DNA of 57,735 nt from a virus. The stretch is taken from positions 1 to 57,735 of IMG/VR virus record IMGVR_UViG_3300018083_000004, one strand, 5' to 3'. The notes under the pieces were generated by a model, which saw only the letters and a list, made by a program, of their open reading frames with translations, was not told where the DNA came from and made no database searches. The translations under genes were made by a program, and so were the position numbers. Of this stretch, positions 1-57,735 are shown piece after piece; position 1 is the stretch's first letter; each line of letters starts with the position of its first letter.

Positions 1-123
1 CGGACGCGGAGACGATTCACGGCATGCGGGAGAAGGCATGCGCATTCTGGTACGACCACGTAATGGCCAATGACCCACCGCCACCGATCCGACTGGAAGA
101 CGTCATACGCACCCTATTCCGAC
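1..123. repeat. Terminal direct repeat, left copy
   Basis: These 123 bases are identical to the last 123 bases of the window. The exonuclease reading frame continues through the repeat when the ends are joined, so the sequence is a circle of 57,612 bp read once plus the overlap. The overlap falls inside a coding gene and lacks any packaging-site look, so I read it as an assembly overlap of a circular or circularly permuted genome, not a true packaging repeat. Confidence 0.9.
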
Positions 124-464
124 GCGAGGTCGACACTATCATCGATGCCGATCCGGAGCTTGAGGGGCTGGTGCAGGAGTTGAAGCTGACCCGGCACGCC
201 GCCAAGAGCTGCAGGGAACGAGACGAGGAGCTGCGTTTTCAGATCGGCGTGCGCGTGCTCGGCGCCGACGTAGTCTCCACTCCCAGCAAAACGCCCAAGC
301 ACGTCGTCTACATTGATGGGCAAACCGCGCTCACCGTCAGCTATCAGAAACAGAACCGCATCGACGCCGACAAGCTGCGCGAGGAGTTTCCTGACGTGGC
401 GGTGGCGGTCACTAAGCAGAACGAGTTTTTCAGCTACAACCTACCGAGAGGAAAGAAAACATGA
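1..464 (+). CDS. YqaJ-like viral exonuclease, 3' part (starts at 57045)
   Basis: C-terminal part of the exonuclease begun at 57045. The frame is open from base 3, and codon 24-26 corresponds to 57636 in the other copy. The stop at 462-464 overlaps the recT ATG at 461. The C-terminal portion is charged and probably contacts DNA or the annealase. The gene looks fragmentary only because the circle was cut here. Confidence 0.85.
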   Translation, partial: DAETIHGMREKACAFWYDHVMANDPPPPIRLEDVIRTLFRREVDTIIDADPELEGLVQELKLTRHAAKSCRERDEELRFQIGVRVLGADVVSTPSKTPKHVVYIDGQTALTVSYQKQNRIDADKLREEFPDVAVAVTKQNEFFSYNLPRGKKT

Positions 465-1318
465 GCCAAGATTTAAAATCCGTGGCCACCGCTGCCCCAG
501 GCGCACCTGCGCGCAAACAGACCTTCCCGCAGATGCTGGAATCATTCAAAGGGGAGATCGTGCGCGCCTTGCCGCAGCATCTGAACGGCGAGCGCATGGC
601 GCGTATCGCTCTCACTGCCTTCCGGCGCACGCCTAAACTGGCTCAGTGTGACCCGCGCAGCGTCTTTGCGGCAGTGATCCAGGCGTCGCAGTTGGGCCTC
701 GAGCCGGACACGCTCGGCCGTTCCTATCTGGTGCCCTACGGCACCGAATGTCAGTTCATTCCTGGCTGGAAAGGACTGATGGATCTCATGAACCGCTCCG
801 GTCAGGGCAGCGCGTGGGCGAAGGCTGTATTCGCTGGTGATGAATTCGACTACGGTCTGGGCGATCGCCCGTTCGTAAAACACAAGCCCTGTGGCGAGAG
901 CAACCCGAACAAGATGCTCTATACCTACGCGGTGGGCTGGGTGAAAGAAGCGGATTGGCCCCATGTGGAGGTGTGGTCGAACGCTCGCGTTATGGCCCAT
1001 CGCGATCGATACAACAAAGTCGGCAAGAAACACTATTCCTACGAGAACTGGGAGATGTACGCGCGCAAGGTCGTGCTGCTGCAAGTGCTTAAGTACATGC
1101 CATGCTCGGCCGAGTTGGCGACGGCAATGGCGCTGAACGATGCAGCAGACCGGGGCAGCCAGGGCATGACCGTGCAGGACGCTATCGAGGGCACATGGAC
1201 GCCGGCGGTGGACGAGGAGACGCCTCAGCAACAGGCGGAGACGAACACCAAGACAGAAGAAAAAGCGGAAGTGAAAACCGAAGCGGCGAAGGTGTCGACG
1301 ACGATGCAAGTGGAGTGA
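461..1318 (+). CDS. recT: RecT-family single-strand annealing protein
   Basis: DNA-annealing recombinase that pairs complementary single strands made by the upstream exonuclease. The 285-residue length fits RecT. The core is easy to recognise: P-K-L-A-x-C-D-P-x-S, then AVIQASQLGLEPD (about residues 70-83), a Q-F-I-P-G-W-K-G segment, W-S-x-A-x-V-M-A-H-R and a YARKVVLLQVLKYMP helix. The C-terminal 50 residues are acidic and low complexity (many E, T, K), as in other RecT proteins, where this tail modulates partner binding. Its ATG overlaps the exonuclease stop (ATGA), so the two are probably translationally coupled. Confidence 0.92.
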   Translation: MSQDLKSVATAAPGAPARKQTFPQMLESFKGEIVRALPQHLNGERMARIALTAFRRTPKLAQCDPRSVFAAVIQASQLGLEPDTLGRSYLVPYGTECQFIPGWKGLMDLMNRSGQGSAWAKAVFAGDEFDYGLGDRPFVKHKPCGESNPNKMLYTYAVGWVKEADWPHVEVWSNARVMAHRDRYNKVGKKHYSYENWEMYARKVVLLQVLKYMPCSAELATAMALNDAADRGSQGMTVQDAIEGTWTPAVDEETPQQQAETNTKTEEKAEVKTEAAKVSTTMQVE

Positions 1319-1322
1319 AACC

Positions 1323-1493
1323 GTGGACAAAGTTATCGATCTGGGGACGCAGGAAACCGTCACCGATCTGCAATCGATCGAACGTGTAGCGGATTCTATC
1401 GACAGGCAAGTCAGGCGTTTGCTTGGATTGCCTGACGGCGCTCTGCTGGAAGTAATCAACGCAAAGGTGGAGATAACACGTAATGAGCATTGA
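1323..1493 (+). CDS. Small early protein, unknown (56 aa)
   Basis: GTG-started frame directly after recT (4-base gap), overlapped by the next small gene at 1483. The product is helical and mixed-charge (MDKVIDLG... with two VTDLQ/VADSID-like amphipathic stretches). No motif is recognised. Position between recT and the ATPase suggests an accessory of the recombination operon; the frame is supported mainly by tight packing. Confidence 0.5.
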   Translation: MDKVIDLGTQETVTDLQSIERVADSIDRQVRRLLGLPDGALLEVINAKVEITRNEH

Positions 1494-1584
1494 TAGCTGC
1501 CCGATCTGCGGCTGTGGTCGGTTCGGCCGGTTTCGCAGGGCATGGTGGAAGACTGGCATACCGACGCTACTGAGAAAAATATGA
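1483..1584 (+). CDS. Mini zinc-ribbon-like protein (33 aa)
   Basis: Short frame overlapping the previous stop by 11 bases and the next ATG by 4 (ATGA at 1581-1584). It begins MSIDSCPICGCG, a C-x2-C-x-C knuckle, followed by a basic aromatic stretch (RFGRFRRAWW). It looks like a minimal nucleic-acid-binding zinc knuckle. The overlaps on both sides and the start-of-gene knuckle support it, but a 33-residue frame can arise by chance. Confidence 0.4.
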   Translation: MSIDSCPICGCGRFGRFRRAWWKTGIPTLLRKI

Positions 1585-3380
1585 AACTCAACCGCCTGAA
1601 GATCACCAACTTCCTGCGCATCAAGCAGATCGATGTGCAGCTGAGAACGCCGGTGATCGGGCTGTTCGGTGACAATGAAGCGGGCAAGAGCAGCGTTGCA
1701 GATGGCGTAAGGTTGGCAATGCTCGGCGATCTTGGGCGCATCAACTTGAAAAAGGACGCCGCGCAACTGATCCGCGACGGCGCCAAGGGTGCCAGCGTGG
1801 AGTTGCACAGCGACGCCGGCCTATTCGCGGCCACCATCGGCACCTCGATCAAGACGACTGGCGCATGGGCGCAGGGCGCGGCGATCGATGCGGCGTTTGT
1901 CGAAGCCGTGCTCTCACCGCACCGCTTCGCCGCCATGGCCGACGACGAGCGGCGTGCGTTTCTATTCAAGCTCACTGGCCGCCCAGTCACCCGCGAGGAG
2001 ATCGCCGAGCGCCTGAAGGCCCACGATTGCGACGACGCCAAGACGCGCGTCATCTTGTTGCTGACGTTTCGCGAGGGGTTCCCTGCGGCTGAACGCGAGG
2101 CGCAGCGTTATGCCACGGAGTCCAGGGGCGCTTTCAAGCAAGTCACCGGCGACATCTGGGGTTCCAGGCAGTCGGCCGACTGGCGCGCGCCGGTACCGCC
2201 AGTGGTGCCGGGTGAACGGGTTGATTTGGATCAAGTGCAGGCGGCCGAGCTCAAGGTGGCCGAGCTGAACCAGGCCATCGGCGCGGCCCGTGAGAAGATC
2301 GACACGCACCGGGCCAACCTAGCTCTCATGAACGTGTTACGACAGCAGGCCAGACAACACGCTCGAGCGAGCGAGGCGCGCAATGCGGCAGAGCAGCAAT
2401 TGAAAGAACACCAGGCCAAGGTCGAACGCGCTCGCGGGATCGCCGCCGCCTACGAGGAAGCCTCGCGCCTATACCGGGCCGGGGTCCGGCCGGTGGTCAC
2501 CACGTATCCGTGTCCGGAGTGCGGCGTCGTGCTTGAATTGATCGACGCCAAGCTGGTGCCGCACGTCGAGGACCACAACGAGGAGCTGGACATCGCCCCG
2601 GAGCCGCCGCCGGAATATATCGATCTGCCGGCGCTCGAACGCGGGCTGAAGGTGCTGGAGAGCGCGGCCAAGGACCGGCAGCGTCAAGTCGACGACACGG
2701 ATGCCGCGGCGCGGCGGTTGGCTGAGATGGAAGCGGCCGAGCAACCCGACCCGATGGATCTGCCGGACCTGCAGAGCCGGCTCGCCGAAGCCATGGACTA
2801 CGCCAAGGCCGCGCGGGCGCAGCTGAACGCGCAGGACAATCGACAACAGGCACTCGATCAGGCCGAGCAGACTACCGCGAAGGCCGCCCGGGCGCACCAG
2901 GACGTGCTGCAGTGGGTGCGCCTAGCCGCCTGTCTGGGACCATCAGGCGTGCCGGGAGAATTGCTCAGCGAGACGCTGGCGCCGTTCAACGCCCGCTTGC
3001 GCCATACGTCTGGCCTGGCCGGCTGGCGGCAGCCTCTGGTGGCGGACGACATGCGGATTCTGATCGACGGGCGATCGTATGGCTTACTCAGCCGCTCAGC
3101 CAGGTTTAGAGCCGACGTCCTGCTGGCCGAGGCAATAACTCACTTGTCCGGCTTCCGCTTCCTGCTACTCGACGAGATCGACATCTGCGACATCCCGAAC
3201 CGCGTGCGGCTGATCGCGTTGCTCGATGCGCTGGCGGGAGCCGGCGAGATCGACACGGCCATCATGCTGGGAACGCTGAAAGCGTTGCCGAAGGGCCTGC
3301 CGGAGACGATGGAGGCGCATTGGTTGGAGGACGGGGCGCTGAAGCTGGACGAACAGAAGATGGCGGAGGTGGCGACATGA
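1581..3380 (+). CDS. SMC/Rad50-like ATPase with a zinc-hook CxxC
   Basis: Chromosome-maintenance-type ATPase (599 aa). The N-terminal half-site has a Walker A at residues 30-38 (GDNEAGKSS); a Walker B (LLLDEID, D531-E532) lies near the C-terminus. Between them are two long coiled-coil stretches around a CPECG motif (C311/C314), which resembles the Rad50 zinc hook. This is RecF/SbcC/Rad50 architecture in a compact form. I start at 1581, overlapping the previous stop, because MKLNRLKITNFLRI is the canonical beginning of this family; an upstream ATG at 1542 would add 13 non-conserved residues. The place right after exo-recT suggests a role in DNA-end processing. No SbcD-like nuclease partner is seen nearby. 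Confidence 0.8.
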   Translation: MKLNRLKITNFLRIKQIDVQLRTPVIGLFGDNEAGKSSVADGVRLAMLGDLGRINLKKDAAQLIRDGAKGASVELHSDAGLFAATIGTSIKTTGAWAQGAAIDAAFVEAVLSPHRFAAMADDERRAFLFKLTGRPVTREEIAERLKAHDCDDAKTRVILLLTFREGFPAAEREAQRYATESRGAFKQVTGDIWGSRQSADWRAPVPPVVPGERVDLDQVQAAELKVAELNQAIGAAREKIDTHRANLALMNVLRQQARQHARASEARNAAEQQLKEHQAKVERARGIAAAYEEASRLYRAGVRPVVTTYPCPECGVVLELIDAKLVPHVEDHNEELDIAPEPPPEYIDLPALERGLKVLESAAKDRQRQVDDTDAAARRLAEMEAAEQPDPMDLPDLQSRLAEAMDYAKAARAQLNAQDNRQQALDQAEQTTAKAARAHQDVLQWVRLAACLGPSGVPGELLSETLAPFNARLRHTSGLAGWRQPLVADDMRILIDGRSYGLLSRSARFRADVLLAEAITHLSGFRFLLLDEIDICDIPNRVRLIALLDALAGAGEIDTAIMLGTLKALPKGLPETMEAHWLEDGALKLDEQKMAEVAT

Positions 3381-3682
3381 AGCAACGCGAAATCGCTCGG
3401 CAGATTTGGAGGAAGGGCAAGCCGGTGCCGGACGGCATTGTATTGATCGAGATTGCATTGAAGCGAGGGCGCTGTCGCTGGTGTCGCTGCACGGATTCTC
3501 GTGCCTGCGAACAGGGCTGCAGCTGGTCCGATAAAGCGCATACGCTGTGCAGCTCGTGCACGTCATTCGATCGTCTAATGCGCTCTGCAACAGGACGCCG
3601 CCGGCTGGCGCAGATCATTTCAGCGCGTCGAGCTCGCCGGCCAATCAATGGGACTTCGCCCGCGCTCTCAGGCGCCCAGTGA
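3377..3682 (+). CDS. Small cysteine-rich phage protein (101 aa)
   Basis: Begins with ATGA overlap on the ATPase stop. A cysteine cluster C-R-W-C-R-C-T-D-S-x-A-C-E-x-G-C ... L-C-S-S-C occupies about residues 33-62. This arrangement (C-x2-C-x-C-T-D-x2-A-C-x2-G-C-x-W) recurs in many phage and prophage small proteins of unknown function and is presumably a zinc-binding fold. The C-terminal third is arginine-rich, consistent with nucleic-acid contact. Confidence 0.6.
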   Translation: MKQREIARQIWRKGKPVPDGIVLIEIALKRGRCRWCRCTDSRACEQGCSWSDKAHTLCSSCTSFDRLMRSATGRRRLAQIISARRARRPINGTSPALSGAQ

Positions 3683-3776
3683 GAGCAACACTAAACCGCC
3701 GGGCAAACGTGTGTGAAAGAGTCGGAACGCGACAGGCGGGTTGGAGTCCCACCCATTTTTATGGAGAGAGCAGGCG

Positions 3777-3959
3777 ATGCCGACTGACTACAGCGTGCCG
3801 ATGGTACAGCTGCGCAACGACATCGACCCGCTATCCAGGGCACTCCAGGAAGGGCGGCGCGAGGACGCGATCGAGATATCTCAACGCATGCGCCGGTGCG
3901 TGTTCGAGGTGATCGCGTGGGCGGATAGGATGATAGAGCAGGCGAGCGATGACCGATGA
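3777..3959 (+). CDS. Small early protein, unknown (60 aa)
   Basis: ATG at 3777 follows a GGAGAG ribosome-binding site at 3763-3769; an in-frame ATG at 3741 lacks one. The product is a short helical protein (MPTDYSVPMVQLRNDIDPL...). Its stop lies inside the next gene, which starts at 3949. The 90 bases before it hold no recognisable gene. Confidence 0.55.
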   Translation: MPTDYSVPMVQLRNDIDPLSRALQEGRREDAIEISQRMRRCVFEVIAWADRMIEQASDDR

Positions 3960-4176
3960 AAAGATGAAAGAGATTGCGCGAAAGCACTGCCAAGCCGAGA
4001 TTAGCTCGGTATCAGAGCTTACCGTCATCGCCGCCATCGCCGAAGCCGTGGCGCTGGAGAACGAAAGATGCGTGAAGGCTATACAGAAGTTAGCCGGACC
4101 GGTGCGATTGGGAAGCACCTGGCCTACTGCGGAGATGTGTATTGAAGCCATCCGCCAATTCGATAAGGAGGGGTGA
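3949..4176 (+). CDS. Small early protein, unknown (75 aa)
   Basis: Overlaps the previous gene by 11 bases. It is helical, with a central alanine-rich amphipathic helix (SELTVIAAIAEAVALENERC) and a C-terminal EMCIEAIRQF. This resembles the many short phage proteins that carry an LENERC-type helix but have no assigned role. Confidence 0.6.
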   Translation: MTDEKMKEIARKHCQAEISSVSELTVIAAIAEAVALENERCVKAIQKLAGPVRLGSTWPTAEMCIEAIRQFDKEG

Positions 4177-4395
4177 TTGATCGCGCAGCTCGGCATCGCC
4201 TTCTTCAGCTGCAGCGCCATCTGGCTGGTCGCGAGAAAGGAACAGAGCTGGCGCCTGTTGGGGTATCTGCTCGGGCTGATGGGCCAGCCGTTCTGGGTGT
4301 ACGCCACGATCGACAATCACCAGTGGGGCATGCTGGCCGTATCCGTCTGGTGCACCTATGCATGGTGCATGGGTATCAGGAACCATTGGAATTGA
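4177..4395 (+). CDS. Small two-helix membrane protein (72 aa)
   Basis: A TTG start at 4177 is set by an AAGGAGG site at 4165-4171. Two hydrophobic stretches (about residues 2-18 and 47-66, aromatic-rich, with WVYATIDNHQWG between) predict a hairpin in the inner membrane. Similar small membrane proteins often lie near phage integrases; no function is known to me. Confidence 0.6.
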   Translation: MIAQLGIAFFSCSAIWLVARKEQSWRLLGYLLGLMGQPFWVYATIDNHQWGMLAVSVWCTYAWCMGIRNHWN

Positions 4396-4841
4396 CCGGA
4401 AGCGGCTATAATGAGACACTGACGCTCCATCAGGCAGCGGCGTATCTGCATATGCATCCGGAGACGCTGCGCGAACGCGCTGCCGCTAACATCGTGAAGG
4501 GGGCGAAGCCGGGAAGATCCTGGGTGTTCAGGCTAGAAGACCTGAACGCGTATCTCATTTCGCTGCAAGGGCCACGGGAGCCAGCGTGTCGCTCTATCGC
4601 GTCGGTGTCATCTGGTACGTCGATATCGGGATACGCGGACTGCCCCGACTTCGGGAATCAACTGGAACTCATGATCGGGGCGCGGCGCAGCAATACCACG
4701 ACCAAAGACGCGCGCAACTCTGGCGGCAGGCGAGGCTCGGCGAAAGTCCTGCCGTTCAAGCCACCTTCCGAGCCGCCGCCAAGCTCTGGACCGACGACCG
4801 GCCGCGGCAGAGGGAAGACCTCTACCGCCTCCGGTGGCTGA
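4392..4841 (+). CDS. Excisionase-like helix-turn-helix protein overlapping int
   Basis: The frame contains a MerR/HTH_17-type DNA-binding domain: LTLHQAAAYLHMHPETLRER followed by the wing G-R-S-W-V-F-R and L-E-D-L-N-A-Y-L. This is the fold of many phage excisionases and of DNA-bending partners of tyrosine integrases. I take the TTG at 4392 (AGGAA at 4378-4382) as start; ATG 4362 is an alternative. The frame stays open 256 bases into the integrase gene, giving a long low-complexity tail (Ser, Pro, Gly, Arg) that may not be functional. Position just before int fits Xis. Confidence 0.6.
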   Translation: MTGSGYNETLTLHQAAAYLHMHPETLRERAAANIVKGAKPGRSWVFRLEDLNAYLISLQGPREPACRSIASVSSGTSISGYADCPDFGNQLELMIGARRSNTTTKDARNSGGRRGSAKVLPFKPPSEPPPSSGPTTGRGRGKTSTASGG

Positions 4842-5569
4842 TACAGCAGTTCGGCGATCGCCAGCTGGTGGAACTCACCGTCGACTATCTGGAGACGGTG
4901 CTGCAGGCCAAGAACAACACCCCTGGTTCCTACAATCGCTACGTCACCCTCATCCTGGCAATTCTGCGCCGGGCCCAGCGTCGAGACTGGCTGGCAACGC
5001 TGCCGGATTTGCGACGTCGCCAGGAGCCGCGGGGGCGCATCCGGTGGTTGACGCACGACGAATGGCAGCGCTTGCGCAGGCACCTGCCGCCCTATCTCGA
5101 GCAGATGGCGTGTTTTGCCCTGGCCACCGGGTTGCGAGAAAATAACGTGCTCAATCTGGAATGGGCAGAGGTGGACATGGATCGACGCGTGACGTGGATC
5201 CACGCTGACGAGGCGAAGGCGGGGGACGCGATCGGGGTGCCGCTGAACGACGACGCGATTGAAGTGCTACGTGAGAGAGAGGGACAGGACGCGACTTGGG
5301 TGTTTGCCCTGGACGGCGTGCCGATCTATAAGGCGAGCAATCGGCAGTGGTATCGGGCACTCAAGGCGGCGGGCCTGGAGGGGTTCAGGTGGCACGATTT
5401 GCGGCACACGTGGGCGAGCTGGCACGTGGCCGCAGGAACGCCCCTGGAGGTGCTGCAGAAGCTCGGGGGATGGAAGACGCTTAGCATGGTGATGCGCTAC
5501 GCACACCTGGCGCCTGGGCACCTGGCACAGTACGCGGGGAATGCGATGCAGAGGAGGCGAAGGGCGTGA
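4586..5569 (+). CDS. int: Tyrosine-family integrase
   Basis: Site-specific recombinase that inserts and excises the phage. GTG start at 4586 with GGGAG at 4576-4580. It is 327 aa: an N-terminal arm-type region, a core-binding SAM-like helix bundle (about 55-145) and a catalytic domain. Catalytic residues visible are R184 (ATGLREN), K211, H270-x2-R273 (WHDLRHTW), W296 in GGWKT (replacing the second histidine) and Y305 (MVMRYAHL). It ends two bases before a candidate protein-binding repeat and 57 bases before a tRNA gene, the usual place for an attachment site. Confidence 0.95.
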   Translation: MSLYRVGVIWYVDIGIRGLPRLRESTGTHDRGAAQQYHDQRRAQLWRQARLGESPAVQATFRAAAKLWTDDRPRQREDLYRLRWLIQQFGDRQLVELTVDYLETVLQAKNNTPGSYNRYVTLILAILRRAQRRDWLATLPDLRRRQEPRGRIRWLTHDEWQRLRRHLPPYLEQMACFALATGLRENNVLNLEWAEVDMDRRVTWIHADEAKAGDAIGVPLNDDAIEVLREREGQDATWVFALDGVPIYKASNRQWYRALKAAGLEGFRWHDLRHTWASWHVAAGTPLEVLQKLGGWKTLSMVMRYAHLAPGHLAQYAGNAMQRRRRA

Positions 5570-5570
5570 A

Positions 5571-5593
5571 GTTACGTCACAGCCTACGCCATA
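5571..5593 (+). repeat. Direct repeat A flanking the tRNA/attP region
   Basis: Contains ACGTCACA followed by an imperfect ACG-C-CATA block. A second copy in the same orientation lies at 5747-5769. The pair brackets the tRNA, so they are candidates for integrase arm or excisionase binding sites. This is inferred from position and similarity only. Confidence 0.45.
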
Positions 5594-5626
5594 TGATTTT
5601 TCGGGAATAACGCTAAGTCATTGATT

Positions 5627-5701
5627 GGGCGGTTAGTTCAGTGGTAGAGAACTGTCCTCACACGGCAGGGGTCACTGGTTCGAGCCCAGTACCGCCCACC
5701 A
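5627..5701 (+). tRNA. tRNA-Val (anticodon CAC), with encoded CCA
   Basis: Cloverleaf of 72 nt plus an encoded CCA (5699-5701). The acceptor stem is a perfect 7 bp (GGGCGGT/ACCGCCC), the anticodon stem 5 bp with one G-U pair (CTGTC/GGCAG), the loop CTCACAC gives anticodon CAC (reads GUG), and the T stem is perfect (ACTGG/CCAGT). The D stem is weak: G10 faces A25 and T11 pairs with G24. The 3' half looks like a normal bacterial tRNA-Val while the D arm has drifted. Lying 57 bp after int, it is probably the attP core, with the 3' part identical to a host tRNA gene. Confidence 0.88.
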
Positions 5702-5746
5702 ACAAAACCAGGCACTTGCAGGCACAAACAGGGGCAAAAAAGGCCA

Positions 5747-5769
5747 GTCACGTCACAATTACGGCATAG
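5747..5769 (+). repeat. Direct repeat B flanking the tRNA/attP region
   Basis: Second copy of the ACGTCACA-containing element (compare 5571-5593), same strand, 176 bp away. The stretch 5702-5795 between the tRNA and the convergent late operon also holds three GGCA-starting near-repeats (ggcacttgca, ggcacaaaca, ggggcaaaaa) that could be arm sites. No gene is seen there. Confidence 0.45.
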
Positions 5770-5795
5770 GGAAAGCACGGGAGAGAAGAGAGAGG

Positions 5796-5984
5796 CTATT
5801 CCTTGGTGAATTCCACAGTGTAGGTGGCCCCGAGCACGAACTGATCGGCGACGTCGGCCTGCGTGGTCGATAGTTGGATCTCGCCCGGTCCCTGCGTCGG
5901 CTTGAGCACAACGGTCTGCGTCTCCGCTGCCGGCGCTTTCACTTCTCGGATCACTCGATCGACTATGAAACGCGTGCGTATCAT
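5796..5984 (-). CDS. Hypothetical protein at end of late operon (62 aa)
   Basis: Last gene of the long minus-strand operon. ATG at 5984 is preceded by GAGGG. The sequence is beta-rich (TQTVVLKPTQGPGEIQLSTTQ..., ending YTVEFTKE) without cysteines or membrane segment. It resembles small virion-associated or lysis-cluster proteins, but no family is recognised. Confidence 0.6.
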   Translation of the reverse strand: MIRTRFIVDRVIREVKAPAAETQTVVLKPTQGPGEIQLSTTQADVADQFVLGATYTVEFTKE

Positions 5985-5997
5985 GGTGCCCTCAACA

Positions 5998-6339
5998 CTA
6001 AGGTTCCTGCGCCGCCGGCGCCGCCCAGCGCCGGATCGACTCGACGGAGAGCGGCTCGTTCATCAGCTTCTTGGCCCACTCCGGGCTGGGGATGAAGAAC
6101 CTGGCGCCGCTCTTGGGCGGCAGCGACTGGAAATGCACCCAGGTCTGCGTCGCCCGCGGGTCCTCGCACCAGAGCGCGCACTCGCGCAGCGCTTTCCCGT
6201 TGAGAAAGCACCAGATCGCGAGCTCGCGCGAAATGTCGCCGATGTCAATCGCCTGCGCGTCGATATCGGCAGCCTGCGCCGGATTATTTAGCGGTCGCGG
6301 TTGAGCAGTCCCATGATTGTCCACTCGTTTCAGTGCCAC
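5998..6339 (-). CDS. M15-peptidase-like protein, short and lacking a usual zinc ligand
   Basis: The last 70 residues resemble phage M15-type (D-Ala-D-Ala peptidase-like) proteins: A-I-D-I-G-D ... L-A-I-W-C ... A-L-W-C-E-D-P ... T-W-V-H-F-Q-S-L-P-P-K-S-G. The family normally has about 70 more residues before this and an S-x-H zinc ligand eight residues ahead of the AxD aspartate. Here that position reads A-A-D. The GTG start at 6339 follows the stop of the membrane gene by 5 bases. It could be a cell-wall hydrolase relic, a catalytically altered enzyme, or a structural protein. No other endolysin candidate is seen in the window. Confidence 0.45.
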   Translation of the reverse strand: MALKRVDNHGTAQPRPLNNPAQAADIDAQAIDIGDISRELAIWCFLNGKALRECALWCEDPRATQTWVHFQSLPPKSGARFFIPSPEWAKKLMNEPLSVESIRRWAAPAAQEP

Positions 6340-6344
6340 GGCCC

Positions 6345-6758
6345 TTAGTCCTTCCCGCTTCCACTCGGCTTTGGAAATCGCCTGTCATGGGTCAGAAGAT
6401 CGATCTTCAGATCCGAGATCCCTTTCCTGATCGCCATTCGATCCGCCAGGCTCTCGGCATCGATCGCCGCCCGCTCGTTCAATTGCCTCTGCACGTCTTG
6501 TAACAAGAGCGTCTGTTCCGATCTCACGCGATCAATTTCCAATTTCATCTGCGAATGCTCGGCGTTGATCTTCGCGTCGACGAGCGTTACGTGACCCGTT
6601 ATTCGCTCCTCCAAGCGTTGTGTCAGGATGTACCCGCCAAAGAACACCACAACCGTGATTTCGACCAACAACGGGATGGCGTAGGACTTGAGAACGGCAA
6701 AGACCGTCTCCTTGTCGGCTCCGCCCACAGCCATCGCTGCCAACCATTCGGGAGTCAT
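6345..6758 (-). CDS. Single-pass membrane protein with coiled coil (137 aa)
   Basis: One strong transmembrane helix (about residues 28-48, IPLLVEITVVVFFGGYIL) is followed by a charged helical tail with heptad-like spacing (residues 50-120). ATG at 6758 overlaps the upstream stop (ATGA). The layout suggests a holin-like or spanin-like lysis protein beside the M15-like gene, but neither role can be proven from sequence. Confidence 0.6.
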   Translation of the reverse strand: MTPEWLAAMAVGGADKETVFAVLKSYAIPLLVEITVVVFFGGYILTQRLEERITGHVTLVDAKINAEHSQMKLEIDRVRSEQTLLLQDVQRQLNERAAIDAESLADRMAIRKGISDLKIDLLTHDRRFPKPSGSGKD

Positions 6759-7363
6759 ACATCCGCCTGTTCCCTGATTACGTTGACGGTGTCACAGGCG
6801 ATTTGAGCGTGCTTTCCGGTCCCGATCACGATCCCAGTACCGGCCGCAGTCTTTACCGTTAGAGTAAAAGCGCCAGTGGTGTTGTTAAAGACCATCCAGC
6901 CGCGTTCCTTCGTCGGAACAATGACGGCGAGGTTGCCGGTTATCACCCCGTTGAACTGGAGCTTGCGATTGCGGCATTCGGCCGCAGTAAGCGTCACGTT
7001 TTGATTGCCGGCGACAGACTTCTGCAGGCGCCCGGACATGAAACTTTCGCAGTAAAGCATAGCCCGCTTGAATAGTGAGGCCGTCTCCACATCGCCCTGC
7101 TCGATGTATGGAATACCCATATTCGGAGTGAAACTGTTTGTGATGACGTATGCGTTGCCGCTGCCGCTGGTGCCGCCATAGTTGGCGCTCAACGCAAGGC
7201 TGGTATTGCTAGGGGCATCGGCGGCCACCTCATACCAGACGTTACTGCCCAGTATGGTAAAGATGTCGCCAGCATGGACTACGCCCTGCCAGACGGTACC
7301 CGTGCCCACCACTGCGGTGTTCCCGTTGGTCACTTGCACGGTGCCTGTCTGATATTGGCTCAC
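6755..7363 (-). CDS. Tail-associated structural protein
   Basis: 202 aa starting MSQYQTGTVQVTNGNTAVVGTGTVW. This N-terminal beta module (VTNG-x-x-x-V-x-G-x-G-T-x-W, then a D-x-F-T segment and WYEVA) is common in phage proteins encoded just after the tail-tip protein J. It is followed by F-T-P-N-M-x-I-P-Y-I-E-Q-G-D-V, where a trimeric shaft usually begins, and a beta C-terminal domain. It is probably a tail-fibre or tip-attached protein. Confidence 0.7.
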   Translation of the reverse strand: MSQYQTGTVQVTNGNTAVVGTGTVWQGVVHAGDIFTILGSNVWYEVAADAPSNTSLALSANYGGTSGSGNAYVITNSFTPNMGIPYIEQGDVETASLFKRAMLYCESFMSGRLQKSVAGNQNVTLTAAECRNRKLQFNGVITGNLAVIVPTKERGWMVFNNTTGAFTLTVKTAAGTGIVIGTGKHAQIACDTVNVIREQADV

Positions 7364-7385
7364 GCTTCCATCTCCTTATATTCGA

Positions 7386-10300
7386 TCATCGACCTATCGC
7401 AGTCCAATTCGCCGATCCGGTCAACAGCGGCACCGAAGCGCCTGACAAGTCGAATGCGTATGAATCGATGACTCCGGTATTGACCGGAGTTGTACTAGTG
7501 GAGGCAGGTTTCCGCACGTAAAGGGTGGCGGTTGCATTGGCACGGATGCTTGTAGTGGCGCTAGCCGCTCCGACCTGGCGCAAGCTCTGGGCGAACACCG
7601 TAGCGCTCCACGGCGTGGCCGAGTGCGCCAGGAAACTGCCCTGATATGTGTACGATGCGCCGACGCCGATCTTGCTTGGCAAGAACGTGGCGCTATTGGT
7701 TTGGTATACGATCTGGTCGCGCAACACGTTGCGCGCGCTCAGCGATGCGCTCATGTTGCCCTCATATCTTCCGTTGGCATCTGTAAAATTTGAAGTCACT
7801 ATCAGGTCGTATGTATAGTTATATACGATCTGGTAGATTTCCCAGCTACCGTCGAATGGGTTTGCTGGGAAACCGCCACCGCCTGCGTTGACTGTGTTCT
7901 GATTAACGCCGCTGACCGAAACGGTGGCGATGGTCCGCGCTTGCGAATCGGTCAGCGTCTGATTGGAGTATTGATACTCAACCGCGCCGAACAACGTGCC
8001 GTCTTTGTCCGCCGTCTCGATCCCTAGTCTGCAATCCCAAGTGCCCGCCGATGGGAAATTGACTACTGCTCCGGCGGCCGTGAAAGCGTCCAGCACTTCC
8101 GACAGATCGATCCAAGCGCTGACCTGGCTGCCGGTCCAGGTCGGGCCGCCGGCCGTCTTCCAATACAGCGTCCAACGATACATGCGGTGGAAATACTGCC
8201 CGGAACCGTTGCCTCGTTTGCTGCGCGCCCGCAGATTTGGCGTAATGCGCAGGCAGTTGCCCGGCGTGGTGAAGGTTGCGACATCGAAAGCGTTCGAGGA
8301 GGTGTCGCCGCTGCTGGCGCCCATCGTTTGCGATCCGGTATTGGCGGTAAGTTGCAGCACGGCCACGACATCGAACTGCCAGCGGTTGGCGACGCCAGTA
8401 ATCTGTCTCACGTTTGTGGAGCCAAACACGACGCTCTGATCCTGCGCGCTCATCGTGCCAGACTTGTATACAGGCATCGCTGCCGGATTTACCGTGATCA
8501 ACGGCTGTTGTTCCCAATAGCCCGGAATTGCCACAGTCGAGCCACTCGCGGCCGTGCCGAACTCCATCCGGCGCAGATGATTGTAGGTGACATAACTGGA
8601 TAGAGCGGCGATGTACTTGCGAAACATGATGTCGCCGGCCGTGAGCAGCACATAATCTTGATTCGCGCCGGGCCCCTTGTATACGCTGATCGCGCCGTTG
8701 CCATCGATGATGATAGTACCGCCCAGCGTCATCTGGACATCGCTCGCCAGAGCACCGGTCGTAAGATTAGCGATCGACACATCGCCGTTGATCACCACAT
8801 CTGCGTTGATGCCAACAGCAAACGCGCCGCCCCCCATATCAACCACGCCGAGCGGGAAGTGCGTAACATCGTTGGGATCTTGGATAGCGAACGCGGTAGT
8901 GGAGAAGATTAGTTTGTCCTGCGCGTTGGTCCCGGACAGGATCTCGTTCATCCCAGCCATGAGATCGGACGCCGTCTGCGTGCTGGACGCCGGTGTGCCC
9001 GTGTACTCAGCGGCACCCGGTGCGCCGACGCCGAATACATCTTCCGAGGCGAATCTTAGAAAGTACGGCTGCTGAGGCGCTAGTCCGGAAATGACGAAGT
9101 CGGTATCGCTGCCGCGCCACCCTTCATTGCTCACGTCTGGTGTGAATCCGCTGTTGACGCTGATATAGATCACCACGCCAACATAGTCCTGCCCGCCAAA
9201 CGCTGTATAGCTTCCGTTAAGCATGCCGAAACCATCGTGGATCAGCACGTCGCTTGGTGCCAACGGCATCGGATTGCTCACCGTAAGGCGTGCTTCGCTA
9301 CTCACGCGCGCGTAGCGATCGCGCATCGCCACGCCAATGGTGAAGGTGCGCCGCGGAGCTCCGTGTCCGTCGTGCGCGTTTTCCACCAGGGTGTAGGTCC
9401 AATGCGGATCGGTCGTGTGTTCTACGCGCACTACGGCGCCGCTCGTCACGTCATAGATGCGGATCTCGAAGTCCAGGAAAATCGGATCCATCGACCCGCT
9501 GCTTGCGCCTTGAGGTTCGCTGCCAAGGTCGTAACTCGTGACAACAGCGTTATAGCGCCACGCAAATATGGCGTCTGGACCGTCAAAGATAGTGTCATTA
9601 TCCTGCCCGAACAATTCCAGCCCGCTGATCACGGGCTGACCAATAGGCGCCTTGTCGCGCACGGTATATGTGCTGCTAGCCGCTGGAGATATTCCGCCAC
9701 GCTTGCCCACTGCATACACGCGCCCGACATAACTACCGGGGCTAGACGGCAATTCGTAGAGAGTGCCGTTGATCTGCGTTGTGCGATAGACGATGCCGTA
9801 TTGAAATTGCCACTCTAGGATGTAGCCGGCCACAGTTTGCGCTGCGTCCGTCGGCGCTGTCCAAGATACATCCAGGCGCTGTTCTATCCCCTTTGCGGTA
9901 GCGACCGTAATCTCGGTCCAGGTGATATCTGTAGGGGGGGCTAATTGCTCGCGCGGTGGAAAATAGACCGTGGGCGGGCCTTGCAAAATCACGCCAGTGT
10001 CTACGGCCGCATACTTGTTCTCGTCGTGCGACAGGGCGGTGACAGAGTAGAGATTGGCGGCATCCTCCACCACGGCCACCACGCGCCACTTGGTGGGCAC
10101 CAAGTTAACGGATGAAACGATCCAGATAGCGGTTGGGAGCGGGGCCTGACTAAACGGAGCCGTCGGTACCAGCGTTGTGCCGGTAGTAGGCGTGATCGAG
10201 CGCGTTTCCAATGTCCCGTCCGGCAATACGCACGTGAGAAGCGCGCCGGCGTCATCGCCAATAATGGTGCCCGCGTCGATCACCACCGATGTAGTGGTGG

Positions 10301-11849
10301 CAGAGACGATGCGCCCGCCAGCCCGCGTACCGGCGCGGGAAGGGTCGTGGATCTCGATCAAAGCCCCGGGATAGACCGACACACCATCAAGAGCGCATTG
10401 GAAACTCACGGTCTCGGTTTCCAGGCGCTCGGTATATAACATCCACAGGCCCAGTCTATGTGCCTGTCCGCGAGAGGTGCAACCGAAAGCGGTGATCGGC
10501 GTGCTGACTACGCCATACCGCGCTACGCCGGCTTGATCCTCGACGTACTCTATCTTCTGCCGGCCGAAATCCGCCGGATCGTTCCAGGCCACCAGTGTTA
10601 CCGTGTGCCGCGCCTTCTGGCTGCTGCCTTGGTAAGTGAAGTTGCCGTGAACGACATTGGCTTGGTTGAATTGATATATAGGATCGCCCGGATGGTCGCT
10701 GACCGTAGTCAGATGCACGCCGGTCCAGTACATCATGCCGCGGAAGATTGAGGCCAGATTCTGCAGCAGCGTGTAGGCTTCCTCGGCGGTTTGCAGATAG
10801 ATATTGCACGTCATGCGCGGCTCGTTCCCGCCGAAGCCGTCATTCACCGTCTCGTCGCAGTATTGCCCGATCGCGTAGAGCGCCCATTTATCGTTTAGTT
10901 GCTCTGGATTGAATTCTCCCAGACCGTAGCGCGGCGTGGTGGCCATGTCGTAATACACCCAGGCAGGGTTGTCGCTCCACGCTATCTTGAAGGTTCCATC
11001 CCAAGCCCCGCTATACACGCGCGTGATTGGATCATAGTTTGCTGGCACCTTGATGCGCAGCAACTTCCAGTCGTAGGCGCGGCGCGGGACGCTGGAAAGT
11101 TGCTTGGCGTCGAACTGCAAGGCCACCAGCGCCGAATTAGGGTAACGGAATTTGCCGTCTATGATCTCCGTGTAGGAACTCCACACCATGTTGTTGACCA
11201 TGGTGGCGCGCGTGGAATCCGCGGTCAGTTTGCGCACGCGTATATCCCACGGCCCGTTGCCGGTAAGCTGGATGCGATGCGAGCGTTGATACGGCGTAGT
11301 TACCTTCGCGCTAACGGTAGCCTGCAATTCCATCACGTACCCTCCGCCATTGTTCTGCAGATCGATGGCGTAGGACACGCTGGTGCCGTGTATGTCTCCG
11401 GTATTTACGTCACTGTTGGTTAGTTGCGGGAAAGACAAGGTAATACGCGCCGCTGTGACATCGGCATTGACCACCGTTTTGACTACTGGCGCGGCTGATC
11501 CAACCAACAGACCGACGTCGATCTCGGTCTCGATCGCCGGAAATCCGTTGATATAGGACTGAGACTGCGTGCCGTTGCGAGTTTGCAGCGTCACACCCTG
11601 AAAGTTGTAGCTTCCGTCCGGGTTCTGGATCGGCGTATCGTTCAGATACACGCATTTGAGCGGATTGGCAACATCTACCGGTCCTTCCACCTCGCCCTCG
11701 GAAATCAGATCCAACACGCGGGCCAGCTGCTGCGAACGAGCAGAATCAGGATCTTCAACCGGAGTGCGCTGCTGCGGCGCCGACTCGCCACCGCCGAACA
11801 GCCCGCCGCCCTTGGCGCCAACGATGATTTCTAGATCACGATAGCCCAT
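7386..11849 (-). CDS. J: Tail-tip/host-specificity protein J
   Basis: Central tail-tip protein (1487 aa) that closes the distal tail and carries receptor-binding domains; homologue of lambda gpJ. The N-terminus is diagnostic: a Gly-rich start, then ARVLDLISEGEVEGPVD and the K-C-V-Y-L-N-D-T-P-I-x-N-P-D-G segment. Later parts hold fibronectin-III-like segments (about 640-960) and a C-terminal receptor region rich in Ser/Thr/Ala. I start at ATG 11849, whose GGAGGA site is at 11861-11866; an in-frame ATG at 11903 lies inside gene I. It is preceded by the I homologue, matching lambda order. Confidence 0.93.
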   Translation of the reverse strand: MGYRDLEIIVGAKGGGLFGGGESAPQQRTPVEDPDSARSQQLARVLDLISEGEVEGPVDVANPLKCVYLNDTPIQNPDGSYNFQGVTLQTRNGTQSQSYINGFPAIETEIDVGLLVGSAAPVVKTVVNADVTAARITLSFPQLTNSDVNTGDIHGTSVSYAIDLQNNGGGYVMELQATVSAKVTTPYQRSHRIQLTGNGPWDIRVRKLTADSTRATMVNNMVWSSYTEIIDGKFRYPNSALVALQFDAKQLSSVPRRAYDWKLLRIKVPANYDPITRVYSGAWDGTFKIAWSDNPAWVYYDMATTPRYGLGEFNPEQLNDKWALYAIGQYCDETVNDGFGGNEPRMTCNIYLQTAEEAYTLLQNLASIFRGMMYWTGVHLTTVSDHPGDPIYQFNQANVVHGNFTYQGSSQKARHTVTLVAWNDPADFGRQKIEYVEDQAGVARYGVVSTPITAFGCTSRGQAHRLGLWMLYTERLETETVSFQCALDGVSVYPGALIEIHDPSRAGTRAGGRIVSATTTSVVIDAGTIIGDDAGALLTCVLPDGTLETRSITPTTGTTLVPTAPFSQAPLPTAIWIVSSVNLVPTKWRVVAVVEDAANLYSVTALSHDENKYAAVDTGVILQGPPTVYFPPREQLAPPTDITWTEITVATAKGIEQRLDVSWTAPTDAAQTVAGYILEWQFQYGIVYRTTQINGTLYELPSSPGSYVGRVYAVGKRGGISPAASSTYTVRDKAPIGQPVISGLELFGQDNDTIFDGPDAIFAWRYNAVVTSYDLGSEPQGASSGSMDPIFLDFEIRIYDVTSGAVVRVEHTTDPHWTYTLVENAHDGHGAPRRTFTIGVAMRDRYARVSSEARLTVSNPMPLAPSDVLIHDGFGMLNGSYTAFGGQDYVGVVIYISVNSGFTPDVSNEGWRGSDTDFVISGLAPQQPYFLRFASEDVFGVGAPGAAEYTGTPASSTQTASDLMAGMNEILSGTNAQDKLIFSTTAFAIQDPNDVTHFPLGVVDMGGGAFAVGINADVVINGDVSIANLTTGALASDVQMTLGGTIIIDGNGAISVYKGPGANQDYVLLTAGDIMFRKYIAALSSYVTYNHLRRMEFGTAASGSTVAIPGYWEQQPLITVNPAAMPVYKSGTMSAQDQSVVFGSTNVRQITGVANRWQFDVVAVLQLTANTGSQTMGASSGDTSSNAFDVATFTTPGNCLRITPNLRARSKRGNGSGQYFHRMYRWTLYWKTAGGPTWTGSQVSAWIDLSEVLDAFTAAGAVVNFPSAGTWDCRLGIETADKDGTLFGAVEYQYSNQTLTDSQARTIATVSVSGVNQNTVNAGGGGFPANPFDGSWEIYQIVYNYTYDLIVTSNFTDANGRYEGNMSASLSARNVLRDQIVYQTNSATFLPSKIGVGASYTYQGSFLAHSATPWSATVFAQSLRQVGAASATTSIRANATATLYVRKPASTSTTPVNTGVIDSYAFDLSGASVPLLTGSANWTAIGR

Positions 11850-11853
11850 GGCT

Positions 11854-12453
11854 CTAGAAGTCCTCCGCGAACAGACCGAACGAGATAGTCTGACTACCGG
11901 CAAAGACGCGCCCGTAACCGACCGGTACCGGATTGCCCTGGCCGACGGTGTTCACGGCGCCGTTGGCAAACGAGTAACTGGGTTGATTCTGCGTCGGCTC
12001 GGTGGTCTGAATCTTGGGTGGCTTGAACAGCAGCTGCGACACACCCATAAGCGCCAGACCCAATCCGACAGCGGCGATTGCTGAGGTTATGGTGGCCGCC
12101 CCGAACCCCAGCATGGCAGGCCCACCAATGAAACCTCCAATCGGACCAGCCAGAGCGATAAGAGCCACGCCGATGACGATGCCCCATACAGCGTTTTTCC
12201 CGCCGCATATCACGGGCACGATCTTAAGCACCTCCGGCCCCATCGGCTGTACCATGCGCTCAAGGTCGATGATCTGATCATCGAGCAACAGGCGAAAAGG
12301 CGCATCGCGTTGATCGAACATATAGCGCTCCCACTTGCGGCCGTAATTGGCCCGCAGGGCGCGCAGAGCCTCGCCGGGACTGTTCACGTCGTAGCGATGC
12401 ACGCGCCCGAATCGGCGTCCCAGATCGCCGTATAAACGGATCTCTCGCACCAT
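11854..12453 (-). CDS. I: Tail assembly protein I
   Basis: Lambda gpI homologue (199 aa), needed for tail-tip assembly. It shows the N-terminal beta-grasp-like domain (IRLYGDLGRRFGR ... SPGEALRAL), two central hydrophobic helices (about residues 88-140, with GPIGGFIGGPAMLG) and a C-terminal N-P-V-P-V-G-Y-G-R-V-F-x-G-S segment. Gene order K-I-J is conserved here. Confidence 0.92.
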   Translation of the reverse strand: MVREIRLYGDLGRRFGRVHRYDVNSPGEALRALRANYGRKWERYMFDQRDAPFRLLLDDQIIDLERMVQPMGPEVLKIVPVICGGKNAVWGIVIGVALIALAGPIGGFIGGPAMLGFGAATITSAIAAVGLGLALMGVSQLLFKPPKIQTTEPTQNQPSYSFANGAVNTVGQGNPVPVGYGRVFAGSQTISFGLFAEDF

Positions 12454-12454
12454 T

Positions 12455-13219
12455 TTAGAGTTTCACCATGGACTGATGTCTCACGAAACATCTCGAGTGC
12501 TTCATCCAATACCCGCCCCAGATATCCCTGCCGCTCAAGCGGCCCCACAGATGATGCAGAATCAACTGCTCGCCCAGATAGATCGCCGAATGGTTGGCGA
12601 CGTCCGCCTCGATCTGCATCAAGATCACGTCGCCAGGTTGTAGTTCCTCGATGCGCATAAATCCGGCTGCGGCGTAGCCTTGCAGATAGAGATCGGCGGG
12701 CGCTTCACCATTGGGCCCGCGCTTCCACCACAGCGGGCGTTGTGCCTCCACCGGAGGTGGGGGTACGTCAATGCCCAGCTCACGCTTGTACCAGTCCTGA
12801 ACCAACGTGTAGCAGTCCAGGACGCCATACACAAACTGTCGCCCGATCAATGGCGCCTCGTACTGGGACGGTTCTATGATCTGCAGATCGGACACTGGGA
12901 AACTTACGGTCACCCACGGCAAACCAGAACGTTCGCACCCCACCAGATCGCCCTGAGATGCGATCGCCTGGGCATCCGGATGGCTGTGCACCACCGCCAG
13001 CACGTCGCCGTGCGCCTCGTCCTCGGCCTGCACGTAATCCTCCGGATCGATCGCGAAGTGCTCACCGCCCTCGGCAATGTTCTTGCAGGGCCGATACAAC
13101 TGTCGTCCACGTCGCAATACGATCAGTCCACACGACTCGCGTTTCCCGGCAGGGCTCTCGTACTCGGCCTGCGCATGCTTGAAAATCGCAGACCGCGCCT
13201 CGTCCTCGATGTGCATCAT
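12455..13219 (-). CDS. K: Tail tip assembly protein K (JAB/MPN plus NlpC/P60 peptidase)
   Basis: 254 aa with two enzymatic domains. The JAB/MPN metallopeptidase motif is V-V-H-S-H-P-D-A-x-A-I-A-S-x-x-D (about residues 75-91) after E-S-C-G. The NlpC/P60 domain has cysteine in G-V-L-D-C-Y-T-L-V (about 135) and histidine in V-A-N-H-S-A-I-Y-L. It probably matures the tail tip and locally cuts peptidoglycan at infection. Starts with ATGA overlap on the HNH gene, which separates it from L. Confidence 0.92.
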   Translation of the reverse strand: MMHIEDEARSAIFKHAQAEYESPAGKRESCGLIVLRRGRQLYRPCKNIAEGGEHFAIDPEDYVQAEDEAHGDVLAVVHSHPDAQAIASQGDLVGCERSGLPWVTVSFPVSDLQIIEPSQYEAPLIGRQFVYGVLDCYTLVQDWYKRELGIDVPPPPVEAQRPLWWKRGPNGEAPADLYLQGYAAAGFMRIEELQPGDVILMQIEADVANHSAIYLGEQLILHHLWGRLSGRDIWGGYWMKHSRCFVRHQSMVKL

Positions 13220-13812
13220 GGCCTAAGCGCTCTTTCGGGTGACCAACCTGCCATCAATCTAGTCCACAGTGTGGCTCTGTTTATGCCAGTGATCTCTGAC
13301 CATTCGGCTAGGCAGCGGGTGAATCCGCCATACGTCACAAGGTGATTGGTACGTTTGTTCCTTTGCTGTTCCTGCGCGCCAGACCACTTGCAATTCGTCG
13401 GCTCGTAATTTCCAAAATTATCGATGCGCTCCAACGTAGTCCCGGATGCACGTGGACCCATGTCCGCGAAGAAATTTTTGAAGGATAGCCATCGATCACA
13501 GACCGAAATGCCTCTCGCACCATAGGCGTAATATTTTGGAAATTTTGGATTTCGACAACGTGAAAGCATCATCTGCCATGATCGATGTTCTGGACCGCCA
13601 TCTAGACCATGTCGATAATTCTTCTTGGTAACTAATTCTCGGCGCAAACATCCGCAAGATTGAGTGTTGCCATTTAATAACTTATAGATGTTGATCTCTT
13701 TGACGCATCCACAATCGCAGCGACACAGCCAAATCGCAGCGCCATTCTTTTTGACGCCCGTAAATTCACTCGCCATCAATCGGCCAAAACGTCGTCCTTG
13801 GATATTGTTCAT
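13216..13812 (-). CDS. Free-standing HNH-type homing endonuclease (198 aa)
   Basis: Mobile endonuclease inserted between L and K. Visible features: an N-terminal C-R-C-D-C-G-C ... S-C-G-C knuckle, the phrase R-C-x-N-P-K-F-P-x-Y-x-x-Y-G-A-R-G-I-x-V-C-D-R-W, then T-L-E-R-I-D-N-F-G-N-Y-E-P-x-N-C-x-W and a C-terminal HTH-like tail. This is the common phage HNH/AP2-like endonuclease family. ATG at 13812 overlaps the stop of L (ATGA) and its own stop overlaps the K start, so it is cleanly integrated into the translational chain. The region is visibly more AT-rich than its neighbours, fitting recent arrival. Confidence 0.85.
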   Translation of the reverse strand: MNNIQGRRFGRLMASEFTGVKKNGAAIWLCRCDCGCVKEINIYKLLNGNTQSCGCLRRELVTKKNYRHGLDGGPEHRSWQMMLSRCRNPKFPKYYAYGARGISVCDRWLSFKNFFADMGPRASGTTLERIDNFGNYEPTNCKWSGAQEQQRNKRTNHLVTYGGFTRCLAEWSEITGINRATLWTRLMAGWSPERALRP

Positions 13813-15290
13813 GTCAGCCCGCAACCCGGGAATCCTCCGAACGGTAACTCGTCGTTCGGCCAGTTGCGCAGCTTGCAACTGGTGATGCGGCGCCCGCAAT
13901 TGTCCTCTGCCAGATTGCTGGTTGGTGTGTCGTCGAGTTTGGCGACCGCATTGCCCGTGTAGCCGCATTCGGCGCTGCGATACTTCCATGGACACACGTT
14001 CTGAATAATTTTTCTGCGCGGCAGCGTGACACCCTGCACGTCCCACGGCGCTGTCAGCTCGAACTCGATATAGACTTTATTCTCCGAAGCCTTGCGATCG
14101 ATGTACCAAGTTTCATCCGGCCAGTGTGCATTCGGATCCGGTGTCAACACGCTCGGCGCCCAGACTTCGCAGGCTGTGCTGGCGTTGGGCAATGCAACCG
14201 CGCTCTCTACCGTGCGGATGTAAGTGCCCAGACTGTTGGCTCGCTCCGCCTGCAAGCCTCCGAACTGAGCGGAGCCGGTCGCCGTGAGGGTATCGATAGT
14301 CCACGCATGCGGTCCGACCGCGGGATATAGCCCGATGCGCAAGATCGTATTGCCTAGTCCGTTGTTGGCGATCACCACCGATACGCGCCAGCAGTCGCTC
14401 AGGGTCTGCACCACCACGTTCGCCTCCCCGTTGAGTTCAGCTCCCGTATCGGTGTTGATGCGCAGATTGATATACGGATTGACCGAGCCGTTGACCAGAT
14501 AAACGTTCATGCCAAAGGTGGGCGCCGTGCCGCCGCTTGTCTTGGCGACGTAGATCGACACGACATAGCTGGCCGTGTCGTTCGGCAAACCGGTCATGTC
14601 CTGAGTGACGCCCTCATAGGCGCCCGCGGCGTCGTCTTGCACGCCATCGAGCGTCACGCCCGCTGCCGTGATCATCGATGCAGCCGTTACCACCGGCGTG
14701 CCGATAGCGGTCCACACAGCGCCAGGCGTCAATGCCTCGGCATAGCGGCACATATTCGTGGCCCATCTGGGCCCGACCGTCGCGGTGCGCGACGCGCCGT
14801 CGTAATCGATCACCAGACCACTCTGCACGCTGCCAGCCCCGCTCACCAGCTTGATCGTCATGCCCACATAGGCGTCATCGTTGGATGCCGCGTCGCCCGG
14901 CAACTGGAGCGTCGTCGTCCCGCCCGCCGCTGCAGTAGCCGAATAGGCAATCGCGTTCGCCGCATCCAGGTACTTGGCCAACGTGCGCTTGCGCGTGATC
15001 TTGGCTCCTACCAGATCATCGTATTGATGCACCAGGGATCCGATAAACCCATTGATATTCGCGAAGCGTATGGTTGGCCGCGGCAAGGTACCGCGCACGT
15101 TGAGCTCGAAGCCGGTGGCCTCAACTGGAAACGGCGTATAGGTATTCCCCTGCCATACAATCGGCCGCATGTTTGCATTGCGCCCTGGATGATAGCGCGT
15201 CAACCCGCCGCCCACGGCGCTGGCGTCCAGCTCGTAGAGATCAATAATGGCCCCAGGCGTAGCTGACTGTACATCCGATGCAATGCTCAC
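13809..15290 (-). CDS. L: Minor tail protein L with a large lectin-like insertion
   Basis: Homologue of lambda gpL (about 230 aa), here 493 aa. Residues 1-115 match the N-terminal part (F-E-L-N-V-R-G-T-x-x-R-P-T-I-x-F-A-N) and residues 365-493 the C-terminal part, including the four cysteines that in gpL-type proteins bind an iron-sulfur cluster (C-P-W-K-Y-R-S-A-E-C-G-Y-T-G ... C-G-R-R-I-T-S-C-K-L-R). Between them lie about 250 residues: a short beta module (T-T-L-Q-L-P-G-D-A) and a jelly-roll, carbohydrate-binding-like domain ending G-G-L-Q-A-E-R-A-N-S-L-G-T-Y-I. The insert may add a glycan-binding surface near the tail tip. Confidence 0.85.
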   Translation of the reverse strand: MSIASDVQSATPGAIIDLYELDASAVGGGLTRYHPGRNANMRPIVWQGNTYTPFPVEATGFELNVRGTLPRPTIRFANINGFIGSLVHQYDDLVGAKITRKRTLAKYLDAANAIAYSATAAAGGTTTLQLPGDAASNDDAYVGMTIKLVSGAGSVQSGLVIDYDGASRTATVGPRWATNMCRYAEALTPGAVWTAIGTPVVTAASMITAAGVTLDGVQDDAAGAYEGVTQDMTGLPNDTASYVVSIYVAKTSGGTAPTFGMNVYLVNGSVNPYINLRINTDTGAELNGEANVVVQTLSDCWRVSVVIANNGLGNTILRIGLYPAVGPHAWTIDTLTATGSAQFGGLQAERANSLGTYIRTVESAVALPNASTACEVWAPSVLTPDPNAHWPDETWYIDRKASENKVYIEFELTAPWDVQGVTLPRRKIIQNVCPWKYRSAECGYTGNAVAKLDDTPTSNLAEDNCGRRITSCKLRNWPNDELPFGGFPGCGLT

Positions 15291-15308
15291 CTCTGTCTCT
15301 CCAATTAC

Positions 15309-16619
15309 TTACATTTCGGGAAACACTATCCCAACGTTCGCCGATAGCACAATGGCGGTTTTGGCAGGGCTGATCGTTACAGTGTTGGAGCCTGTGGTAA
15401 GCGCTTGCGTGGTGGAAGAGACGCCGATCGTTTCTATCGTCAGCGTCCCGCTGCTAGGTGAATTGATCTTGAACGTGGCGGACTGAACTGATCCAGTAGT
15501 CTGCCACACGGCCAGGCGCGAACCAGATCCCGGAACTGTCATGTGCACTGCTTGAATCACGCCCTTCTTTCTATAGCTCGCATTGTTGGCAGCGTGCACG
15601 TGTCCAAAAGCAGCGGTCACTGCCGCCGCCGAAGTTTTTGGAGTAGATCCGTCGTTCAGAAAAACTCCGAAGCTGTTGTTGGACCCACCGTCGGCGCCAT
15701 CATCTCTGAGTGCATAATAGGTGATATATTCTAGAGGCACCGCGCGCAACAGAAACGGGTATCGGCTGTAATATTCCGCCTGCTTAGCTTGCGTCAACGC
15801 ATAGAACGTGTTGCCGGTGAAATACCCGGTCTCTGTTAGATGGAGTTTCTTGCCTAAACCCCACTGTGACTTGACGAAATCGCATGTCTGTTTTATCAGA
15901 GCGTAAAGCTCCTCCGGTTCTTTCTGAGGCTGCCCGTTTCCATAATAGTGCAGCGAAAATGCATCGACTGCCGCGGCGCACCCGGGGGCAGATAGAAACG
16001 CGCTGGTCCAAGCCGAGTATCCTCCGCCCCACATTGGATCTGCAACGGTTGGAGCCGTTACCTGCAAGCCAGCGTTGACAGACTTAACCTTTGTGTATGA
16101 CGCCGCGATCAGAGCAACGAGATCCGGAACCTCCGATATAGAATCGTAATGAGTTGAAAAATTGGTTAGGTTTGGTTCGTTCCAAATCTCCGGTGAAAAG
16201 TTAGTATACCCCCGGGTATACATCTGAGAACATATCTCGTGAACGTAATCAGCGAAGTGCCCTTGCCATATCGCGCTGGTAGAGTCCTCGGCGTACACCG
16301 GGCCGTTTCCGTAGGCCATGACAGGAATATATGCAATGTCGTAGTTCTGAGAAGCAACGCGGGCGAGAGCTGCAAAAATCTGCTGTGATGCTGCCGATCC
16401 GGTGGGACTAAATACGTAATTACCAGCTGATGGTTCCGCAGTGCCCCAGCTTATGCTGTCGCGCCAAACCCTTGCGTTGATAGAGCGAAGTTTATCCATG
16501 TAATTGGATCCAGTTCCCCACCCTTGACCAATGTGCAAGTTGAAGCCCTGGCGTTGTTGTCCAGTGATCCCACGGCTTAGAACGGTCCATCCGGACGCGT
16601 CGGGTGCGATGACGGTCAT
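15309..16619 (-). CDS. Clan GH-A-like glycoside hydrolase, tail-associated
   Basis: 436 aa TIM-barrel glycosidase. The general acid/base motif is W-N-E-P-N (E148) and the nucleophile motif L-T-E-T-G (E263), the spacing and context of retaining clan GH-A enzymes such as GH39/GH5. The first barrel strand reads R-Q-G-F-N-L-H-I-G and residues 220-226 give D-A-F-S-L-H-Y-Y. Residues about 360-436 form a small beta domain. No signal peptide is seen. Encoded between the tail proteins and L with a 4-base overlap to its upstream neighbour, it is most likely a virion enzyme that cuts capsule or exopolysaccharide. Substrate is unknown. Confidence 0.8.
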   Translation of the reverse strand: MTVIAPDASGWTVLSRGITGQQRQGFNLHIGQGWGTGSNYMDKLRSINARVWRDSISWGTAEPSAGNYVFSPTGSAASQQIFAALARVASQNYDIAYIPVMAYGNGPVYAEDSTSAIWQGHFADYVHEICSQMYTRGYTNFSPEIWNEPNLTNFSTHYDSISEVPDLVALIAASYTKVKSVNAGLQVTAPTVADPMWGGGYSAWTSAFLSAPGCAAAVDAFSLHYYGNGQPQKEPEELYALIKQTCDFVKSQWGLGKKLHLTETGYFTGNTFYALTQAKQAEYYSRYPFLLRAVPLEYITYYALRDDGADGGSNNSFGVFLNDGSTPKTSAAAVTAAFGHVHAANNASYRKKGVIQAVHMTVPGSGSRLAVWQTTGSVQSATFKINSPSSGTLTIETIGVSSTTQALTTGSNTVTISPAKTAIVLSANVGIVFPEM

Positions 16620-17797
16620 GTTGTGAGCGCCTGTAATTGAGCGTTAGTCAACGGTATCTTCCACAGCTTCAGATTTTTGATGGACCCAAAGGCGCCGTAG
16701 GTCGCCACGCTGATAGACCGACCGATGTCGATCTGCGAAGTCGTTGGCATCGTTGCAACAGTGTCTTCTGTAGCTAGAGAGCCATCGGCGCAGAGCTGCA
16801 CGGAATTTAATTTCCATCTCCCTGCCAATTTAATCGGCACTCCAACAGAAGAGACGGCGCCTAGCACGGACGCTTGCGTGACGTTCCCATCAACAGAAAG
16901 CAATTGCTTGTTACTCGCAGACGTAATCCCCGCCTCAATTCGTTCGTTGCCAGTGTTATCGTTCACGGAGACGTATCTGCAATTGATGACCCCGCTCGCG
17001 TCAACGTAAAGAGGCATCGCCTCGAAGTACAACGAACCCTGTGCGCCAAAATTTCCGACGCCCGAAAAGGTGAAGACGTCCTGATTGCGAGTAGCGCTAG
17101 CCGTGGTCGTCGGAATGGGCGTCGACGGGATTGGAACTGCGGTCTCGTATTGCCCCATGTCGATCGCCACCGCATCGCCAGATGTGACAATGCGAATGCC
17201 AACACTTGGATTCGCTTGCGTGCCGGTCACCCAGAATTGCGTCCAGTTAGATGAAATGGTCTGGGTTGTCCAGGCAGTGCCGCCATTGATGGTCAACTGG
17301 ACGTTGCCGGACCCAGAGATTCTCTTAAGCCAGAAACTTCCGACGCCGACCGCGCTTGCCAGAGTGATCGCCTGCAAGACAGTTGCGTTTCCAGAGGTGG
17401 CGGCAAACTTCGACGCGCTGTTTGCCGCGCCATCGATCCCGGTTTGATCCTTCGTAGCCGTCCCATTGACTTTGGTCCAAGACGTTGCATTCGTTAGATC
17501 TCGACTCTGTAGGAGCAGATTTGTGCGCGCCGCCTCAGCTAAATATCCTCGATATACATGCGCTGCGTCATAGTAGGAACGCGCAATGCCGGAAGCAACT
17601 TGCGCCCACAGCCCTGTAGAAAGGCATGTCCAGGCAGTCGTTGCCCGCGTGAACGTCGCTGGATCCCAGTCCGCGCCGCTGCTCAAACTGATATCTGCTG
17701 CCCCGCCCCCAAGATCCGCCAGGTTTACCGCAAACATTGGTGGAGGGATGAGGCTCCCCGGCTTGACGCGCAGAGAATTTACCTGCCCCTTGATCAC
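16616..17797 (-). CDS. Tail-associated lectin-like protein
   Basis: 393 aa with two beta-rich parts. Residues about 35-235 follow the phage spike/fibre pattern (A-T-F-T-R-A-T-T-A-W ... E-A-A-R-T-N-L-L-L-Q-S-R-D-L ... W-T-K-V), a module widely found before receptor-binding regions. Residues about 235-393 look like a LamG/concanavalin jelly roll ending in a W-K-I-P-L-T-N-A-Q-L-Q-A-L helix, a typical laminin-G end. It is translationally linked to both neighbours and is probably a glycan-binding partner of the glycosidase encoded next. Confidence 0.75.
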   Translation of the reverse strand: MIKGQVNSLRVKPGSLIPPPMFAVNLADLGGGAADISLSSGADWDPATFTRATTAWTCLSTGLWAQVASGIARSYYDAAHVYRGYLAEAARTNLLLQSRDLTNATSWTKVNGTATKDQTGIDGAANSASKFAATSGNATVLQAITLASAVGVGSFWLKRISGSGNVQLTINGGTAWTTQTISSNWTQFWVTGTQANPSVGIRIVTSGDAVAIDMGQYETAVPIPSTPIPTTTASATRNQDVFTFSGVGNFGAQGSLYFEAMPLYVDASGVINCRYVSVNDNTGNERIEAGITSASNKQLLSVDGNVTQASVLGAVSSVGVPIKLAGRWKLNSVQLCADGSLATEDTVATMPTTSQIDIGRSISVATYGAFGSIKNLKLWKIPLTNAQLQALTT

Positions 17798-18441
17798 GAT
17801 ACCAACTCGAGCAATGCCTGCGATAGCGTGCCGTTGGTCTGTTCTATTCCGATAGACTTAATCCGCGTGACACCATCCCAGATGAACCAACCCGATGCCG
17901 GCGCGTTCGTCAACAGCCACGCTTGATTGGGATACTGCGCTCCTGTGGGGGCGTCCCATTCTCCTGTGGTTAGCGTAGTGACCAGGTCGATCGCGCTTTT
18001 GATCGCGGCGCTATCGGATACGCTGATGCTGAAACCTACTATGATCGCCTCTCCGCTTGGCACCAGAACCCCGGTAGCGCGAAAAGCCACCCAGCCGACC
18101 GCGTCGGTAATAAATTGAGTGCCAACGGAAAAATTCGCGCTCGCCTGCAACACCGGCGCCATAAGGACGCTTGATAGCGCTCCATAAGCTACGTCGCCGC
18201 CCTGCCAATCGTTCGTGGTCAGGCCGCTCGCCTGATAGAAGATTTTCGTCACCGTATCTAGATAACGCTGGCCTACTTTTGTAGGTGTCACTACGCCGCG
18301 CGGACTCCCGGATCCGGTCAATGGTTCGCTTGACAACTGCAAATCGGAAATCTCACTTTTAGCGGTTGCAAATTGAGCGCGCACGGCCGTGGTAGTCGGA
18401 TTGCCGGTCGGCGGTACGCTCGCGTCAATGGCTGATGTCAT
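17794..18441 (-). CDS. Tail protein, fibre-like (215 aa)
   Basis: Starts at ATG 18441 (MTSAIDASVPPTGNPTTTAVRAQF), a beginning shared by many phage tail accessory proteins; the frame extends upstream but without conserved sequence. It has a short N-terminal helix (AKSEISDLQ), then a beta-rich body with a Q-R-Y-L-D-T-V-T-K-I-F-Y segment typical of tail-fibre N-terminal domains. Stop and start overlap the next gene by ATGA. Confidence 0.7.
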   Translation of the reverse strand: MTSAIDASVPPTGNPTTTAVRAQFATAKSEISDLQLSSEPLTGSGSPRGVVTPTKVGQRYLDTVTKIFYQASGLTTNDWQGGDVAYGALSSVLMAPVLQASANFSVGTQFITDAVGWVAFRATGVLVPSGEAIIVGFSISVSDSAAIKSAIDLVTTLTTGEWDAPTGAQYPNQAWLLTNAPASGWFIWDGVTRIKSIGIEQTNGTLSQALLELVS

Positions 18442-18497
18442 GTGTAGTGATCCTCGGGGAGATAATTGGTGAAGCAGGTACGCTTGCGATGTTTCAT
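18438..18497 (-). CDS. Possible 19-aa micro-gene between M and next tail gene
   Basis: MKHRKRTCFTNYLPEDHYT: the ATG overlaps the stop of M (ATGA) and its stop overlaps the next gene's ATG (ATGA). It may simply be a translational relay, or a conserved mini-protein. Evidence is only the double overlap. Confidence 0.4.
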   Translation of the reverse strand: MKHRKRTCFTNYLPEDHYT

Positions 18498-18907
18498 TGG
18501 GCGTCCCAGATCGTCCCGCCGCCATCCCAGGAGCTGACGCCGAAATCCCAATTGGTGCCGACGTAGCCAATCGGAGTGAATACCTGCATAAAGACCGCCA
18601 TGATGTGACTTGCGTTTGGGGCAACGATTTGCCGGCGCCACTGCTGACAGATGGCTTGAATCTGCACCGGTGAGCGAGGCGGCGTCCAATCGAATGTCAC
18701 CGCTCCGGCATGCGCGCGAAAGAATGAGATTATGGCGTTGGCGTCAACATCGGTCTTACCACTAAACGTCAGATTCCACACTTGCGCGGTCGGGTTGATG
18801 CCGTCCGGGGAGATCTGTTGATAGCCGTCTCCGAAGTTGGCCATCAGAATGTTGGGCGTCTCTGATAGTTCGGCCGCATAACCAGGCGTCCAGGTAAAGG
18901 TTGACAT
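18494..18907 (-). CDS. M: Minor tail protein M
   Basis: 137 aa homologue of lambda gpM, a tail-tip protein that joins the tape measure to the tip. Diagnostic: F-G-D-G-Y-Q-Q-I-S-P-D-G-I-N-P (about 26-40), then W-N-L-T-F-S-G-K-T and F-D-W-T-P-P near residue 73. The C-terminus is Trp-rich. It follows the tape measure gene by 6 bases. Confidence 0.9.
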   Translation of the reverse strand: MSTFTWTPGYAAELSETPNILMANFGDGYQQISPDGINPTAQVWNLTFSGKTDVDANAIISFFRAHAGAVTFDWTPPRSPVQIQAICQQWRRQIVAPNASHIMAVFMQVFTPIGYVGTNWDFGVSSWDGGGTIWDAQ

Positions 18908-18913
18908 GCGCGT

Positions 18914-21616
18914 TTAGGCTCCTGCGAAGCTGATACCGCCAGGGCGTTTCTGCCTGATCATCTCGGACTGTACGGCGGCGGCGATGACGCGCCCGAGCTC
19001 CTCGCCGTCTCGACTGCTCGACTGGACGCTCGACTGTCCGGAACTGGTGACGTTCACTTGCACGTTGACGTCACCCGTCCCGCCGCCACCATCGTTCAAC
19101 AACTTGACCGGTACGTACCGATTGCCTGACAGCGGGATCACCGCCTCACGTTGGCCTGGCACTTCTCCGGCCAGCGTCGGCCCGCTGGTAATCCCGCCAA
19201 CGGCCATGCGATTGGAGATGGCAACGCTAGTGCCAGCACCACCAAACAGCCCGGTAAAACCCGCGCCGACCGCGCCACCGGCCGCACCGAAGATGCTGCC
19301 GAAGATGGCTTGTGCCAATTGCTGCGCGGCGATCTGCTCCAGACCCTTGATGACGCTCTTGACGAAGTCCTGGAAGGCGGCTGTGGCGGTGCGCGTGCCT
19401 TGCAGAAAATCCACGAAAGCGTTGGAGAAACTGTCCTGAAAAATCCCCTGGAAGATGTTGGCGGCCGAGTGTGCGGCTGCTTCCAATCCCTCGATGGCGA
19501 CACGCATTTCCTCTACGCGTTGGATCATCTCCGGATCCTTCGTCTGCTTGGCGATCATTTCCAACGCATCGGCTTCCTTGCGCAGATTAGCTAGCGAGTC
19601 TTCGCGGGCGCGATCAAGCAGGATCTCGGTGTCAAGTGCCGATATAGAACCAGCGGTGCGCAGGTTCTGCACGCGTTGCTCCTCGATGCTCTCCTGGCGG
19701 AACAGCAACGTTGCCCGTTGTTGGGCGATCTGAAAGGCCTGAGCAGCCGCTGCCGCACCGGTTATTTGCGCGCGGATGTTGCGCAACTCCGCAGCTTGGC
19801 GCTCCAGATTGGCAACAGTCTCTTGATTGCCAAGCGCCTTGGCTTGTTCGATCGCGTTGCGAGTGATTGTCTCCAGAACGGGCAGAGACGCCAGACGCGA
19901 GGCATTGATGGCAGCTAATGCGTTCAGCTGATTTTTAGGGTCGGCTCCTGCCTCGGCCAGCTTGGATTGAATATCCAACTCTCGGGCAGCTTCCTGCTCG
20001 CGGATAACGTTGTATTCAAACGTGCTGTCGTTCAGTTTCGCCTGAGCGATCTGCGCAGCCTCTAACCGACGCAAATCGGCAAGTGCAGCCGGGCTCTTGT
20101 TGGATTGCAATTGAAGCTCGCGCACCCGCTCCTCAGTCGAAATGCGCAAACGAGAAGCTGCCTCGAAGTGACCTTGCTGCTCGAGCAGGGCGACGGTGGT
20201 CTGTGCAATGCTGTCGCGAAAGGCTTGTTCGGCATCGATTTGCTTGTCGGCGCTTTCGCGGGCGGCGACCGCGGTACGGGTGCGTACCAGTTCCGCCTGC
20301 GCCTGCAATCGTCCGATCTCACCCTGAATCGCCGGCTGTGCTGCCTTCGATGTAGAAGGTGACTTGAGCAGATTCTGTTGCGCCTTGATAGCGATGGCGA
20401 TCTGCTGCAGCTCGACGTCAGCCGCGTGCTGGGAGATCGCCGAGCGTGCATCGTAATACTGCTGGATGCTGACCAGCCCGCGATCATAAGACGACTGCAG
20501 CAAGGCCTGCTGTTCTGCCGCGCCGAGTTGTTCGATCTGCAACACCTTTTGAATGCCGGCGGCGGCAGCAGCGGCACGGGCTTGCAGGGCTTGATAGGCG
20601 GCCAGGCGCGCGGTTTCCGCATTACGCAATGCTGCCTGCTTCCGCGGTCCTTCCTCGGCCTTAGCTGCTTCCGCCTGAGATGCCGCTCGTTCGGCCGCCG
20701 AAGTAGGTTCCACCACCTCCGGGATCAACAGACGTTTGCGATCCTTCTCGAACAGCGACAGTGAACGAGCGAAGGCCAACGCCTTCTTGTCCAGCGTGTC
20801 GGCGCCCTTGAACTGCTCGATGTCAGAATCCAGATCCTTGAGCGCCTGCGTAATGAAATTAATGCCTTCGGCCGCCGCTTTTCCGGCACCAGACTTGCCG
20901 AGCGTAATGAGAAATTCCTCCCAGGCCTTGGATACTGATCTGGTCGCGCCGTAGAGACCGACATTTTCACCAGCTGCACCGCCGCCCAGGGAATTTTGCA
21001 GTTCGTCCAGGACGATCTTGGCTCGGCCGGCGACGTTACCGGTATCGATGAAATTCTGGATCAAGTCCTTTTGACCCTGATTCAGAACGACCCCGACATC
21101 GCGCAACGCTCGTAGCGAGCGTAGCGGATCCTCGATCGCTCGACCTAGCAAGTGCGCCGCATCTGCTGCGCTGGTCTTCTGAGCGGTGGCATACTCCAAC
21201 GTCACCTCGAGCGCCCGCTTGTAGACATCGTTATGGATGTCCCGGAATCGCAGCAGCGTCACCTCGGCTTCGCGGATATCGGTAGGCGAAAAGGCGGTGC
21301 TCTTGGCCAGCGCATCAGCCATCTCGTTGAGCTCGTCTTTCGTGAGCCCCGCCGCGTAGCCGGTCGCTTTCAACGCAGCGGCTAGGCGATTCTGCGAGCG
21401 TTCAAATTCTATGTTCGCCGTGACCGCCTCGCCGATGAATTCCTTGAGGCCAAGTCCAACGCCAATGGCTTCAAGCGTATGGCGCAGGGACTCGAATGCA
21501 CCGGAGATTTCGTCGGCGCTTTTCTTGGACGTGTTGACGGCTTGCTTGAGGTCGGACTCGAACTTGGCGAGTGAAACGTTAAGATCAACCGTTAGGGTCG
21601 TAAGTGCCAATGTCAT
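18914..21616 (-). CDS. H: Tape measure protein
   Basis: 900 aa, almost wholly helical with long coiled coils (about 260-720) and a glycine/alanine-rich hydrophobic stretch near residues 760-810 (QLAQAIFGSIFGAAGGAVGAG), as in lambda gpH. The N-terminal T-V-D-L-N-V-S-L-A-K-F-E-S-D-L-K-Q-A is the usual family start. At roughly 1.5 angstrom per residue it predicts a tail near 135 nm. It overlaps the upstream small gene by ATGA. Confidence 0.93.
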   Translation of the reverse strand: MTLALTTLTVDLNVSLAKFESDLKQAVNTSKKSADEISGAFESLRHTLEAIGVGLGLKEFIGEAVTANIEFERSQNRLAAALKATGYAAGLTKDELNEMADALAKSTAFSPTDIREAEVTLLRFRDIHNDVYKRALEVTLEYATAQKTSAADAAHLLGRAIEDPLRSLRALRDVGVVLNQGQKDLIQNFIDTGNVAGRAKIVLDELQNSLGGGAAGENVGLYGATRSVSKAWEEFLITLGKSGAGKAAAEGINFITQALKDLDSDIEQFKGADTLDKKALAFARSLSLFEKDRKRLLIPEVVEPTSAAERAASQAEAAKAEEGPRKQAALRNAETARLAAYQALQARAAAAAAGIQKVLQIEQLGAAEQQALLQSSYDRGLVSIQQYYDARSAISQHAADVELQQIAIAIKAQQNLLKSPSTSKAAQPAIQGEIGRLQAQAELVRTRTAVAARESADKQIDAEQAFRDSIAQTTVALLEQQGHFEAASRLRISTEERVRELQLQSNKSPAALADLRRLEAAQIAQAKLNDSTFEYNVIREQEAARELDIQSKLAEAGADPKNQLNALAAINASRLASLPVLETITRNAIEQAKALGNQETVANLERQAAELRNIRAQITGAAAAAQAFQIAQQRATLLFRQESIEEQRVQNLRTAGSISALDTEILLDRAREDSLANLRKEADALEMIAKQTKDPEMIQRVEEMRVAIEGLEAAAHSAANIFQGIFQDSFSNAFVDFLQGTRTATAAFQDFVKSVIKGLEQIAAQQLAQAIFGSIFGAAGGAVGAGFTGLFGGAGTSVAISNRMAVGGITSGPTLAGEVPGQREAVIPLSGNRYVPVKLLNDGGGGTGDVNVQVNVTSSGQSSVQSSSRDGEELGRVIAAAVQSEMIRQKRPGGISFAGA

Positions 21617-21987
21617 ACCCTCCGTTTGATCAACGTGTACCGCACGGTATGTATGAGCAGACCCAACTTAGAAAGCGCGTCGAGCCTTTCGCCTAGGACT
21701 TTTCTGCCGGTTCGTCTCAGCATGACATTCAAATCACATATGAGTGCCTGGAAATGATCTCCGCCTATTTCTTGCAGCTCTCCCGCCATGGCCGATCCGT
21801 GCAGCAGGCGCAGCAGCAATTGATCCGCCAACCCGACTTTTTCCGCCTGATCCGTGGTGACAGCGCTCCCGAGTCTCATGAAGTGATACCAATGCGGCCG
21901 GTGCGTCGGGTGCTTCAGCAGTTCGCGCGCCACGCAACGCATCATCGAATGCCAGTGGGCATCGGCGGATCTGCGAGGCTTGCTCAT
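21613..21987 (-). CDS. Hypothetical protein between tail chaperone and tape measure (124 aa)
   Basis: Basic helical protein starting at ATG 21987, 7 bases after the stop of the frameshifted chaperone, and ending in an ATGA overlap with the tape measure. Contents: R-H-W-Y-H-F-type aromatic/His patch near residue 30 and an LLLRLLHG helix. Position fits an additional tail chaperone or tape-measure partner. No family recognised. Confidence 0.6.
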   Translation of the reverse strand: MSKPRRSADAHWHSMMRCVARELLKHPTHRPHWYHFMRLGSAVTTDQAEKVGLADQLLLRLLHGSAMAGELQEIGGDHFQALICDLNVMLRRTGRKVLGERLDALSKLGLLIHTVRYTLIKRRV

Positions 21988-21994
21988 TGGAAAA

Positions 21995-22572
21995 TTACTC
22001 CGTCTCTTGGTTGCGTTTGTGCCAATCTCGTATCTCGGCTACTTGCGCGATGAAGGCGTCCAGATCGGTGATGCCGTACAGCTCCGCTATGATCGGCAGA
22101 GCAACCCAGTTGATCTCGCCGCCCATGAGATTCCAAGCACGCAGCGGCAACATCGCTTCCTGCGGTGGTGGGCCTGGCTCGAACGGCTGGGTCGTGGTGC
22201 TCAGCCAGGCGTCGAGTTTTTTGTCAGTGCCTGCCGTTTCTCGTTGTAGGCGACGAACTCATCCATCAGAGCGGTGATCAGCGGGCCGAATAGATCGGAG
22301 CGATCTGCCAGCCATTCATCTCGCACCGATTCGCTGAACGACAGCGGATGCGGATCGCCGCCGTTGAGCACATCGCTTTCAATCACGTTGCTCCAGCCGA
22401 TGATGAACGGCAGAAAACGGGCCGTGCTGGCATTGCTGCCGTCCGGCCTCGTGGCTACGGTCTCGAACCATTCGACCTCGGTGGGCCGGCGCAGAGTAAA
22501 ACTGTGACCGCCGACTTCCTTGGTGAACTCTCGAGCCTTGCGGATTTTCTCCGACAGTGTTTTGGGTTCCAT
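21995..22572 (-). CDS. GT: Tail assembly chaperone GT (-1 frameshift product)
   Basis: Extended chaperone made by slipping at A-AAA-AAC near the end of G. After the slip the frame reads L-D-A-W-L-S-T ... M-G-G-E-I-N-W-V-A-L-P-I-I-A-E-L-Y-G-I-T-D and stops at 21995-21997. The INWVALPIIAELYGI segment is the recognisable T-domain, which contacts the tube protein. The T part has no good start of its own. Total about 192 residues. Confidence 0.8.
22201..22572 (-). CDS. G: Tail assembly chaperone G
   Basis: 123 aa. The product begins MEPKTLSEKIRKAREF and carries W-F-E-T-V-x-T-R-P-D-G and F-I-I-G-W-x-x-V, features of lambda gpG-type chaperones that coat the tape measure before tube assembly. Most ribosomes stop at 22201; a minority should shift -1 at 22216-22222 to make GT. 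Confidence 0.8.
   Translation of the reverse strand: MEPKTLSEKIRKAREFTKEVGGHSFTLRRPTEVEWFETVATRPDGSNASTARFLPFIIGWSNVIESDVLNGGDPHPLSFSESVRDEWLADRSDLFGPLITALMDEFVAYNEKRQALTKNSTPG
22216..22222 (-). promoter_or_regulatory. -1 ribosomal frameshift slippery heptamer
   Basis: On the minus strand the zero frame reads ACA AAA AAC, giving the canonical heptamer A-AAA-AAC, 12 bases before the stop of G. This is the lambda G/GT arrangement. Confidence 0.85.
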
Positions 22573-22639
22573 ACTCCTCCGTGGTTAGCTTGCATCGATG
22601 GCGGCGTCAACGAGAGTGACCGTTGTATGCTGCAATGCA

Positions 22640-23287
22640 TTACGCGCTGTAATACGTGGGCCGTCCGAACAAAGTTATGACGGATTTTGTCGTGACAAGG
22701 GCTTGAGCGCTCCCGCCAGGCAACAGCGATGCACCGACGTATCCGTTGAATAACATTAGCTGACCTCCGGACCCAAAAGTAAAACGGAATGCACGTTGCG
22801 ACTGATTGTCGGCCGCCACTTTCATGGCCAGCAATCCCGCATCGCTCACGTCCCAGATGTTATCCATGCTGAAACTTGATGCGCTCGCGAGGCCAGGCAC
22901 CTGCGTCTTAGTGTTGCCGTGAATCGTGGTCGTATCGATAAAGTCGAAGTCACCGCCCGAGCTGCTGATCGTCGTCGCAGTCGTTATCGAGGTGCCGTAG
23001 GTGATCTTGGAGAACGTGCTGCCAGTCGCGCTGAAAGTGTCATACAGTGTCGTGTCCTCGCCCTCGAGCGTGAAGTTGGCACCCGACACCGTCTTGACGC
23101 GAAACACGCGACCATCCAACTGGAACATGCCCTGCACCGTGAGCAGAACGAAGTCTCCGTTGGACAGCGTATTGGTCGCCGTCACGACACCTTCCGATGC
23201 TTTCGAGATAGCGGTAATCGCCGCGGGCGCCGCCAGGACGGATTGCATTGCGACCGCGACGTTGATCCATTTGCGAGCTAGTGCCAT
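22640..23287 (-). CDS. V: Major tail tube protein
   Basis: 215 aa. The sequence starts MALARKWINVAVAMQS and contains A-I-T-A-I-S-K-A-S-E-G-V-V and G-D-F-V-L-L-T-V-Q-G-M, followed by D-G-R-V-F-R-V. These are typical of phage tube proteins of the TTP-like family. It stands alone behind a strong terminator and just ahead of the G/GT chaperone genes, the standard order. Confidence 0.85.
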   Translation of the reverse strand: MALARKWINVAVAMQSVLAAPAAITAISKASEGVVTATNTLSNGDFVLLTVQGMFQLDGRVFRVKTVSGANFTLEGEDTTLYDTFSATGSTFSKITYGTSITTATTISSSGGDFDFIDTTTIHGNTKTQVPGLASASSFSMDNIWDVSDAGLLAMKVAADNQSQRAFRFTFGSGGQLMLFNGYVGASLLPGGSAQALVTTKSVITLFGRPTYYSA

Positions 23288-23298
23288 GGTGGCGCTCC

Positions 23299-23337
23299 AA
23301 AAAAAAACGCCCCACCCAGGAAACCCTGGGCAGGGCG
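23299..23337 (-). terminator. Rho-independent terminator upstream of the tail tube gene
   Basis: On the minus strand a GC-rich stem (arms about 23325-23337 and 23308-23320) is followed by nine T (A run at 23299-23307). It would stop part of the transcripts coming from the connector genes just before the tail tube gene. Confidence 0.8.
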
Positions 23338-23352
23338 CGTTGTTTGAAAGAA

Positions 23353-23374
23353 CGCCCGCTCGAATCAGCGGGCG
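23353..23374. terminator. Second hairpin beside the tail-tube terminator
   Basis: Perfect 8-bp stem CGCCCGCT/AGCGGGCG with a 6-base loop. On the minus strand it is followed by only a weak T-rich stretch, so it may be an RNA-stability hairpin protecting the 3' end rather than a full terminator. Confidence 0.5.
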
Positions 23375-23389
23375 CGATTTATTTCAGTG

Positions 23390-23743
23390 TTATTCCCAGA
23401 CGATGCAATCGATGATGGTGGCGTAGGCCTCGGTTTCTGGATCGTAGCCGGCACGGCGGTCCTGGCTATAGCAGCCGGCTGTTTGCAACGCATCGGCTGC
23501 GACTTGCGCGAGTTGATCGGCATCCATTCGATCAGACGCCCAACAGGCGATCGAGATATTCGCCGCCATAGCGGCTAGACCTCCGTCGATGGTATACGTG
23601 GGCTGCGAGCTGGACCGATCGAAGACGATCAGCGGCAGAGGTTCGCCCTGCGGCGCTACATCCGGATAGACGCGTTGGGCTACCAACTCCGCTACTGCGG
23701 GCGCATCGATCAGCGTCTGATAGGTAATGCTCTCGGCGCTCAT
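23390..23743 (-). CDS. Tail terminator/completion protein (DUF3168-like)
   Basis: 117 aa. The pattern (L-I-D-A-P-A-V-A-E-L-V-A-Q-R-V-Y-P-D-V-A-P-Q-G, then P-L-I-V-F-D-R, A-N-I-S-I-A-C-W-A) matches the DUF3168/gpU-like ring that ends the tail tube and docks it to the head. It overlaps the gp10-like gene by ATGA. Confidence 0.75.
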   Translation of the reverse strand: MSAESITYQTLIDAPAVAELVAQRVYPDVAPQGEPLPLIVFDRSSSQPTYTIDGGLAAMAANISIACWASDRMDADQLAQVAADALQTAGCYSQDRRAGYDPETEAYATIIDCIVWE

Positions 23744-24186
23744 ACGCGTTTGTTAGCCTTGGCGATGCGTTTAGCGATCTCGGCCTGGAAGATATCGAGC
23801 ACCTGGCCCCATGTGGATTCGCCGGCTGGTTTTAGGAACGGCCGTGCGCGCATCTTGGAGGTGCCGCGTTCCAGGAACTTGCCGTAATACGGGTCCTGGC
23901 CCTTTACTCGCAGCTGCACGCGCGTACCCTTCACTCTGCGGGCGCTATCCTTGCGAACGCCAACGAAGCCGCCGATGACGCCGCCCTGCCCTCGAAAAAT
24001 CCTGCTCTTGAAAATGCCAATGTGAGCGCGCAGGACACCGGTGCGAAACGCAGAGTTGCCTTTCGCCGCGTTCAGCGTAGGACGCAATGCGGCACGTATG
24101 GCAGCGTTCACCACCTTGCGCCGCATGTCGCTAGTGAGCTCCTCGACGGCCTTCCGGAAGTCCTGTATCCCGCGCACCTCAGCCAT
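23740..24186 (-). CDS. HK97 gp10-like tail/neck protein
   Basis: 148 aa. Signs are the start (V-R-G-I-Q-D-F-R-K-A-V-E-E-L), A-A-K-G-N-S-A-F-R-T-G-V-L, and the C-terminal P-Y-Y-G-K-F-L-E-R-G-T-S-K-M-R-A-R-P-F-L-K-P-A, the hallmark of HK97-gp10/gpZ-type proteins. It acts in tail completion. Confidence 0.85.
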   Translation of the reverse strand: MAEVRGIQDFRKAVEELTSDMRRKVVNAAIRAALRPTLNAAKGNSAFRTGVLRAHIGIFKSRIFRGQGGVIGGFVGVRKDSARRVKGTRVQLRVKGQDPYYGKFLERGTSKMRARPFLKPAGESTWGQVLDIFQAEIAKRIAKANKRV

Positions 24187-24502
24187 TGCGCACTCCCGTC
24201 TGGCATTCCAGATCCAGGTAACGATGCTGATCGATATCGATGATGTCCAGGATGTCGTACGGCCGGCGTTCCCAGATCAGACGCCACTCCGTCGATAGAT
24301 CTGGCCGGTATCGAATGCGAAAGCGCATAGTCGTCTCGGCATGCTTCTGCTGAGCAACGATCAATTCGCGCCCGGAGAGCGCCATGGCTGAGCCCCATAC
24401 CGGCAATTCGTCTATCCAGGTCGTCACACTGCCGCCCACGGCATCGCGCGTCGTCTCACGGCGTTGCAGCATAAAACGCCTGTTGAAGTCCCCTGGATCC
24501 AT
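24179..24502 (-). CDS. Head-tail adaptor (head closure) protein
   Basis: 107 aa. The small beta-barrel pattern (D-F-N-R-R-F-M-L-Q-R-R-E, T-W-I-D-E-L-P-V-W-G-S, M-R-F-R-I-R-Y-R, R-P-Y-D-I-L-D-I-I-D) matches the phage head-tail joining family (SPP1 gp16/HK97 gp7-like). It closes the connector after packaging. Confidence 0.85.
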   Translation of the reverse strand: MDPGDFNRRFMLQRRETTRDAVGGSVTTWIDELPVWGSAMALSGRELIVAQQKHAETTMRFRIRYRPDLSTEWRLIWERRPYDILDIIDIDQHRYLDLECQTGVRNG

Positions 24503-24505
24503 GGA

Positions 24506-25126
24506 TCAGATACTCACCACGCGATGGGAGTCCAACAGGCCGTCGATAAACGGGTTGATGGTGAGATCACCGCGCTCACGGGTAATGGTGCGATGCTCGT
24601 ACATATCGGCGATGGCGCACAGCATCCATTGTCGGATGTTTTCCGGCACCTGCGTTTCGTCATCTCCGAAACCCACGCGCACGGCTATCTGCACCGCCCC
24701 TAAGCGCTTCGCGGTGGCAGGCCACATCTGCCCATAGAGCGGCATCAGGCGCGTGCGCAACCCGAAGGCATCGCTCTGATAGCTCATGGAGTCCATCGTG
24801 ATCAAAACGTTGTTCTCGTCGTAATACTTCAGCGAGAGCACCTGCTGCACCGGTACCAGCGGAATGGTATAGGCCTGCAGATAAGACGCGCTGCTCGAGC
24901 TGGCCAAGCAACCTGGGAAGTAATCCAGGGCAATCGCCCAATCCTGCGTGATCAGTTTCTGATGCAGAGCGGTCTCCGCCAGGATGCGCGCCGCGGTAAT
25001 GGCGCCAGCGATCAAGACATCGTCCTCTGTGATGTCCTCGTCTAGCCTGCAGTGATCGCGCGCCGTGGTCAAAGAGATTGGCTCGACTACAGGCGGCACG
25101 CTGAGTTTCAACTGATAGCGTTGCAT
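24506..25126 (-). CDS. Head-tail connector (gp6-like)
   Basis: 206 aa starting MQRYQLKLSVPPVVEPISL. The helical connector core (S-L-T-T-A-R-D-H-C-R-L-D-E-D-I-T-E-D-D, I-T-A-A-R, A-E-T-A-L-H-Q-K-L) and the final W-M-L-C-A-I-A-D-M-Y-E-H-R segment are typical of phage gp6-like adaptors that sit under the portal. Start at ATG 25126, since the sequence upstream is unrelated to the family. Confidence 0.85.
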   Translation of the reverse strand: MQRYQLKLSVPPVVEPISLTTARDHCRLDEDITEDDVLIAGAITAARILAETALHQKLITQDWAIALDYFPGCLASSSSASYLQAYTIPLVPVQQVLSLKYYDENNVLITMDSMSYQSDAFGLRTRLMPLYGQMWPATAKRLGAVQIAVRVGFGDDETQVPENIRQWMLCAIADMYEHRTITRERGDLTINPFIDGLLDSHRVVSI

Positions 25127-25128
25127 GG

Positions 25129-25452
25129 TCAGGTGATCTCCAGCCAGAACGATTGATCCGCCTCGCGTCCGCCAGGCGCCGTGACAATGGTATTGACGAT
25201 GAGATAGCGCTTGCCCTTTATCGCGTTTTGTCCGTCGATCCAACAGACGCTCATGGTCAAAGTGAAATCGGCTTGCGACATGATCAAAGGACTAGGAACG
25301 CTCCAAACGCTCGAGCCGAGTTGATCCCCGCCGCCCTGCTTGGACAGCCACGGACTCCAATCGATTGGATAGTCCAGACGCTCGCCCACCTCCATGGTGG
25401 TGTACAGACCATCCGATCGCCGGCGGAACACGTCTCGATATACAACGGTCAT
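25129..25452 (-). CDS. Phage fibre-tail adaptor-like protein (107 aa)
   Basis: Small beta protein with I-D-W-S-P-W-L, S-S-V-W-S-V-P-S-P-L, W-I-D-G-Q-N-A and G-R-E-A-D-Q-S-F-W-L-E-I-T. This pattern is shared by small virion proteins encoded next to connector genes and often labelled fibre-tail adaptor. It lies directly below the repetitive protein and could anchor it. Confidence 0.6.
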   Translation of the reverse strand: MTVVYRDVFRRRSDGLYTTMEVGERLDYPIDWSPWLSKQGGGDQLGSSVWSVPSPLIMSQADFTLTMSVCWIDGQNAIKGKRYLIVNTIVTAPGGREADQSFWLEIT

Positions 25453-25474
25453 GATCCATTGTTCCTAGAGTTTT

Positions 25475-27391
25475 TCACACGTCCACCACAATGAGGCGAT
25501 CAGAGCCGTCCACCGTGATGGTGCGATTATCGCCGTCTACTGTAATTACGGGCGTCCATACCGTTCCGCCTTCCACGCGGAATCCGTCTCCAGCATGCAC
25601 GCTTTCAATAAACGACGGCTGAATGCCGATTTCAGAATCCAGCAGATCGGCCACGCCTACGCTTTCAAATACGTCTGCCGTGGTTACGCGCACGCAGTCG
25701 AAATCTTGCTCGGCTGATGCGAGCTCCACAAACCCCATGCCGGCCTGATGGGTGACAGCAAACAGGCTGTCCGCGCGAACTGCGTCCAGGAATCCAGTTG
25801 AAGATCCGAAAAAGCTATCGAAGATACTACCCGCTGTTATCGGCTCGACTACGCCGGCACCGATTGCGAAGATAGCCGTTGCCGCGAACGGAGCATCGAC
25901 TGCGCCGGTTTCAATAAAATGATTGGCGGCCAGGATCAACGCATCCAGATCGGTCCCCGCAACAGAGGCCTCAATCACAGTAGCCGTCGCCTCTAGCAAA
26001 ACGCTAGTGCTATCCTCCGATAACGCTGATTCCACGAACTCCGTTCCAATCTCTGGTATTCCATCGGACGTATCGTTCGCAATCGAAGATTCCACGAAAT
26101 CAGAAACCAGGTTGTATCCTCCGATCAGCGCGTCGACAACATTAGCCGATTCGCTGAAGGATACCGGCGTATCGAACGTCTGCGTCATTACGTCAACCGC
26201 TGCGCCAGATTCGGAGAACGCACCCTCCGTGATCTCCGTTCCAGCAAGTGCATGTACTGCCACCGCGCTTTCACTGAATGTTGCGGCAAACTGAACCGTC
26301 GCGGCTACGACATCTGCAACTATGGCTGGCTCGAAAACTACAGAACCGGTCTGGAAGTTAAACGACGCAGCGCTGGCGGCACTTTCAGAGAACGCAGACA
26401 ACACTACGCCGATGGCCTGGAAACTATCAAAAGCTGCCAGTTCGGAGCTGTCGAAACTATCGACCACGCTCACGCCATCGATGAACGCGGCTGCCGTTTC
26501 CAAGACAGCGCTCGGCACGTCAGCGGCATCGGCAGATTCCACCAGAATGGCAAGATCCACCGCGCTCGTGACGAAGTCATCGGTGACGCTTATCGAATCC
26601 GTGAAGCTGTTCGATGGCGCGATGGTGGCATCGCTATTGCTGTCGGATGCGGCGGACTCCGAAAAGCTGGACGTTATCGCAAAGAGCGAATCGAACGTGT
26701 CAGCGGCCACCGTCGATTCACTGAATGTGGCAGCAGGGGTGGTGGTCCCGCCAACGTTGATCAGATTCGCAGTTGCTACGTCGGTAAATGTCGCTGCATA
26801 AGTGCCGACGCTAGCGGCGGTGATATCTACTGCACTAGACTCAGAGAATGCGGCCGCGTAGACCGCGACGCCCGCCACCGCATCGGCGCTCGTCGCCGAC
26901 TCGTTGATGGTGAGCGTGCTAGAGGTGACGCGCAACAACAGACCAATACTCGGCAACGGTGCCGCATCACCGGATGCGCCGCTGATGAAACCATCGCTCG
27001 GAAAGTCCGACGCGATCGAATCGGTAAAAACAACCGGATATATCGGCAGGCCAGTGCTAGTCCAGTTCGCCGTGCCAGATTCTAAGAAAGCCGCGACTGC
27101 CGTCTGCGCTGAAGAGACGGTATCGGCAGCAATTGCGCCTTCGGTAACTGCACCAACGTTAAGAATGATGCCGTCGTTTGTAACGACGCTAGCACCAGTC
27201 TCCGAAAATGTATCGCCGAAGATGAACCCGCGATAGAACGTTTCGACAGCCGCCGCGCTCTCGGCAAACGCCGCAACAGCAGAAAGCGCTGCTGCTGCAT
27301 TGTAGGCAGTGGAGGTGGCCGTTTCCTGAAATGCGGCGCTGGTGGTGGCGAGCACCAGGCCCAGCGACGGCAGGGGCGCTGGCGCTTGCAT
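25475..27391 (-). CDS. Lysine-free F-x-E-S repeat protein (638 aa)
   Basis: Built of about 25 degenerate repeats of roughly 20-25 residues with core h-x-F-x-E-S-x-x-A-x-D (for example SFSESAASDSN, TFSESTVAADT, AFSESGAAVDV). The entire sequence has no lysine, one cysteine and very few arginines, so it is strongly acidic. The last 25 residues change character to a basic/polar beta tail with T-V-D-G-D-N-R-T-I. No signal peptide or membrane segment is seen. An AAGGAG site precedes ATG 27391. Position between fibre and connector genes indicates a virion component. Similar repeats occur in the proteins at 28644-30494 and 47418-47711. Function unknown. Confidence 0.75.
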   Translation of the reverse strand: MQAPAPLPSLGLVLATTSAAFQETATSTAYNAAAALSAVAAFAESAAAVETFYRGFIFGDTFSETGASVVTNDGIILNVGAVTEGAIAADTVSSAQTAVAAFLESGTANWTSTGLPIYPVVFTDSIASDFPSDGFISGASGDAAPLPSIGLLLRVTSSTLTINESATSADAVAGVAVYAAAFSESSAVDITAASVGTYAATFTDVATANLINVGGTTTPAATFSESTVAADTFDSLFAITSSFSESAASDSNSDATIAPSNSFTDSISVTDDFVTSAVDLAILVESADAADVPSAVLETAAAFIDGVSVVDSFDSSELAAFDSFQAIGVVLSAFSESAASAASFNFQTGSVVFEPAIVADVVAATVQFAATFSESAVAVHALAGTEITEGAFSESGAAVDVMTQTFDTPVSFSESANVVDALIGGYNLVSDFVESSIANDTSDGIPEIGTEFVESALSEDSTSVLLEATATVIEASVAGTDLDALILAANHFIETGAVDAPFAATAIFAIGAGVVEPITAGSIFDSFFGSSTGFLDAVRADSLFAVTHQAGMGFVELASAEQDFDCVRVTTADVFESVGVADLLDSEIGIQPSFIESVHAGDGFRVEGGTVWTPVITVDGDNRTITVDGSDRLIVVDV

Positions 27392-27394
27392 GCC

Positions 27395-27490
27395 CTACTC
27401 CTTCACATAGCAATCAATTGGAACGGCACGCGCAATCCATGCCAATTCGGCAGCTGGAATCCCATCGCGCAATATGCTCTTTGCGACCAT
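27395..27490 (-). CDS. Possible 31-33 aa mini-gene
   Basis: Frame MVAKSILRDGIPAAELAWIA... from ATG 27490, or from a GTG at 27496 that overlaps the upstream stop. Its final codons carry the AAGGAG that serves the next gene. It may be a real mini-protein or only a coupling leader. It fills the otherwise gene-free gap. Confidence 0.4.
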   Translation of the reverse strand: MVAKSILRDGIPAAELAWIARAVPIDCYVKE

Positions 27491-27495
27491 TCCCA

Positions 27496-28077
27496 CTATA
27501 CCTCGATATAGGTCAACGATCCTGCCACGAAAAAGGCGCCGTTCAACGTCATGTTTAGCAAGACACCAGCGGCCGTCTCAAACCAACCGACCGGGTTAAA
27601 TGGGAGCACCATGCCTGTATTTGGTGCCAGATACACACTGCCAGATAGATTCGTTCCGCTAGCCCCAGATTGAAACAGCGCGTTCACCGTAGAGGCCGAG
27701 TTAATCCACAATGACACTACCCTTATTTTTTTGGAAGTGACGGCAGCAACCAGCGTGTTGTTGCCGTTTGTATTTACGCTAATGATAGCGAACTTCGGTG
27801 TGCATACCGCCCCGCCGATCAACATCTGATTGGATTCTTGCGACGCCCCTACCGGCAACGGCGTGGCCAAAGCGGCATCGGCGTTGCCTGTCGAGTGCAC
27901 CGGTATGAGACGGGGTATTAGAACACCGCTGTTGTCCTTCGCCGCGAACGTGCTGCCGCCTGATCCCGCGTTTGCCACAAAGTTGTCAACGAGCGCGCCC
28001 TTGATTCCATACTCACGCTCGGCACGGCGTCGGGACGCAACGAACGAAAGATCGAGCCCATCGAAAAAGCGTTTCAT
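27496..28077 (-). CDS. Virion structural protein, unknown (193 aa)
   Basis: A short basic N-terminus (MKRFFDGLDLSFVASRRRAERE) is followed by a beta-sandwich-like body rich in Gly, Asn, Ser and Val (IISVNTNGNNTLV, KKIRVVSLWINSASTVN). This pattern is common for decoration or fibre-tip proteins. It is 1 base from the lectin-like gene upstream. Confidence 0.6.
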   Translation of the reverse strand: MKRFFDGLDLSFVASRRRAEREYGIKGALVDNFVANAGSGGSTFAAKDNSGVLIPRLIPVHSTGNADAALATPLPVGASQESNQMLIGGAVCTPKFAIISVNTNGNNTLVAAVTSKKIRVVSLWINSASTVNALFQSGASGTNLSGSVYLAPNTGMVLPFNPVGWFETAAGVLLNMTLNGAFFVAGSLTYIEV

Positions 28078-28078
28078 G

Positions 28079-28642
28079 TCATCCGACTCCCATCATCATG
28101 CGTGATTTGTGCCCAGAATCCGCGGCAAGGTCTCCGCCGTTCCAACTCTCCCACCCAAGCGCGTTGCTAAACGAATAAATCCCTGGTCTGCCACTGGTGA
28201 ACGGGGACGATGAATCCGTTATGGTGCTGATCAAGCCACCGTTGTCGTAGCATTTAATAGTTGTTGTGCCCGAGCCTGTTGCTTCAATGCGATAGGTGTG
28301 TGCATTCAGGTTCCCGCTTCCGAATGTGCCAAGCGAATTGAAGGTGCCGTTATATTTGTATAGGGTGAACAGGCTTGCGGTGCCATGGAACAAGTAGCCC
28401 TGCTGGACGCTCGTGCTACCTCGCACCCATAAGCCGCATTCTCCTTGGACAGTGATCACACCCTCGGAATACTGATTACCTCCGAATGAATCTGTTACCC
28501 AGACAGAGCCGCAATCGGTGGCGTCGACGGATCCGGTCGCGAACGTCGCCGCGCATTTCATCGCGGTTAAACCGCTCTGCACCGTCCAGCCGTTGGCCAG
28601 CGGGTTTTCGGTTCTAGTGAAGGCGTCCGAAGCTGTTGTCAT
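28079..28642 (-). CDS. Jelly-roll (LamG-like) virion protein (187 aa)
   Basis: One concanavalin-type domain: D-A-F-T-R-T-E-N-P-L-A-N-G-W opening, G-L-W-V-R-G-S strand, A-H-T-Y-R-I-E-A-T-G-S-G strand and a closing S-G-R-P-G-I-Y-S-F. This pattern is common in glycan-binding phage proteins. Its stop is 1 base before the next gene. A capsid- or neck-attached glycan binder is the likely role, judged from position among head genes. Confidence 0.65.
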   Translation of the reverse strand: MTTASDAFTRTENPLANGWTVQSGLTAMKCAATFATGSVDATDCGSVWVTDSFGGNQYSEGVITVQGECGLWVRGSTSVQQGYLFHGTASLFTLYKYNGTFNSLGTFGSGNLNAHTYRIEATGSGTTTIKCYDNGGLISTITDSSSPFTSGRPGIYSFSNALGWESWNGGDLAADSGHKSRMMMGVG

Positions 28643-28643
28643 A

Positions 28644-30494
28644 TCAAGCTACCGTGAATGTACCTAGCGCCGTGGTTGTGTTGGCTTTGATGCTTCTAGC
28701 CCATCCGTATGCGTTTCCTGTTAACAGAGAACCCTTGCGAAATTTGAACGTAATCGCACTGCTGGTGCGACTGACGCGCGGCTGGAAAGCAAATCTGCTG
28801 CTGTTTGCGTATACGTTCGCGTCCGTAAACACAATCTGTGTGTCATCTGTGGTATGCCGGTCGTACATTACATCGGCCCAATACATCCACTGTGTCGGCA
28901 TCGCGTGTTCCCGGGCGTAGCCTCCGTATGCCTCGCATCGCGCAGTTCCGGCATAAGGGTCTGTGATGCCGGTGTAGTTGAAAACTTGCTTCAGCGTCCT
29001 CGATCCAGGGGATGAGGTATACGACTTGATGTAGCCGTCGCTGGCGTTGGTGAACTTTATCCACGTTTCTCTGTACATCCATACTGCGGTTGGATTCGCG
29101 GAAGAATTCATGAACGATTTTCCCACGCCAGTATATAGACCGGTCAACGTAGAATCGTCGTTCCATCCCCCGTCTGTGACATCGTCTGTATTGTTCCAGA
29201 ACGATCCTGGGTAGTTTAAATCCTGTGGCGGAGCCGCCTGATAGCTGGCATACCAGTTATTAGGCATGGGATATGGCTGTGCCCCCCCGCCAAAGGCAAA
29301 GAATTTCAAGTTATGATCGTTGGATTGATGCACCCATCCAGGATCAAGTCGTGCATACCAAGACCAGAAAGTGTAGTAAGGGTACGCCGGGCGCGTGTAG
29401 GTGTGACCAACGATAACGTCATAGCTGTACGCATCTGCTGTAGCGGCATTCGCGCAACCGCAGATGTACTGGGTTAGATTGTTTGCGTGTGGAAGAGCAA
29501 CCGTAGCTGTAGGAATGTCTGCACTCGTTGGGACTCTACGTTTCTCAACCCATTGCCCCGTCGTAGGCGCGTGCCATGTGTAATTCCACAGATTTGAAAG
29601 ATCGGCGGCGCCGCTACAGTCATCGAATATCGTTGTCGTAGCGCTCAAGGTATTGGATATGTTGACGCTCGCGTTCTGACCATCTATCAGGGTACTTCCA
29701 CTCGTCGCCACCCCGGCCGTAAAGCTGGTGAACCCAAGATCGGTATTCGGAGATGCCCCTCCACCATCGATGGTAAAAAATCCAATCCCGGGATTACCAG
29801 TCGTGTAGGGTGCGGTTCCAGAAAGGCCGACAGTATCGGTGACCGTTCCTTTTAGCGTGGCATTGACCCAAACGCTAATAGTGTTTCCGACGATCTGCGC
29901 TTTTAGAACGTCCCCATCAACAAGCGGAATGAAGCCACCGGAAAAGTTGGCGATCTGGATAAATCCGCCGTCGCCAACGGCCTGAGCCAACGGACCGAGC
30001 CACTTGACGACCCACAAACCGCCGTGGTGGGCGAAATCGCACTCGTAGAATTTAGCGCTATGGGCCGAAACGGTGGCGCGAAGCAGTAGCTCTACTTCGT
30101 GATCTACTCCGATCAGGCTCGGATTTCGATAGACAACGGCGGAGCATTGCTGATCCGCCGCAAAAGCACCGTTCAGAATCGCGAACGAATCGTCGTAGGC
30201 CAGTGGGCCGGTCTGCGTGCCAAACGCGCGACCCCCGACGATCTGCACAGCACTCCAATCAAGACCAGTGTTACTCCAAACCCCACCTTCTGAGATGGGA
30301 TTTTCATTAGTGTCGAAGTTGGTTACATAGCTGGTGATGCCTCCGGCTATTCGCGCCCCATCGAAGGTCGTAACTGAAGATCCAACCTCCGAGAACGTCG
30401 CCACTCTGGCAACTACGCTGGCAGGAACATGCATGCCAGACACCGTCTCTAGGAATATCGGATTCGCATCCGTCTGCCCCGTAAATGGCGCCAT
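28644..30494 (-). CDS. Multidomain virion adhesin (616 aa)
   Basis: Three parts are visible. Residues 1-55 hold two F-x-E repeats (PIFLETVSG, ATFSEVGSSV) like those of the 638-aa repeat protein, perhaps a shared docking element. Residues about 60-270 are a jelly-roll domain with G-N-P-G-I-G-F-F. Residues about 290-616 form a larger, Trp/Tyr-rich beta region (Y-Y-T-F-W-S-W-Y-A-R-L-D-P-G-W) that looks like a concanavalin-like or polysaccharide-lyase-like domain. Active-site residues cannot be named. Probably binds or processes surface glycan. Confidence 0.65.
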   Translation of the reverse strand: MAPFTGQTDANPIFLETVSGMHVPASVVARVATFSEVGSSVTTFDGARIAGGITSYVTNFDTNENPISEGGVWSNTGLDWSAVQIVGGRAFGTQTGPLAYDDSFAILNGAFAADQQCSAVVYRNPSLIGVDHEVELLLRATVSAHSAKFYECDFAHHGGLWVVKWLGPLAQAVGDGGFIQIANFSGGFIPLVDGDVLKAQIVGNTISVWVNATLKGTVTDTVGLSGTAPYTTGNPGIGFFTIDGGGASPNTDLGFTSFTAGVATSGSTLIDGQNASVNISNTLSATTTIFDDCSGAADLSNLWNYTWHAPTTGQWVEKRRVPTSADIPTATVALPHANNLTQYICGCANAATADAYSYDVIVGHTYTRPAYPYYTFWSWYARLDPGWVHQSNDHNLKFFAFGGGAQPYPMPNNWYASYQAAPPQDLNYPGSFWNNTDDVTDGGWNDDSTLTGLYTGVGKSFMNSSANPTAVWMYRETWIKFTNASDGYIKSYTSSPGSRTLKQVFNYTGITDPYAGTARCEAYGGYAREHAMPTQWMYWADVMYDRHTTDDTQIVFTDANVYANSSRFAFQPRVSRTSSAITFKFRKGSLLTGNAYGWARSIKANTTTALGTFTVA

Positions 30495-30509
30495 CTGGAT
30501 TACTCCGGA

Positions 30510-31262
30510 TTAGGTGATTTGCAACGTGCCGGTGACATTAAGCGTGTCACCGTTGCCGACTACCTTGTCACCGCCGGAGAACACACCGGCGGAGTACAGC
30601 GTGCCGGAAGTGCCTTCCTTCGTGCTGTTGCTGATCACGAAGCAGCCCTTGACGGTGCCGGCGCCGGTGATCGAGAAGGATGAGGCGCCGGAAGTGGCTT
30701 TGCTGACGGTGCCAGCTCCAGAGGCCGCACTCCAGCCCAATGCGGGCCGGGTACCTTGCGAGTAGTTCGGGGCGTTGGAAGACGCAGCTTCCTTCCAGCC
30801 GTTGCTGCCATTGATCTGCGCCGCCGTATTGGTCGCCGCGGTGGTCGAATAGGAAACGCTTGAGATCAGCCCGCAATACCAGGTTGCCTGCTGTGTGCCG
30901 CCGCCAAACATGACGTCAAGCAGCAGCGCCTTGCCCTGATCGGTGACTGTGTTGCGGAAGACATCCGTCCACTTGCGCTCGACCGGAATGGCAGCCAACT
31001 CCGCGGCCAAGTCAACTACATCCACGTCCTGATCATCGCTCGTTGCGATCGCGTCGCGCAGAGCGCAATAACGACCGCGCTGATCCTCGATCGGCCCGAC
31101 GCACTCCCACTGGTAGTGAATATGCGGCGCTTCGATTGCTTCGATGATCTCATCATCGATATGCCCGGGCTCGTCTCCAGTCTTCATGCGGCGCAGATGC
31201 ACCGCGTCACTCGTGTCGGCACTCGACACCTTGCCAATGCCTGCTTGATCGTGGTGGTCCAT
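30510..31262 (-). CDS. Virion protein with N-terminal leader region (250 aa)
   Basis: ATG 31262 is preceded by AAGGAG. Residues 1-95 are polar/acidic with [14 protein letters not shown]. Residues about 100-250 are a beta domain opening [15 protein letters not shown] and A-T-W-Y-C-G-L-I-S, a module found in many phage capsid-decoration or minor-structural proteins. Its transcript passes the terminator at 31289-31321 located upstream. Confidence 0.65.
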
Positions 31263-31288
31263 AGCCGCCTTGCTCCTTGGGAATTGAG

Positions 31289-31321
31289 AAAAAGAAAAAG
31301 GGCCCGGATCGCTCCGAGCCC
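31289..31321 (-). terminator. Terminator between decoration paralogues and next gene
   Basis: Minus-strand hairpin of 9 bp with one mismatch (arms 31313-31321 and 31300-31308) followed by a T-rich tract (A-rich 31289-31299). Confidence 0.75.
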
Positions 31322-31351
31322 TTCTTGGTATTGGATGGTCTTTCTGGGTAA

Positions 31352-31792
31352 CTACTTCGTCTCGACTACAGTCGCGAGTTGCAGATCGCTTGCCACGCCA
31401 TACTTAGGCGCTACAGCGAGCACGATAATTGCCATCGGGCCGCCGGTGCTAGCACCCACGACCCCGAACTTTCCATAGCGCGGTTTAGTAGCCGGCATCT
31501 CTGCACCACGGATGGTCAAAATGATCTGCGTGTTGTCGTTCGCGGTTGCGTCTGCAGCCCGCTGGGTGGCCGCTTTGACCGATGCGGTTGGATTGGCCCC
31601 GTTGGAATCGCAACCGACAAACCGGAAGTCAACAGTAGAACCAACCACGATGTCACCGCACATCAAAAACGCGATGACCTGATCATATTTGCTCATGTCG
31701 ACCACGTCGGTAAAGACCTCAGCCGTTGTAACAGCGACCGGGTCCAGCGTGGCGACCACCGGAAGAATAGAACTGGCTTTGACATTGATCAT
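31352..31792 (-). CDS. Tandem virion paralogue 2 (146 aa)
   Basis: Second of two adjacent, closely related proteins after the major capsid gene (roughly two-thirds identical by eye to the 31805-32242 product). Both begin MIN-x-KASSILPV and end [10 protein letters not shown]. The size and place suggest a head-decoration protein. The central [16 protein letters not shown] segment is identical in both. Confidence 0.7.
31464..31519. repeat. 56-bp identical block shared by the tandem paralogues (copy 2)
   Basis: Exactly repeated at 31916-31971. The rest of the two genes differs at many synonymous sites, so this block stands out as perfectly identical. Confidence 0.85.
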
Positions 31793-31804
31793 GGTGGCGA
31801 CCCC

Positions 31805-32242
31805 TTACTTGGTTTCGACGACAGTCGCGAGCTGCAACGCGCTGGCAACGTCGTACTTGGCAGCAATACCGAGGACCAGCACCGCCAAAGGTCCGCCGGA
31901 GCCAGAGGCGACAATCCCGAACTTTCCATAGCGCGGTTTAGTAGCCGGCATCTCTGCACCACGGATGGTCAGAATGATTTGGATACCGTCATTGAGCGAG
32001 GCATCCGACGCGCGCTGCGTGGCCGCCTTCACGGACGCGGTTGGATTGGTCCCGTTGGAATCGCATCCAACGAAACGAAAATCGAGCGTTGATGCCGCCA
32101 TGTCTCCAGTAGCGGCAAACGCGATGACTTGGTCGAATTTGCTCATGTCGACCACGTCGGTAAACACTTCCACGGTAGTGACCGTCTGCGGATCAACCGT
32201 AGCAATCACCGGCAGGATGGAACTGGCTTTGATGTTGATCAT
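31805..32242 (-). CDS. Tandem virion paralogue 1 (145 aa)
   Basis: First copy of the duplicated gene, 12 bases from the second. The sequence is beta-rich with D[10 protein letters not shown] and no membrane segment. Divergence is highest around residues 45-55 and 105-125, where exposed loops may lie. Confidence 0.7.
   Translation of the reverse strand: MINIKASSILPVIATVDPQTVTTVEVFTDVVDMSKFDQVIAFAATGDMAASTLDFRFVGCDSNGTNPTASVKAATQRASDASLNDGIQIILTIRGAEMPATKPRYGKFGIVASGSGGPLAVLVLGIAAKYDVASALQLATVVETK
31916..31971. repeat. 56-bp identical block shared by the tandem paralogues (copy 1)
   Basis: Partner of 31464-31519, offset 452 bp. It encodes the conserved [13 protein letters not shown] segment. 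Confidence 0.85.
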
Positions 32243-32340
32243 GTGAAACTCCTATTTGCTAGGGTGCTAAGAAAGTAGAGAAGGGAAGCGCCCCACCCAA
32301 GACGAATAGGGCGCCCAAGGAACCACCGGGAAGGTGGAGC

Positions 32341-33753
32341 TTACGGCCGGCCGCCGAGCGTGACGAACGGAGAGAGTGTGTTGCTGCCGTTGGCACGCGC
32401 GACTGCAGCCGACAGCCACGGCTGCCCGCCTACGCGCAGAATGAACCGGAACGCGAGCAAGTCTTTCTCGAATTCCACATGGATCGACATATCGAAGCGC
32501 ACGCCGCCGGTCTTGATCAGCGCCAGATACATCTGCAAGTTCGCCAGGATGATGTCGCCGGCTGTACCCAGCGTCGCGCACGCTTCCGTGGCAATCATCG
32601 GACGGCCCATCAGCGTCCCGTAAGGGGACGCTGACATACCGCCCGGCGGCATGTAGAGCGGATAACCACCGCCGACGTTTTCGGATCCGGCCACGTTGGT
32701 GACCTTGCTGACCATCTGGAACAGTTGAGGCTCGATATCCTGGTTATAGAGCCAAACCGCATTGCGACGCCATGTAGCGTGCATGCGCGCGTACATCTTC
32801 TGAACGTTCGCGGCCACCAATGTGGCATTTGGCTGCGAGGTTTCCTTGGTGATGGTGACCAGTGCCGGCGAATTCAGAATCCCCAGCGGCTGTCCGGCAC
32901 CATTGCCGTTGATCAGCGCGTCGTTGAGTTTCCACTGAATAGCGGCAGGCGCTTTCCGCTGCACAAAGGCGCCCATAGCTGGCGCATCCTCGACCAGTTC
33001 GTCGGTTAAATAGACCAGGACCATCATCTTGTTAGCCCGCACGGTCAACGGCTTTAGATTTGGCTTGGTCTGCGTTGTCGCGGTCGATTCATCGACCCAA
33101 TAGGCGCGCACACCGCTTGCATGCCACGGTGCGTTTTCGTCTACCGGCACCACTAGTTGATTGGAGCTGGTACGTTGCTGATCACACATACCGAGCAGCG
33201 ACTCTTCGCCCTCAACCAGCCGCACGATGTCCGAGCGCCAATCTGGCGGAATGGCAAACCCGCCATCCTCGCCGAGCGACTCCGTCCCGATCGTGGTAGC
33301 CGCGGCGCGGATCAACCGAGAATCGACCTGACCGCGAACTTCTGCATCGCGCACGGCGGCGAAATACTCGCCAATGTGCGAGAAGCCCCAGCGACCACGC
33401 TCTTGATCGCCGACTAGGCGGGTATGTTGCAGTCCGTCACTACCGCGCTGACGGGTGGGAGTCTGTGGCGCGGGCGGATCAATTCGAGCCGGGGCGGGTG
33501 CTGTCGCAACCGCTTGCACCGGGGCGGGCTCACTGCGACGGCCGGTGCCCTGCTGCGCACGATCAGCCTGATCGGCAATGCGGGAACGGCGCTTGAGCTC
33601 GATCTCCGTCTGGTCGAATTCCTCCAGAATGTTATCGATCTCGTTGGATTCTTCCACGGTTAGATCGCGTTTTTCCTGATCGGCCTTCGCCTGAATTGCT
33701 TGCGCGCGGTCGGTCAACTCGCCCAGCTTCTGTTTGACGTCTGCGATGTCCAT
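32341..33753 (-). CDS. Major capsid protein, HK97 fold
   Basis: 470 aa. Residues 1-70 are a coiled-coil scaffolding (delta) domain (D-V-K-Q-K-L-G-E-L-T-D-R-A-Q-A-I-Q), followed by a Pro/Ala-rich linker where maturation cleavage is expected (about 75-125). The mature shell domain contains G-E-D-G-G-F-A-I-P-P-D-W-R-S-D-I, the E-loop region, A-A-I-Q-W-K-L-N-D-A-L-I-N-G-N-G-A-G-Q-P-L-G-I-L and F-E-K-D-L-L-A-F-R. These are signature HK97-like sequences. Follows the ClpP-like protease gene. Confidence 0.93.
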   Translation of the reverse strand: MDIADVKQKLGELTDRAQAIQAKADQEKRDLTVEESNEIDNILEEFDQTEIELKRRSRIADQADRAQQGTGRRSEPAPVQAVATAPAPARIDPPAPQTPTRQRGSDGLQHTRLVGDQERGRWGFSHIGEYFAAVRDAEVRGQVDSRLIRAAATTIGTESLGEDGGFAIPPDWRSDIVRLVEGEESLLGMCDQQRTSSNQLVVPVDENAPWHASGVRAYWVDESTATTQTKPNLKPLTVRANKMMVLVYLTDELVEDAPAMGAFVQRKAPAAIQWKLNDALINGNGAGQPLGILNSPALVTITKETSQPNATLVAANVQKMYARMHATWRRNAVWLYNQDIEPQLFQMVSKVTNVAGSENVGGGYPLYMPPGGMSASPYGTLMGRPMIATEACATLGTAGDIILANLQMYLALIKTGGVRFDMSIHVEFEKDLLAFRFILRVGGQPWLSAAVARANGSNTLSPFVTLGGRP

Positions 33754-33766
33754 TTACAACTCCTTG

Positions 33767-33803
33767 AAAATAAAAAAAGGGCCTGCTCGGAATGAACAGA
33801 CCC
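33767..33803 (-). terminator. Terminator between protease and major capsid gene
   Basis: Minus-strand 7-bp stem (GGGTCTG/CAGGCCC, one wobble; arms 33797-33803 and 33779-33785) then a T-rich run (33767-33778). Capsid expression must read through it or start after it. Confidence 0.75.
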
Positions 33804-33854
33804 TCGGGATGGCGAAGCGCCGCGGAAACTAGCGGCGTCCAGTTCACTGCAAAG

Positions 33855-34541
33855 TCACAGTCGACCAGCGCGCTGTGCCAGTTCACGCGTACGCGCACGC
33901 ACCAGATCGGCACGCGGCGTATGGGCTTTCTTCTGCACCGCGGAGCGCAGCTCCGGCGGCACGTTCTTAAAACGGGTTGGATCGAAATGAGCGGCAATGG
34001 CAAGATCCTTCGTCACTTCATCGACGAAGCCCTCCTCCATCGCCTGTCCGCCACGCATCCAGGTCTCGGCATCCATCAATGCGCGAATGTGCTCGCCGTC
34101 GTTCTTGGTGCGTCGCTCATAGGTAGTGACGATGTTCTCACGCACTTGATCCAGGACATCGGCCTGCGCGCGCATGTCCTCGGCGGTGCCCATCGTGATC
34201 GACCACGGGTTATGGATCATGAACATGGCGTTTTCGGCCATGGAAATCTTGTCTCCGGCCATCGCTACCACGGTCGCTGCAGACAACGCCATGCCGTCGA
34301 TCGACACTTCCTTGCGGGCGTTGTGTCGGCGCAGTGTGTTGTACATGGCCATGGCGTCGAACACATCCCCGCCAGGACTATTGATCCTCACCTGCAGCGT
34401 GACGATGTCTTTTCCCAGCGCCTTGAGATCCTCGGCGAACTGCTTGGCCGAAATTCCCCCGAACCACGATTCCCCGATGTCGTCGTAGATCATGATCTCC
34501 GCCGCCTTCTCCGACTTCATGCGAATGCGATAGTTGGCCAT
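33855..34541 (-). CDS. ClpP-like prohead protease (S14/S49 type)
   Basis: 228 aa. The catalytic Ser is in G-M-A-L-S-A-A-T (about 83-90) and His in M-I-H-N-P-W (about 108-113). The preceding I-N-S-P-G-G-D-V-F-D-A-M-A-M-Y is the ClpP oxyanion-hole segment. An AGGAG site precedes ATG 34541. It should cleave the scaffolding domain of the major capsid protein encoded next. Its first 164 bases are overlapped by the upstream repeat protein in another frame. Confidence 0.92.
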   Translation of the reverse strand: MANYRIRMKSEKAAEIMIYDDIGESWFGGISAKQFAEDLKALGKDIVTLQVRINSPGGDVFDAMAMYNTLRRHNARKEVSIDGMALSAATVVAMAGDKISMAENAMFMIHNPWSITMGTAEDMRAQADVLDQVRENIVTTYERRTKNDGEHIRALMDAETWMRGGQAMEEGFVDEVTKDLAIAAHFDPTRFKNVPPELRSAVQKKAHTPRADLVRARTRELAQRAGRL

Positions 34542-35175
34542 GCTCGTTCACTCCTGTGCCACTCAATTGATGGATGTGCCCGGTGCCGACATATTCCGAA
34601 TGGGATGCACCTGGGGTATCTTGGGTGATGGCTGCTCCGGTCCAGATCAGCAGACCGCCATCGCCGACGCTCGAGCGATGCACCGTTCTATGCGCTGAAG
34701 TGATCGCCTCGCCGGCGTGCGCGCCCATACCGCCGCAGGCGATGTAACGCCGCCGCACAATCGCAGGCACACGCACATGCTGCGTGCCAGCCATGCCGCC
34801 AAAGACCAGACCACCATCGGCCACAAAGTCGTAGTCGACGGTAAGCGGCAGATCGAGTTGCGGTAGCCGTAGCTTCCGACGCCGCTTGTAGTTCGACCAG
34901 GCGCCGCGCGTTTCCTCTACGGGCCCGCCGCTCGTCTCGGCCTCGCCCGAGAACACCAACCCGCCATCGGCCTCGTACTCCCAGGCCACGTCCGAGCGTT
35001 CGGTCAGCGCGCTGTCGCCGAACACCATGCCGCCGCGGCCGATGTAGGACTGCCCGGTTTCGGCGCCGGCGCACGTCACCATATCCTGATCGAACCAGCC
35101 GATCAGTTCTGCGATGCCGCTATCGAACCAGCAAGCTGGACATAGCCCCGGATCGAATGTGGTCAACGGCGCCAT
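34378..35175 (-). CDS. GG-repeat virion protein overlapping the protease (265 aa)
   Basis: About six copies of a 14-16 residue motif x-D-G-G-L-x-F-x-G-x-A-x-T are spread over residues 45-210 (for example EADGGLVFSGEAET, VADGGLVFGGMAGT, VGDGGLLIWTGAAIT), suggestive of a beta-helix or beta-spiral rod. Repeats end at about residue 210, precisely where the protease gene begins. The last 54 residues (His/Arg/Gly-rich) come from reading protease DNA in another frame and are probably non-functional extension. N-terminal P-A-C-W-F-D-S-G. No known family. Confidence 0.55.
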   Translation of the reverse strand: MAPLTTFDPGLCPACWFDSGIAELIGWFDQDMVTCAGAETGQSYIGRGGMVFGDSALTERSDVAWEYEADGGLVFSGEAETSGGPVEETRGAWSNYKRRRKLRLPQLDLPLTVDYDFVADGGLVFGGMAGTQHVRVPAIVRRRYIACGGMGAHAGEAITSAHRTVHRSSVGDGGLLIWTGAAITQDTPGASHSEYVGTGHIHQLSGTGVNEHGQLSHSHEVGEGGGDHDLRRHRGIVVRGNFGQAVRRGSQGAGKRHRHAAGEDQ

Positions 35176-35187
35176 ACACGCGATCCC

Positions 35188-35219
35188 AAAAAAAAGGCCC
35201 GCTCAGAATTGAGCGGGCC
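35188..35219 (-). terminator. Strong terminator upstream of the GG-repeat gene
   Basis: Perfect 9-bp minus-strand stem GGCCCGCTC/GAGCGGGCC with a 6-base loop (arms 35211-35219 and 35196-35204) followed by eight T (35188-35195). Confidence 0.88.
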
Positions 35220-35242
35220 TGGGTACGAACGAAAGTGTCAGT

Positions 35243-35722
35243 TCACTGTTGCGCCACCATAGCGAGACGCGGCGGTATCGACCATGCGCGAATGGCTTGC
35301 ACGACGGCGCGAGGATCCATGAAGGCCTCCGCGTCGTAGGATTCGTTTTCCCACACGTCGAATTGATTCTTGCGCAGGTACTTGCGATCCTTCAGCAAGT
35401 TCAAGTTTTCCGGATAGCCGAAGATCAACGGGTCGGATTTGGACCACAGCACTACTCCGGGTTTTGGAACGTGATGCGCCAAATGTTGCAAAAAGCTGTC
35501 AATGCAGATGAAAAAATCGCACCGGATTAGAAGCGCTGTAATTTCCTTTAGAGGCAGATTCGTGCGGAAGTCCTCGACTAGCGGCTGTTGCTCCTCATCG
35601 TCTCGCCCGATCTGGATGATTTCCTCGTCGAGCAGAGCGATCAGTTGCGGCCAGTATGGGAACTGCTTGGCATTCTTCAGGCCATTGCGCAACTGCTGCG
35701 CGTACGGTTGGATCAAGATCAT
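35243..35722 (-). CDS. GT9 (heptosyltransferase)-like C-terminal half
   Basis: 159 aa from ATG 35722, which overlaps the upstream stop (ATGA). It looks like the C-terminal Rossmann half of GT9: an opening I-L-I-Q-P-Y-A-Q, F-P-Y-W-P-Q-L-I-A-L-L, I-I-Q-I-G, then T-N-L-P-L-K-E-I-T-A-L-L-I-R-C-D-F-F-I-C-I-D-S-F-L-Q-H-L-A-H, where GT9 enzymes bind the nucleotide sugar. The N-terminal half is fused to the preceding gene. The two products probably assemble into one enzyme. Confidence 0.65.
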   Translation of the reverse strand: MILIQPYAQQLRNGLKNAKQFPYWPQLIALLDEEIIQIGRDDEEQQPLVEDFRTNLPLKEITALLIRCDFFICIDSFLQHLAHHVPKPGVVLWSKSDPLIFGYPENLNLLKDRKYLRKNQFDVWENESYDAEAFMDPRAVVQAIRAWSIPPRLAMVAQQ

Positions 35723-37302
35723 TGCAGATACATTTTCCGGTAGGCTTCCACGATATGACCGCGCCAATTCCACTGCGACATTTCGTCGTAGACGTTTTCC
35801 TTGCTCTGCTCTTTCGCTTTTTCATACGGGATTAGCACAACGTCGTCGTTTTCAAAAACCTCCGGATATATGCTGCCGATCACTACCGTTTCATATTTCT
35901 GTTTCAGCTCCGGCAGAATATTGCGAAATGCCAAACAGTCTCCGAGCCCGACGCCAAGGTGGATCAGCTTGACGCTGAATTCTTTCTCCATGATCTCCAT
36001 GAACTCGCGATGGTCGAAGGCATACGCCCACTTGTAATCAGCTTCGCGCGTGCCGCCTTTGCGGGCTTTGAAATGTAGTGTATGGATCGAGGTGTCCGCA
36101 ATCAGCTTCCAGCCGGCACGCTTGAGACGATGAGTGAAAATGCTTTCCTCATGAAAAGCAACCTGCGACATATCGCTCTTGTAGTTGACGATTCCGGCGC
36201 GATACAGGAATGAGCTATACAGGAAATCAACCTCGTGCGTGCCTTGGTTAGGCGCCCATTGCACGTTTCCCCCGTGGAAGAAATCCGCAATCTTGCTGGT
36301 GCCACCGGGAAACTGCCGCTCGATCTCATAGACCGCGCCACCCACTGCACCCACGTCGTCGGCCATGTGCGCGAGCAGCCGCTCGAGTACATCCGGCTCC
36401 GGCAGGCTGTCGTCGTCCAGCCGCCACACGTAGTCATAGCCTGCAGTGTTGGCCATCTGATGCGCCACGTGCTGACCGCGGCCGGGAGTAAACAGTACCT
36501 CCCACTCGATGCCGTGGCGGTTCAGCAGTGGCAGCATGTAACGGCCGATGTCGTGCTCGCGCAGATCCTTGCGCTCGCCGTCGTCGTAGATGCAGACCTT
36601 GTCCGGCTTTACCGATTGAAACGCGATGGCCTGCAAGCAGTGCATGAGCGCGTCGTAGCGGTTCTTGGTCGGGATCGAGCACAAGATGCGTTTGCGCTCC
36701 TTGTACGTCTCGCCCTCGTGCCACTCCATCATCAGCAAATTAGGATTCTGCGCGACCGGGTAGCTTTCGATGTTCCCCGGCATGTGCATGTAGCTGTACT
36801 TGAACTGCGGGAAGTCTTTCTCCGTCAGTTGGTGCAGGACGTGGTGGGCGCCCCAGAAACCGGGCGGTTCCCGGTACGGCGTGGAGAGCAGCAACGTCTT
36901 GCAATGCTTCTTCAGCTCCTGCGCGAGCTCGCGACCGTTGCGCACGTGCTCAAGCACCTCGAAGGCGATGATCACGTCCAACCGCTCGATCTTCTCCAAG
37001 TACTTGTCTATCGAACTCCAGATGAAAGCATGCCGCTCGTCGCCGAACTGCTCGGTCGCATATTTCACGATCTCGCGCGAGTAGTCCGCGCCAATGTAAT
37101 GCACGTCGGCCGGCAGATACATCGTGCCGAAGCCAGACGAGCAGCCGAATTCGAGCACGCGATCGCCCGACTTAGTGAACTGCGCCGCCCACTTGTAGCG
37201 CGCGATCTCGCGGGCATAGATGTCTGGGTCCACGTCGCCGCGACCCAAGACGGTGCGCTCCCACTGATTTCCTAAGCGGTCTTGATCAGGATGAACAGGC
37301 AT
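35719..37302 (-). CDS. Methyltransferase-GT2-GT9(N) fusion
   Basis: 527 aa in three parts. Residues about 1-190: SAM-dependent methyltransferase (V-L-E-F-G-C-S-S-G-F-G-T, then I-I-A-F-E-V-L-E-H-V). Residues about 205-440: GT2-type glycosyltransferase (C-S-I-P-T-K-N-R-Y-D-A-L, V-C-I-Y-D-D-G, and the metal-binding W-R-L-D-D-D-S-L-P-E-P-D). Residues about 445-527: K-L-I-H-L-G-V-G-L-G-D-C-L-A-F-R-N-I-L-P-E-L-K, the N-terminal half of a GT9 heptosyltransferase, whose other half is the next ORF. Probably cytoplasmic, using nucleotide sugars to modify a phage protein or host glycan. Confidence 0.8.
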   Translation of the reverse strand: MPVHPDQDRLGNQWERTVLGRGDVDPDIYAREIARYKWAAQFTKSGDRVLEFGCSSGFGTMYLPADVHYIGADYSREIVKYATEQFGDERHAFIWSSIDKYLEKIERLDVIIAFEVLEHVRNGRELAQELKKHCKTLLLSTPYREPPGFWGAHHVLHQLTEKDFPQFKYSYMHMPGNIESYPVAQNPNLLMMEWHEGETYKERKRILCSIPTKNRYDALMHCLQAIAFQSVKPDKVCIYDDGERKDLREHDIGRYMLPLLNRHGIEWEVLFTPGRGQHVAHQMANTAGYDYVWRLDDDSLPEPDVLERLLAHMADDVGAVGGAVYEIERQFPGGTSKIADFFHGGNVQWAPNQGTHEVDFLYSSFLYRAGIVNYKSDMSQVAFHEESIFTHRLKRAGWKLIADTSIHTLHFKARKGGTREADYKWAYAFDHREFMEIMEKEFSVKLIHLGVGLGDCLAFRNILPELKQKYETVVIGSIYPEVFENDDVVLIPYEKAKEQSKENVYDEMSQWNWRGHIVEAYRKMYLQ

Positions 37303-37325
37303 GGATAGCTAAAGCTTTATCCAGG

Positions 37326-39263
37326 CTAGTTATACTCGTCAATACATAGCCAGCCTGCGCCACCGGAACCACCGCTGCGCAAGCCCGAGGTGATCAAAAT
37401 TGCGCCCGCACCGCCGGCCCCGTTCGCCAGTGCATTGCCGCCGTTAGAACTGGCCGTGACAACTCCAACTCCACCCCCGCCGAAGATGGAATTTCCACCG
37501 GTACCACCGACACCAGTCACCTGTGATGCCATAAAACCCCATCCGCCAGCCTTGCCAGCCGCTGTAACGTCACCGCTATAACCAGCGATCCCGGCCGCCA
37601 CACCGATAAATTTGGTCGCGGTCGCGCTCTGTTGCCCGATCGCACCGCCCTGACCACCAGATGCCGCCACGACGGTCGATCCTGAAAACAGCGTGACAGT
37701 TCCGGTGCCTCCGGATACACCTATGCCTCCGGCCACCGCAACACCGACGCCGTAGTTGAACCATGTGGATGCGGCCATGGTCATGTACTTGCGCGTATAA
37801 CCGCCACCGGCGCCGCCACCCCCGACCGCACCAGAGGATGCTGTGGTAGATGACACACCACCACCTGCGCCCCCGGCTCCAATGAGTTGAATGTCGGCAA
37901 AGTTAGTCGTCGCCTGGCTCTGGAAGCTACCAGTACCGCCGGCCGCGATGATCGTCCGTTTGACGAAGCCGTTGGCCCCAGAGAAACCGCTGATGCCGGA
38001 GAAGCCGGAATAGCCGCTCGTCCCAGCTCCGCCCCCGGGCCCGCTGTAGCCCGAATATCCAGACGTGCCAGCACCGCCAGTCGGCCCGCTCCAACCGCTA
38101 TAACCTGAAATTCCAGACCAACCAGAAAACCCGCTAGTGCCCGCTCCGCCTGTCGCCCCGCTATAACCGGAGTAACCAGAGGCACCCGGATTCTCCCCGC
38201 TGAAACCGCTGAATCCGCTTGTCCCGCTGCCCGAGTATCCAGAGATACCCGACCAGCCGCTGTAGCCGCTGGTGCCGCTGCCAGAGTAGCCTGAGTAGCC
38301 CGAGGTGCCAGTACCGCCCGCGTTCCCCTGCGGTCCGCTATACCCGGAATATCCGGAGATCCCGGACCAACCCGAAAAGCCGCTCGTGCCAGTACCGCCC
38401 GTGCCGCCGGTGGCCCCGGAGTACCCCGAGATCCCGCTCCATCCGGAAAACCCCGAGGTGCCCACACCTCCATTGGTACCGCTGTACCCGCTGATGCCAG
38501 ACCAGCCGGAGAATCCGCTCGTGCCGGCGCCTGTAGCCCCGCTGTAGCCGCTTACGCCGCTGCCTGAGTACCCGGAGTACCCGGAGATTCCTGACCAGCC
38601 AGAAGGCCCGCTGTAGCCGCTGTAGCCGCTTGTGGCGGTTGCCCCGGAGTAGCCGCTGATGCCGGATGTGCCGGCGCCGGTTGCCCCAGAGTAGCCGCTG
38701 TAGCCGGAGATCCCGCTGCCGCTGTAACCCGAGTAGCCGGAGGTGCCGCTGGCGCCGTCGACGCCGATAACGCCGTTGCTGCCACTGTACCCAGAGATGC
38801 CGCTATAGCCGCTGGCCCCAGCGCCCCCAGCCGGCCCGCTCGCCCCGGTGCCACCGGAGTACCCGCTGTAGCCCGAGCGGCCGGAGAAGCCGCTGTAGGC
38901 GACCTCGGACGGGTCCGGCTTTTCTTCCCAGCCCTGCCCCTCGAGCCAGATCAGCGAGTGCCCCGGATCGAGCTCGTAGGCCAGCAGCTCGGCCACCGTA
39001 GTGCCGTCCGTGTGCTCCACGGTGAACAACGCGGTGTCGCTGCCGTGCTTGTTGCGGATGCTCAGCGTCTTGAGGTTGCGCTGCGTGTCCGAGCCGGGCG
39101 AGTGCACGATCACCGTCGTGGTCGCCGCAGCAATGTGCGTGTTGGTGCGCCCGGGTGTGACGCCGCCTAAAGCGTTGTCCACCCAGGACGCGTGCACGTC
39201 CAAAGGTGTCGAGTCCGCGCTGACGATGCGCAGCTCGTCGTTAACCGATGTGAGAAGAAGCAT
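37326..39263 (-). CDS. Collagen-like Gly-X-Ser fibre with glycine-rich tip (645 aa)
   Basis: Residues 1-123: virion-attachment-like beta domain (V-H-A-S-W-V-D-N, T-P-G-R-T-N-T, Q-R-N-L-K-T-L-S-I-R-N-K-H, V-E-H-T-D-G-T-T-V). Residues about 124-430: triplets G-Y-S, G-W-S, G-I-S, G-F-S and G-T-S with short G-A-T/G-G-A interruptions, a collagen-like rod in which Ser fills the third position and aromatic residues the second. Residues about 430-645: glycine-rich domain (G-A-G-G-A-G-G-G, G-G-Q-G-G-A) like phage adhesin tips folded as polyglycine sheets. Probably a trimeric head or neck fibre. Its neighbour is the glycosyltransferase, so the serines are candidate modification sites. Confidence 0.75.
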   Translation of the reverse strand: MLLLTSVNDELRIVSADSTPLDVHASWVDNALGGVTPGRTNTHIAAATTTVIVHSPGSDTQRNLKTLSIRNKHGSDTALFTVEHTDGTTVAELLAYELDPGHSLIWLEGQGWEEKPDPSEVAYSGFSGRSGYSGYSGGTGASGPAGGAGASGYSGISGYSGSNGVIGVDGASGTSGYSGYSGSGISGYSGYSGATGAGTSGISGYSGATATSGYSGYSGPSGWSGISGYSGYSGSGVSGYSGATGAGTSGFSGWSGISGYSGTNGGVGTSGFSGWSGISGYSGATGGTGGTGTSGFSGWSGISGYSGYSGPQGNAGGTGTSGYSGYSGSGTSGYSGWSGISGYSGSGTSGFSGFSGENPGASGYSGYSGATGGAGTSGFSGWSGISGYSGWSGPTGGAGTSGYSGYSGPGGGAGTSGYSGFSGISGFSGANGFVKRTIIAAGGTGSFQSQATTNFADIQLIGAGGAGGGVSSTTASSGAVGGGGAGGGYTRKYMTMAASTWFNYGVGVAVAGGIGVSGGTGTVTLFSGSTVVAASGGQGGAIGQQSATATKFIGVAAGIAGYSGDVTAAGKAGGWGFMASQVTGVGGTGGNSIFGGGGVGVVTASSNGGNALANGAGGAGAILITSGLRSGGSGGAGWLCIDEYN

Positions 39264-39266
39264 GGC

Positions 39267-39497
39267 TTAGAGATAGCCCAGCACCTTGGCCAACGCAAAA
39301 TCCGGCCGGCGCGATTCCGGGATGTCCTCATAGGCCGCCTGCGTCAGCGTCGCTGCTTCCACCACGATCGCGATCTCGGTCAGGCCTTCTACGCCCACGC
39401 GGTGAAACTCCACGCGATTGCCGCGCATAAAAGCGTTGATCACGCCCACCTGGCCATCCTCGGCGATCACCCACATGCCCTGGCGCAGCCGGCTCAT
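39267..39497 (-). CDS. Small beta-barrel-like protein (76 aa)
   Basis: Starts M-S-R-L-R-Q-G-M-W-V-I and has a KOW/SH3-like run (D-G-Q-V-G-V-I-N-A-F, V-E-F-H-R-V). It overlaps the upstream gene by ATGA. The role is unknown; similar small proteins accompany phage fibre genes. Confidence 0.6.
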   Translation of the reverse strand: MSRLRQGMWVIAEDGQVGVINAFMRGNRVEFHRVGVEGLTEIAIVVEAATLTQAAYEDIPESRRPDFALAKVLGYL

Positions 39498-39901
39498 GCT
39501 GTCCCCTGCGAAATGCGCGCGGTGACGGAGGTGGTGTCGCCGGCGTTCACAATCAAATAGGGCCCGTTACCGAAACGCTCAGCCCAGGCAATACGGCCGG
39601 AGCCAACGCGGGTCAGGTAGTAACCGTAGTTGGTGCCACTCTGCCCGTCAGCCGCGCTGGTGAACGTCTGCTTCGGATACGCGGCCTGGCTGGGCGTGCC
39701 GGGTGTGATGGTCCAATTGGCCGGATCCAGCGTAATGGCCGCGTAGCCGGTCCAGGTTGCCTCCACGTAGTCGTCGGTCGTGTCGGTCTCGGCAGGCGTC
39801 ACGTTGGTGGCGAACAAACGCAACACCAGATCTTCCGGCGCGCTCTTGTTGAGCAAATAGCCCAGGGAGTCGACCTCGCCGTCACTTGGGACCAGCAGCA
39901 C
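39494..39901 (-). CDS. Small virion protein (135 aa)
   Basis: Features V-P-S-D-G-E-V-D-S-L-G-Y-L-L-N, D-L-V-L-R-L-F-A-T-N-V-T-P, Y-P-K-Q-T-F-T-S, and W-A-E-R-F-G-N-G-P-Y-L-I. This is a conserved phage family of unknown function, found beside portal and fibre genes. Predicted mostly beta. Confidence 0.65.
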   Translation of the reverse strand: MLLVPSDGEVDSLGYLLNKSAPEDLVLRLFATNVTPAETDTTDDYVEATWTGYAAITLDPANWTITPGTPSQAAYPKQTFTSAADGQSGTNYGYYLTRVGSGRIAWAERFGNGPYLIVNAGDTTSVTARISQGTA

Positions 39902-40127
39902 CGTTGCCTCCAGTTTGTGGTCTCGGCGTGAGCGCCATCGAAGTCTCGACCACCTGACCGTTCACGCGCACCTCGCGGAAACCCAAAATCAAACCATACT
40001 TCTCGAGCGCCGAATTAATGTCTGCCACGCATAGTCGGGTGCGCAATTCGTATTCCGCGTTCAGCTTCGCCTCTGCTACGATTTGCCCATCCGCGAGAGC
40101 CGAGCGTTGCCCGTTGTTCGGTCCCAT
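39882..40127 (-). CDS. Hypothetical protein after portal (81 aa)
   Basis: Overlaps the next gene by 20 bases. An N-terminal helix (I-V-A-E-A-K-L-N-A-E-Y-E-L-R-T-R-L) is followed by I-L-G-F-R-E-V-R-V-N-G-Q. No family recognised. Confidence 0.55.
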   Translation of the reverse strand: MGPNNGQRSALADGQIVAEAKLNAEYELRTRLCVADINSALEKYGLILGFREVRVNGQVVETSMALTPRPQTGGNGAAGPK

Positions 40128-40142
40128 TGCCTTGAATGTCTC

Positions 40143-41513
40143 CTATTTTCCAATTTCGCCGAAACGCTTTGCCAACGCGAGCACCGCGTTGCGTGTGTCG
40201 CCGGTGCCGGGCGTCTTCGGTTCGCTCGGCTGATTTGCGCCAGGCGCTGGTGCTGGCGGATTCTTGACGCGGTCGATATTCGCCTGCGTCTGCTCTCGCA
40301 TGAGATCCAGCGGCATCATGTTCACCTGCACCAGATAGTCGTCGCCGCCCTTGCCGATCGGGTTCATGTCCTGCAACTCGCGAATGTCGTTTGCGGAGAG
40401 CCAGCCGTTTTGCCTGCCGATCGCGAAAGCCTCATGCTGAGACTTGATATCGGCGCGCAGGAGTGAGGCGAAGTTGAGTTTGGTGTAATACACCCCGCGT
40501 TGCTGGCGACCGAAAAACTTGATGTCGCATTCCAGTTCTATCCTCCGGGCCCAAGGCAACAAAGTCTGCTGCACGAACTCCAGGGACTGTTGCTCAATGT
40601 TGTTGTTTGTTGATCGATCTAGCTCGAACACGCGATGCGGCGGCACGCCGAACCAGCGACAGATTTCGGTGACGCCAAACTTTCTCGATTCCAGAAATTG
40701 CGCATCCTCTGGAGGCACTGCAATCTGCTTCCACTGCATGCCCTGATCGATGTACGTGGTCTGCCCAGCTCGCCCAGGGCCGCGGTATTTGTCGTTGAAC
40801 TCCTTCAGCATGGCGTCAACCGCTTCCGGAGATAGGGCCTTGCCCACCGGCGCCTCGATCACCCCGCCCAGGTGCGCGCCGTTGCCGAAGAAAGCTGCGC
40901 CGAACTGCTCCATGGCCAGCCCCAACCCAATGGTCTCGCGCGCTAGCCCGATTACCGAATAGCCCATAACTCCGTCACCAAGGCCATGTAGGTGCAAGAT
41001 ATCGGCGGGCGCGAATTCGGTAACCTCCCTGGTGCGATTACTGACGCGATACATCAACTCATCGAATTCATTTCGAAATGTGCTTACGCGCCACGGCTCA
41101 ATCGGCCAAAGATTGACCGGTTCTCCGCGGTTGTTGCGCTCGATCTCGGCGAAGGCGTTTCCGCGCAGGATCGCATACTGCAGCATCGTCTCCCAGAAAC
41201 TTACGGCGTTGATCTCCGGGTTCGGCTGCATGGAAATCAGCCAGTCGGCCGCATGCGTCGGCATCTTTATTCGGCTCGCCCCATCCTGCCGATAGACTCT
41301 GAACGGCATGCACGCGATCGGCTCTACGATAGTTCGCACCGCCGCGTAGACGGTGCTGAGCGTCATTGCGTTATCTTCGATGACATGCACGCCACTAACA
41401 TTGCGCGCGTAACGATGTTGCGCATGGCGACCGCCCGCCACATCGCGTGCCGTCTGCGCCACATTGCGCACGCTCTGCCACCAGCCGCTAAGTATCGTCA
41501 TGGGATTGCGCAT
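40143..41513 (-). CDS. Portal protein (HK97 type)
   Basis: 456 aa. Hallmarks: T-V-Y-A-A-V-R-T-I-V-E-P-I-A near residue 55, G-N-A-F-A-E-I-E-R, P-A-D-I-L-H-L-H-G, G-Y-S-V-I-G-L-A-R, and W-F-G-V-P-P-H-R-V. It forms the dodecameric DNA gate. It overlaps the large terminase gene by 26 bases. Confidence 0.93.
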   Translation of the reverse strand: MRNPMTILSGWWQSVRNVAQTARDVAGGRHAQHRYARNVSGVHVIEDNAMTLSTVYAAVRTIVEPIACMPFRVYRQDGASRIKMPTHAADWLISMQPNPEINAVSFWETMLQYAILRGNAFAEIERNNRGEPVNLWPIEPWRVSTFRNEFDELMYRVSNRTREVTEFAPADILHLHGLGDGVMGYSVIGLARETIGLGLAMEQFGAAFFGNGAHLGGVIEAPVGKALSPEAVDAMLKEFNDKYRGPGRAGQTTYIDQGMQWKQIAVPPEDAQFLESRKFGVTEICRWFGVPPHRVFELDRSTNNNIEQQSLEFVQQTLLPWARRIELECDIKFFGRQQRGVYYTKLNFASLLRADIKSQHEAFAIGRQNGWLSANDIRELQDMNPIGKGGDDYLVQVNMMPLDLMREQTQANIDRVKNPPAPAPGANQPSEPKTPGTGDTRNAVLALAKRFGEIGK

Positions 41514-43440
41514 GTTGTTGTTGCTCCTTGGCCAAACGCTGCTGGGCTTTCGCTTCCCAATAGGAACGAATCGGTGTTAGCGGCATGGGTGGTTGTGCCG
41601 GAGTCTCGTCTGCATCGGGCTCGACGATCTCACCGGCAGGCTCCGGTGCCTGATCGCCATGGCGCGCGACTAACTGTTCGTAGTAGCTTGGCGCGTCCGG
41701 GCGGGAGAGCAACGCTCGGGACATCGCCATGATCAGGGCGATGCTCGCATCGATTTTGTTTTCGACGCGCTCTTTCCGGGGATAGATGTTGTCCTTTACA
41801 TCGCGATGGCAAACCACGTTGCCGATCATCCAACCGAACACCGGATCGCCGTTGTGGTGAAATCGTCTCGGCCGCGCAGCGATCAGCTCCTCGATCTCTT
41901 TCATCGGTGGGGAGAAATGCAGAATCAGCGGCCTCACCTCCACCATCGGCAAGCCTTCGTCGATCATCTCGCTCGCGAACTGCTGCAACTGGGCCGGATC
42001 GAAACCAATCTCGCCCAATTCAAAGCGTTGCAGATCGCCATCCACGTCCGACGCTCCAATCAACTCCTCGCGCACGTCGGCGATGTCGGTGACGTTGCCG
42101 TTGGACACCCGGATCCAGCCATCACGCTCCCAGCCGGCTAGTTGTTCGTTGCCCTTCGCTTCGATCAGCGTGCGATTCGAGTAGTAGCGTCCAAACGCGT
42201 AGTAGTGAGTCTGCAGCGCGCCGCCTTCGCCGGTAGTCAACTCACGGGTGAACACCTTCACCTTGGCGAACAAGTCCTTTTTGAAAGCAGCGTCTAGCCC
42301 GACGATGCAGCGTTCACCATGAAAGTCTGATTCCTTCAGCGTCGGATCCGCGCACGCTTCCCATTCGAGCATGTTCATCCATCCGGCATCCGCTCCGACC
42401 CATACGTTGCAACGCTTGGTGAGAAACTCGCCGAGTGCGGCGGCCTGCGTAGCGGCCATGCGCGTCATGCGCCGCATGTCCTCCAAGTCGACCGAGATGC
42501 CTAGATTGGGATTCGCCTTGATCCAGTTCGTCTCGTTGAACGGGTCTTTTTCTTCCCCGGCATCCAGCGTATAGATGATGCCCCAGGTGCTGTCATCCTC
42601 GGCGCAGTTGCCTTCGACCTTGTAACCCAGACCGCCGTGCGCCAACAGCGTCGCATTGAGAATCTTGGTGATATACAGCCGCACGTCGTAACACACGCCG
42701 GAACGATCCGATCCGGCTGTGGTGATCTTCCAGATCAGCGGTTGCGCGCGCGAACCCAGGCTGCTATCGATGACGTCATGGACGCGGCGTGTCTTGTGAG
42801 CGTGGAGCTCGTCAATTGCAGCGAATGACGTATTGAGCCCGTCAAGCGTACTGCCTTCGGCCGAAAGAGGAACCATCTTCGAGCCGCTGAGGTCGATCGC
42901 GAGGGAATTCTCGTAGACGCGTACTCCGAACTGCCGGCGAAATTCCGGCTCCAATTGCGCCATCTGCTTGGCGATGTTGAAAACGATCTTGGCCTGCTCG
43001 CGCGTGGTGGCTGCGGCGTAGACTTCGGCCCCCATCTCGTTATCGATGGTCAATGCCGCCAGGCTGAGCGCGCCCAGGATGCTGGTCTTCGCGTTCTTGC
43101 GGCCTACGTCCAAGTAGGCAGTGCGAAAGCGGCGCATGCCGGTTTTGCGATGCACCCATCCGTAGACACAACACAGACAGAAACATTGCCACGGCTCGAG
43201 CACGATATGCATGCCGGCCCATTGCGCGCCCTTCACATGCGGCAGCAATTCCACGAACGCGCACCGTTGCTCTGCCTTGTCCGCATCGAAACGATAGGGC
43301 CAACTTTTATCGGTCTTGCTGCGTTCCAGATCGTCGATCTGGCGCTGACACGCGGCCTTCACCCATTTGCAGGCTAGGATCTTTCCGCTCAGTACGTCGC
43401 GCGCGTATCGCTCGGCCGTCTTGACGTGCGGCGTATTCAT
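41488..43440 (-). CDS. terL: Large terminase subunit (HK97/Terminase_1 type)
   Basis: 650 aa DNA-packaging motor. The ATPase domain has a Walker-A-like V-G-R-K-N-A-K-T-S (about residues 111-119) and Walker B A-A-I-D-E-L-H. The nuclease domain begins V-G-L-D-A-A-F-K-K-D (about 380). The C-terminal 90 residues are Pro/Glu/Gln-rich. Its start overlaps the spanin stop, an unusual location since lysis genes normally follow the tail operon. Confidence 0.93.
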   Translation of the reverse strand: MNTPHVKTAERYARDVLSGKILACKWVKAACQRQIDDLERSKTDKSWPYRFDADKAEQRCAFVELLPHVKGAQWAGMHIVLEPWQCFCLCCVYGWVHRKTGMRRFRTAYLDVGRKNAKTSILGALSLAALTIDNEMGAEVYAAATTREQAKIVFNIAKQMAQLEPEFRRQFGVRVYENSLAIDLSGSKMVPLSAEGSTLDGLNTSFAAIDELHAHKTRRVHDVIDSSLGSRAQPLIWKITTAGSDRSGVCYDVRLYITKILNATLLAHGGLGYKVEGNCAEDDSTWGIIYTLDAGEEKDPFNETNWIKANPNLGISVDLEDMRRMTRMAATQAAALGEFLTKRCNVWVGADAGWMNMLEWEACADPTLKESDFHGERCIVGLDAAFKKDLFAKVKVFTRELTTGEGGALQTHYYAFGRYYSNRTLIEAKGNEQLAGWERDGWIRVSNGNVTDIADVREELIGASDVDGDLQRFELGEIGFDPAQLQQFASEMIDEGLPMVEVRPLILHFSPPMKEIEELIAARPRRFHHNGDPVFGWMIGNVVCHRDVKDNIYPRKERVENKIDASIALIMAMSRALLSRPDAPSYYEQLVARHGDQAPEPAGEIVEPDADETPAQPPMPLTPIRSYWEAKAQQRLAKEQQQHAQSHDDT

Positions 43441-43952
43441 TTAATCCCGCGCACGTACTCCTGGCAGCTCGCTAGTTTTTGGGCGCACTCGTCGGCTGTT
43501 GCCAGGATGTCGATGAGCCCGTCTCGCCGATCGCCTTGTACGCATCTAGGAAGCTCCCCGGTATCGGCAGGGGCTGCATCCACGGTTCGTTGATCGTCGA
43601 CGGTGGCTGCGGGCACGGGGCCGCTACCGCTATGGGCTTTGGCGGCGCTGGCGCGCAGGCCGTCATAGCGAACGCGCAGAGCAGAATAGCTGGTGTTGAA
43701 CGCACTGGTGGTCTCCTGCACCTTCCGGGCCCCAGCGGCTTCGATCTGCTGGTTTTCCTCCAGGCGCTTAATAATCTCTGCCGCAGCGGCACTCTGATAG
43801 TCAGCCAAGTCTTGCTTGGCTTTGGCCGTCTGCTCGAGCGCGGCCGACGTCTCATGCTGGGCATGCCATACGCGCACCTGTTGCGCTCCGCCTATCAGCA
43901 GAGCCAACACCGACATGCCGGCGAACACGTAAACGCTCAGGGGCAGCGGCAC
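43437..43952 (-). CDS. Rz: Rz-like inner-membrane spanin
   Basis: 171 aa: an N-terminal transmembrane anchor (L-S-V-Y-V-F-A-G-M-S-V-L-A-L-L-I, residues 5-20), a long periplasmic coiled coil (about 25-110) and a Cys-bearing C-terminal segment. A lipoprotein gene lies within it in another frame, as in lambda. It joins with Rz1 to fuse inner and outer membranes at lysis. Start overlaps the holin stop. Confidence 0.85.
   Translation of the reverse strand: MPLPLSVYVFAGMSVLALLIGGAQQVRVWHAQHETSAALEQTAKAKQDLADYQSAAAAEIIKRLEENQQIEAAGARKVQETTSAFNTSYSALRVRYDGLRASAAKAHSGSGPVPAATVDDQRTVDAAPADTGELPRCVQGDRRDGLIDILATADECAQKLASCQEYVRGIK
43472..43705 (-). CDS. Rz1: Rz1-like outer-membrane spanin lipoprotein (nested)
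   Basis: 77 aa from a GTG at 43705, fully inside Rz. The signal peptide (T-P-A-I-L-L-C-A-F) leads to lipobox A-M-T-A-C (Cys at residue 17), then a proline-rich segment (A-P-A-P-P-K-P ... C-P-Q-P-P), the hallmark of Rz1. An ATG farther upstream in the frame would add a basic, non-signal sequence. Confidence 0.75.
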   Translation of the reverse strand: MRSTPAILLCAFAMTACAPAPPKPIAVAAPCPQPPSTINEPWMQPLPIPGSFLDAYKAIGETGSSTSWQQPTSAPKN

Positions 43953-44311
43953 TATTTGCTCTTGGTGGTCTTGGTGCTGACGCTGGTGGCGTCGGTCGAC
44001 GTCGTGGAGTCCGTCTCAGCGGCCCGGCGCCCCTCGTCGTAGGTCTTGTAGATGAACCCCATCAGGGCGCTTGCCGGCACGGTCAGGGCCGCTATCACCA
44101 AGCCGAGCTCGGCACCGCTCTTGCCCGGCAAGCTGGCGTAGCCCTTCGCCCAGCGGTACACGTCGATCATCATCCACAGCACGGCGATGATCATGGCGCG
44201 CCGGATGATCAGGCGCTGGTCGATGAAGTCCAGCAGGCCGCCGAGCGCTGCATCGGTGAGTGTGCGCAGGCTGGTTATCAGAGCGAGCAGGGTTTTCATG
44301 GGGCTTGACAA
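43952..44311 (-). CDS. Holin-like membrane protein (119 aa)
   Basis: Two hydrophobic helices are predicted (I-I-R-R-A-M-I-I-A-V-L-W-M-M-I around 36-52 and L-G-L-V-I-A-A-L-T-V-P-A-S-A-L-M-G around 69-88), with a charged Ser/Thr/Lys-rich C-terminal tail. Its place immediately before Rz/Rz1 strongly suggests a holin. ATG is taken at 44311; ATG 44299 is possible. Confidence 0.7.
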   Translation of the reverse strand: MSSPMKTLLALITSLRTLTDAALGGLLDFIDQRLIIRRAMIIAVLWMMIDVYRWAKGYASLPGKSGAELGLVIAALTVPASALMGFIYKTYDEGRRAAETDSTTSTDATSVSTKTTKSK

Positions 44312-44333
44312 GTTAGCCTTGTAAGGCTAGAGT
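44305..44333 (+). promoter_or_regulatory. Promoter with immunity-type operator, antisense to late operon
   Basis: Perfect -35 TTGACA (44305-44310), 17-bp spacer and -10 TAGAGT (44328-44333). The spacer carries an exact inverted repeat TAGCC-N6-GGCTA (44314-44329), whose last two bases overlap the -10. The same promoter/operator layout exists at pL (53041-53070) and pR (52248-52276). It drives the plus-strand pair 44342-44781 and probably is silent under the prophage repressor. Confidence 0.8.
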
Positions 44334-44341
44334 GTTTGCAA

Positions 44342-44509
44342 ATGATTACTAGACGAATAGCCTCCTACCTGCTAGCCGCCCTTGGCGTGTTGCCTGCCAT
44401 GATTGCGATCAGGCTGTTGCAGGCCGGAGATCTGAGCCTGGCCGCCTGGCTGGGCGTTCTGGCCGCTGCGTTCTGGGTGGCCGCGTTCAAGGTTGACAGA
44501 CGCGGCTAA
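44342..44509 (+). CDS. Small membrane protein, antisense pair gene 1 (55 aa)
   Basis: MITRRIASYLLAALGV...: two hydrophobic helices (residues about 8-24 and 31-49) separated by a short charged turn. ATG 44342 lies 8-9 bases after the -10 hexamer, so the mRNA probably begins at or next to the start codon (leaderless). Encoded opposite to all neighbours. No family recognised. Confidence 0.65.
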   Translation: MITRRIASYLLAALGVLPAMIAIRLLQAGDLSLAAWLGVLAAAFWVAAFKVDRRG

Positions 44510-44514
44510 AGACG

Positions 44515-44781
44515 ATGGTCGCCTTCTTCAACGTCTGCGGCCTCGTCGCCCTGCTCTGCGCTCTCGCCCTGTTCTGGCAGCCGAACTTGAGCGCTGCCAC
44601 CGCAGGCATGTTCATCTGCACGGCCGTGTTCTGGATAGGCGCTGCTTTGCTCCACGAACTGCAACTGCAACGCAAGATGCAATCGATTACGGCGCAACTG
44701 CTCGAGCGCAGCATCAAGTCGAGCGCCACTCCCGTCCTGCAACAGCAAGTCTTATCGGTCCGGGCTAAGCCCCTCTCTTGA
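44515..44781 (+). CDS. Small membrane protein, antisense pair gene 2 (88 aa)
   Basis: Begins 5 bases after gene 1. Two transmembrane helices (residues about 2-19 and 27-48) are followed by an amphipathic, cytoplasmic helical tail (Q-L-Q-R-K-M-Q-S-I-T-A-Q-L-L-E-R). It overlaps the 3' end of terS (opposite strand) by 17 bases. No homologue recognised; topology is like small phage exclusion or lysis-timing proteins. Confidence 0.6.
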   Translation: MVAFFNVCGLVALLCALALFWQPNLSAATAGMFICTAVFWIGAALLHELQLQRKMQSITAQLLERSIKSSATPVLQQQVLSVRAKPLS

Positions 44782-45277
44782 ACTGGCCCCAGCCTGGCTT
44801 AGCGGATTCCGCCCCACGCAATTGCGCCGGTTCCATAGTTGCGCCAGGCACTCGAGTGCGCGAACTCGGAGTTAACCCAAACTCCACGCACAGCTTGGCG
44901 TACATCTCTTGCGCTCGATTCGATACCGCGAGCCATGGCGATTGCATCGGGTAACCCTTCGGCGATTTCACGAACAGACCGCTACCGCCTCCGGCTTGAT
45001 CAGCCATCGCCTTGATCTGGTTTTCCGCCTCAAGATATCTGCCCCAGGTGGTACAGACCATCGCGAGAGCTCCGCGGTCGACATGAGCGATGATGCCGCC
45101 TAGCAGTTTGGTCAGTCGGTTCCATTCCTTGCGCGCATCCCCCTTCAAGTGACGCGGACATGAAATGTGTTCCGCTGGAGGCGGTCGGAAGTCGTCGATC
45201 GGTATCGGACGTTTACCCGGGTTGTTCCTGATGATCTTTAGTGTTGTCGGTGTCGGCTTGCGCCCGCGCGTTGCCAT
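44765..45277 (-). CDS. terS: Small terminase subunit (P27 family)
   Basis: 170 aa. The start (M-A-T-R-G-R-K-P-T-P-T-x-L-K) and C-P-R-H-L-K-G-D-A-R-K-E-W-N-R, then D-R-G-A-L-A, are diagnostic for P27-like small terminases. ATG 45277 follows GAGGC and lies inside the methyltransferase C-terminus (65 bp overlap). Recognises packaging DNA with the large subunit. Confidence 0.9.
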   Translation of the reverse strand: MATRGRKPTPTTLKIIRNNPGKRPIPIDDFRPPPAEHISCPRHLKGDARKEWNRLTKLLGGIIAHVDRGALAMVCTTWGRYLEAENQIKAMADQAGGGSGLFVKSPKGYPMQSPWLAVSNRAQEMYAKLCVEFGLTPSSRTRVPGATMEPAQLRGAESAKPGWGQFKRGA

Positions 45278-46574
45278 CTGTCGCCTCTGTTAGTTTTCGG
45301 GCTATCGAGATTTCTTCAAAAATCCGGCCATCGCCCTCGAGAACAGCCTTGTGCCCGGTGAAGTTCTGCCAGCGCTGAACGGCCACGTCGACATAAACCG
45401 GCAGCAGTTCCTGCGCATAACAGATGCGGCCGGTCTGTTCGCAGGCGATCACCGTGGTGCCGCTTCCAAGGAATGGGTCATAGACCGCTTGGCCCGGATT
45501 AGAATTGTTTTCGACCGGACGGCGCATGCACTCGACGGGCTTTTGGGTGCTGTGGCCGGTTTCGGATTTCATGTGCTCGATTTGCCAGAGCGTCGTTTGC
45601 GACCGGTCGCCGGACCAATGCCCAGTTGCGCCTTTGCGCACGGCATACCAGCATGGCTCGTGCTGCCAGTGATAATCGCCGCGGCTGATTACAAAGCGCG
45701 GTTTGGCCCACACTATCTGGCAGCGGATAACAAAGCCGACCGCCTCCAGCGATTGCTGAACAATGGCGGCATGCCGACCGCCATGCCAGCAATAGGCAAC
45801 CTGACCCGGAAACAGCGCCCACGCCTCGCGCCAGTCAGAGCGGTTATCGTTGCCAACCCGTCCTATGGCTCTAACGGTTAGACCGTTGGGCATATATGCA
45901 TGATTTCGCCAGTCTGGATCGTAGTCGACCCCATACGGCGGATCCGTGACCATGAGGTTCGGTTTGACGCCAGCGAGCAGCCGCTCCACATCCTCAGTCT
46001 TGGTGCTATCCCCGCACGCCACCCGATGCCGCCCACAAAGCCACACGTCGCCCGTAGCGCTTACCGGGCGCGCCGGGATAGGCGGAGCGTCGTCGGGGTC
46101 CGTTAAACCGCCTGTCGGGCCAACAAGGCGATCCAATTCTGAAGATCCAAAGCCGATTAGGCCGAGATTTGCTCCAACACCCTGCAACTGCGTGAGCTCG
46201 TCACTTAGCAGAGGTAAGTCCCAGTCTGCATTTAACGACAGCTTGTTGTCCGCCAGGATATAGGCTCGGCGCTGAGCTTGCGTCCAGCCGGCGCAATCGA
46301 TGACCGGCGCGGTTCCGAGCGGTATGCTCTCCCCCCCAGGGAGCTTGATGCCCATGCCTTCCGCGTACAGCAATACGGCCGCTAAAACCCGCCCATGACC
46401 GGCGACAATGCCGTCACCGTCAGCCAGAATCGGGTTGGTCCAGCCCCATTCCAGCATCGCGTCCGCGATTTGACGCACTTGCTCCCGACTATGCCTGCGC
46501 GCGTTGCGCGCATATGGAACTAGTTCTGCTATCGGCCGAAAGACCGCCTGCACGCCTGCCGTCGCGTTACCCAC
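45213..46574 (-). CDS. ParB-domain DNA methyltransferase (N4/N6 type)
   Basis: About 453 aa. The N-terminal ParB/Srx-like domain reads P-I-A-E-L-V-P-Y-A-R-N-A-R-x-H-S, then V-A-G-H-G-R. The methyltransferase part has the catalytic D-P-P-Y-G early and the SAM motif F-L-G-S-G-T-T late (beta-class order), with S-T-Q-K-P-V-E-C-M. Common upstream of phage terminases. It likely modifies adenine or cytosine amino groups, perhaps to avoid host restriction. GTG 46574 lies behind AAGGAGG, although the spacing is short; the frame remains open to 46754. Confidence 0.88.
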   Translation of the reverse strand: MGNATAGVQAVFRPIAELVPYARNARRHSREQVRQIADAMLEWGWTNPILADGDGIVAGHGRVLAAVLLYAEGMGIKLPGGESIPLGTAPVIDCAGWTQAQRRAYILADNKLSLNADWDLPLLSDELTQLQGVGANLGLIGFGSSELDRLVGPTGGLTDPDDAPPIPARPVSATGDVWLCGRHRVACGDSTKTEDVERLLAGVKPNLMVTDPPYGVDYDPDWRNHAYMPNGLTVRAIGRVGNDNRSDWREAWALFPGQVAYCWHGGRHAAIVQQSLEAVGFVIRCQIVWAKPRFVISRGDYHWQHEPCWYAVRKGATGHWSGDRSQTTLWQIEHMKSETGHSTQKPVECMRRPVENNSNPGQAVYDPFLGSGTTVIACEQTGRICYAQELLPVYVDVAVQRWQNFTGHKAVLEGDGRIFEEISIARKLTEATDGNARAQADTDNTKDHQEQPG

Positions 46575-46772
46575 ATACCTCCTTGTATACCCTGCCGCCT
46601 TGAAATTCGCGGAAAAATAAATTTTAGCGCGCGCACGCATTCTCGTCGCCAGTCTGCAGAGATCCGGACCCCCCATCCCCCGTCCTACACCGCGCATGGC
46701 GCAGTCGACAAAGGCACGCGAGTACATGTGCATAGTCTCAGCGCTGCCACGCACAGCGCCTTATCTAGTCAG

Positions 46773-46919
46773 TCATAGGTGGGTGATATGACCCGCCAAC
46801 ATAGAAGCCGTGAGACATGCCAGCCCTGCGGCCTGCAGGTTAACGCGACCACCAGACACACCAACAGCAGACAGTATGAACAGGATCAAGGCGGCGATCA
46901 GAAAGCCTAGTGCGATCAT
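46773..46919 (-). CDS. Small membrane protein (48 aa)
   Basis: ATG 46919 with AGGAGAG upstream. The first half is a long hydrophobic helix (M-I-A-L-G-F-L-I-A-A-L-I-L-F-I-L) and residues about 27-42 a second weaker one. Short enough to be missed by standard gene finding. Between it and the methyltransferase start (46575-46772) nothing else is evident. Confidence 0.55.
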   Translation of the reverse strand: MIALGFLIAALILFILSAVGVSGGRVNLQAAGLACLTASMLAGHITHL

Positions 46920-46931
46920 GACAGTGCTCTC

Positions 46932-47045
46932 CTATGCGATGCTCAGTAATCGAACCATCATGGCTCCACACTGCAAGCACTTTTTAGTGCCGTCTGGGTT
47001 GTCGGCTCCGCAGTTATTGCACTTCATTGTCATGCGATAGCGCAT
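46932..47045 (-). CDS. Mini zinc-ribbon protein (37 aa)
   Basis: ATG 47045 with AAGGAG upstream. M-K-C-N-N-C-G-A-D-N-P-D-G-T-K-K-C-L-Q-C-G: two CxxC knuckles 12 residues apart, an almost minimal zinc ribbon. Its SD and tight packing with the HNH gene support expression. Confidence 0.65.
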   Translation of the reverse strand: MRYRMTMKCNNCGADNPDGTKKCLQCGAMMVRLLSIA

Positions 47046-47049
47046 GGTT

Positions 47050-47421
47050 TTAACTCCTTGAAGCATTTCCGAATCCGTGATCGAAGGTCGCAGTCTTTGC
47101 GTCATGGCAGGCCTTTGCAAGCGATTGATGGTTCTCTGGATCCCAGAACAACATTTCGTCACCATGATGCGGCACGATGTGATCGACTATTGAGGCAGCC
47201 ACTAACTTGCCCGCATGCTTCTCACACATGCAGAACGGATGCGCACGCAGGAACGCTATGCGGTACTTGCGCCACGCAGGCCCATACAGCCGATAGGTAG
47301 GCTTGTCCCTGCGTTCGTTGACAGCCCTGCGTATGGTTCTGTCATGATCACTGCATCTGCCTTGGTGGACCAGCTTAGGGCAGGCAGGATAAGTGCAGGG
47401 GCGTAATGCAGCGATACTCAC
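47050..47421 (-). CDS. HNH endonuclease near terminase (HK97 gp74-like)
   Basis: 123 aa. A zinc-knuckle start (C-T-Y-P-A-C-P ... H-Q-G-R-C-S-D-H), then R-L-Y-G-P-A-W-R-K-Y-R, P-F-C-M-C, V-D-H-I-V-P-H-H-G-D-E and N-H-Q-S-L-A-K-A-C-H-D-A-K. These are the HNH active-site signatures of the packaging-associated family; such proteins stimulate terminase activity in related phages. Its start overlaps the upstream stop. Confidence 0.9.
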   Translation of the reverse strand: MSIAALRPCTYPACPKLVHQGRCSDHDRTIRRAVNERRDKPTYRLYGPAWRKYRIAFLRAHPFCMCEKHAGKLVAASIVDHIVPHHGDEMLFWDPENHQSLAKACHDAKTATFDHGFGNASRS

Positions 47422-47711
47422 GCAGCTACTGCTGTTTCCACAAACGTGGCAGTGACCTTAGCCATGACCCCAGCATTCGACAGATCGGACGCGATGCTCG
47501 ACTCGATAAACATCGCGATCAACGGATGCGCATTCACGGCGACAGCAGCAGCCAGTTGAGCGGATCTCTGCGCCAGTTCGAGCGAAAGATCGTCTATGTC
47601 GTCCGCATTGTCTCGGATGTGCTGCGCCAGATCGCAGATCAGCACAATGGCGCTTTGCTGGACACCAAAGGTGCCCTGAACCTTGACGATGAGATCGTCC
47701 AGCGCCTGCAT
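47418..47711 (-). CDS. Small helical protein with F-x-E-S tail (97 aa)
   Basis: Residues 1-62 are a paralogue of the protein encoded at 47778-48104 (M-Q-x-L-D-D-L-x-x-K-V ... A-Q-L-A-A-A-V-A-x-N). Residues 63-97 instead contain two F-x-E-S/T repeats (A-M-F-I-E-S-S-I-A-S-D, A-T-F-V-E-T-A-V-A-A), the same unit as the 638-aa repeat protein. An A-rich run (a terminator) precedes its start. Confidence 0.6.
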   Translation of the reverse strand: MQALDDLIVKVQGTFGVQQSAIVLICDLAQHIRDNADDIDDLSLELAQRSAQLAAAVAVNAHPLIAMFIESSIASDLSNAGVMAKVTATFVETAVAA

Positions 47712-47760
47712 AAAAAATTCCGCTCGCCAGTGGTCTGGGTGACTTAAGCGAACGGAATTT
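47712..47760 (-). terminator. Terminator before the F-x-E-S-tailed gene
   Basis: Inverted repeat of 13-base arms (47748-47760 and 47715-47727, one mismatch) ending in a T run (47712-47717) directly in front of ATG 47711. Confidence 0.7.
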
Positions 47761-47777
47761 AAGGGGAGGAGTTCGGT

Positions 47778-48104
47778 TTATGCCGCGGGAGTATTGGCGG
47801 CAACGGCAGCTGCAAGCTTGGCAGATTCCGCGCTGAGCGAATCAGCGATCGCCTGCACCTGTGCAGGATTGCCAGCCGCCGCGGTGAGCTGTGCAGACAG
47901 GCCGTTAAGCAGCGCGATGGCGCTTTCCTCGACGGTATTGATCTCGGTCACTTTCGCTTGCAGATCGTCCAGCTCTTGCATGATGTGGGCTCCTAGGCTC
48001 GTAAAGGCTGCGCTGTTGGCGCTGGAGAGCGTCGCGACGGCAGTCAGAATCGCATCAAGTTTCGCCTCGACCGTATCCAGTCGCAGGAAAATATCGTGCT
48101 CCAT
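47778..48104 (-). CDS. Helical coiled-coil protein (108 aa)
   Basis: ATG 48104 (MEHDIFLRLDTVEAKLD). Alanine-rich helices with two internal similar blocks; the C-terminal half matches its neighbour 47418-47711. Close to many small phage proteins with M-Q-E-L-D-D-L repeats. No role known. Confidence 0.6.
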   Translation of the reverse strand: MEHDIFLRLDTVEAKLDAILTAVATLSSANSAAFTSLGAHIMQELDDLQAKVTEINTVEESAIALLNGLSAQLTAAAGNPAQVQAIADSLSAESAKLAAAVAANTPAA

Positions 48105-48340
48105 CAGGACGACGCTGGCGCATCGCTCCCACTCGCATCGCCTTCCTGGGACTCGAGCCGCAGCGCCCATTCCTGAACCTGCTGTGCTGCTTCCTGCTCG
48201 CTGATGCCGTAGTTCTCGGCGACTTGGCTGGTCAACGTTCGTTGGTCGGAACTGGGGGTGGCATCGGCCGGCAGGCCGAAATGATCGCGGGTGATCGGCC
48301 AGATGCGATCCCAGTTTGCTTCGATGTCAGCCCAGCGCAT
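48104..48340 (-). CDS. CsbD-like small protein (78 aa)
   Basis: M-R-W-A-D-I-E-A-N-W-D-R-I-W-P ... F-G-L ... T-L-T-S-Q-V-A-E-N-Y-G-I-S-E-Q-E-A-A-Q-Q-V-Q-E-W. This resembles the stress-associated CsbD family (I-E-G-N-W-x-Q-x-K ... Y-G-I-x-x-x-E-A-x-x-x-V-x-x-W) with divergent first helix. Function in phage unknown. Confidence 0.55.
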   Translation of the reverse strand: MRWADIEANWDRIWPITRDHFGLPADATPSSDQRTLTSQVAENYGISEQEAAQQVQEWALRLESQEGDASGSDAPASS

Positions 48341-48354
48341 TTTGTCGGTTTTAC

Positions 48355-48555
48355 CTAGCTGTAATCGGGGTAGATGATCTTGCGCACAGTCGGAAACTTC
48401 AGGGGGGCACTTAGCATCGCGGCACGACTGCGCTTGCGACGCGCCGCAGTCTTGGGGTTGAAATCCAAGCGGAGCCCAAGAGCTAACTCGTGGTTTTCCC
48501 GCGCAATTTGCGCAGTCAGCTTCCTTCGCTGCTTAGACAAAATCGCGTTTTCCAA
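48355..48555 (-). CDS. First late-operon small basic protein (66 aa)
   Basis: TTG start at 48555 and no clear ribosome-binding site. Arginine/lysine-rich (N-P-K-T-A-A-R-R-K-R-S-R-A-A), suggesting nucleic-acid binding. About 50 bases downstream of the predicted late transcription start. Confidence 0.5.
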   Translation of the reverse strand: MENAILSKQRRKLTAQIARENHELALGLRLDFNPKTAARRKRSRAAMLSAPLKFPTVRKIIYPDYS

Positions 48556-48613
48556 TTAGAGATCAGCGACATCCGGCTAACCTGTAGAATTTATTTTTCA
48601 TGTTTCTAGGGCG

Positions 48614-48642
48614 AATTTAGGCACTTTTCCTACAAGTGTCAA
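48614..48642 (-). promoter_or_regulatory. Late promoter candidate
   Basis: Minus-strand TTGACA (48637-48642), 17-base spacer and TAAATT (48614-48619). It lies between the Q-position gene and all packaging and structural genes, the standard site of a late promoter. An imperfect operator-like repeat (AAGCC-N6-GGCTA, 48651-48666) sits just upstream, but by chance about one or two such near-matches are expected in this genome. Confidence 0.75.
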
Positions 48643-48663
48643 GGGTTTTTAAGCCGGGTCTGG

Positions 48664-49188
48664 CTAGCCGACCAGTCCGCTCTCCCCGAATTCACGGGCC
48701 AACTGCTCGTCGGTGCGCCGGTGTAGCTCGTTCACCGAATCCCAAACTCGGAGCCCGTACTTTTCGACCGTTTTCGGGTTGATGGCGAGCTGCTCGGCGA
48801 TCGAGCGATAGGTTGGCCGGTTGGCGGTGCTGAACAGAAACGAACGCTTCACCAGCAGCAGGATCAGCCGCCTGGACGTGATGCCGGTGCCGATCACTCG
48901 CGGGATGACGAAATCGACGATGCGATGTACCTCGTTCAACCGATGCGGTCCGTGCCGATACCAGCACTCAACGCACGCTCGATCAACCGGCCGGAGGTGG
49001 TGATCGACATGAGCCCTGATCATTGCCGCCTGCACGTGCCATTCCGTGGGGCTGAGATCGTGGATCGAGTACACCGCCCCCTTAAGCAACCGACCGAGCT
49101 GCGAGCGCGCAGTCACCGGAAAATACTCGATCTCGTAGGCGAATCGCAGCGCGTGATCAACGGTGCGAAACAGCGGAGTGTCAAGCAT
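48664..49188 (-). CDS. Q-position late-gene regulator (174 aa)
   Basis: ATG 49188 (MLDTPLFRTVDHALRFAYEIE). The last 70 residues contain a helix-turn-helix-like sequence (Y-R-S-I-A-E-Q-L-A-I-N-P-K-T-V-E-K-Y), like sigma-region-4 or Q-type regulators. Its place immediately upstream of the late promoter argues for control of late transcription. I did not recognise an exact family, so the function is inferred from place and fold. Confidence 0.65.
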   Translation of the reverse strand: MLDTPLFRTVDHALRFAYEIEYFPVTARSQLGRLLKGAVYSIHDLSPTEWHVQAAMIRAHVDHHLRPVDRACVECWYRHGPHRLNEVHRIVDFVIPRVIGTGITSRRLILLLVKRSFLFSTANRPTYRSIAEQLAINPKTVEKYGLRVWDSVNELHRRTDEQLAREFGESGLVG

Positions 49189-49417
49189 CCCGCCACTCGA
49201 ATTCGGCGACTTCTGGATCCTCTGTGCACGGGATGCCGTTGAACGTCGGAGGAGCATCTTTCATCGGCTGGAATTGAAACGGCCCAGATGGGCGGGCTCG
49301 CAATTTCAGATCGTCCATGCGATCTGGATTAAGCACGATCACCGCAGGTTTGTCGCCGTGATGAGCAACCGCATAGCGATAGATCGCTTTGAGGATTTTC
49401 GTCTCCAGCTCGCTCAT
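49181..49417 (-). CDS. Hypothetical early protein (78 aa)
   Basis: Starts at ATG 49417 (MSELETKILKAIYRYAVAHHGDKPAVIVLNPDR...). Short alpha/beta, acidic C-terminus. Overlaps the regulator start by 8 bases and the zinc-finger gene by ATGA. Unknown. Confidence 0.6.
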   Translation of the reverse strand: MSELETKILKAIYRYAVAHHGDKPAVIVLNPDRMDDLKLRARPSGPFQFQPMKDAPPTFNGIPCTEDPEVAEFEWRDA

Positions 49418-49623
49418 TTGCCCGCCTTCAGCTGTTTGCGCAATTCGTGGCAGATGCCGCAGCGCCAGTAGCGTTGCTCGCGCTTGCCTTTGCCAGCTAG
49501 ATACCACTGCCCGCCTTCTTCCGCCTTGCGCATGGTGTTGCAACTCCGGCAGAAGCGCATGCCGGTGATGCGCCTGGCGGCAGCATCGACTAGCTTGACC
49601 AGCTCGTTGGTTGGCCTGCTCAA
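49414..49623 (-). CDS. Zinc-finger-type small protein (69 aa)
   Basis: C-x2-C (F-C-R-S-C-N) and C-x2-C (R-C-G-I-C-H) separated by 25 residues, with basic surroundings. Overlaps its upstream neighbour by ATGA. It fits a nucleic-acid-binding accessory of the replication operon. Confidence 0.65.
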   Translation of the reverse strand: MSRPTNELVKLVDAAARRITGMRFCRSCNTMRKAEEGGQWYLAGKGKREQRYWRCGICHELRKQLKAGK

Positions 49624-50090
49624 AACGGCTTCTCCTCGCGATTGCGCACTACGCGTTCACCGATCCCCGGTAAGCGCAACTCGCCCTGCCTCCTTGGCGT
49701 CTTGCGATTGCGCCCGCCGCGCTTGACGATCGATGACCAGCTCGTGGCCATGTTCGTCATGTCGATCATGCGCAATCCGTCCTCCATGCGTTTGCCATGC
49801 CATCCGTGCACATAGACAATCCAGCCGGCGCGTTTGACGTGATCGAATTCGCCGAGTGCCGTGATCTTGGCAATGCGTGCCGCCACGTTCGATGCGCTGG
49901 TGGTCTGCACCGCCAGCGTTATGCCGGGCTTGATCGCCAGGATGTCGATGAAGCCGAACAGATCGACCTTGTACACCAGCGGCTCGCGGCCAGGTTCCTT
50001 CGGCGGTATGCGCATGTTCTTTTCGGTGATCTCGCAAAAAAACCCTTGTTTGCGCAGCAGCCGCAGGCTCAGTTCAGTCGGGCTGGCCAT
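49620..50090 (-). CDS. PD-(D/E)XK-like nuclease-family protein (156 aa)
   Basis: D-L-F-G-F-I-D-I-L-A-I (about residues 43-53), then A-V-Q-T-T-S-A-S-N-V-A-A-R and A-G-W-I-V-Y-V-H-G-W. The D ... Q-x-T pattern resembles restriction-endonuclease-like folds (VRR-NUC or Holliday-junction types) seen in phage replication clusters, although Q replaces the usual E and T the usual K. Confidence 0.6.
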   Translation of the reverse strand: MASPTELSLRLLRKQGFFCEITEKNMRIPPKEPGREPLVYKVDLFGFIDILAIKPGITLAVQTTSASNVAARIAKITALGEFDHVKRAGWIVYVHGWHGKRMEDGLRMIDMTNMATSWSSIVKRGGRNRKTPRRQGELRLPGIGERVVRNREEKPF

Positions 50091-50494
50091 CAGCCCTCCT
50101 CGCCTGGCTGTCGAATCACCACCACAAACGCCAGCGCTTCTCTCGCCAGTCGATCAGCATACACACCAACCCGCTCTCCAACCTCCAGCCTCGCCAGGAT
50201 CCGCCGCGCCCAGTCCAGCCCGTCTCCCTTGGCTTCGATCGTGATCGGCTCTTGGCCTATCTCCGCCATTGGCAACGTTCGTTGGTCGCGTTCATCTCCA
50301 AGAATTACCCAGGCATGATCGCGGCAATACCATGGGCCGAGCCCGTTAGTGGATTGGCTGATGGTTCCGCGTGCGCCACATCGAGCACCGTGGTCGTTGA
50401 ATGGGCAGCCAAGATCAACGATCTGGCCGTCGACCTTTACCACCTTCCCGGATCTGTTCTCGGGTACGGCGCTGATGCTGGTTTTGAAGTTCAC
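50090..50494 (-). CDS. Early protein with zinc-like Cys/His cluster (134 aa)
   Basis: The middle contains C-P-F-N-D-H-G-A-R-C-G-A-R-G and a W-Y-C-R-D-H-A segment, a possible zinc site (C-x8-C ... C-x2-H). The C-terminus is helical. Similar proteins lie near replication genes of other phages. Overlaps the next gene by 1 base. Confidence 0.6.
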   Translation of the reverse strand: MNFKTSISAVPENRSGKVVKVDGQIVDLGCPFNDHGARCGARGTISQSTNGLGPWYCRDHAWVILGDERDQRTLPMAEIGQEPITIEAKGDGLDWARRILARLEVGERVGVYADRLAREALAFVVVIRQPGEEG

Positions 50495-50503
50495 CTTGGA
50501 AAT

Positions 50504-51175
50504 TTATTTCCCGGTTTTGAATTTTTGTTCGAGTGCTCGGGCGATTGCGACGGCATCGCGTCCGGTCTTGACTGGAGAGGGAGCCTGGTTTTGATTCGAT
50601 TCAACTTCACTTCGATTCGATTCTCTTCGATTCAACTTCACTTCACTTCTCTTCACTTCAGCAAGCGGGCGCGTAGCGTTCGCTGTGCGTTCGCGTAGCG
50701 TTTTTTTGGCAAGTCCTTGTATATTTTCATTAGTCGAAATATCGACTATCGGCATAGCGCTAGCTAGGCGTTCGATAGGCGTTCGCTGCGCGTCAGCATC
50801 GCGTTCGCGTAGCGTTTTTTCTGCAACTGCTTGAATCTTTTCGGCGTCATCCCATGGTGATCCGCATACCCTTCGTTTGACATGCCGTAGAATCTGTCTA
50901 AATCGCGGAACGTGGATGTGCCGCTTGTCGTGCGAGTTGTAAACTCGAATGAGATCGCAACCGACCAAAGTTTCGAGCACTGCGGATACCTTGGCGTCGG
51001 TATCGAGGCCGTAGGCGCTCCAGAGCCGGCGGAGCCGGGGAGGGCTAGCCTCCATGTTTCCGACATCGTCTATCGACAGCAGCAGGACGATGTAGCAAAC
51101 GCGTGCAGTGTTGTCGTGCAGTTCGATCCAGCGATCCGAGTCGAGCAGCGAGTCACGGATGATGCGGTTGGGCAT
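50504..51175 (-). CDS. O-like replication initiator with internal origin candidate (223 aa)
   Basis: N-terminal winged-helix pattern (I-I-R-D-S-L-L-D-S-D-R-W, A-R-V-C-Y-I-V-L-L-L-S-I-D-D-V-G-N-M) typical of phage initiators. The C-terminal half is low complexity: it includes two K-T-L-R-E-R copies and a Lys/Arg/Ser/Asn/Gln-rich tract that result from repetitive DNA. This is the lambda-O layout with the origin inside the gene. No helicase-loader or helicase is seen beside it, so host DnaB recruitment is presumably direct. Confidence 0.75.
   Translation of the reverse strand: MPNRIIRDSLLDSDRWIELHDNTARVCYIVLLLSIDDVGNMEASPPRLRRLWSAYGLDTDAKVSAVLETLVGCDLIRVYNSHDKRHIHVPRFRQILRHVKRRVCGSPWDDAEKIQAVAEKTLRERDADAQRTPIERLASAMPIVDISTNENIQGLAKKTLRERTANATRPLAEVKRSEVKLNRRESNRSEVESNQNQAPSPVKTGRDAVAIARALEQKFKTGK
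50593..50659. repeat. Pyrimidine-rich direct repeats in initiator gene
   Basis: Three copies beginning GATTCRA/GATTCGATTC followed by CTTCACTTC or CTCTTC units: 50593-50613, 50614-50628 and 50629-50659. Candidate iterons of the replication origin. Confidence 0.65.
50687..50820. other. Structured origin-candidate segment
   Basis: Two exact 20-base repeats (50687-50706 and 50801-50820, GCGTTCGCGTAGCG plus six T) flank an AT-richer stretch with a perfect inverted repeat TAGTCGA-N4-TCGACTA (50731-50748). Together with 50593-50659 it looks like an iteron-type origin. Confidence 0.6.
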
Positions 51176-51178
51176 AGT

Positions 51179-51535
51179 TCACAACCCAGCGAGTCTGCCC
51201 TGCATCAATTGCATTTCGTCGTCGTCCTCCGAGGCGTATAGGGTCGCAATCCTAGCCGCCACAACCGCGCGCTGGCTTTCGTTCAGATGCCTCCGGTGCA
51301 GATTGGCAGATATAACAAACGGGACCAGATCCGCCTCTGTGCCCTCGAAGACTTGAGCCTTAACCGGAATGCCCAACTCTTCACAAGCACGCTCTCGGTG
51401 CCTTCCATCGAGCGTCATGCCGCGCCAGGTCCAGATCCGTTCTCGCTGCCCGTTTGCGGCAATGTCCGCCTTGAGCGCTGCGTACTCCGTCTCCATCATC
51501 GACGGGAAGATGTTGGCCACTGGATGTGCGTTCAC
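51179..51535 (-). CDS. ParB-like nuclease-domain protein (118 aa)
   Basis: The ParB N-domain reads H-P-V-A-N-I-F-P, A-L-K-A-D-I-A-A-N-G-Q-R-E-R-I, T-L-D-G-R-H-R-E-R-A, A-N-L-H-R-R-H-L. It overlaps the upstream regulator by ATGA. Stand-alone phage ParB-fold proteins act as nucleases or DNA-binding switches; the exact role is not known. Confidence 0.8.
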   Translation of the reverse strand: MNAHPVANIFPSMMETEYAALKADIAANGQRERIWTWRGMTLDGRHRERACEELGIPVKAQVFEGTEADLVPFVISANLHRRHLNESQRAVVAARIATLYASEDDDEMQLMQGRLAGL

Positions 51536-51948
51536 GCCTTCTCCCTCCGCATCATCCCGCGCAGCAATTCATTCTCGGCCGCTAGCCGCGCGTTCTGTTC
51601 CTTGGATAGTCGAAGCTCGCGTTCCAACTCCGACTCAAGCCTGACCAATTCGTACCCGCGTCGATCCGCCAACCAGATCAGCGGCACCTCGTTGCCACAT
51701 AGGTCGAACAGATCGGCGAAGCGATCAGAAGGGAAGTGGGCCTCGCCGGATTTGATGCGGGCCCAAACGCCGGGATCGATATCCATCCGGCGGCAGAAAT
51801 CCTTATCGTTCTTGAAACCGGCGAGATCCACGCACAACCCGACCGCCTTGTGCATGCTCGGTTGCCGGCGCACCGCCGCAATATCCACCTCTTGCATGGA
51901 GCCGCGGATGGCGAGATCGAGCTGGTTCAACAATGCTCCAATGATCAA
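51532..51948 (-). CDS. CII-like regulatory DNA-binding protein (up to 138 aa)
   Basis: HTH-like middle (F-K-N-D-K-D-F-C-R-R-M-D-I-D-P-G-V-W-A-R-I-K) and a C-terminal coiled coil (E-L-E-R-E-L-R-L-S-K-E-Q-N-A-R-L-A-A-E-N-E-L-L-R). Its place after the Cro-like gene and before replication genes is that of cII. The start is uncertain: TTG 51948, or TTG 51930 behind a GGAG site. Confidence 0.65.
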   Translation of the reverse strand: MIIGALLNQLDLAIRGSMQEVDIAAVRRQPSMHKAVGLCVDLAGFKNDKDFCRRMDIDPGVWARIKSGEAHFPSDRFADLFDLCGNEVPLIWLADRRGYELVRLESELERELRLSKEQNARLAAENELLRGMMRREKA

Positions 51949-51988
51949 TTGACTCGCGTGGACGGACCCACCTGGCGCTAACTATTCG

Positions 51989-52240
51989 CTAGGCAGCGAC
52001 CCGTTTCTGTCTGCCCGCTCGCTTCTTCTCGATCGAGCGGAAATAGTCGTACAACTTTTGGGCCGTAGGTAGCGACGGATCCTGATGCACGCCCTGAACA
52101 TACTTGACCAGCGTCCAATACGGCACGCCGGACTCGTTGGCCACGACGGTCAGCTGACGGCCTTGGCGGGCGATCTCCAGGCATTCCTTCACGTAGTCCA
52201 GGCGCACCCGGACGTACTCGATCATGGTTTTTTCAGTCAT
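51989..52240 (-). CDS. Cro-like HTH regulator (83 aa)
   Basis: First gene of the leftward (pR-like) operon. Helix-turn-helix pattern: T-V-V-A-N-E-S-G-V-P-Y-W-T-L-V-K-Y-V-Q-G. The C-terminus is basic. ATG 52240 lies 8 bases past the -10 hexamer, so translation is probably leaderless; ATG 52225 is an alternative. Likely reads the same operator as the repressor encoded divergently. Confidence 0.75.
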   Translation of the reverse strand: MTEKTMIEYVRVRLDYVKECLEIARQGRQLTVVANESGVPYWTLVKYVQGVHQDPSLPTAQKLYDYFRSIEKKRAGRQKRVAA

Positions 52241-52247
52241 GGAACAA

Positions 52248-52276
52248 TTATTAGCCGAACCGTGCTAAGCACGCAA
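52248..52276 (-). promoter_or_regulatory. pR-like promoter with operator
   Basis: Minus-strand -35 TTGCGT (52271-52276), 17-base spacer and -10 TAATAA (52248-52253). The spacer holds the operator TAGC(A)-N6-GGCTA (52252-52267), whose TA overlaps the -10. This is the same arrangement as at 44305-44333 and 53041-53070. Confidence 0.75.
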
Positions 52277-52285
52277 GTGGAATTT

Positions 52286-52301
52286 TCGCAGCACCTGGCT
52301 A
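52286..52301 (+). promoter_or_regulatory. Possible second operator in the CI/Cro gap
   Basis: TCGCA-N6-GGCTA, an imperfect operator half-match 34 bp from the first. It lies upstream of a TAGAGT hexamer (52313-52318), a candidate -10 for the repressor gene, whose ATG at 52328 is only 9 bases farther on. Confidence 0.4.
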
Positions 52302-52327
52302 GAAGGCCCGCGTAGAGTGCCAAGCCT

Positions 52328-52747
52328 ATGAACGAAAAGAGCTATCAGAAAAGCCGTAAGGCCCTGGCCGACAACCTCAACGAGCTGATCGGGGGTAAAG
52401 GATTGAGCGTCAACGGCGAAGCGCACCGCCGCAAAATTCCGCAGCGCAGCCTGGAAAATCTCACCAACCTTGACGTGGACCCGCGTTTGAGCACAATAGC
52501 TGGCGTGGCTCACGCCTTCGGGCTCGAGCCGTGGCAAGCGCTGCTACCCCATGCGGAGATCGAAACCAGAAAGCGCTGCATGGATTGGCTGCGACTATGG
52601 AATAGCGCTACCGCGCCGACGAGGCGCGTGATGGAAATGGCCCTGCGTCTGGCACTAGAAGAAGAACAGGCCGATCAAAAACAATACGCAGACGCTGAGG
52701 AAGTCGCGCATGGTGAGCGACGCCGGGAGGACCGACGCACTAGTTGA
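52328..52747 (+). CDS. CI-like repressor without peptidase domain (139 aa)
   Basis: N-terminal HTH region with L-S-V-N-G-E-A-H-R-R-K-I-P-Q-R-S-L-E-N-L, followed by a helical C-terminus (R-M-M-like, A-L-R-L-A-L-E-E-E-Q). It lacks the S24 self-cleaving domain, so induction would need another mechanism than RecA-driven cleavage. It is encoded in the same direction as the pL operon and away from the Cro-like gene, as lambda cI is. Confidence 0.7.
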   Translation: MNEKSYQKSRKALADNLNELIGGKGLSVNGEAHRRKIPQRSLENLTNLDVDPRLSTIAGVAHAFGLEPWQALLPHAEIETRKRCMDWLRLWNSATAPTRRVMEMALRLALEEEQADQKQYADAEEVAHGERRREDRRTS

Positions 52748-52967
52748 ACTGCGGGAACAGCAGGAGCAGCAGCTCGTAGCCTATTTTCGAGAGTGTGGGA
52801 TCGAGGATCGGGACGCAATCCTGCTCCTGTTACGATCGGCTGCCGCCCATCATCACGACTCACCCGCCTGGCCTGCCAACGTCATTCCATTGCGCTGCAG
52901 CGCCAGATACTGCAGCAATGCGGGCCAACGGCAAGAAGCCCGATGCGCCGGTTGCTATTGGGCCTAA
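52710..52967 (+). CDS. Hypothetical protein cotranscribed with repressor (85 aa)
   Basis: ATG 52710 inside the repressor gene end (38-base overlap). Helical N-terminus (V-E-L-R-E-Q-Q-E-Q-Q-L-V-A-Y-F-R-E), then a Cys-containing tail (C-S-A-R-Y-C ... C-A-G-C). It could be an antirepressor-like or accessory immunity protein. Followed by a terminator. Confidence 0.55.
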   Translation: MVSDAGRTDALVELREQQEQQLVAYFRECGIEDRDAILLLLRSAAAHHHDSPAWPANVIPLRCSARYCSNAGQRQEARCAGCYWA

Positions 52968-52989
52968 GCGCTAACACCTAGAATCGACG

Positions 52990-53016
52990 GCGGAATCCTC
53001 TTCCGCTGTTTCTTTT
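52990..53016 (+). terminator. Terminator of the repressor operon
   Basis: Plus-strand stem GCGGAA/TTCCGC (52990-52995, 53001-53006) and T-rich TGTTTCTTTT. It isolates repressor transcription from pL. Confidence 0.7.
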
Positions 53017-53026
53017 CGTCCATCGT

Positions 53027-53042
53027 TAGCACGATTGTGCTT
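53027..53042 (+). promoter_or_regulatory. Upstream operator at pL
   Basis: TAGCA-N6-TGCTT, one mismatch from a perfect inverted repeat of the TAGCA half-site. Its centre is 24 bp from the main pL operator, on the other side of the -35 edge. Confidence 0.55.
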
Positions 53043-53070
53043 GACATGTCTAGCCGGGTGCGGCTAGACT
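53041..53070 (+). promoter_or_regulatory. pL-like early promoter with operator
   Basis: -35 TTGACA (53041-53046), 18-base spacer, -10 TAGACT (53065-53070). The spacer contains the exact operator TAGCC-N6-GGCTA (53051-53066). Drives the plus-strand early operon including exo, recT and int. Confidence 0.82.
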
Positions 53071-53105
53071 TCGTCACGTCATAAGCATTTTTGGAGGAGA
53101 CGACG

Positions 53106-53312
53106 TTGGCAACCAAAAAACTGAACGTGCTGGAGCTGCGCAAAGGCCTTGCCCTCAATCAATCCGACTTCTGGGGACGCGTGCACGTCACCCAGTCTGG
53201 CGGCTCTCGCTTCGAGCGTGGCGACCGCGCGGTACCGAAGCCGGTGCGCGCGCTTTTGGGCGCGGTCTATTTGGGCGAAAAGGTGCGGCCGTACAAGGCG
53301 AGGCGCAAGTGA
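53106..53312 (+). CDS. Small HTH protein, first gene of pL operon (68 aa)
   Basis: TTG start 53106 with strong GGAGGAG at 53092-53098. L-N-V-L-E-L-R-K-G-L-A-L-N-Q-S-D-F-W-G-R-V-H-V-T-Q-S-G-G-S-R-F-E is a XRE-like helix-turn-helix. The C-terminus is basic. It could regulate pL or act as an antirepressor-like factor. Confidence 0.7.
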   Translation: MATKKLNVLELRKGLALNQSDFWGRVHVTQSGGSRFERGDRAVPKPVRALLGAVYLGEKVRPYKARRK

Positions 53313-53437
53313 AACTTAGGACGGGTCTGCAGCGTTGCAGCCGGCAGTGGGTTAGATCAAACAGCCTACTACCGGGTGCAATTGAGCGCCGACGTGCGCC
53401 GCGCACGATCACTGCGGCAAATTCCAACGAGGTAATT

Positions 53438-53800
53438 ATGTCAACAGCTCTACCATCTAACCTACCGCTTTACAGCGAGATTCAAGATCCGAAGGCCAGT
53501 AAGAACGTGCGCCACGTTATCCGCGATGCGATCAGCAATGACCAGATTTTCAAAGATATCGCACCGTACATAGTCAATGGCGGAAAGTGTGGCCACAAGG
53601 TCATGGATATCGCGGCGTCGATCGACATCATCATCGCCTACGATCATGCCAACGGCAATCGGCTGGAGGCGTTCAAGCTCAACAAGAAACAGTTGGGCGA
53701 TCAGTTCAAGAACGTGCTGCGCGAGCGCTATGAGTTGGACAAAGCCTGGAAGATCACGGCACTGAGCAAGCGAGTGACCGATCAAAGGGCATCGGAGTAA
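53438..53800 (+). CDS. Hypothetical early protein (120 aa)
   Basis: ATG 53438 with GAGG. Helical (S-K-N-V-R-H-V-I-R-D-A-I-S-N-D-Q, H-K-V-M-D-I-A-A-S-I-D-I-I-I-A-Y-D). The 125 bases before it hold no clear gene. A strong terminator follows. Confidence 0.6.
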   Translation: MSTALPSNLPLYSEIQDPKASKNVRHVIRDAISNDQIFKDIAPYIVNGGKCGHKVMDIAASIDIIIAYDHANGNRLEAFKLNKKQLGDQFKNVLRERYELDKAWKITALSKRVTDQRASE

Positions 53801-53809
53801 CTGAGAGTT

Positions 53810-53842
53810 GCTGGCCGTCAATTCTGGCGGCCAGCTTTTTTT
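53810..53842 (+). terminator. Strong terminator inside the early operon
   Basis: 8-bp perfect stem GCTGGCCG/CGGCCAGC (53810-53817, 53828-53835) with a 10-base loop and seven T. It lies only a few bases from the next gene's ribosome-binding site, so downstream early genes need antitermination, read-through or another promoter. Confidence 0.85.
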
Positions 53843-53853
53843 AGGAGGCGATC

Positions 53854-54906
53854 GTGAGTGCACAATTGAATAACGTCATCGATTTCGGCGCATCTAAAGC
53901 GCTCGCTGCCCTGCAGCGGATTGTTCAGGCCGAGGCCGCCAGCGGCGAGTCCGCTAAGCGGACACGAGAAGATTGGCGAGAGTACGGCGCCGAGCTTCTG
54001 GAGGCCCGCGCCAAGATGCCAAACAACAAAGAATTCGGTCGGTGGATTACCGAGAACGGACTCGATGTCGCACCGGCAACTACACCCGGCGTGCGCAGCG
54101 ATGCTATGTGGCTGGCCGAACAATGGCTTCAGTTCTGTCTTACGGACCTCCATAAGACAGGTTTGAACCGGCCAGATGACATCCGCAAAGCCTGCCGTAA
54201 GGCCGGCTATGACTGGGCGATAACGAGGAAACCAGACCCGGCTCCGCCCACACCGACGACTGTTGGGTGGACTGTGGCTGTACAGCATCATCTCGGCGGG
54301 ATGATGCCGAAGGGCTGCGCGAGCAAAACGCTCATTAACCAGAAGGCCAAGATCGAAGCTGAACTAGGACACGAGATCCCGAAAAGCGTCGTACTGGATA
54401 GCGAGGAGGCCCGAGAGATCGCCGCCGCCGTGCGGCGTCGCGCCGATAAACTCAACCCGACAGCAGCCCTAGCTGCAGCGGAGCGCGCGCATTCGGAAGT
54501 GCAGGCAGAGGTGGCAACGTTCCCAGAATCGGCAAAAGCCAAGTTTGAACGCTTGGTAGCAAAAGACCACGCCGCTATGCAAGTGCGTTATCAGTATGAC
54601 CTTGAGAACGGCATTGAGAAAGGCATCAAAGCCAAAGTCGATGAACGTTTCAAGCTCCAACAGGAGTATTTGAACGAGCGCCAAACGAAGATGAATATAG
54701 AACACGGACAACTGGCCATCCGTGAGAAGACGCTCGATCAGTGGATGACCAAGGAAGAATTCAAACTGGTGCTTGGATGCCTGCATCCGGATCGCCAGCC
54801 GGAGGATCAGCGCGCGAAGTACGACCGGGCCTTTCAGATTTTCAAACGGCTTGAACAACATCTAGAGCCGGATGGTCGAGTGCTACGGGGGCGGGGGTGG
54901 TCATGA
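53854..54906 (+). CDS. Early protein with C-terminal J-domain-like motif (350 aa)
   Basis: GTG start behind AGGAGG. The N-terminal half has a helical region (R-T-R-E-D-W-R-E-Y-G-A-E-L-L-E-A-R) common in phage proteins; the middle is a charged coiled coil (about 190-290); the last 50 residues (T-K-E-E-F-K-L-V-L-G-C-L-H-P-D-R ... R-A-K-Y-D-R-A-F-Q-I-F-K) resemble a DnaJ J-domain with the HPD triad. It could recruit host DnaK, perhaps for replication or virion assembly. Similarity outside this motif was not recognised. Confidence 0.6.
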   Translation: MSAQLNNVIDFGASKALAALQRIVQAEAASGESAKRTREDWREYGAELLEARAKMPNNKEFGRWITENGLDVAPATTPGVRSDAMWLAEQWLQFCLTDLHKTGLNRPDDIRKACRKAGYDWAITRKPDPAPPTPTTVGWTVAVQHHLGGMMPKGCASKTLINQKAKIEAELGHEIPKSVVLDSEEAREIAAAVRRRADKLNPTAALAAAERAHSEVQAEVATFPESAKAKFERLVAKDHAAMQVRYQYDLENGIEKGIKAKVDERFKLQQEYLNERQTKMNIEHGQLAIREKTLDQWMTKEEFKLVLGCLHPDRQPEDQRAKYDRAFQIFKRLEQHLEPDGRVLRGRGWS

Positions 54907-55097
54907 AACACACCCACGCTTACGGCCGCTTGGCCAACAACTGGTTTACCAAGCAATTTAGCTTGACCGCCTACAAGCCCCTATGCGGAGCATCGTTTAC
55001 TGGCGAACGGTTTTACGATGATCTGAGCACCGATCCACAGAAGATAACCTGCGGGCGATGCAATAAACTCGTCATCGAATTGGGTGAACGCAAGTGA
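54903..55097 (+). CDS. Small early protein (64 aa)
   Basis: ATGA overlap on the J-domain-like gene. Contains C-G-A-S-F ... C-G-R-C-N-K, a possible zinc knuckle with the preceding cysteine. Unknown. Confidence 0.6.
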   Translation: MKHTHAYGRLANNWFTKQFSLTAYKPLCGASFTGERFYDDLSTDPQKITCGRCNKLVIELGERK

Positions 55098-55336
55098 AAC
55101 TCGATCGCCGCCAACTACAGGATCTAATGGAGATCCTCGAAGCCGCCGCGGCATACCACCGCGAACAGTGGTCCGCTTTCGCGCGCCACTCCATCGGCGA
55201 TCTGGCGGCGGAAGAAAAACGCCTGCACGAATCAGCGCAACTGCTGCTCGGGATCGCGCAGACCGACGCGACCGAACGGGACACGCCGACTCAGAGGCCG
55301 CCGCACGCCCCTCCACAGAAGAAACAGGAAGGATAG
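55094..55336 (+). CDS. Small helical early protein (80 aa)
   Basis: Helical and charged; the C-terminal 25 residues are Pro/Lys-rich. It overlaps its neighbour by ATGA. No motif recognised. Confidence 0.55.
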   Translation: MKLDRRQLQDLMEILEAAAAYHREQWSAFARHSIGDLAAEEKRLHESAQLLLGIAQTDATERDTPTQRPPHAPPQKKQEG

Positions 55337-55340
55337 GGCC

Positions 55341-55781
55341 ATGCCATTCGCCTACTCATTCGGAGATATCGTTAACGTCGCTGATGATCCTCGGGATTCT
55401 GCCGTGCCGACCGGAACAGTCGTCGGCCGCGCCGAATACGATGCGAACACCAACGAATACTTGATCGAGCGCGATGATGGTGAGGGAGGCACGATTCAGG
55501 AATGGTGGAACGAGGATCAACTAAGTTCAGATGAAATAAATCAGGGCGGCGGTGGCGTTAAGCTACCTGGCGAGGGCGACCCTGGCGTCACGGCGTTCGC
55601 CTACGAAATCGGAGACACCATCAAACATAACAACTCCGCTAACACCGGCCGCATCATCGGGCGAGGCGAGTACGCTAGTATGCAAAACGATTATCTGGTA
55701 GAGCACGACGACGGCACCGGAACTATCATTCAGAGCTGGTGGGACGAGCCCAACGTAGGGCCATTGCCGGAGCCACAATGA
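55341..55781 (+). CDS. Tandem SH3/KOW-like repeat protein (146 aa)
   Basis: Two copies of a domain of about 60 residues (2-64 and 83-139), each beginning F-A-Y-x-x-G-D and ending with D-D-G-x-G-x-x-I-Q-x-W-W-x-E. Each repeat has a G-x-V-V/I-G-R core like KOW/SH3 barrels. A linker of glycine, Pro and acids separates them. Probably a protein- or nucleic-acid-binding module. Confidence 0.65.
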   Translation: MPFAYSFGDIVNVADDPRDSAVPTGTVVGRAEYDANTNEYLIERDDGEGGTIQEWWNEDQLSSDEINQGGGGVKLPGEGDPGVTAFAYEIGDTIKHNNSANTGRIIGRGEYASMQNDYLVEHDDGTGTIIQSWWDEPNVGPLPEPQ

Positions 55782-55858
55782 CTTGGTACGCCGCACTGTC
55801 ATTTTTCGCAATTACGGCAACTTACGCTCAATTCGATTCTAACGGCAGCGAAGCATAG
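55778..55858 (+). CDS. Possible 26-aa leader-type peptide
   Basis: ATGA overlap with the upstream gene. A hydrophobic first half (T-W-Y-A-A-L-S-F-F-A-I) resembles a short membrane peptide. Evidence is position only. Confidence 0.35.
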   Translation: MTWYAALSFFAITATYAQFDSNGSEA

Positions 55859-55868
55859 AGGAAACAAG

Positions 55869-56072
55869 ATGTCCGCAAGACCAGCATCACCAGCGCATTA
55901 CGCCGTCAATTACTGGGCCAGCAGCTTCGGCGAGAAGATCCTCGCTCAGGAAATAATTGTCGAAGCGATCGATGCGTTGGACGCAGCGCGCATAGTAATG
56001 CGAAGGATAGTTAACGGCCCCATTACTTGCGATGTTCTAATTCTCAGCGTCAATCCCCATTCGCAGGCCTGA
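55869..56072 (+). CDS. Hypothetical early protein (67 aa)
   Basis: GAGGAAA precedes ATG 55869. Helical segment A-Q-E-I-I-V-E-A-I-D-A-L-D-A-A-R-I-V-M-R. No motif. Confidence 0.55.
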   Translation: MSARPASPAHYAVNYWASSFGEKILAQEIIVEAIDALDAARIVMRRIVNGPITCDVLILSVNPHSQA

Positions 56073-56074
56073 AC

Positions 56075-56329
56075 ATGTTCACAGCACAACGCCATCCCGA
56101 AAGCACGCCCCTCTGGCAATGGTTCCTGGCCGGCATGATCGGAGCATTGCTCATGCTCGCGATCCAGGAGCACTCGCAGCTGCGCGTCAGCAATATGGAC
56201 ACTGTTGGCCAACGCTCCGAGTGCCCGGAGCACGATCAACGCGGGCGCTCTCTAGCCGGTGCGGCGTTGACGCCGGACGGGCAGGCGTATCGGTGCGTGT
56301 ACTTTCCGGCGGAGAAGAGGCGGCTGTGA
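56075..56329 (+). CDS. Small membrane-anchored protein (84 aa)
   Basis: One transmembrane helix (W-F-L-A-G-M-I-G-A-L-L-M-L-A-I), then an extracytoplasmic-type tail with two cysteines (S-E-C-P ... Y-R-C-V-Y-F). ATG 56075 is chosen over 56027 because the conserved-looking hydrophobic start follows directly. Confidence 0.55.
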   Translation: MFTAQRHPESTPLWQWFLAGMIGALLMLAIQEHSQLRVSNMDTVGQRSECPEHDQRGRSLAGAALTPDGQAYRCVYFPAEKRRL

Positions 56330-56529
56330 ACTGGATCATTGCGCTTTTTACCGAGCGATCGGCCTGCGCTTACTGCGGCGCCGACTTCGGCTGGCGGTGG
56401 AGATGGTCAGACACCTGGCATCACCCAGCGAACTTCACTTACAACTGCTGTCAGCCTCGCGCCGTCTTTTCCGAGATCAAAGCGCGGCGGGAGAAGTCCA
56501 ACCCTCCCGCAACCGAAGGCGACTCATGA
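56326..56529 (+). CDS. Small Cys/Trp-rich protein (67 aa)
   Basis: GTG start overlapping the previous stop. C-A-Y-C-G-A-D-F-G-W-R-W-R-W ... N-C-C, a possible zinc-binding mini domain. Confidence 0.5.
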   Translation: MNWIIALFTERSACAYCGADFGWRWRWSDTWHHPANFTYNCCQPRAVFSEIKARREKSNPPATEGDS

Positions 56530-56675
56530 GCCGCCGCTATCAGTGTCACCGCTGCAAACGCCGCTTCTGGTTCTGGTCTGGCCTGCGCTGGCATATGCTG
56601 TTGGAGCACCCGGTACAGTTGGCCGGCTACTCGGGTTTTTCGCATCCGTTTCATAGGAGAAGCTGTCATGACTAG
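56526..56675 (+). CDS. Small zinc-finger protein (49 aa)
   Basis: ATGA overlap with the preceding gene. Y-Q-C-H-R-C-K-R-R-F-W-F-W-S-G-L-R-W-H-M-L-L-E-H: C-x2-C then H-x4-H, a single C2H2-like finger with an aromatic core. Unusual for a phage gene of this size. Confidence 0.6.
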   Translation: MSRRYQCHRCKRRFWFWSGLRWHMLLEHPVQLAGYSGFSHPFHRRSCHD

Positions 56676-56943
56676 ACGTTCCGATCTGCGTGTATGTGGC
56701 GTTATCATCGTATCCGCTTGGGATCTCAGGCGCGCTGCTCGCCGCGTGTTCCCTGGCAGCATTGCTAATCAAAGACGCTGGATGCGCGCATGGTTGATGC
56801 GGCCTCGCGAGGTGCGCGTGGCCATCGCGTCATGTCTTGCGAAAGAGCCGGATCGTTTCTCCCGTGAGTCTCACATACCCGAGGAGACGCGCTTTAGATT
56901 GTCCTCGCGCGTCCAGGAATATATCGACGCCGGCCCACAATAG
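56668..56943 (+). CDS. Hypothetical early protein (91 aa)
   Basis: AGGAG lies 8 bases before ATG 56668. The sequence is basic with many Arg/Trp and no clear motif. It overlaps the zinc-finger gene by 8 bases. Confidence 0.5.
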   Translation: MTRRSDLRVCGVIIVSAWDLRRAARRVFPGSIANQRRWMRAWLMRPREVRVAIASCLAKEPDRFSRESHIPEETRFRLSSRVQEYIDAGPQ

Positions 56944-56954
56944 AAAATTCCTTC

Positions 56955-57038
56955 GTGAAAGATATGGACTGGATCGACGTTGTCTTTGCTGCCGTTCTAA
57001 TCATCGTTTTCATCTTCACTGCATTGACAGCCTCATAA
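56955..57038 (+). CDS. Possible single-helix membrane peptide (27 aa)
   Basis: GTG start 56955 (ATG 56964 is possible). Nearly the whole product is one hydrophobic helix (V-V-F-A-A-V-L-I-I-V-F-I-F). It ends 6 bases before the exonuclease start. Confidence 0.4.
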   Translation: MKDMDWIDVVFAAVLIIVFIFTALTAS

Positions 57039-57044
57039 ACACAT

Positions 57045-57735
57045 ATGAGCACGATCGACCCTAGCGATAGATCGCACTGGCTTGGCGGGTCAGATATTTC
57101 CAGCATCCTGGGCCTGTCCTCATTTGGAGGCTCGCCTCTCAAAGTTTTTCTCGCGAAGACTGGTCAACTAGATCCATCGGAGGACGAGATTTCCCGCGAA
57201 CAGGCGAAGCTCTTTCGGCGCGGAAAACTTTTGGAACCGATCGTTTTGCAAATGCTGGTCGACGAGCATCGGGTGCAACTGGTCAAGCGCAGCGAGCCTG
57301 GCCATCAAAACCGCTATTACGATCACTTCCATCCATGGATGAGCGCCGAGATCGATGCCGAAATCGCGGTGACGCCCAAACTGCAAGCGCAATTCCCGCA
57401 GTTGGAAGATTTGCCCGTGGGCGAGATCGTCAATGTCGAAGTCAAAACCGTCCACCACTTTGCCGCCGAACAATTCGGCGAGGACGGCTCGAGCGACGTT
57501 CCTGTTCAATATGCGGCGCAAGTAATGTGGGGTCTCGGCATCACCAATCGAAAGCACTGCATCGTGGCCGCGCTGATCGGCGTCGACAACCTGTGCCTGT
57601 ATCACATACGAGCGGACGCGGAGACGATTCACGGCATGCGGGAGAAGGCATGCGCATTCTGGTACGACCACGTAATGGCCAATGACCCACCGCCACCGAT
57701 CCGACTGGAAGACGTCATACGCACCCTATTCCGAC
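57045..57735 (+). CDS. YqaJ-like viral exonuclease, 5' part (continues at 1-464)
   Basis: 5'-to-3' double-strand exonuclease of the YqaJ/lambda Exo type (PD-(D/E)XK fold), which makes single-stranded tails for the annealase encoded next. The protein starts at the ATG at 57045 and runs over the circular junction to 464, about 343 residues. The N-terminal GGSDISSILG segment is the usual YqaJ substrate-domain start. Catalytic residues visible are D104 (in SAEIDAEI) and E132/K134 (in VEVKT), followed by a P-V-Q-Y-x-x-Q segment near 153-159. It precedes recT with a 4-base ATGA overlap, the standard exo-annealase pair. ATG 57045 is chosen because residues 10-20 match the family start. Confidence 0.85.
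   Translation, partial: MSTIDPSDRSHWLGGSDISSILGLSSFGGSPLKVFLAKTGQLDPSEDEISREQAKLFRRGKLLEPIVLQMLVDEHRVQLVKRSEPGHQNRYYDHFHPWMSAEIDAEIAVTPKLQAQFPQLEDLPVGEIVNVEVKTVHHFAAEQFGEDGSSDVPVQYAAQVMWGLGITNRKHCIVAALIGVDNLCLYHIRADAETIHGMREKACAFWYDHVMANDPPPPIRLEDVIRTLFR
57613..57735. repeat. Terminal direct repeat, right copy
   Basis: Exact copy of positions 1-123. It covers codons of the YqaJ-type exonuclease that starts at 57045 and finishes at 464 after the join. Confidence 0.9.

Follow-up and report, generated by a model that had tools for sequence, protein, structure and literature searches.

A candidate CI/Cro-type operator in a promoter set backward within the late operon of a temperate phage

Why do two small genes face backward in the late operon of a temperate phage, and why does the promoter in front of them carry an inverted repeat, TAGCC-N6-GGCTA, that also occurs at the early promoters of the same genome? 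The window (the whole stretch of 57,735 nucleotides that was analyzed) consists of a 57,612-bp circle and a 123-bp terminal repeat. By its gene content, which includes integrase, excisionase-like (xis-like), and RecE/RecT-like genes, this is a temperate, tailed phage. Its main landmarks are as follows.

24-1318, RecE/RecT-like
4173-4841, excisionase-like
4586-5569, integrase
7386-11903, J-like tail protein
41488-43440, minus strand, large terminase subunit (TerL)
44765-45277, minus strand, small terminase subunit (TerS), convergent with A2 (below) and overlapping it by 17 bp
45213-46754, fused ParB-like/methyltransferase

A tRNA-Val (CAC) gene at 5627-5701, 58 bp past the integrase gene, is a likely attachment site.

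According to coding statistics, genes lie on the minus strand throughout the ~46 kb from 5.8 to 52.2 kb, except for a pair at 44336-44781 and one doubtful ORF of 49 codons. The two members of the pair, A1 and A2, have the codon-position patterns of real genes and form the only convincing plus-strand island in this interval. They sit between the small terminase gene and a holin-like gene, behind a predicted promoter that we call pA.

43437-43952, minus strand, Rz-like spanin (weak profile match)
43952-44299, minus strand, holin-like late gene with two transmembrane segments, divergent from pA (assigned on topology and position only)
44302-44306, plus strand, GGCTT, the right half of an O2-like upstream site, overlapping the -35 element
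44305-44333, plus strand, pA, a sigma-70-type promoter (TTGACA-17-TAGAGT) with an operator in its spacer; the block matches pL of the related phage L004
44314-44329, putative operator OA, TAGCCTTGTAAGGCTA, with perfect arms of 7 bp; the best-scoring site of the window on a matrix built from relatives only
44342-44509, plus strand, A1, 55 aa, a two-helix membrane hairpin
44515-44781, plus strand, A2, 88 aa, two hydrophobic helices and a C-terminal tail

The ATG of A1 lies 8 bases past the -10 element and ~2 nt after the predicted transcription start, so the mRNA would be nearly leaderless; A2 follows 5 bp further on. Structure models show two-helix hairpins only, the A2 model, made from a single sequence, being of low confidence (pLDDT 70). 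A2 has a weak match, below the cut-off, to holin superfamily III. We found no homologues of A1 or A2 in family libraries or in defence and phage sets, and none of A2 in IMG/VR or phage records.

In a scan of the whole circle the exact repeat occurs only at 44314-44329 and 53051-53066, and it is absent from each of 100 dinucleotide shuffles. The original prediction had named these two copies together with a one-change copy at 52252, and all three are borne out; its expected number of exact matches, 0.055, is close to our analytic value of 0.067 per circle. Allowing up to one change gives six sites against 1.0 expected, a count that 0 of 100 shuffles reach, with the one-change copies at 52252, 48651, 51032, and 23667. 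At up to two mismatches the 25 copies of the repeat (17.9 expected) are near background, and the claim of a shared operator therefore rests on the strong sites. The combined pattern TTGACA-N2..5-repeat, expected 8.5e-5 times per circle, is observed twice. There are three promoters of the form TTGACA-16..18-TAnnnT (up to two mismatches) in the circle, and two of them, at 44305 and 53041, hold the repeat inside the spacer. The -10 element of each starts with the final TA of the repeat, as had been foreseen; the TA overlap is also present at 52252, although the -35 element there is weak. A terminator or RNA element at 44314 was considered and rejected, because neither strand has a T-run after the site and Rfam gives no match.

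The other copies lie around a set of genes with the layout of a lysis-lysogeny switch.

51989-52240, minus strand, Cro-like HTH regulator that opens the pR operon
52252-52267, minus strand, pR operator TAGCACGGTTCGGCTA, differing from the exact repeat by one change and lying over the -10 element
52286-52301, possible second pR/pRM site, a weak one with two changes
52328-52747, plus strand, CI-like HTH repressor of 139 aa, located between pR and pL
53027-53042, second, upstream pL operator TAGCACGATTGTGCTT (TAGCA-N6-TGCTT), overlapping the -35 element as in relatives
53041-53070, plus strand, pL promoter, TTGACA-18-TAGACT
53051-53066, pL operator TAGCCGGGTGCGGCTA
53106-53312, plus strand, RsaL-like HTH protein that opens the pL operon (PF22495, E 9.6e-20)

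The site at 53027 does not appear in the original prediction. Together with the 53051 site it gives pL a tandem spacing in the range of 23-24 bp, while the second site at pR is weak and 34 bp away. On the minus strand, pR has a weak -35 element (TTGCGT) and a -10 element that can be read as TAATAA or AATAAT, and it is the weakest of the three candidate operator sites. The 51989 product matches phrog_9425 (E 2.9e-11) and, just below the cut-off of that family, HTH_3 (E 0.0005); its gene is divergent from 52328. The 139-aa CI-like protein has no peptidase-domain match. The predicted mRNA starts of the Cro-like gene (52240), A1 (44342), and possibly the CI-like gene (52328) coincide with the start codon or lie only a few bases from it; leaderless mRNAs may thus be frequent here.

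Relatives of this switch were collected by scanning IMG/VR with the DNA pattern TTGACA-N2..5-repeat, which returned 48 loci; they were not picked by their proteins. In five of them (L004, L037, L038, L045, and L063) a CI-like gene, with a Cro-like gene beside it, has a repeat-bearing promoter on either side. Four of the five have two tandem pairs of the repeat, its copies 23-24 bp apart, one pair at each promoter; L037 has a degenerate pR. The Cro-like protein is the outward gene at pR, and tblastn with the 51989 product matches L004, L037, L045, and L063 at 38-51% identity over the matched stretches. The relatives' pL reads TAGCC-N6-GGCTTGACA-N3..4-TAGCC-N6-GGCTA, with O2 over the -35 element and O1 over the -10 element; counting the 53027 site, pL of the window follows the same plan. 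The 52328 product is linked to the relatives' CI proteins by hmmsearch (6.6e-11) and hhalign (probability 94.8), with a profile that included CF418P1, and it is a distant homologue also of the CI-like gene in that Achromobacter phage, which adjoins a Cro-like gene of the same family. The anatomy of the relatives thus supports taking 53051 as pL, 52252 as the weaker pR, 52328 as CI-like, and 51989 as Cro-like, in agreement with the earlier proposal, which names the last two as regulators, and it supports TAGCC-N6-GGCTA as the probable operator of this immunity family.

The sequence of the operator varies from phage to phage. Ten loci were obtained by a search with a smaller Cro alignment, and some have the same palindrome and some an altered one; L111, which has a Cro homologue, carries TATCC..GGATA at the equivalent place, and PAJU2 and CF418P1, with Cro-like relatives, have different operators. 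Because of this variation, a match at 44314 to the window's own version is informative. Searches of IMG/VR with single proteins gave no relatives of A2, CI, or Cro. A promoter-plus-operator scan of genome contigs gave 40 loci from many phyla, none with a CI or Cro homologue by tblastn, which look like background, and a contig scan with a TerL alignment gave nothing.

How well does the distal site fit this family? We built a scoring matrix from 21 sites of six relatives, leaving out the sites of the window. The position-matrix scan that had been suggested for checking the shared operator puts 44314 at the top of the window with 17.6 bits, ahead of 53051 (12.8) and 52252 (1.3), and the distal site is thus closer to the relatives' operator than is the site at pL of the window. 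The pA block, GGCTTGACA-AGT-TAGCC-N6-GGCTAGAGT, is nearly identical to pL of L004, GGCTTGACA-TGT-TAGCC-N6-GGCTAGAGT, and nearer to it than is pL of the window. Accordingly, pA looks like a pL-type promoter that has kept the right half of O2; the left half is missing, and the start of the holin-like gene occupies its place. We infer that pA was recruited from a promoter of this type. The half-sites are not alike in their inner bases (TAGCCT at pA against TAGCCG and TAGCAC at pL and pR), so affinity may differ as well. None of the six relatives with the TAGCC-N6-GGCTA operator has a convincing distal copy, several of the records searched being fragments. Of the original prediction, then, the part that placed an immunity operator in pL and pR recurs in phages found by DNA pattern and the distal copy does not recur convincingly (0 of 6), so conservation is unusable as an argument for pA.

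We judge it highly improbable that the three palindromes are similar by chance and have no common regulator. The near-background count at up to two mismatches would fit coincidence, as would the 3 of 100 shuffles that reach the 17.6 bits of the 44314 site. Against this stand the exact sites, which no shuffle reproduces, their register in the promoters, and an operator common to the family. The sequence argues strongly that the A1-A2 pair is under the same repressor as pL and pR.

Could that regulator be a protein other than CI or Cro? The RsaL-like gene at 53106 follows pL directly and has a strong domain match, which would suit a reader of the operator that autoregulates pL. However, Burkholderia phage JC1 and Pseudomonas phage Itty13 have RsaL-like genes without the repeat upstream of them, and tblastn found no RsaL-like gene at the loci of the repeat-bearing relatives, which carry the CI/Cro pair. 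The RsaL-like protein was rejected as the repeat binder on these grounds, and we regard that reading as very improbable. The RsaL-like gene of JC1 occupies the Cro position.

We turn to the gene pair itself. Aval, VarioGold, and L011 (the last with a TerL of 68% identity and without the A1-A2 pair) have TerS directly beside TerL, so the block between the terminase genes of the window is an insertion. An annotated holin gene is found a short distance upstream of the large terminase gene in BgVeeders33, on the same strand as that gene; lysis genes at this place are thus not unique, and the reversed pair is the unusual part. Small membrane genes that run against the late operon around them are a typical form of moron, and A1-A2 fit this pattern. 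That A2 has no relatives among those searched and that the block is an insertion would also suit an ordinary lysogenic-conversion moron with a promoter of its own, expressed in the lysogen, the repeat being coincidental or bound by a host factor. We consider this unlikely, since the repeat is the probable operator of the immunity family to which this phage belongs, is placed in the register seen at pL, and has the very low chance expectation given above.

The direction of pA raises a further alternative. It is aimed at the late operon, the A2 and small terminase genes overlap, and there is no plus-strand terminator-like site from 44333 to 48620, so RNA from pA may run antisense into the terminase gene. 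On this basis pA might serve chiefly as an antisense gate, with early transcription toward the small terminase gene colliding with or silencing late transcription until Cro shuts pA. This, too, we think unlikely. The coding statistics of A1 and A2 are those of real genes, which argues that the RNA is not merely antisense, and it has no Rfam match. A version combining both roles would have pA as a timing gate, on only when CI and Cro are both low, with a transcript that yields two early membrane proteins and also obstructs or silences terminase and late transcription until Cro closes pA; we rate it as rather improbable.

The reading we favor, and consider likely, is that the operator of a CI/Cro-type switch is present in pL (two sites), pR (one imperfect site), and pA, and that the pair is co-regulated with the lysis-lysogeny decision. 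A1 and A2 would then most likely be early lytic genes that are silent in the lysogen. The site, its promoter register, the family-wide operator, and the gene island are read from the sequence; binding, timing, and the function of the two proteins we infer, as follows. In the lysogen, CI-like 52328 on OA would block RNA polymerase at pA, keeping A1 and A2 silent along with the other lytic genes. Upon infection or induction pA would be immediate-early, firing alongside pL and pR and producing the nearly leaderless A1-A2 mRNA. As Cro-like 51989 accumulates, pA would be shut, at about the time when late transcription on the opposite strand must cross it. The most likely place of action of A1 and A2 is the inner membrane, in the early phase of lytic growth, where they might exclude competing phages or affect the timing of lysis. 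In Fc02, two overlapping genes with exclusion activity adjoin a switch, and the lytic transcript covers one of them (PMC9936078).

On the favored reading, a cassette has been brought under the phage's own lysis-lysogeny switch by way of a pL-type promoter, as opposed to a constitutive moron. This predicts when the two membrane proteins are expressed and so narrows their possible function. The operator family TAGCC-N6-GGCTA, with its sites and proteins, moreover offers a way to read immunity in phages that have not been cultured.

The arrangement has much in common with lambda-type cI/cro switches (lambda and 434; immB of N15 and phiKO2, PMC4997575): a CI-like gene between two outward early promoters, a Cro-like gene at the head of the pR operon, operators that lie over the early promoters (the one at pR of the window being imperfect), a replication-initiation gene downstream of pR, and recombination and integration genes downstream of pL. 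It differs in having tandem pairs or single sites where lambda-type operators have three, in its 139-aa CI-like protein without a peptidase-domain match, and in the extra operator-promoter ~9 kb away. Operators outside the immunity region are already known; what is new here is a single pL-type promoter set backward in a late operon. In P1, the C1 repressor has 22 dispersed operators outside the immunity region (PMC8546580). In our phage, too, a single lysogeny repressor may act at promoters beyond the immunity locus, as the sequence match at 44314 suggests. The P1 operators are, however, asymmetric 17-mers (n = 22), whereas here a palindrome is found at three promoters. The L5-type phages (Cluster A mycobacteriophages) have 20-30 repressor sites, mostly stoperators (PMC6550527). 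Like the candidate site at 44314, these lie far from the repressor gene; those of L5 are 13-bp sites, 20-30 per genome and mostly outside promoters, where they block elongation, in contrast to the sites inside promoters seen here. The many-sites feature of P1 and L5 is absent from the window, with three promoters only and no further exact site.

Among the IMG/VR phages, L004, L037, L038, L045, and L063 share with the window the operator over both early promoters and the places of the CI-like and Cro-like genes, but not, in the records searched, a convincing distal site. Another kind of phage, L031/G019, carries this palindrome between the -35 and -10 elements of at least two promoters that are separated by 7 kb (1298-1330 and 8365-8410). 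It has no Cro or CI homologue by tblastn, and neither of the two promoters is directed at late genes within the extent of the locus; it is a possible dispersed-operator phage.

There is one further candidate site in the window.

48651-48666, minus strand, possible fourth site TAGCCAGACCCGGCTT, one change, 8 bp upstream of the -35 element of the promoter at 48642-48614

That promoter (minus strand) is the third strong promoter of the circle, and the repeat copy is outside its spacer, centered near -52. The stretch 48614-48666 directly follows a 197-aa gene whose match to sigma-70 region 4 is sub-threshold, a Q position with a pR'-like promoter. In L006, two near-identical promoters (11363-11389 and 11692-11716), 329 bp apart and with the identical 16-mer TAGCCGTTTCGGGCTA, stand before successive genes. 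Finally, a repetitive stretch at 50590-50830 of the window, with the motifs TTCGATTC, TTCACTTC, and TTCGCGTAGCGTT, lies within the replication-initiation-like gene.
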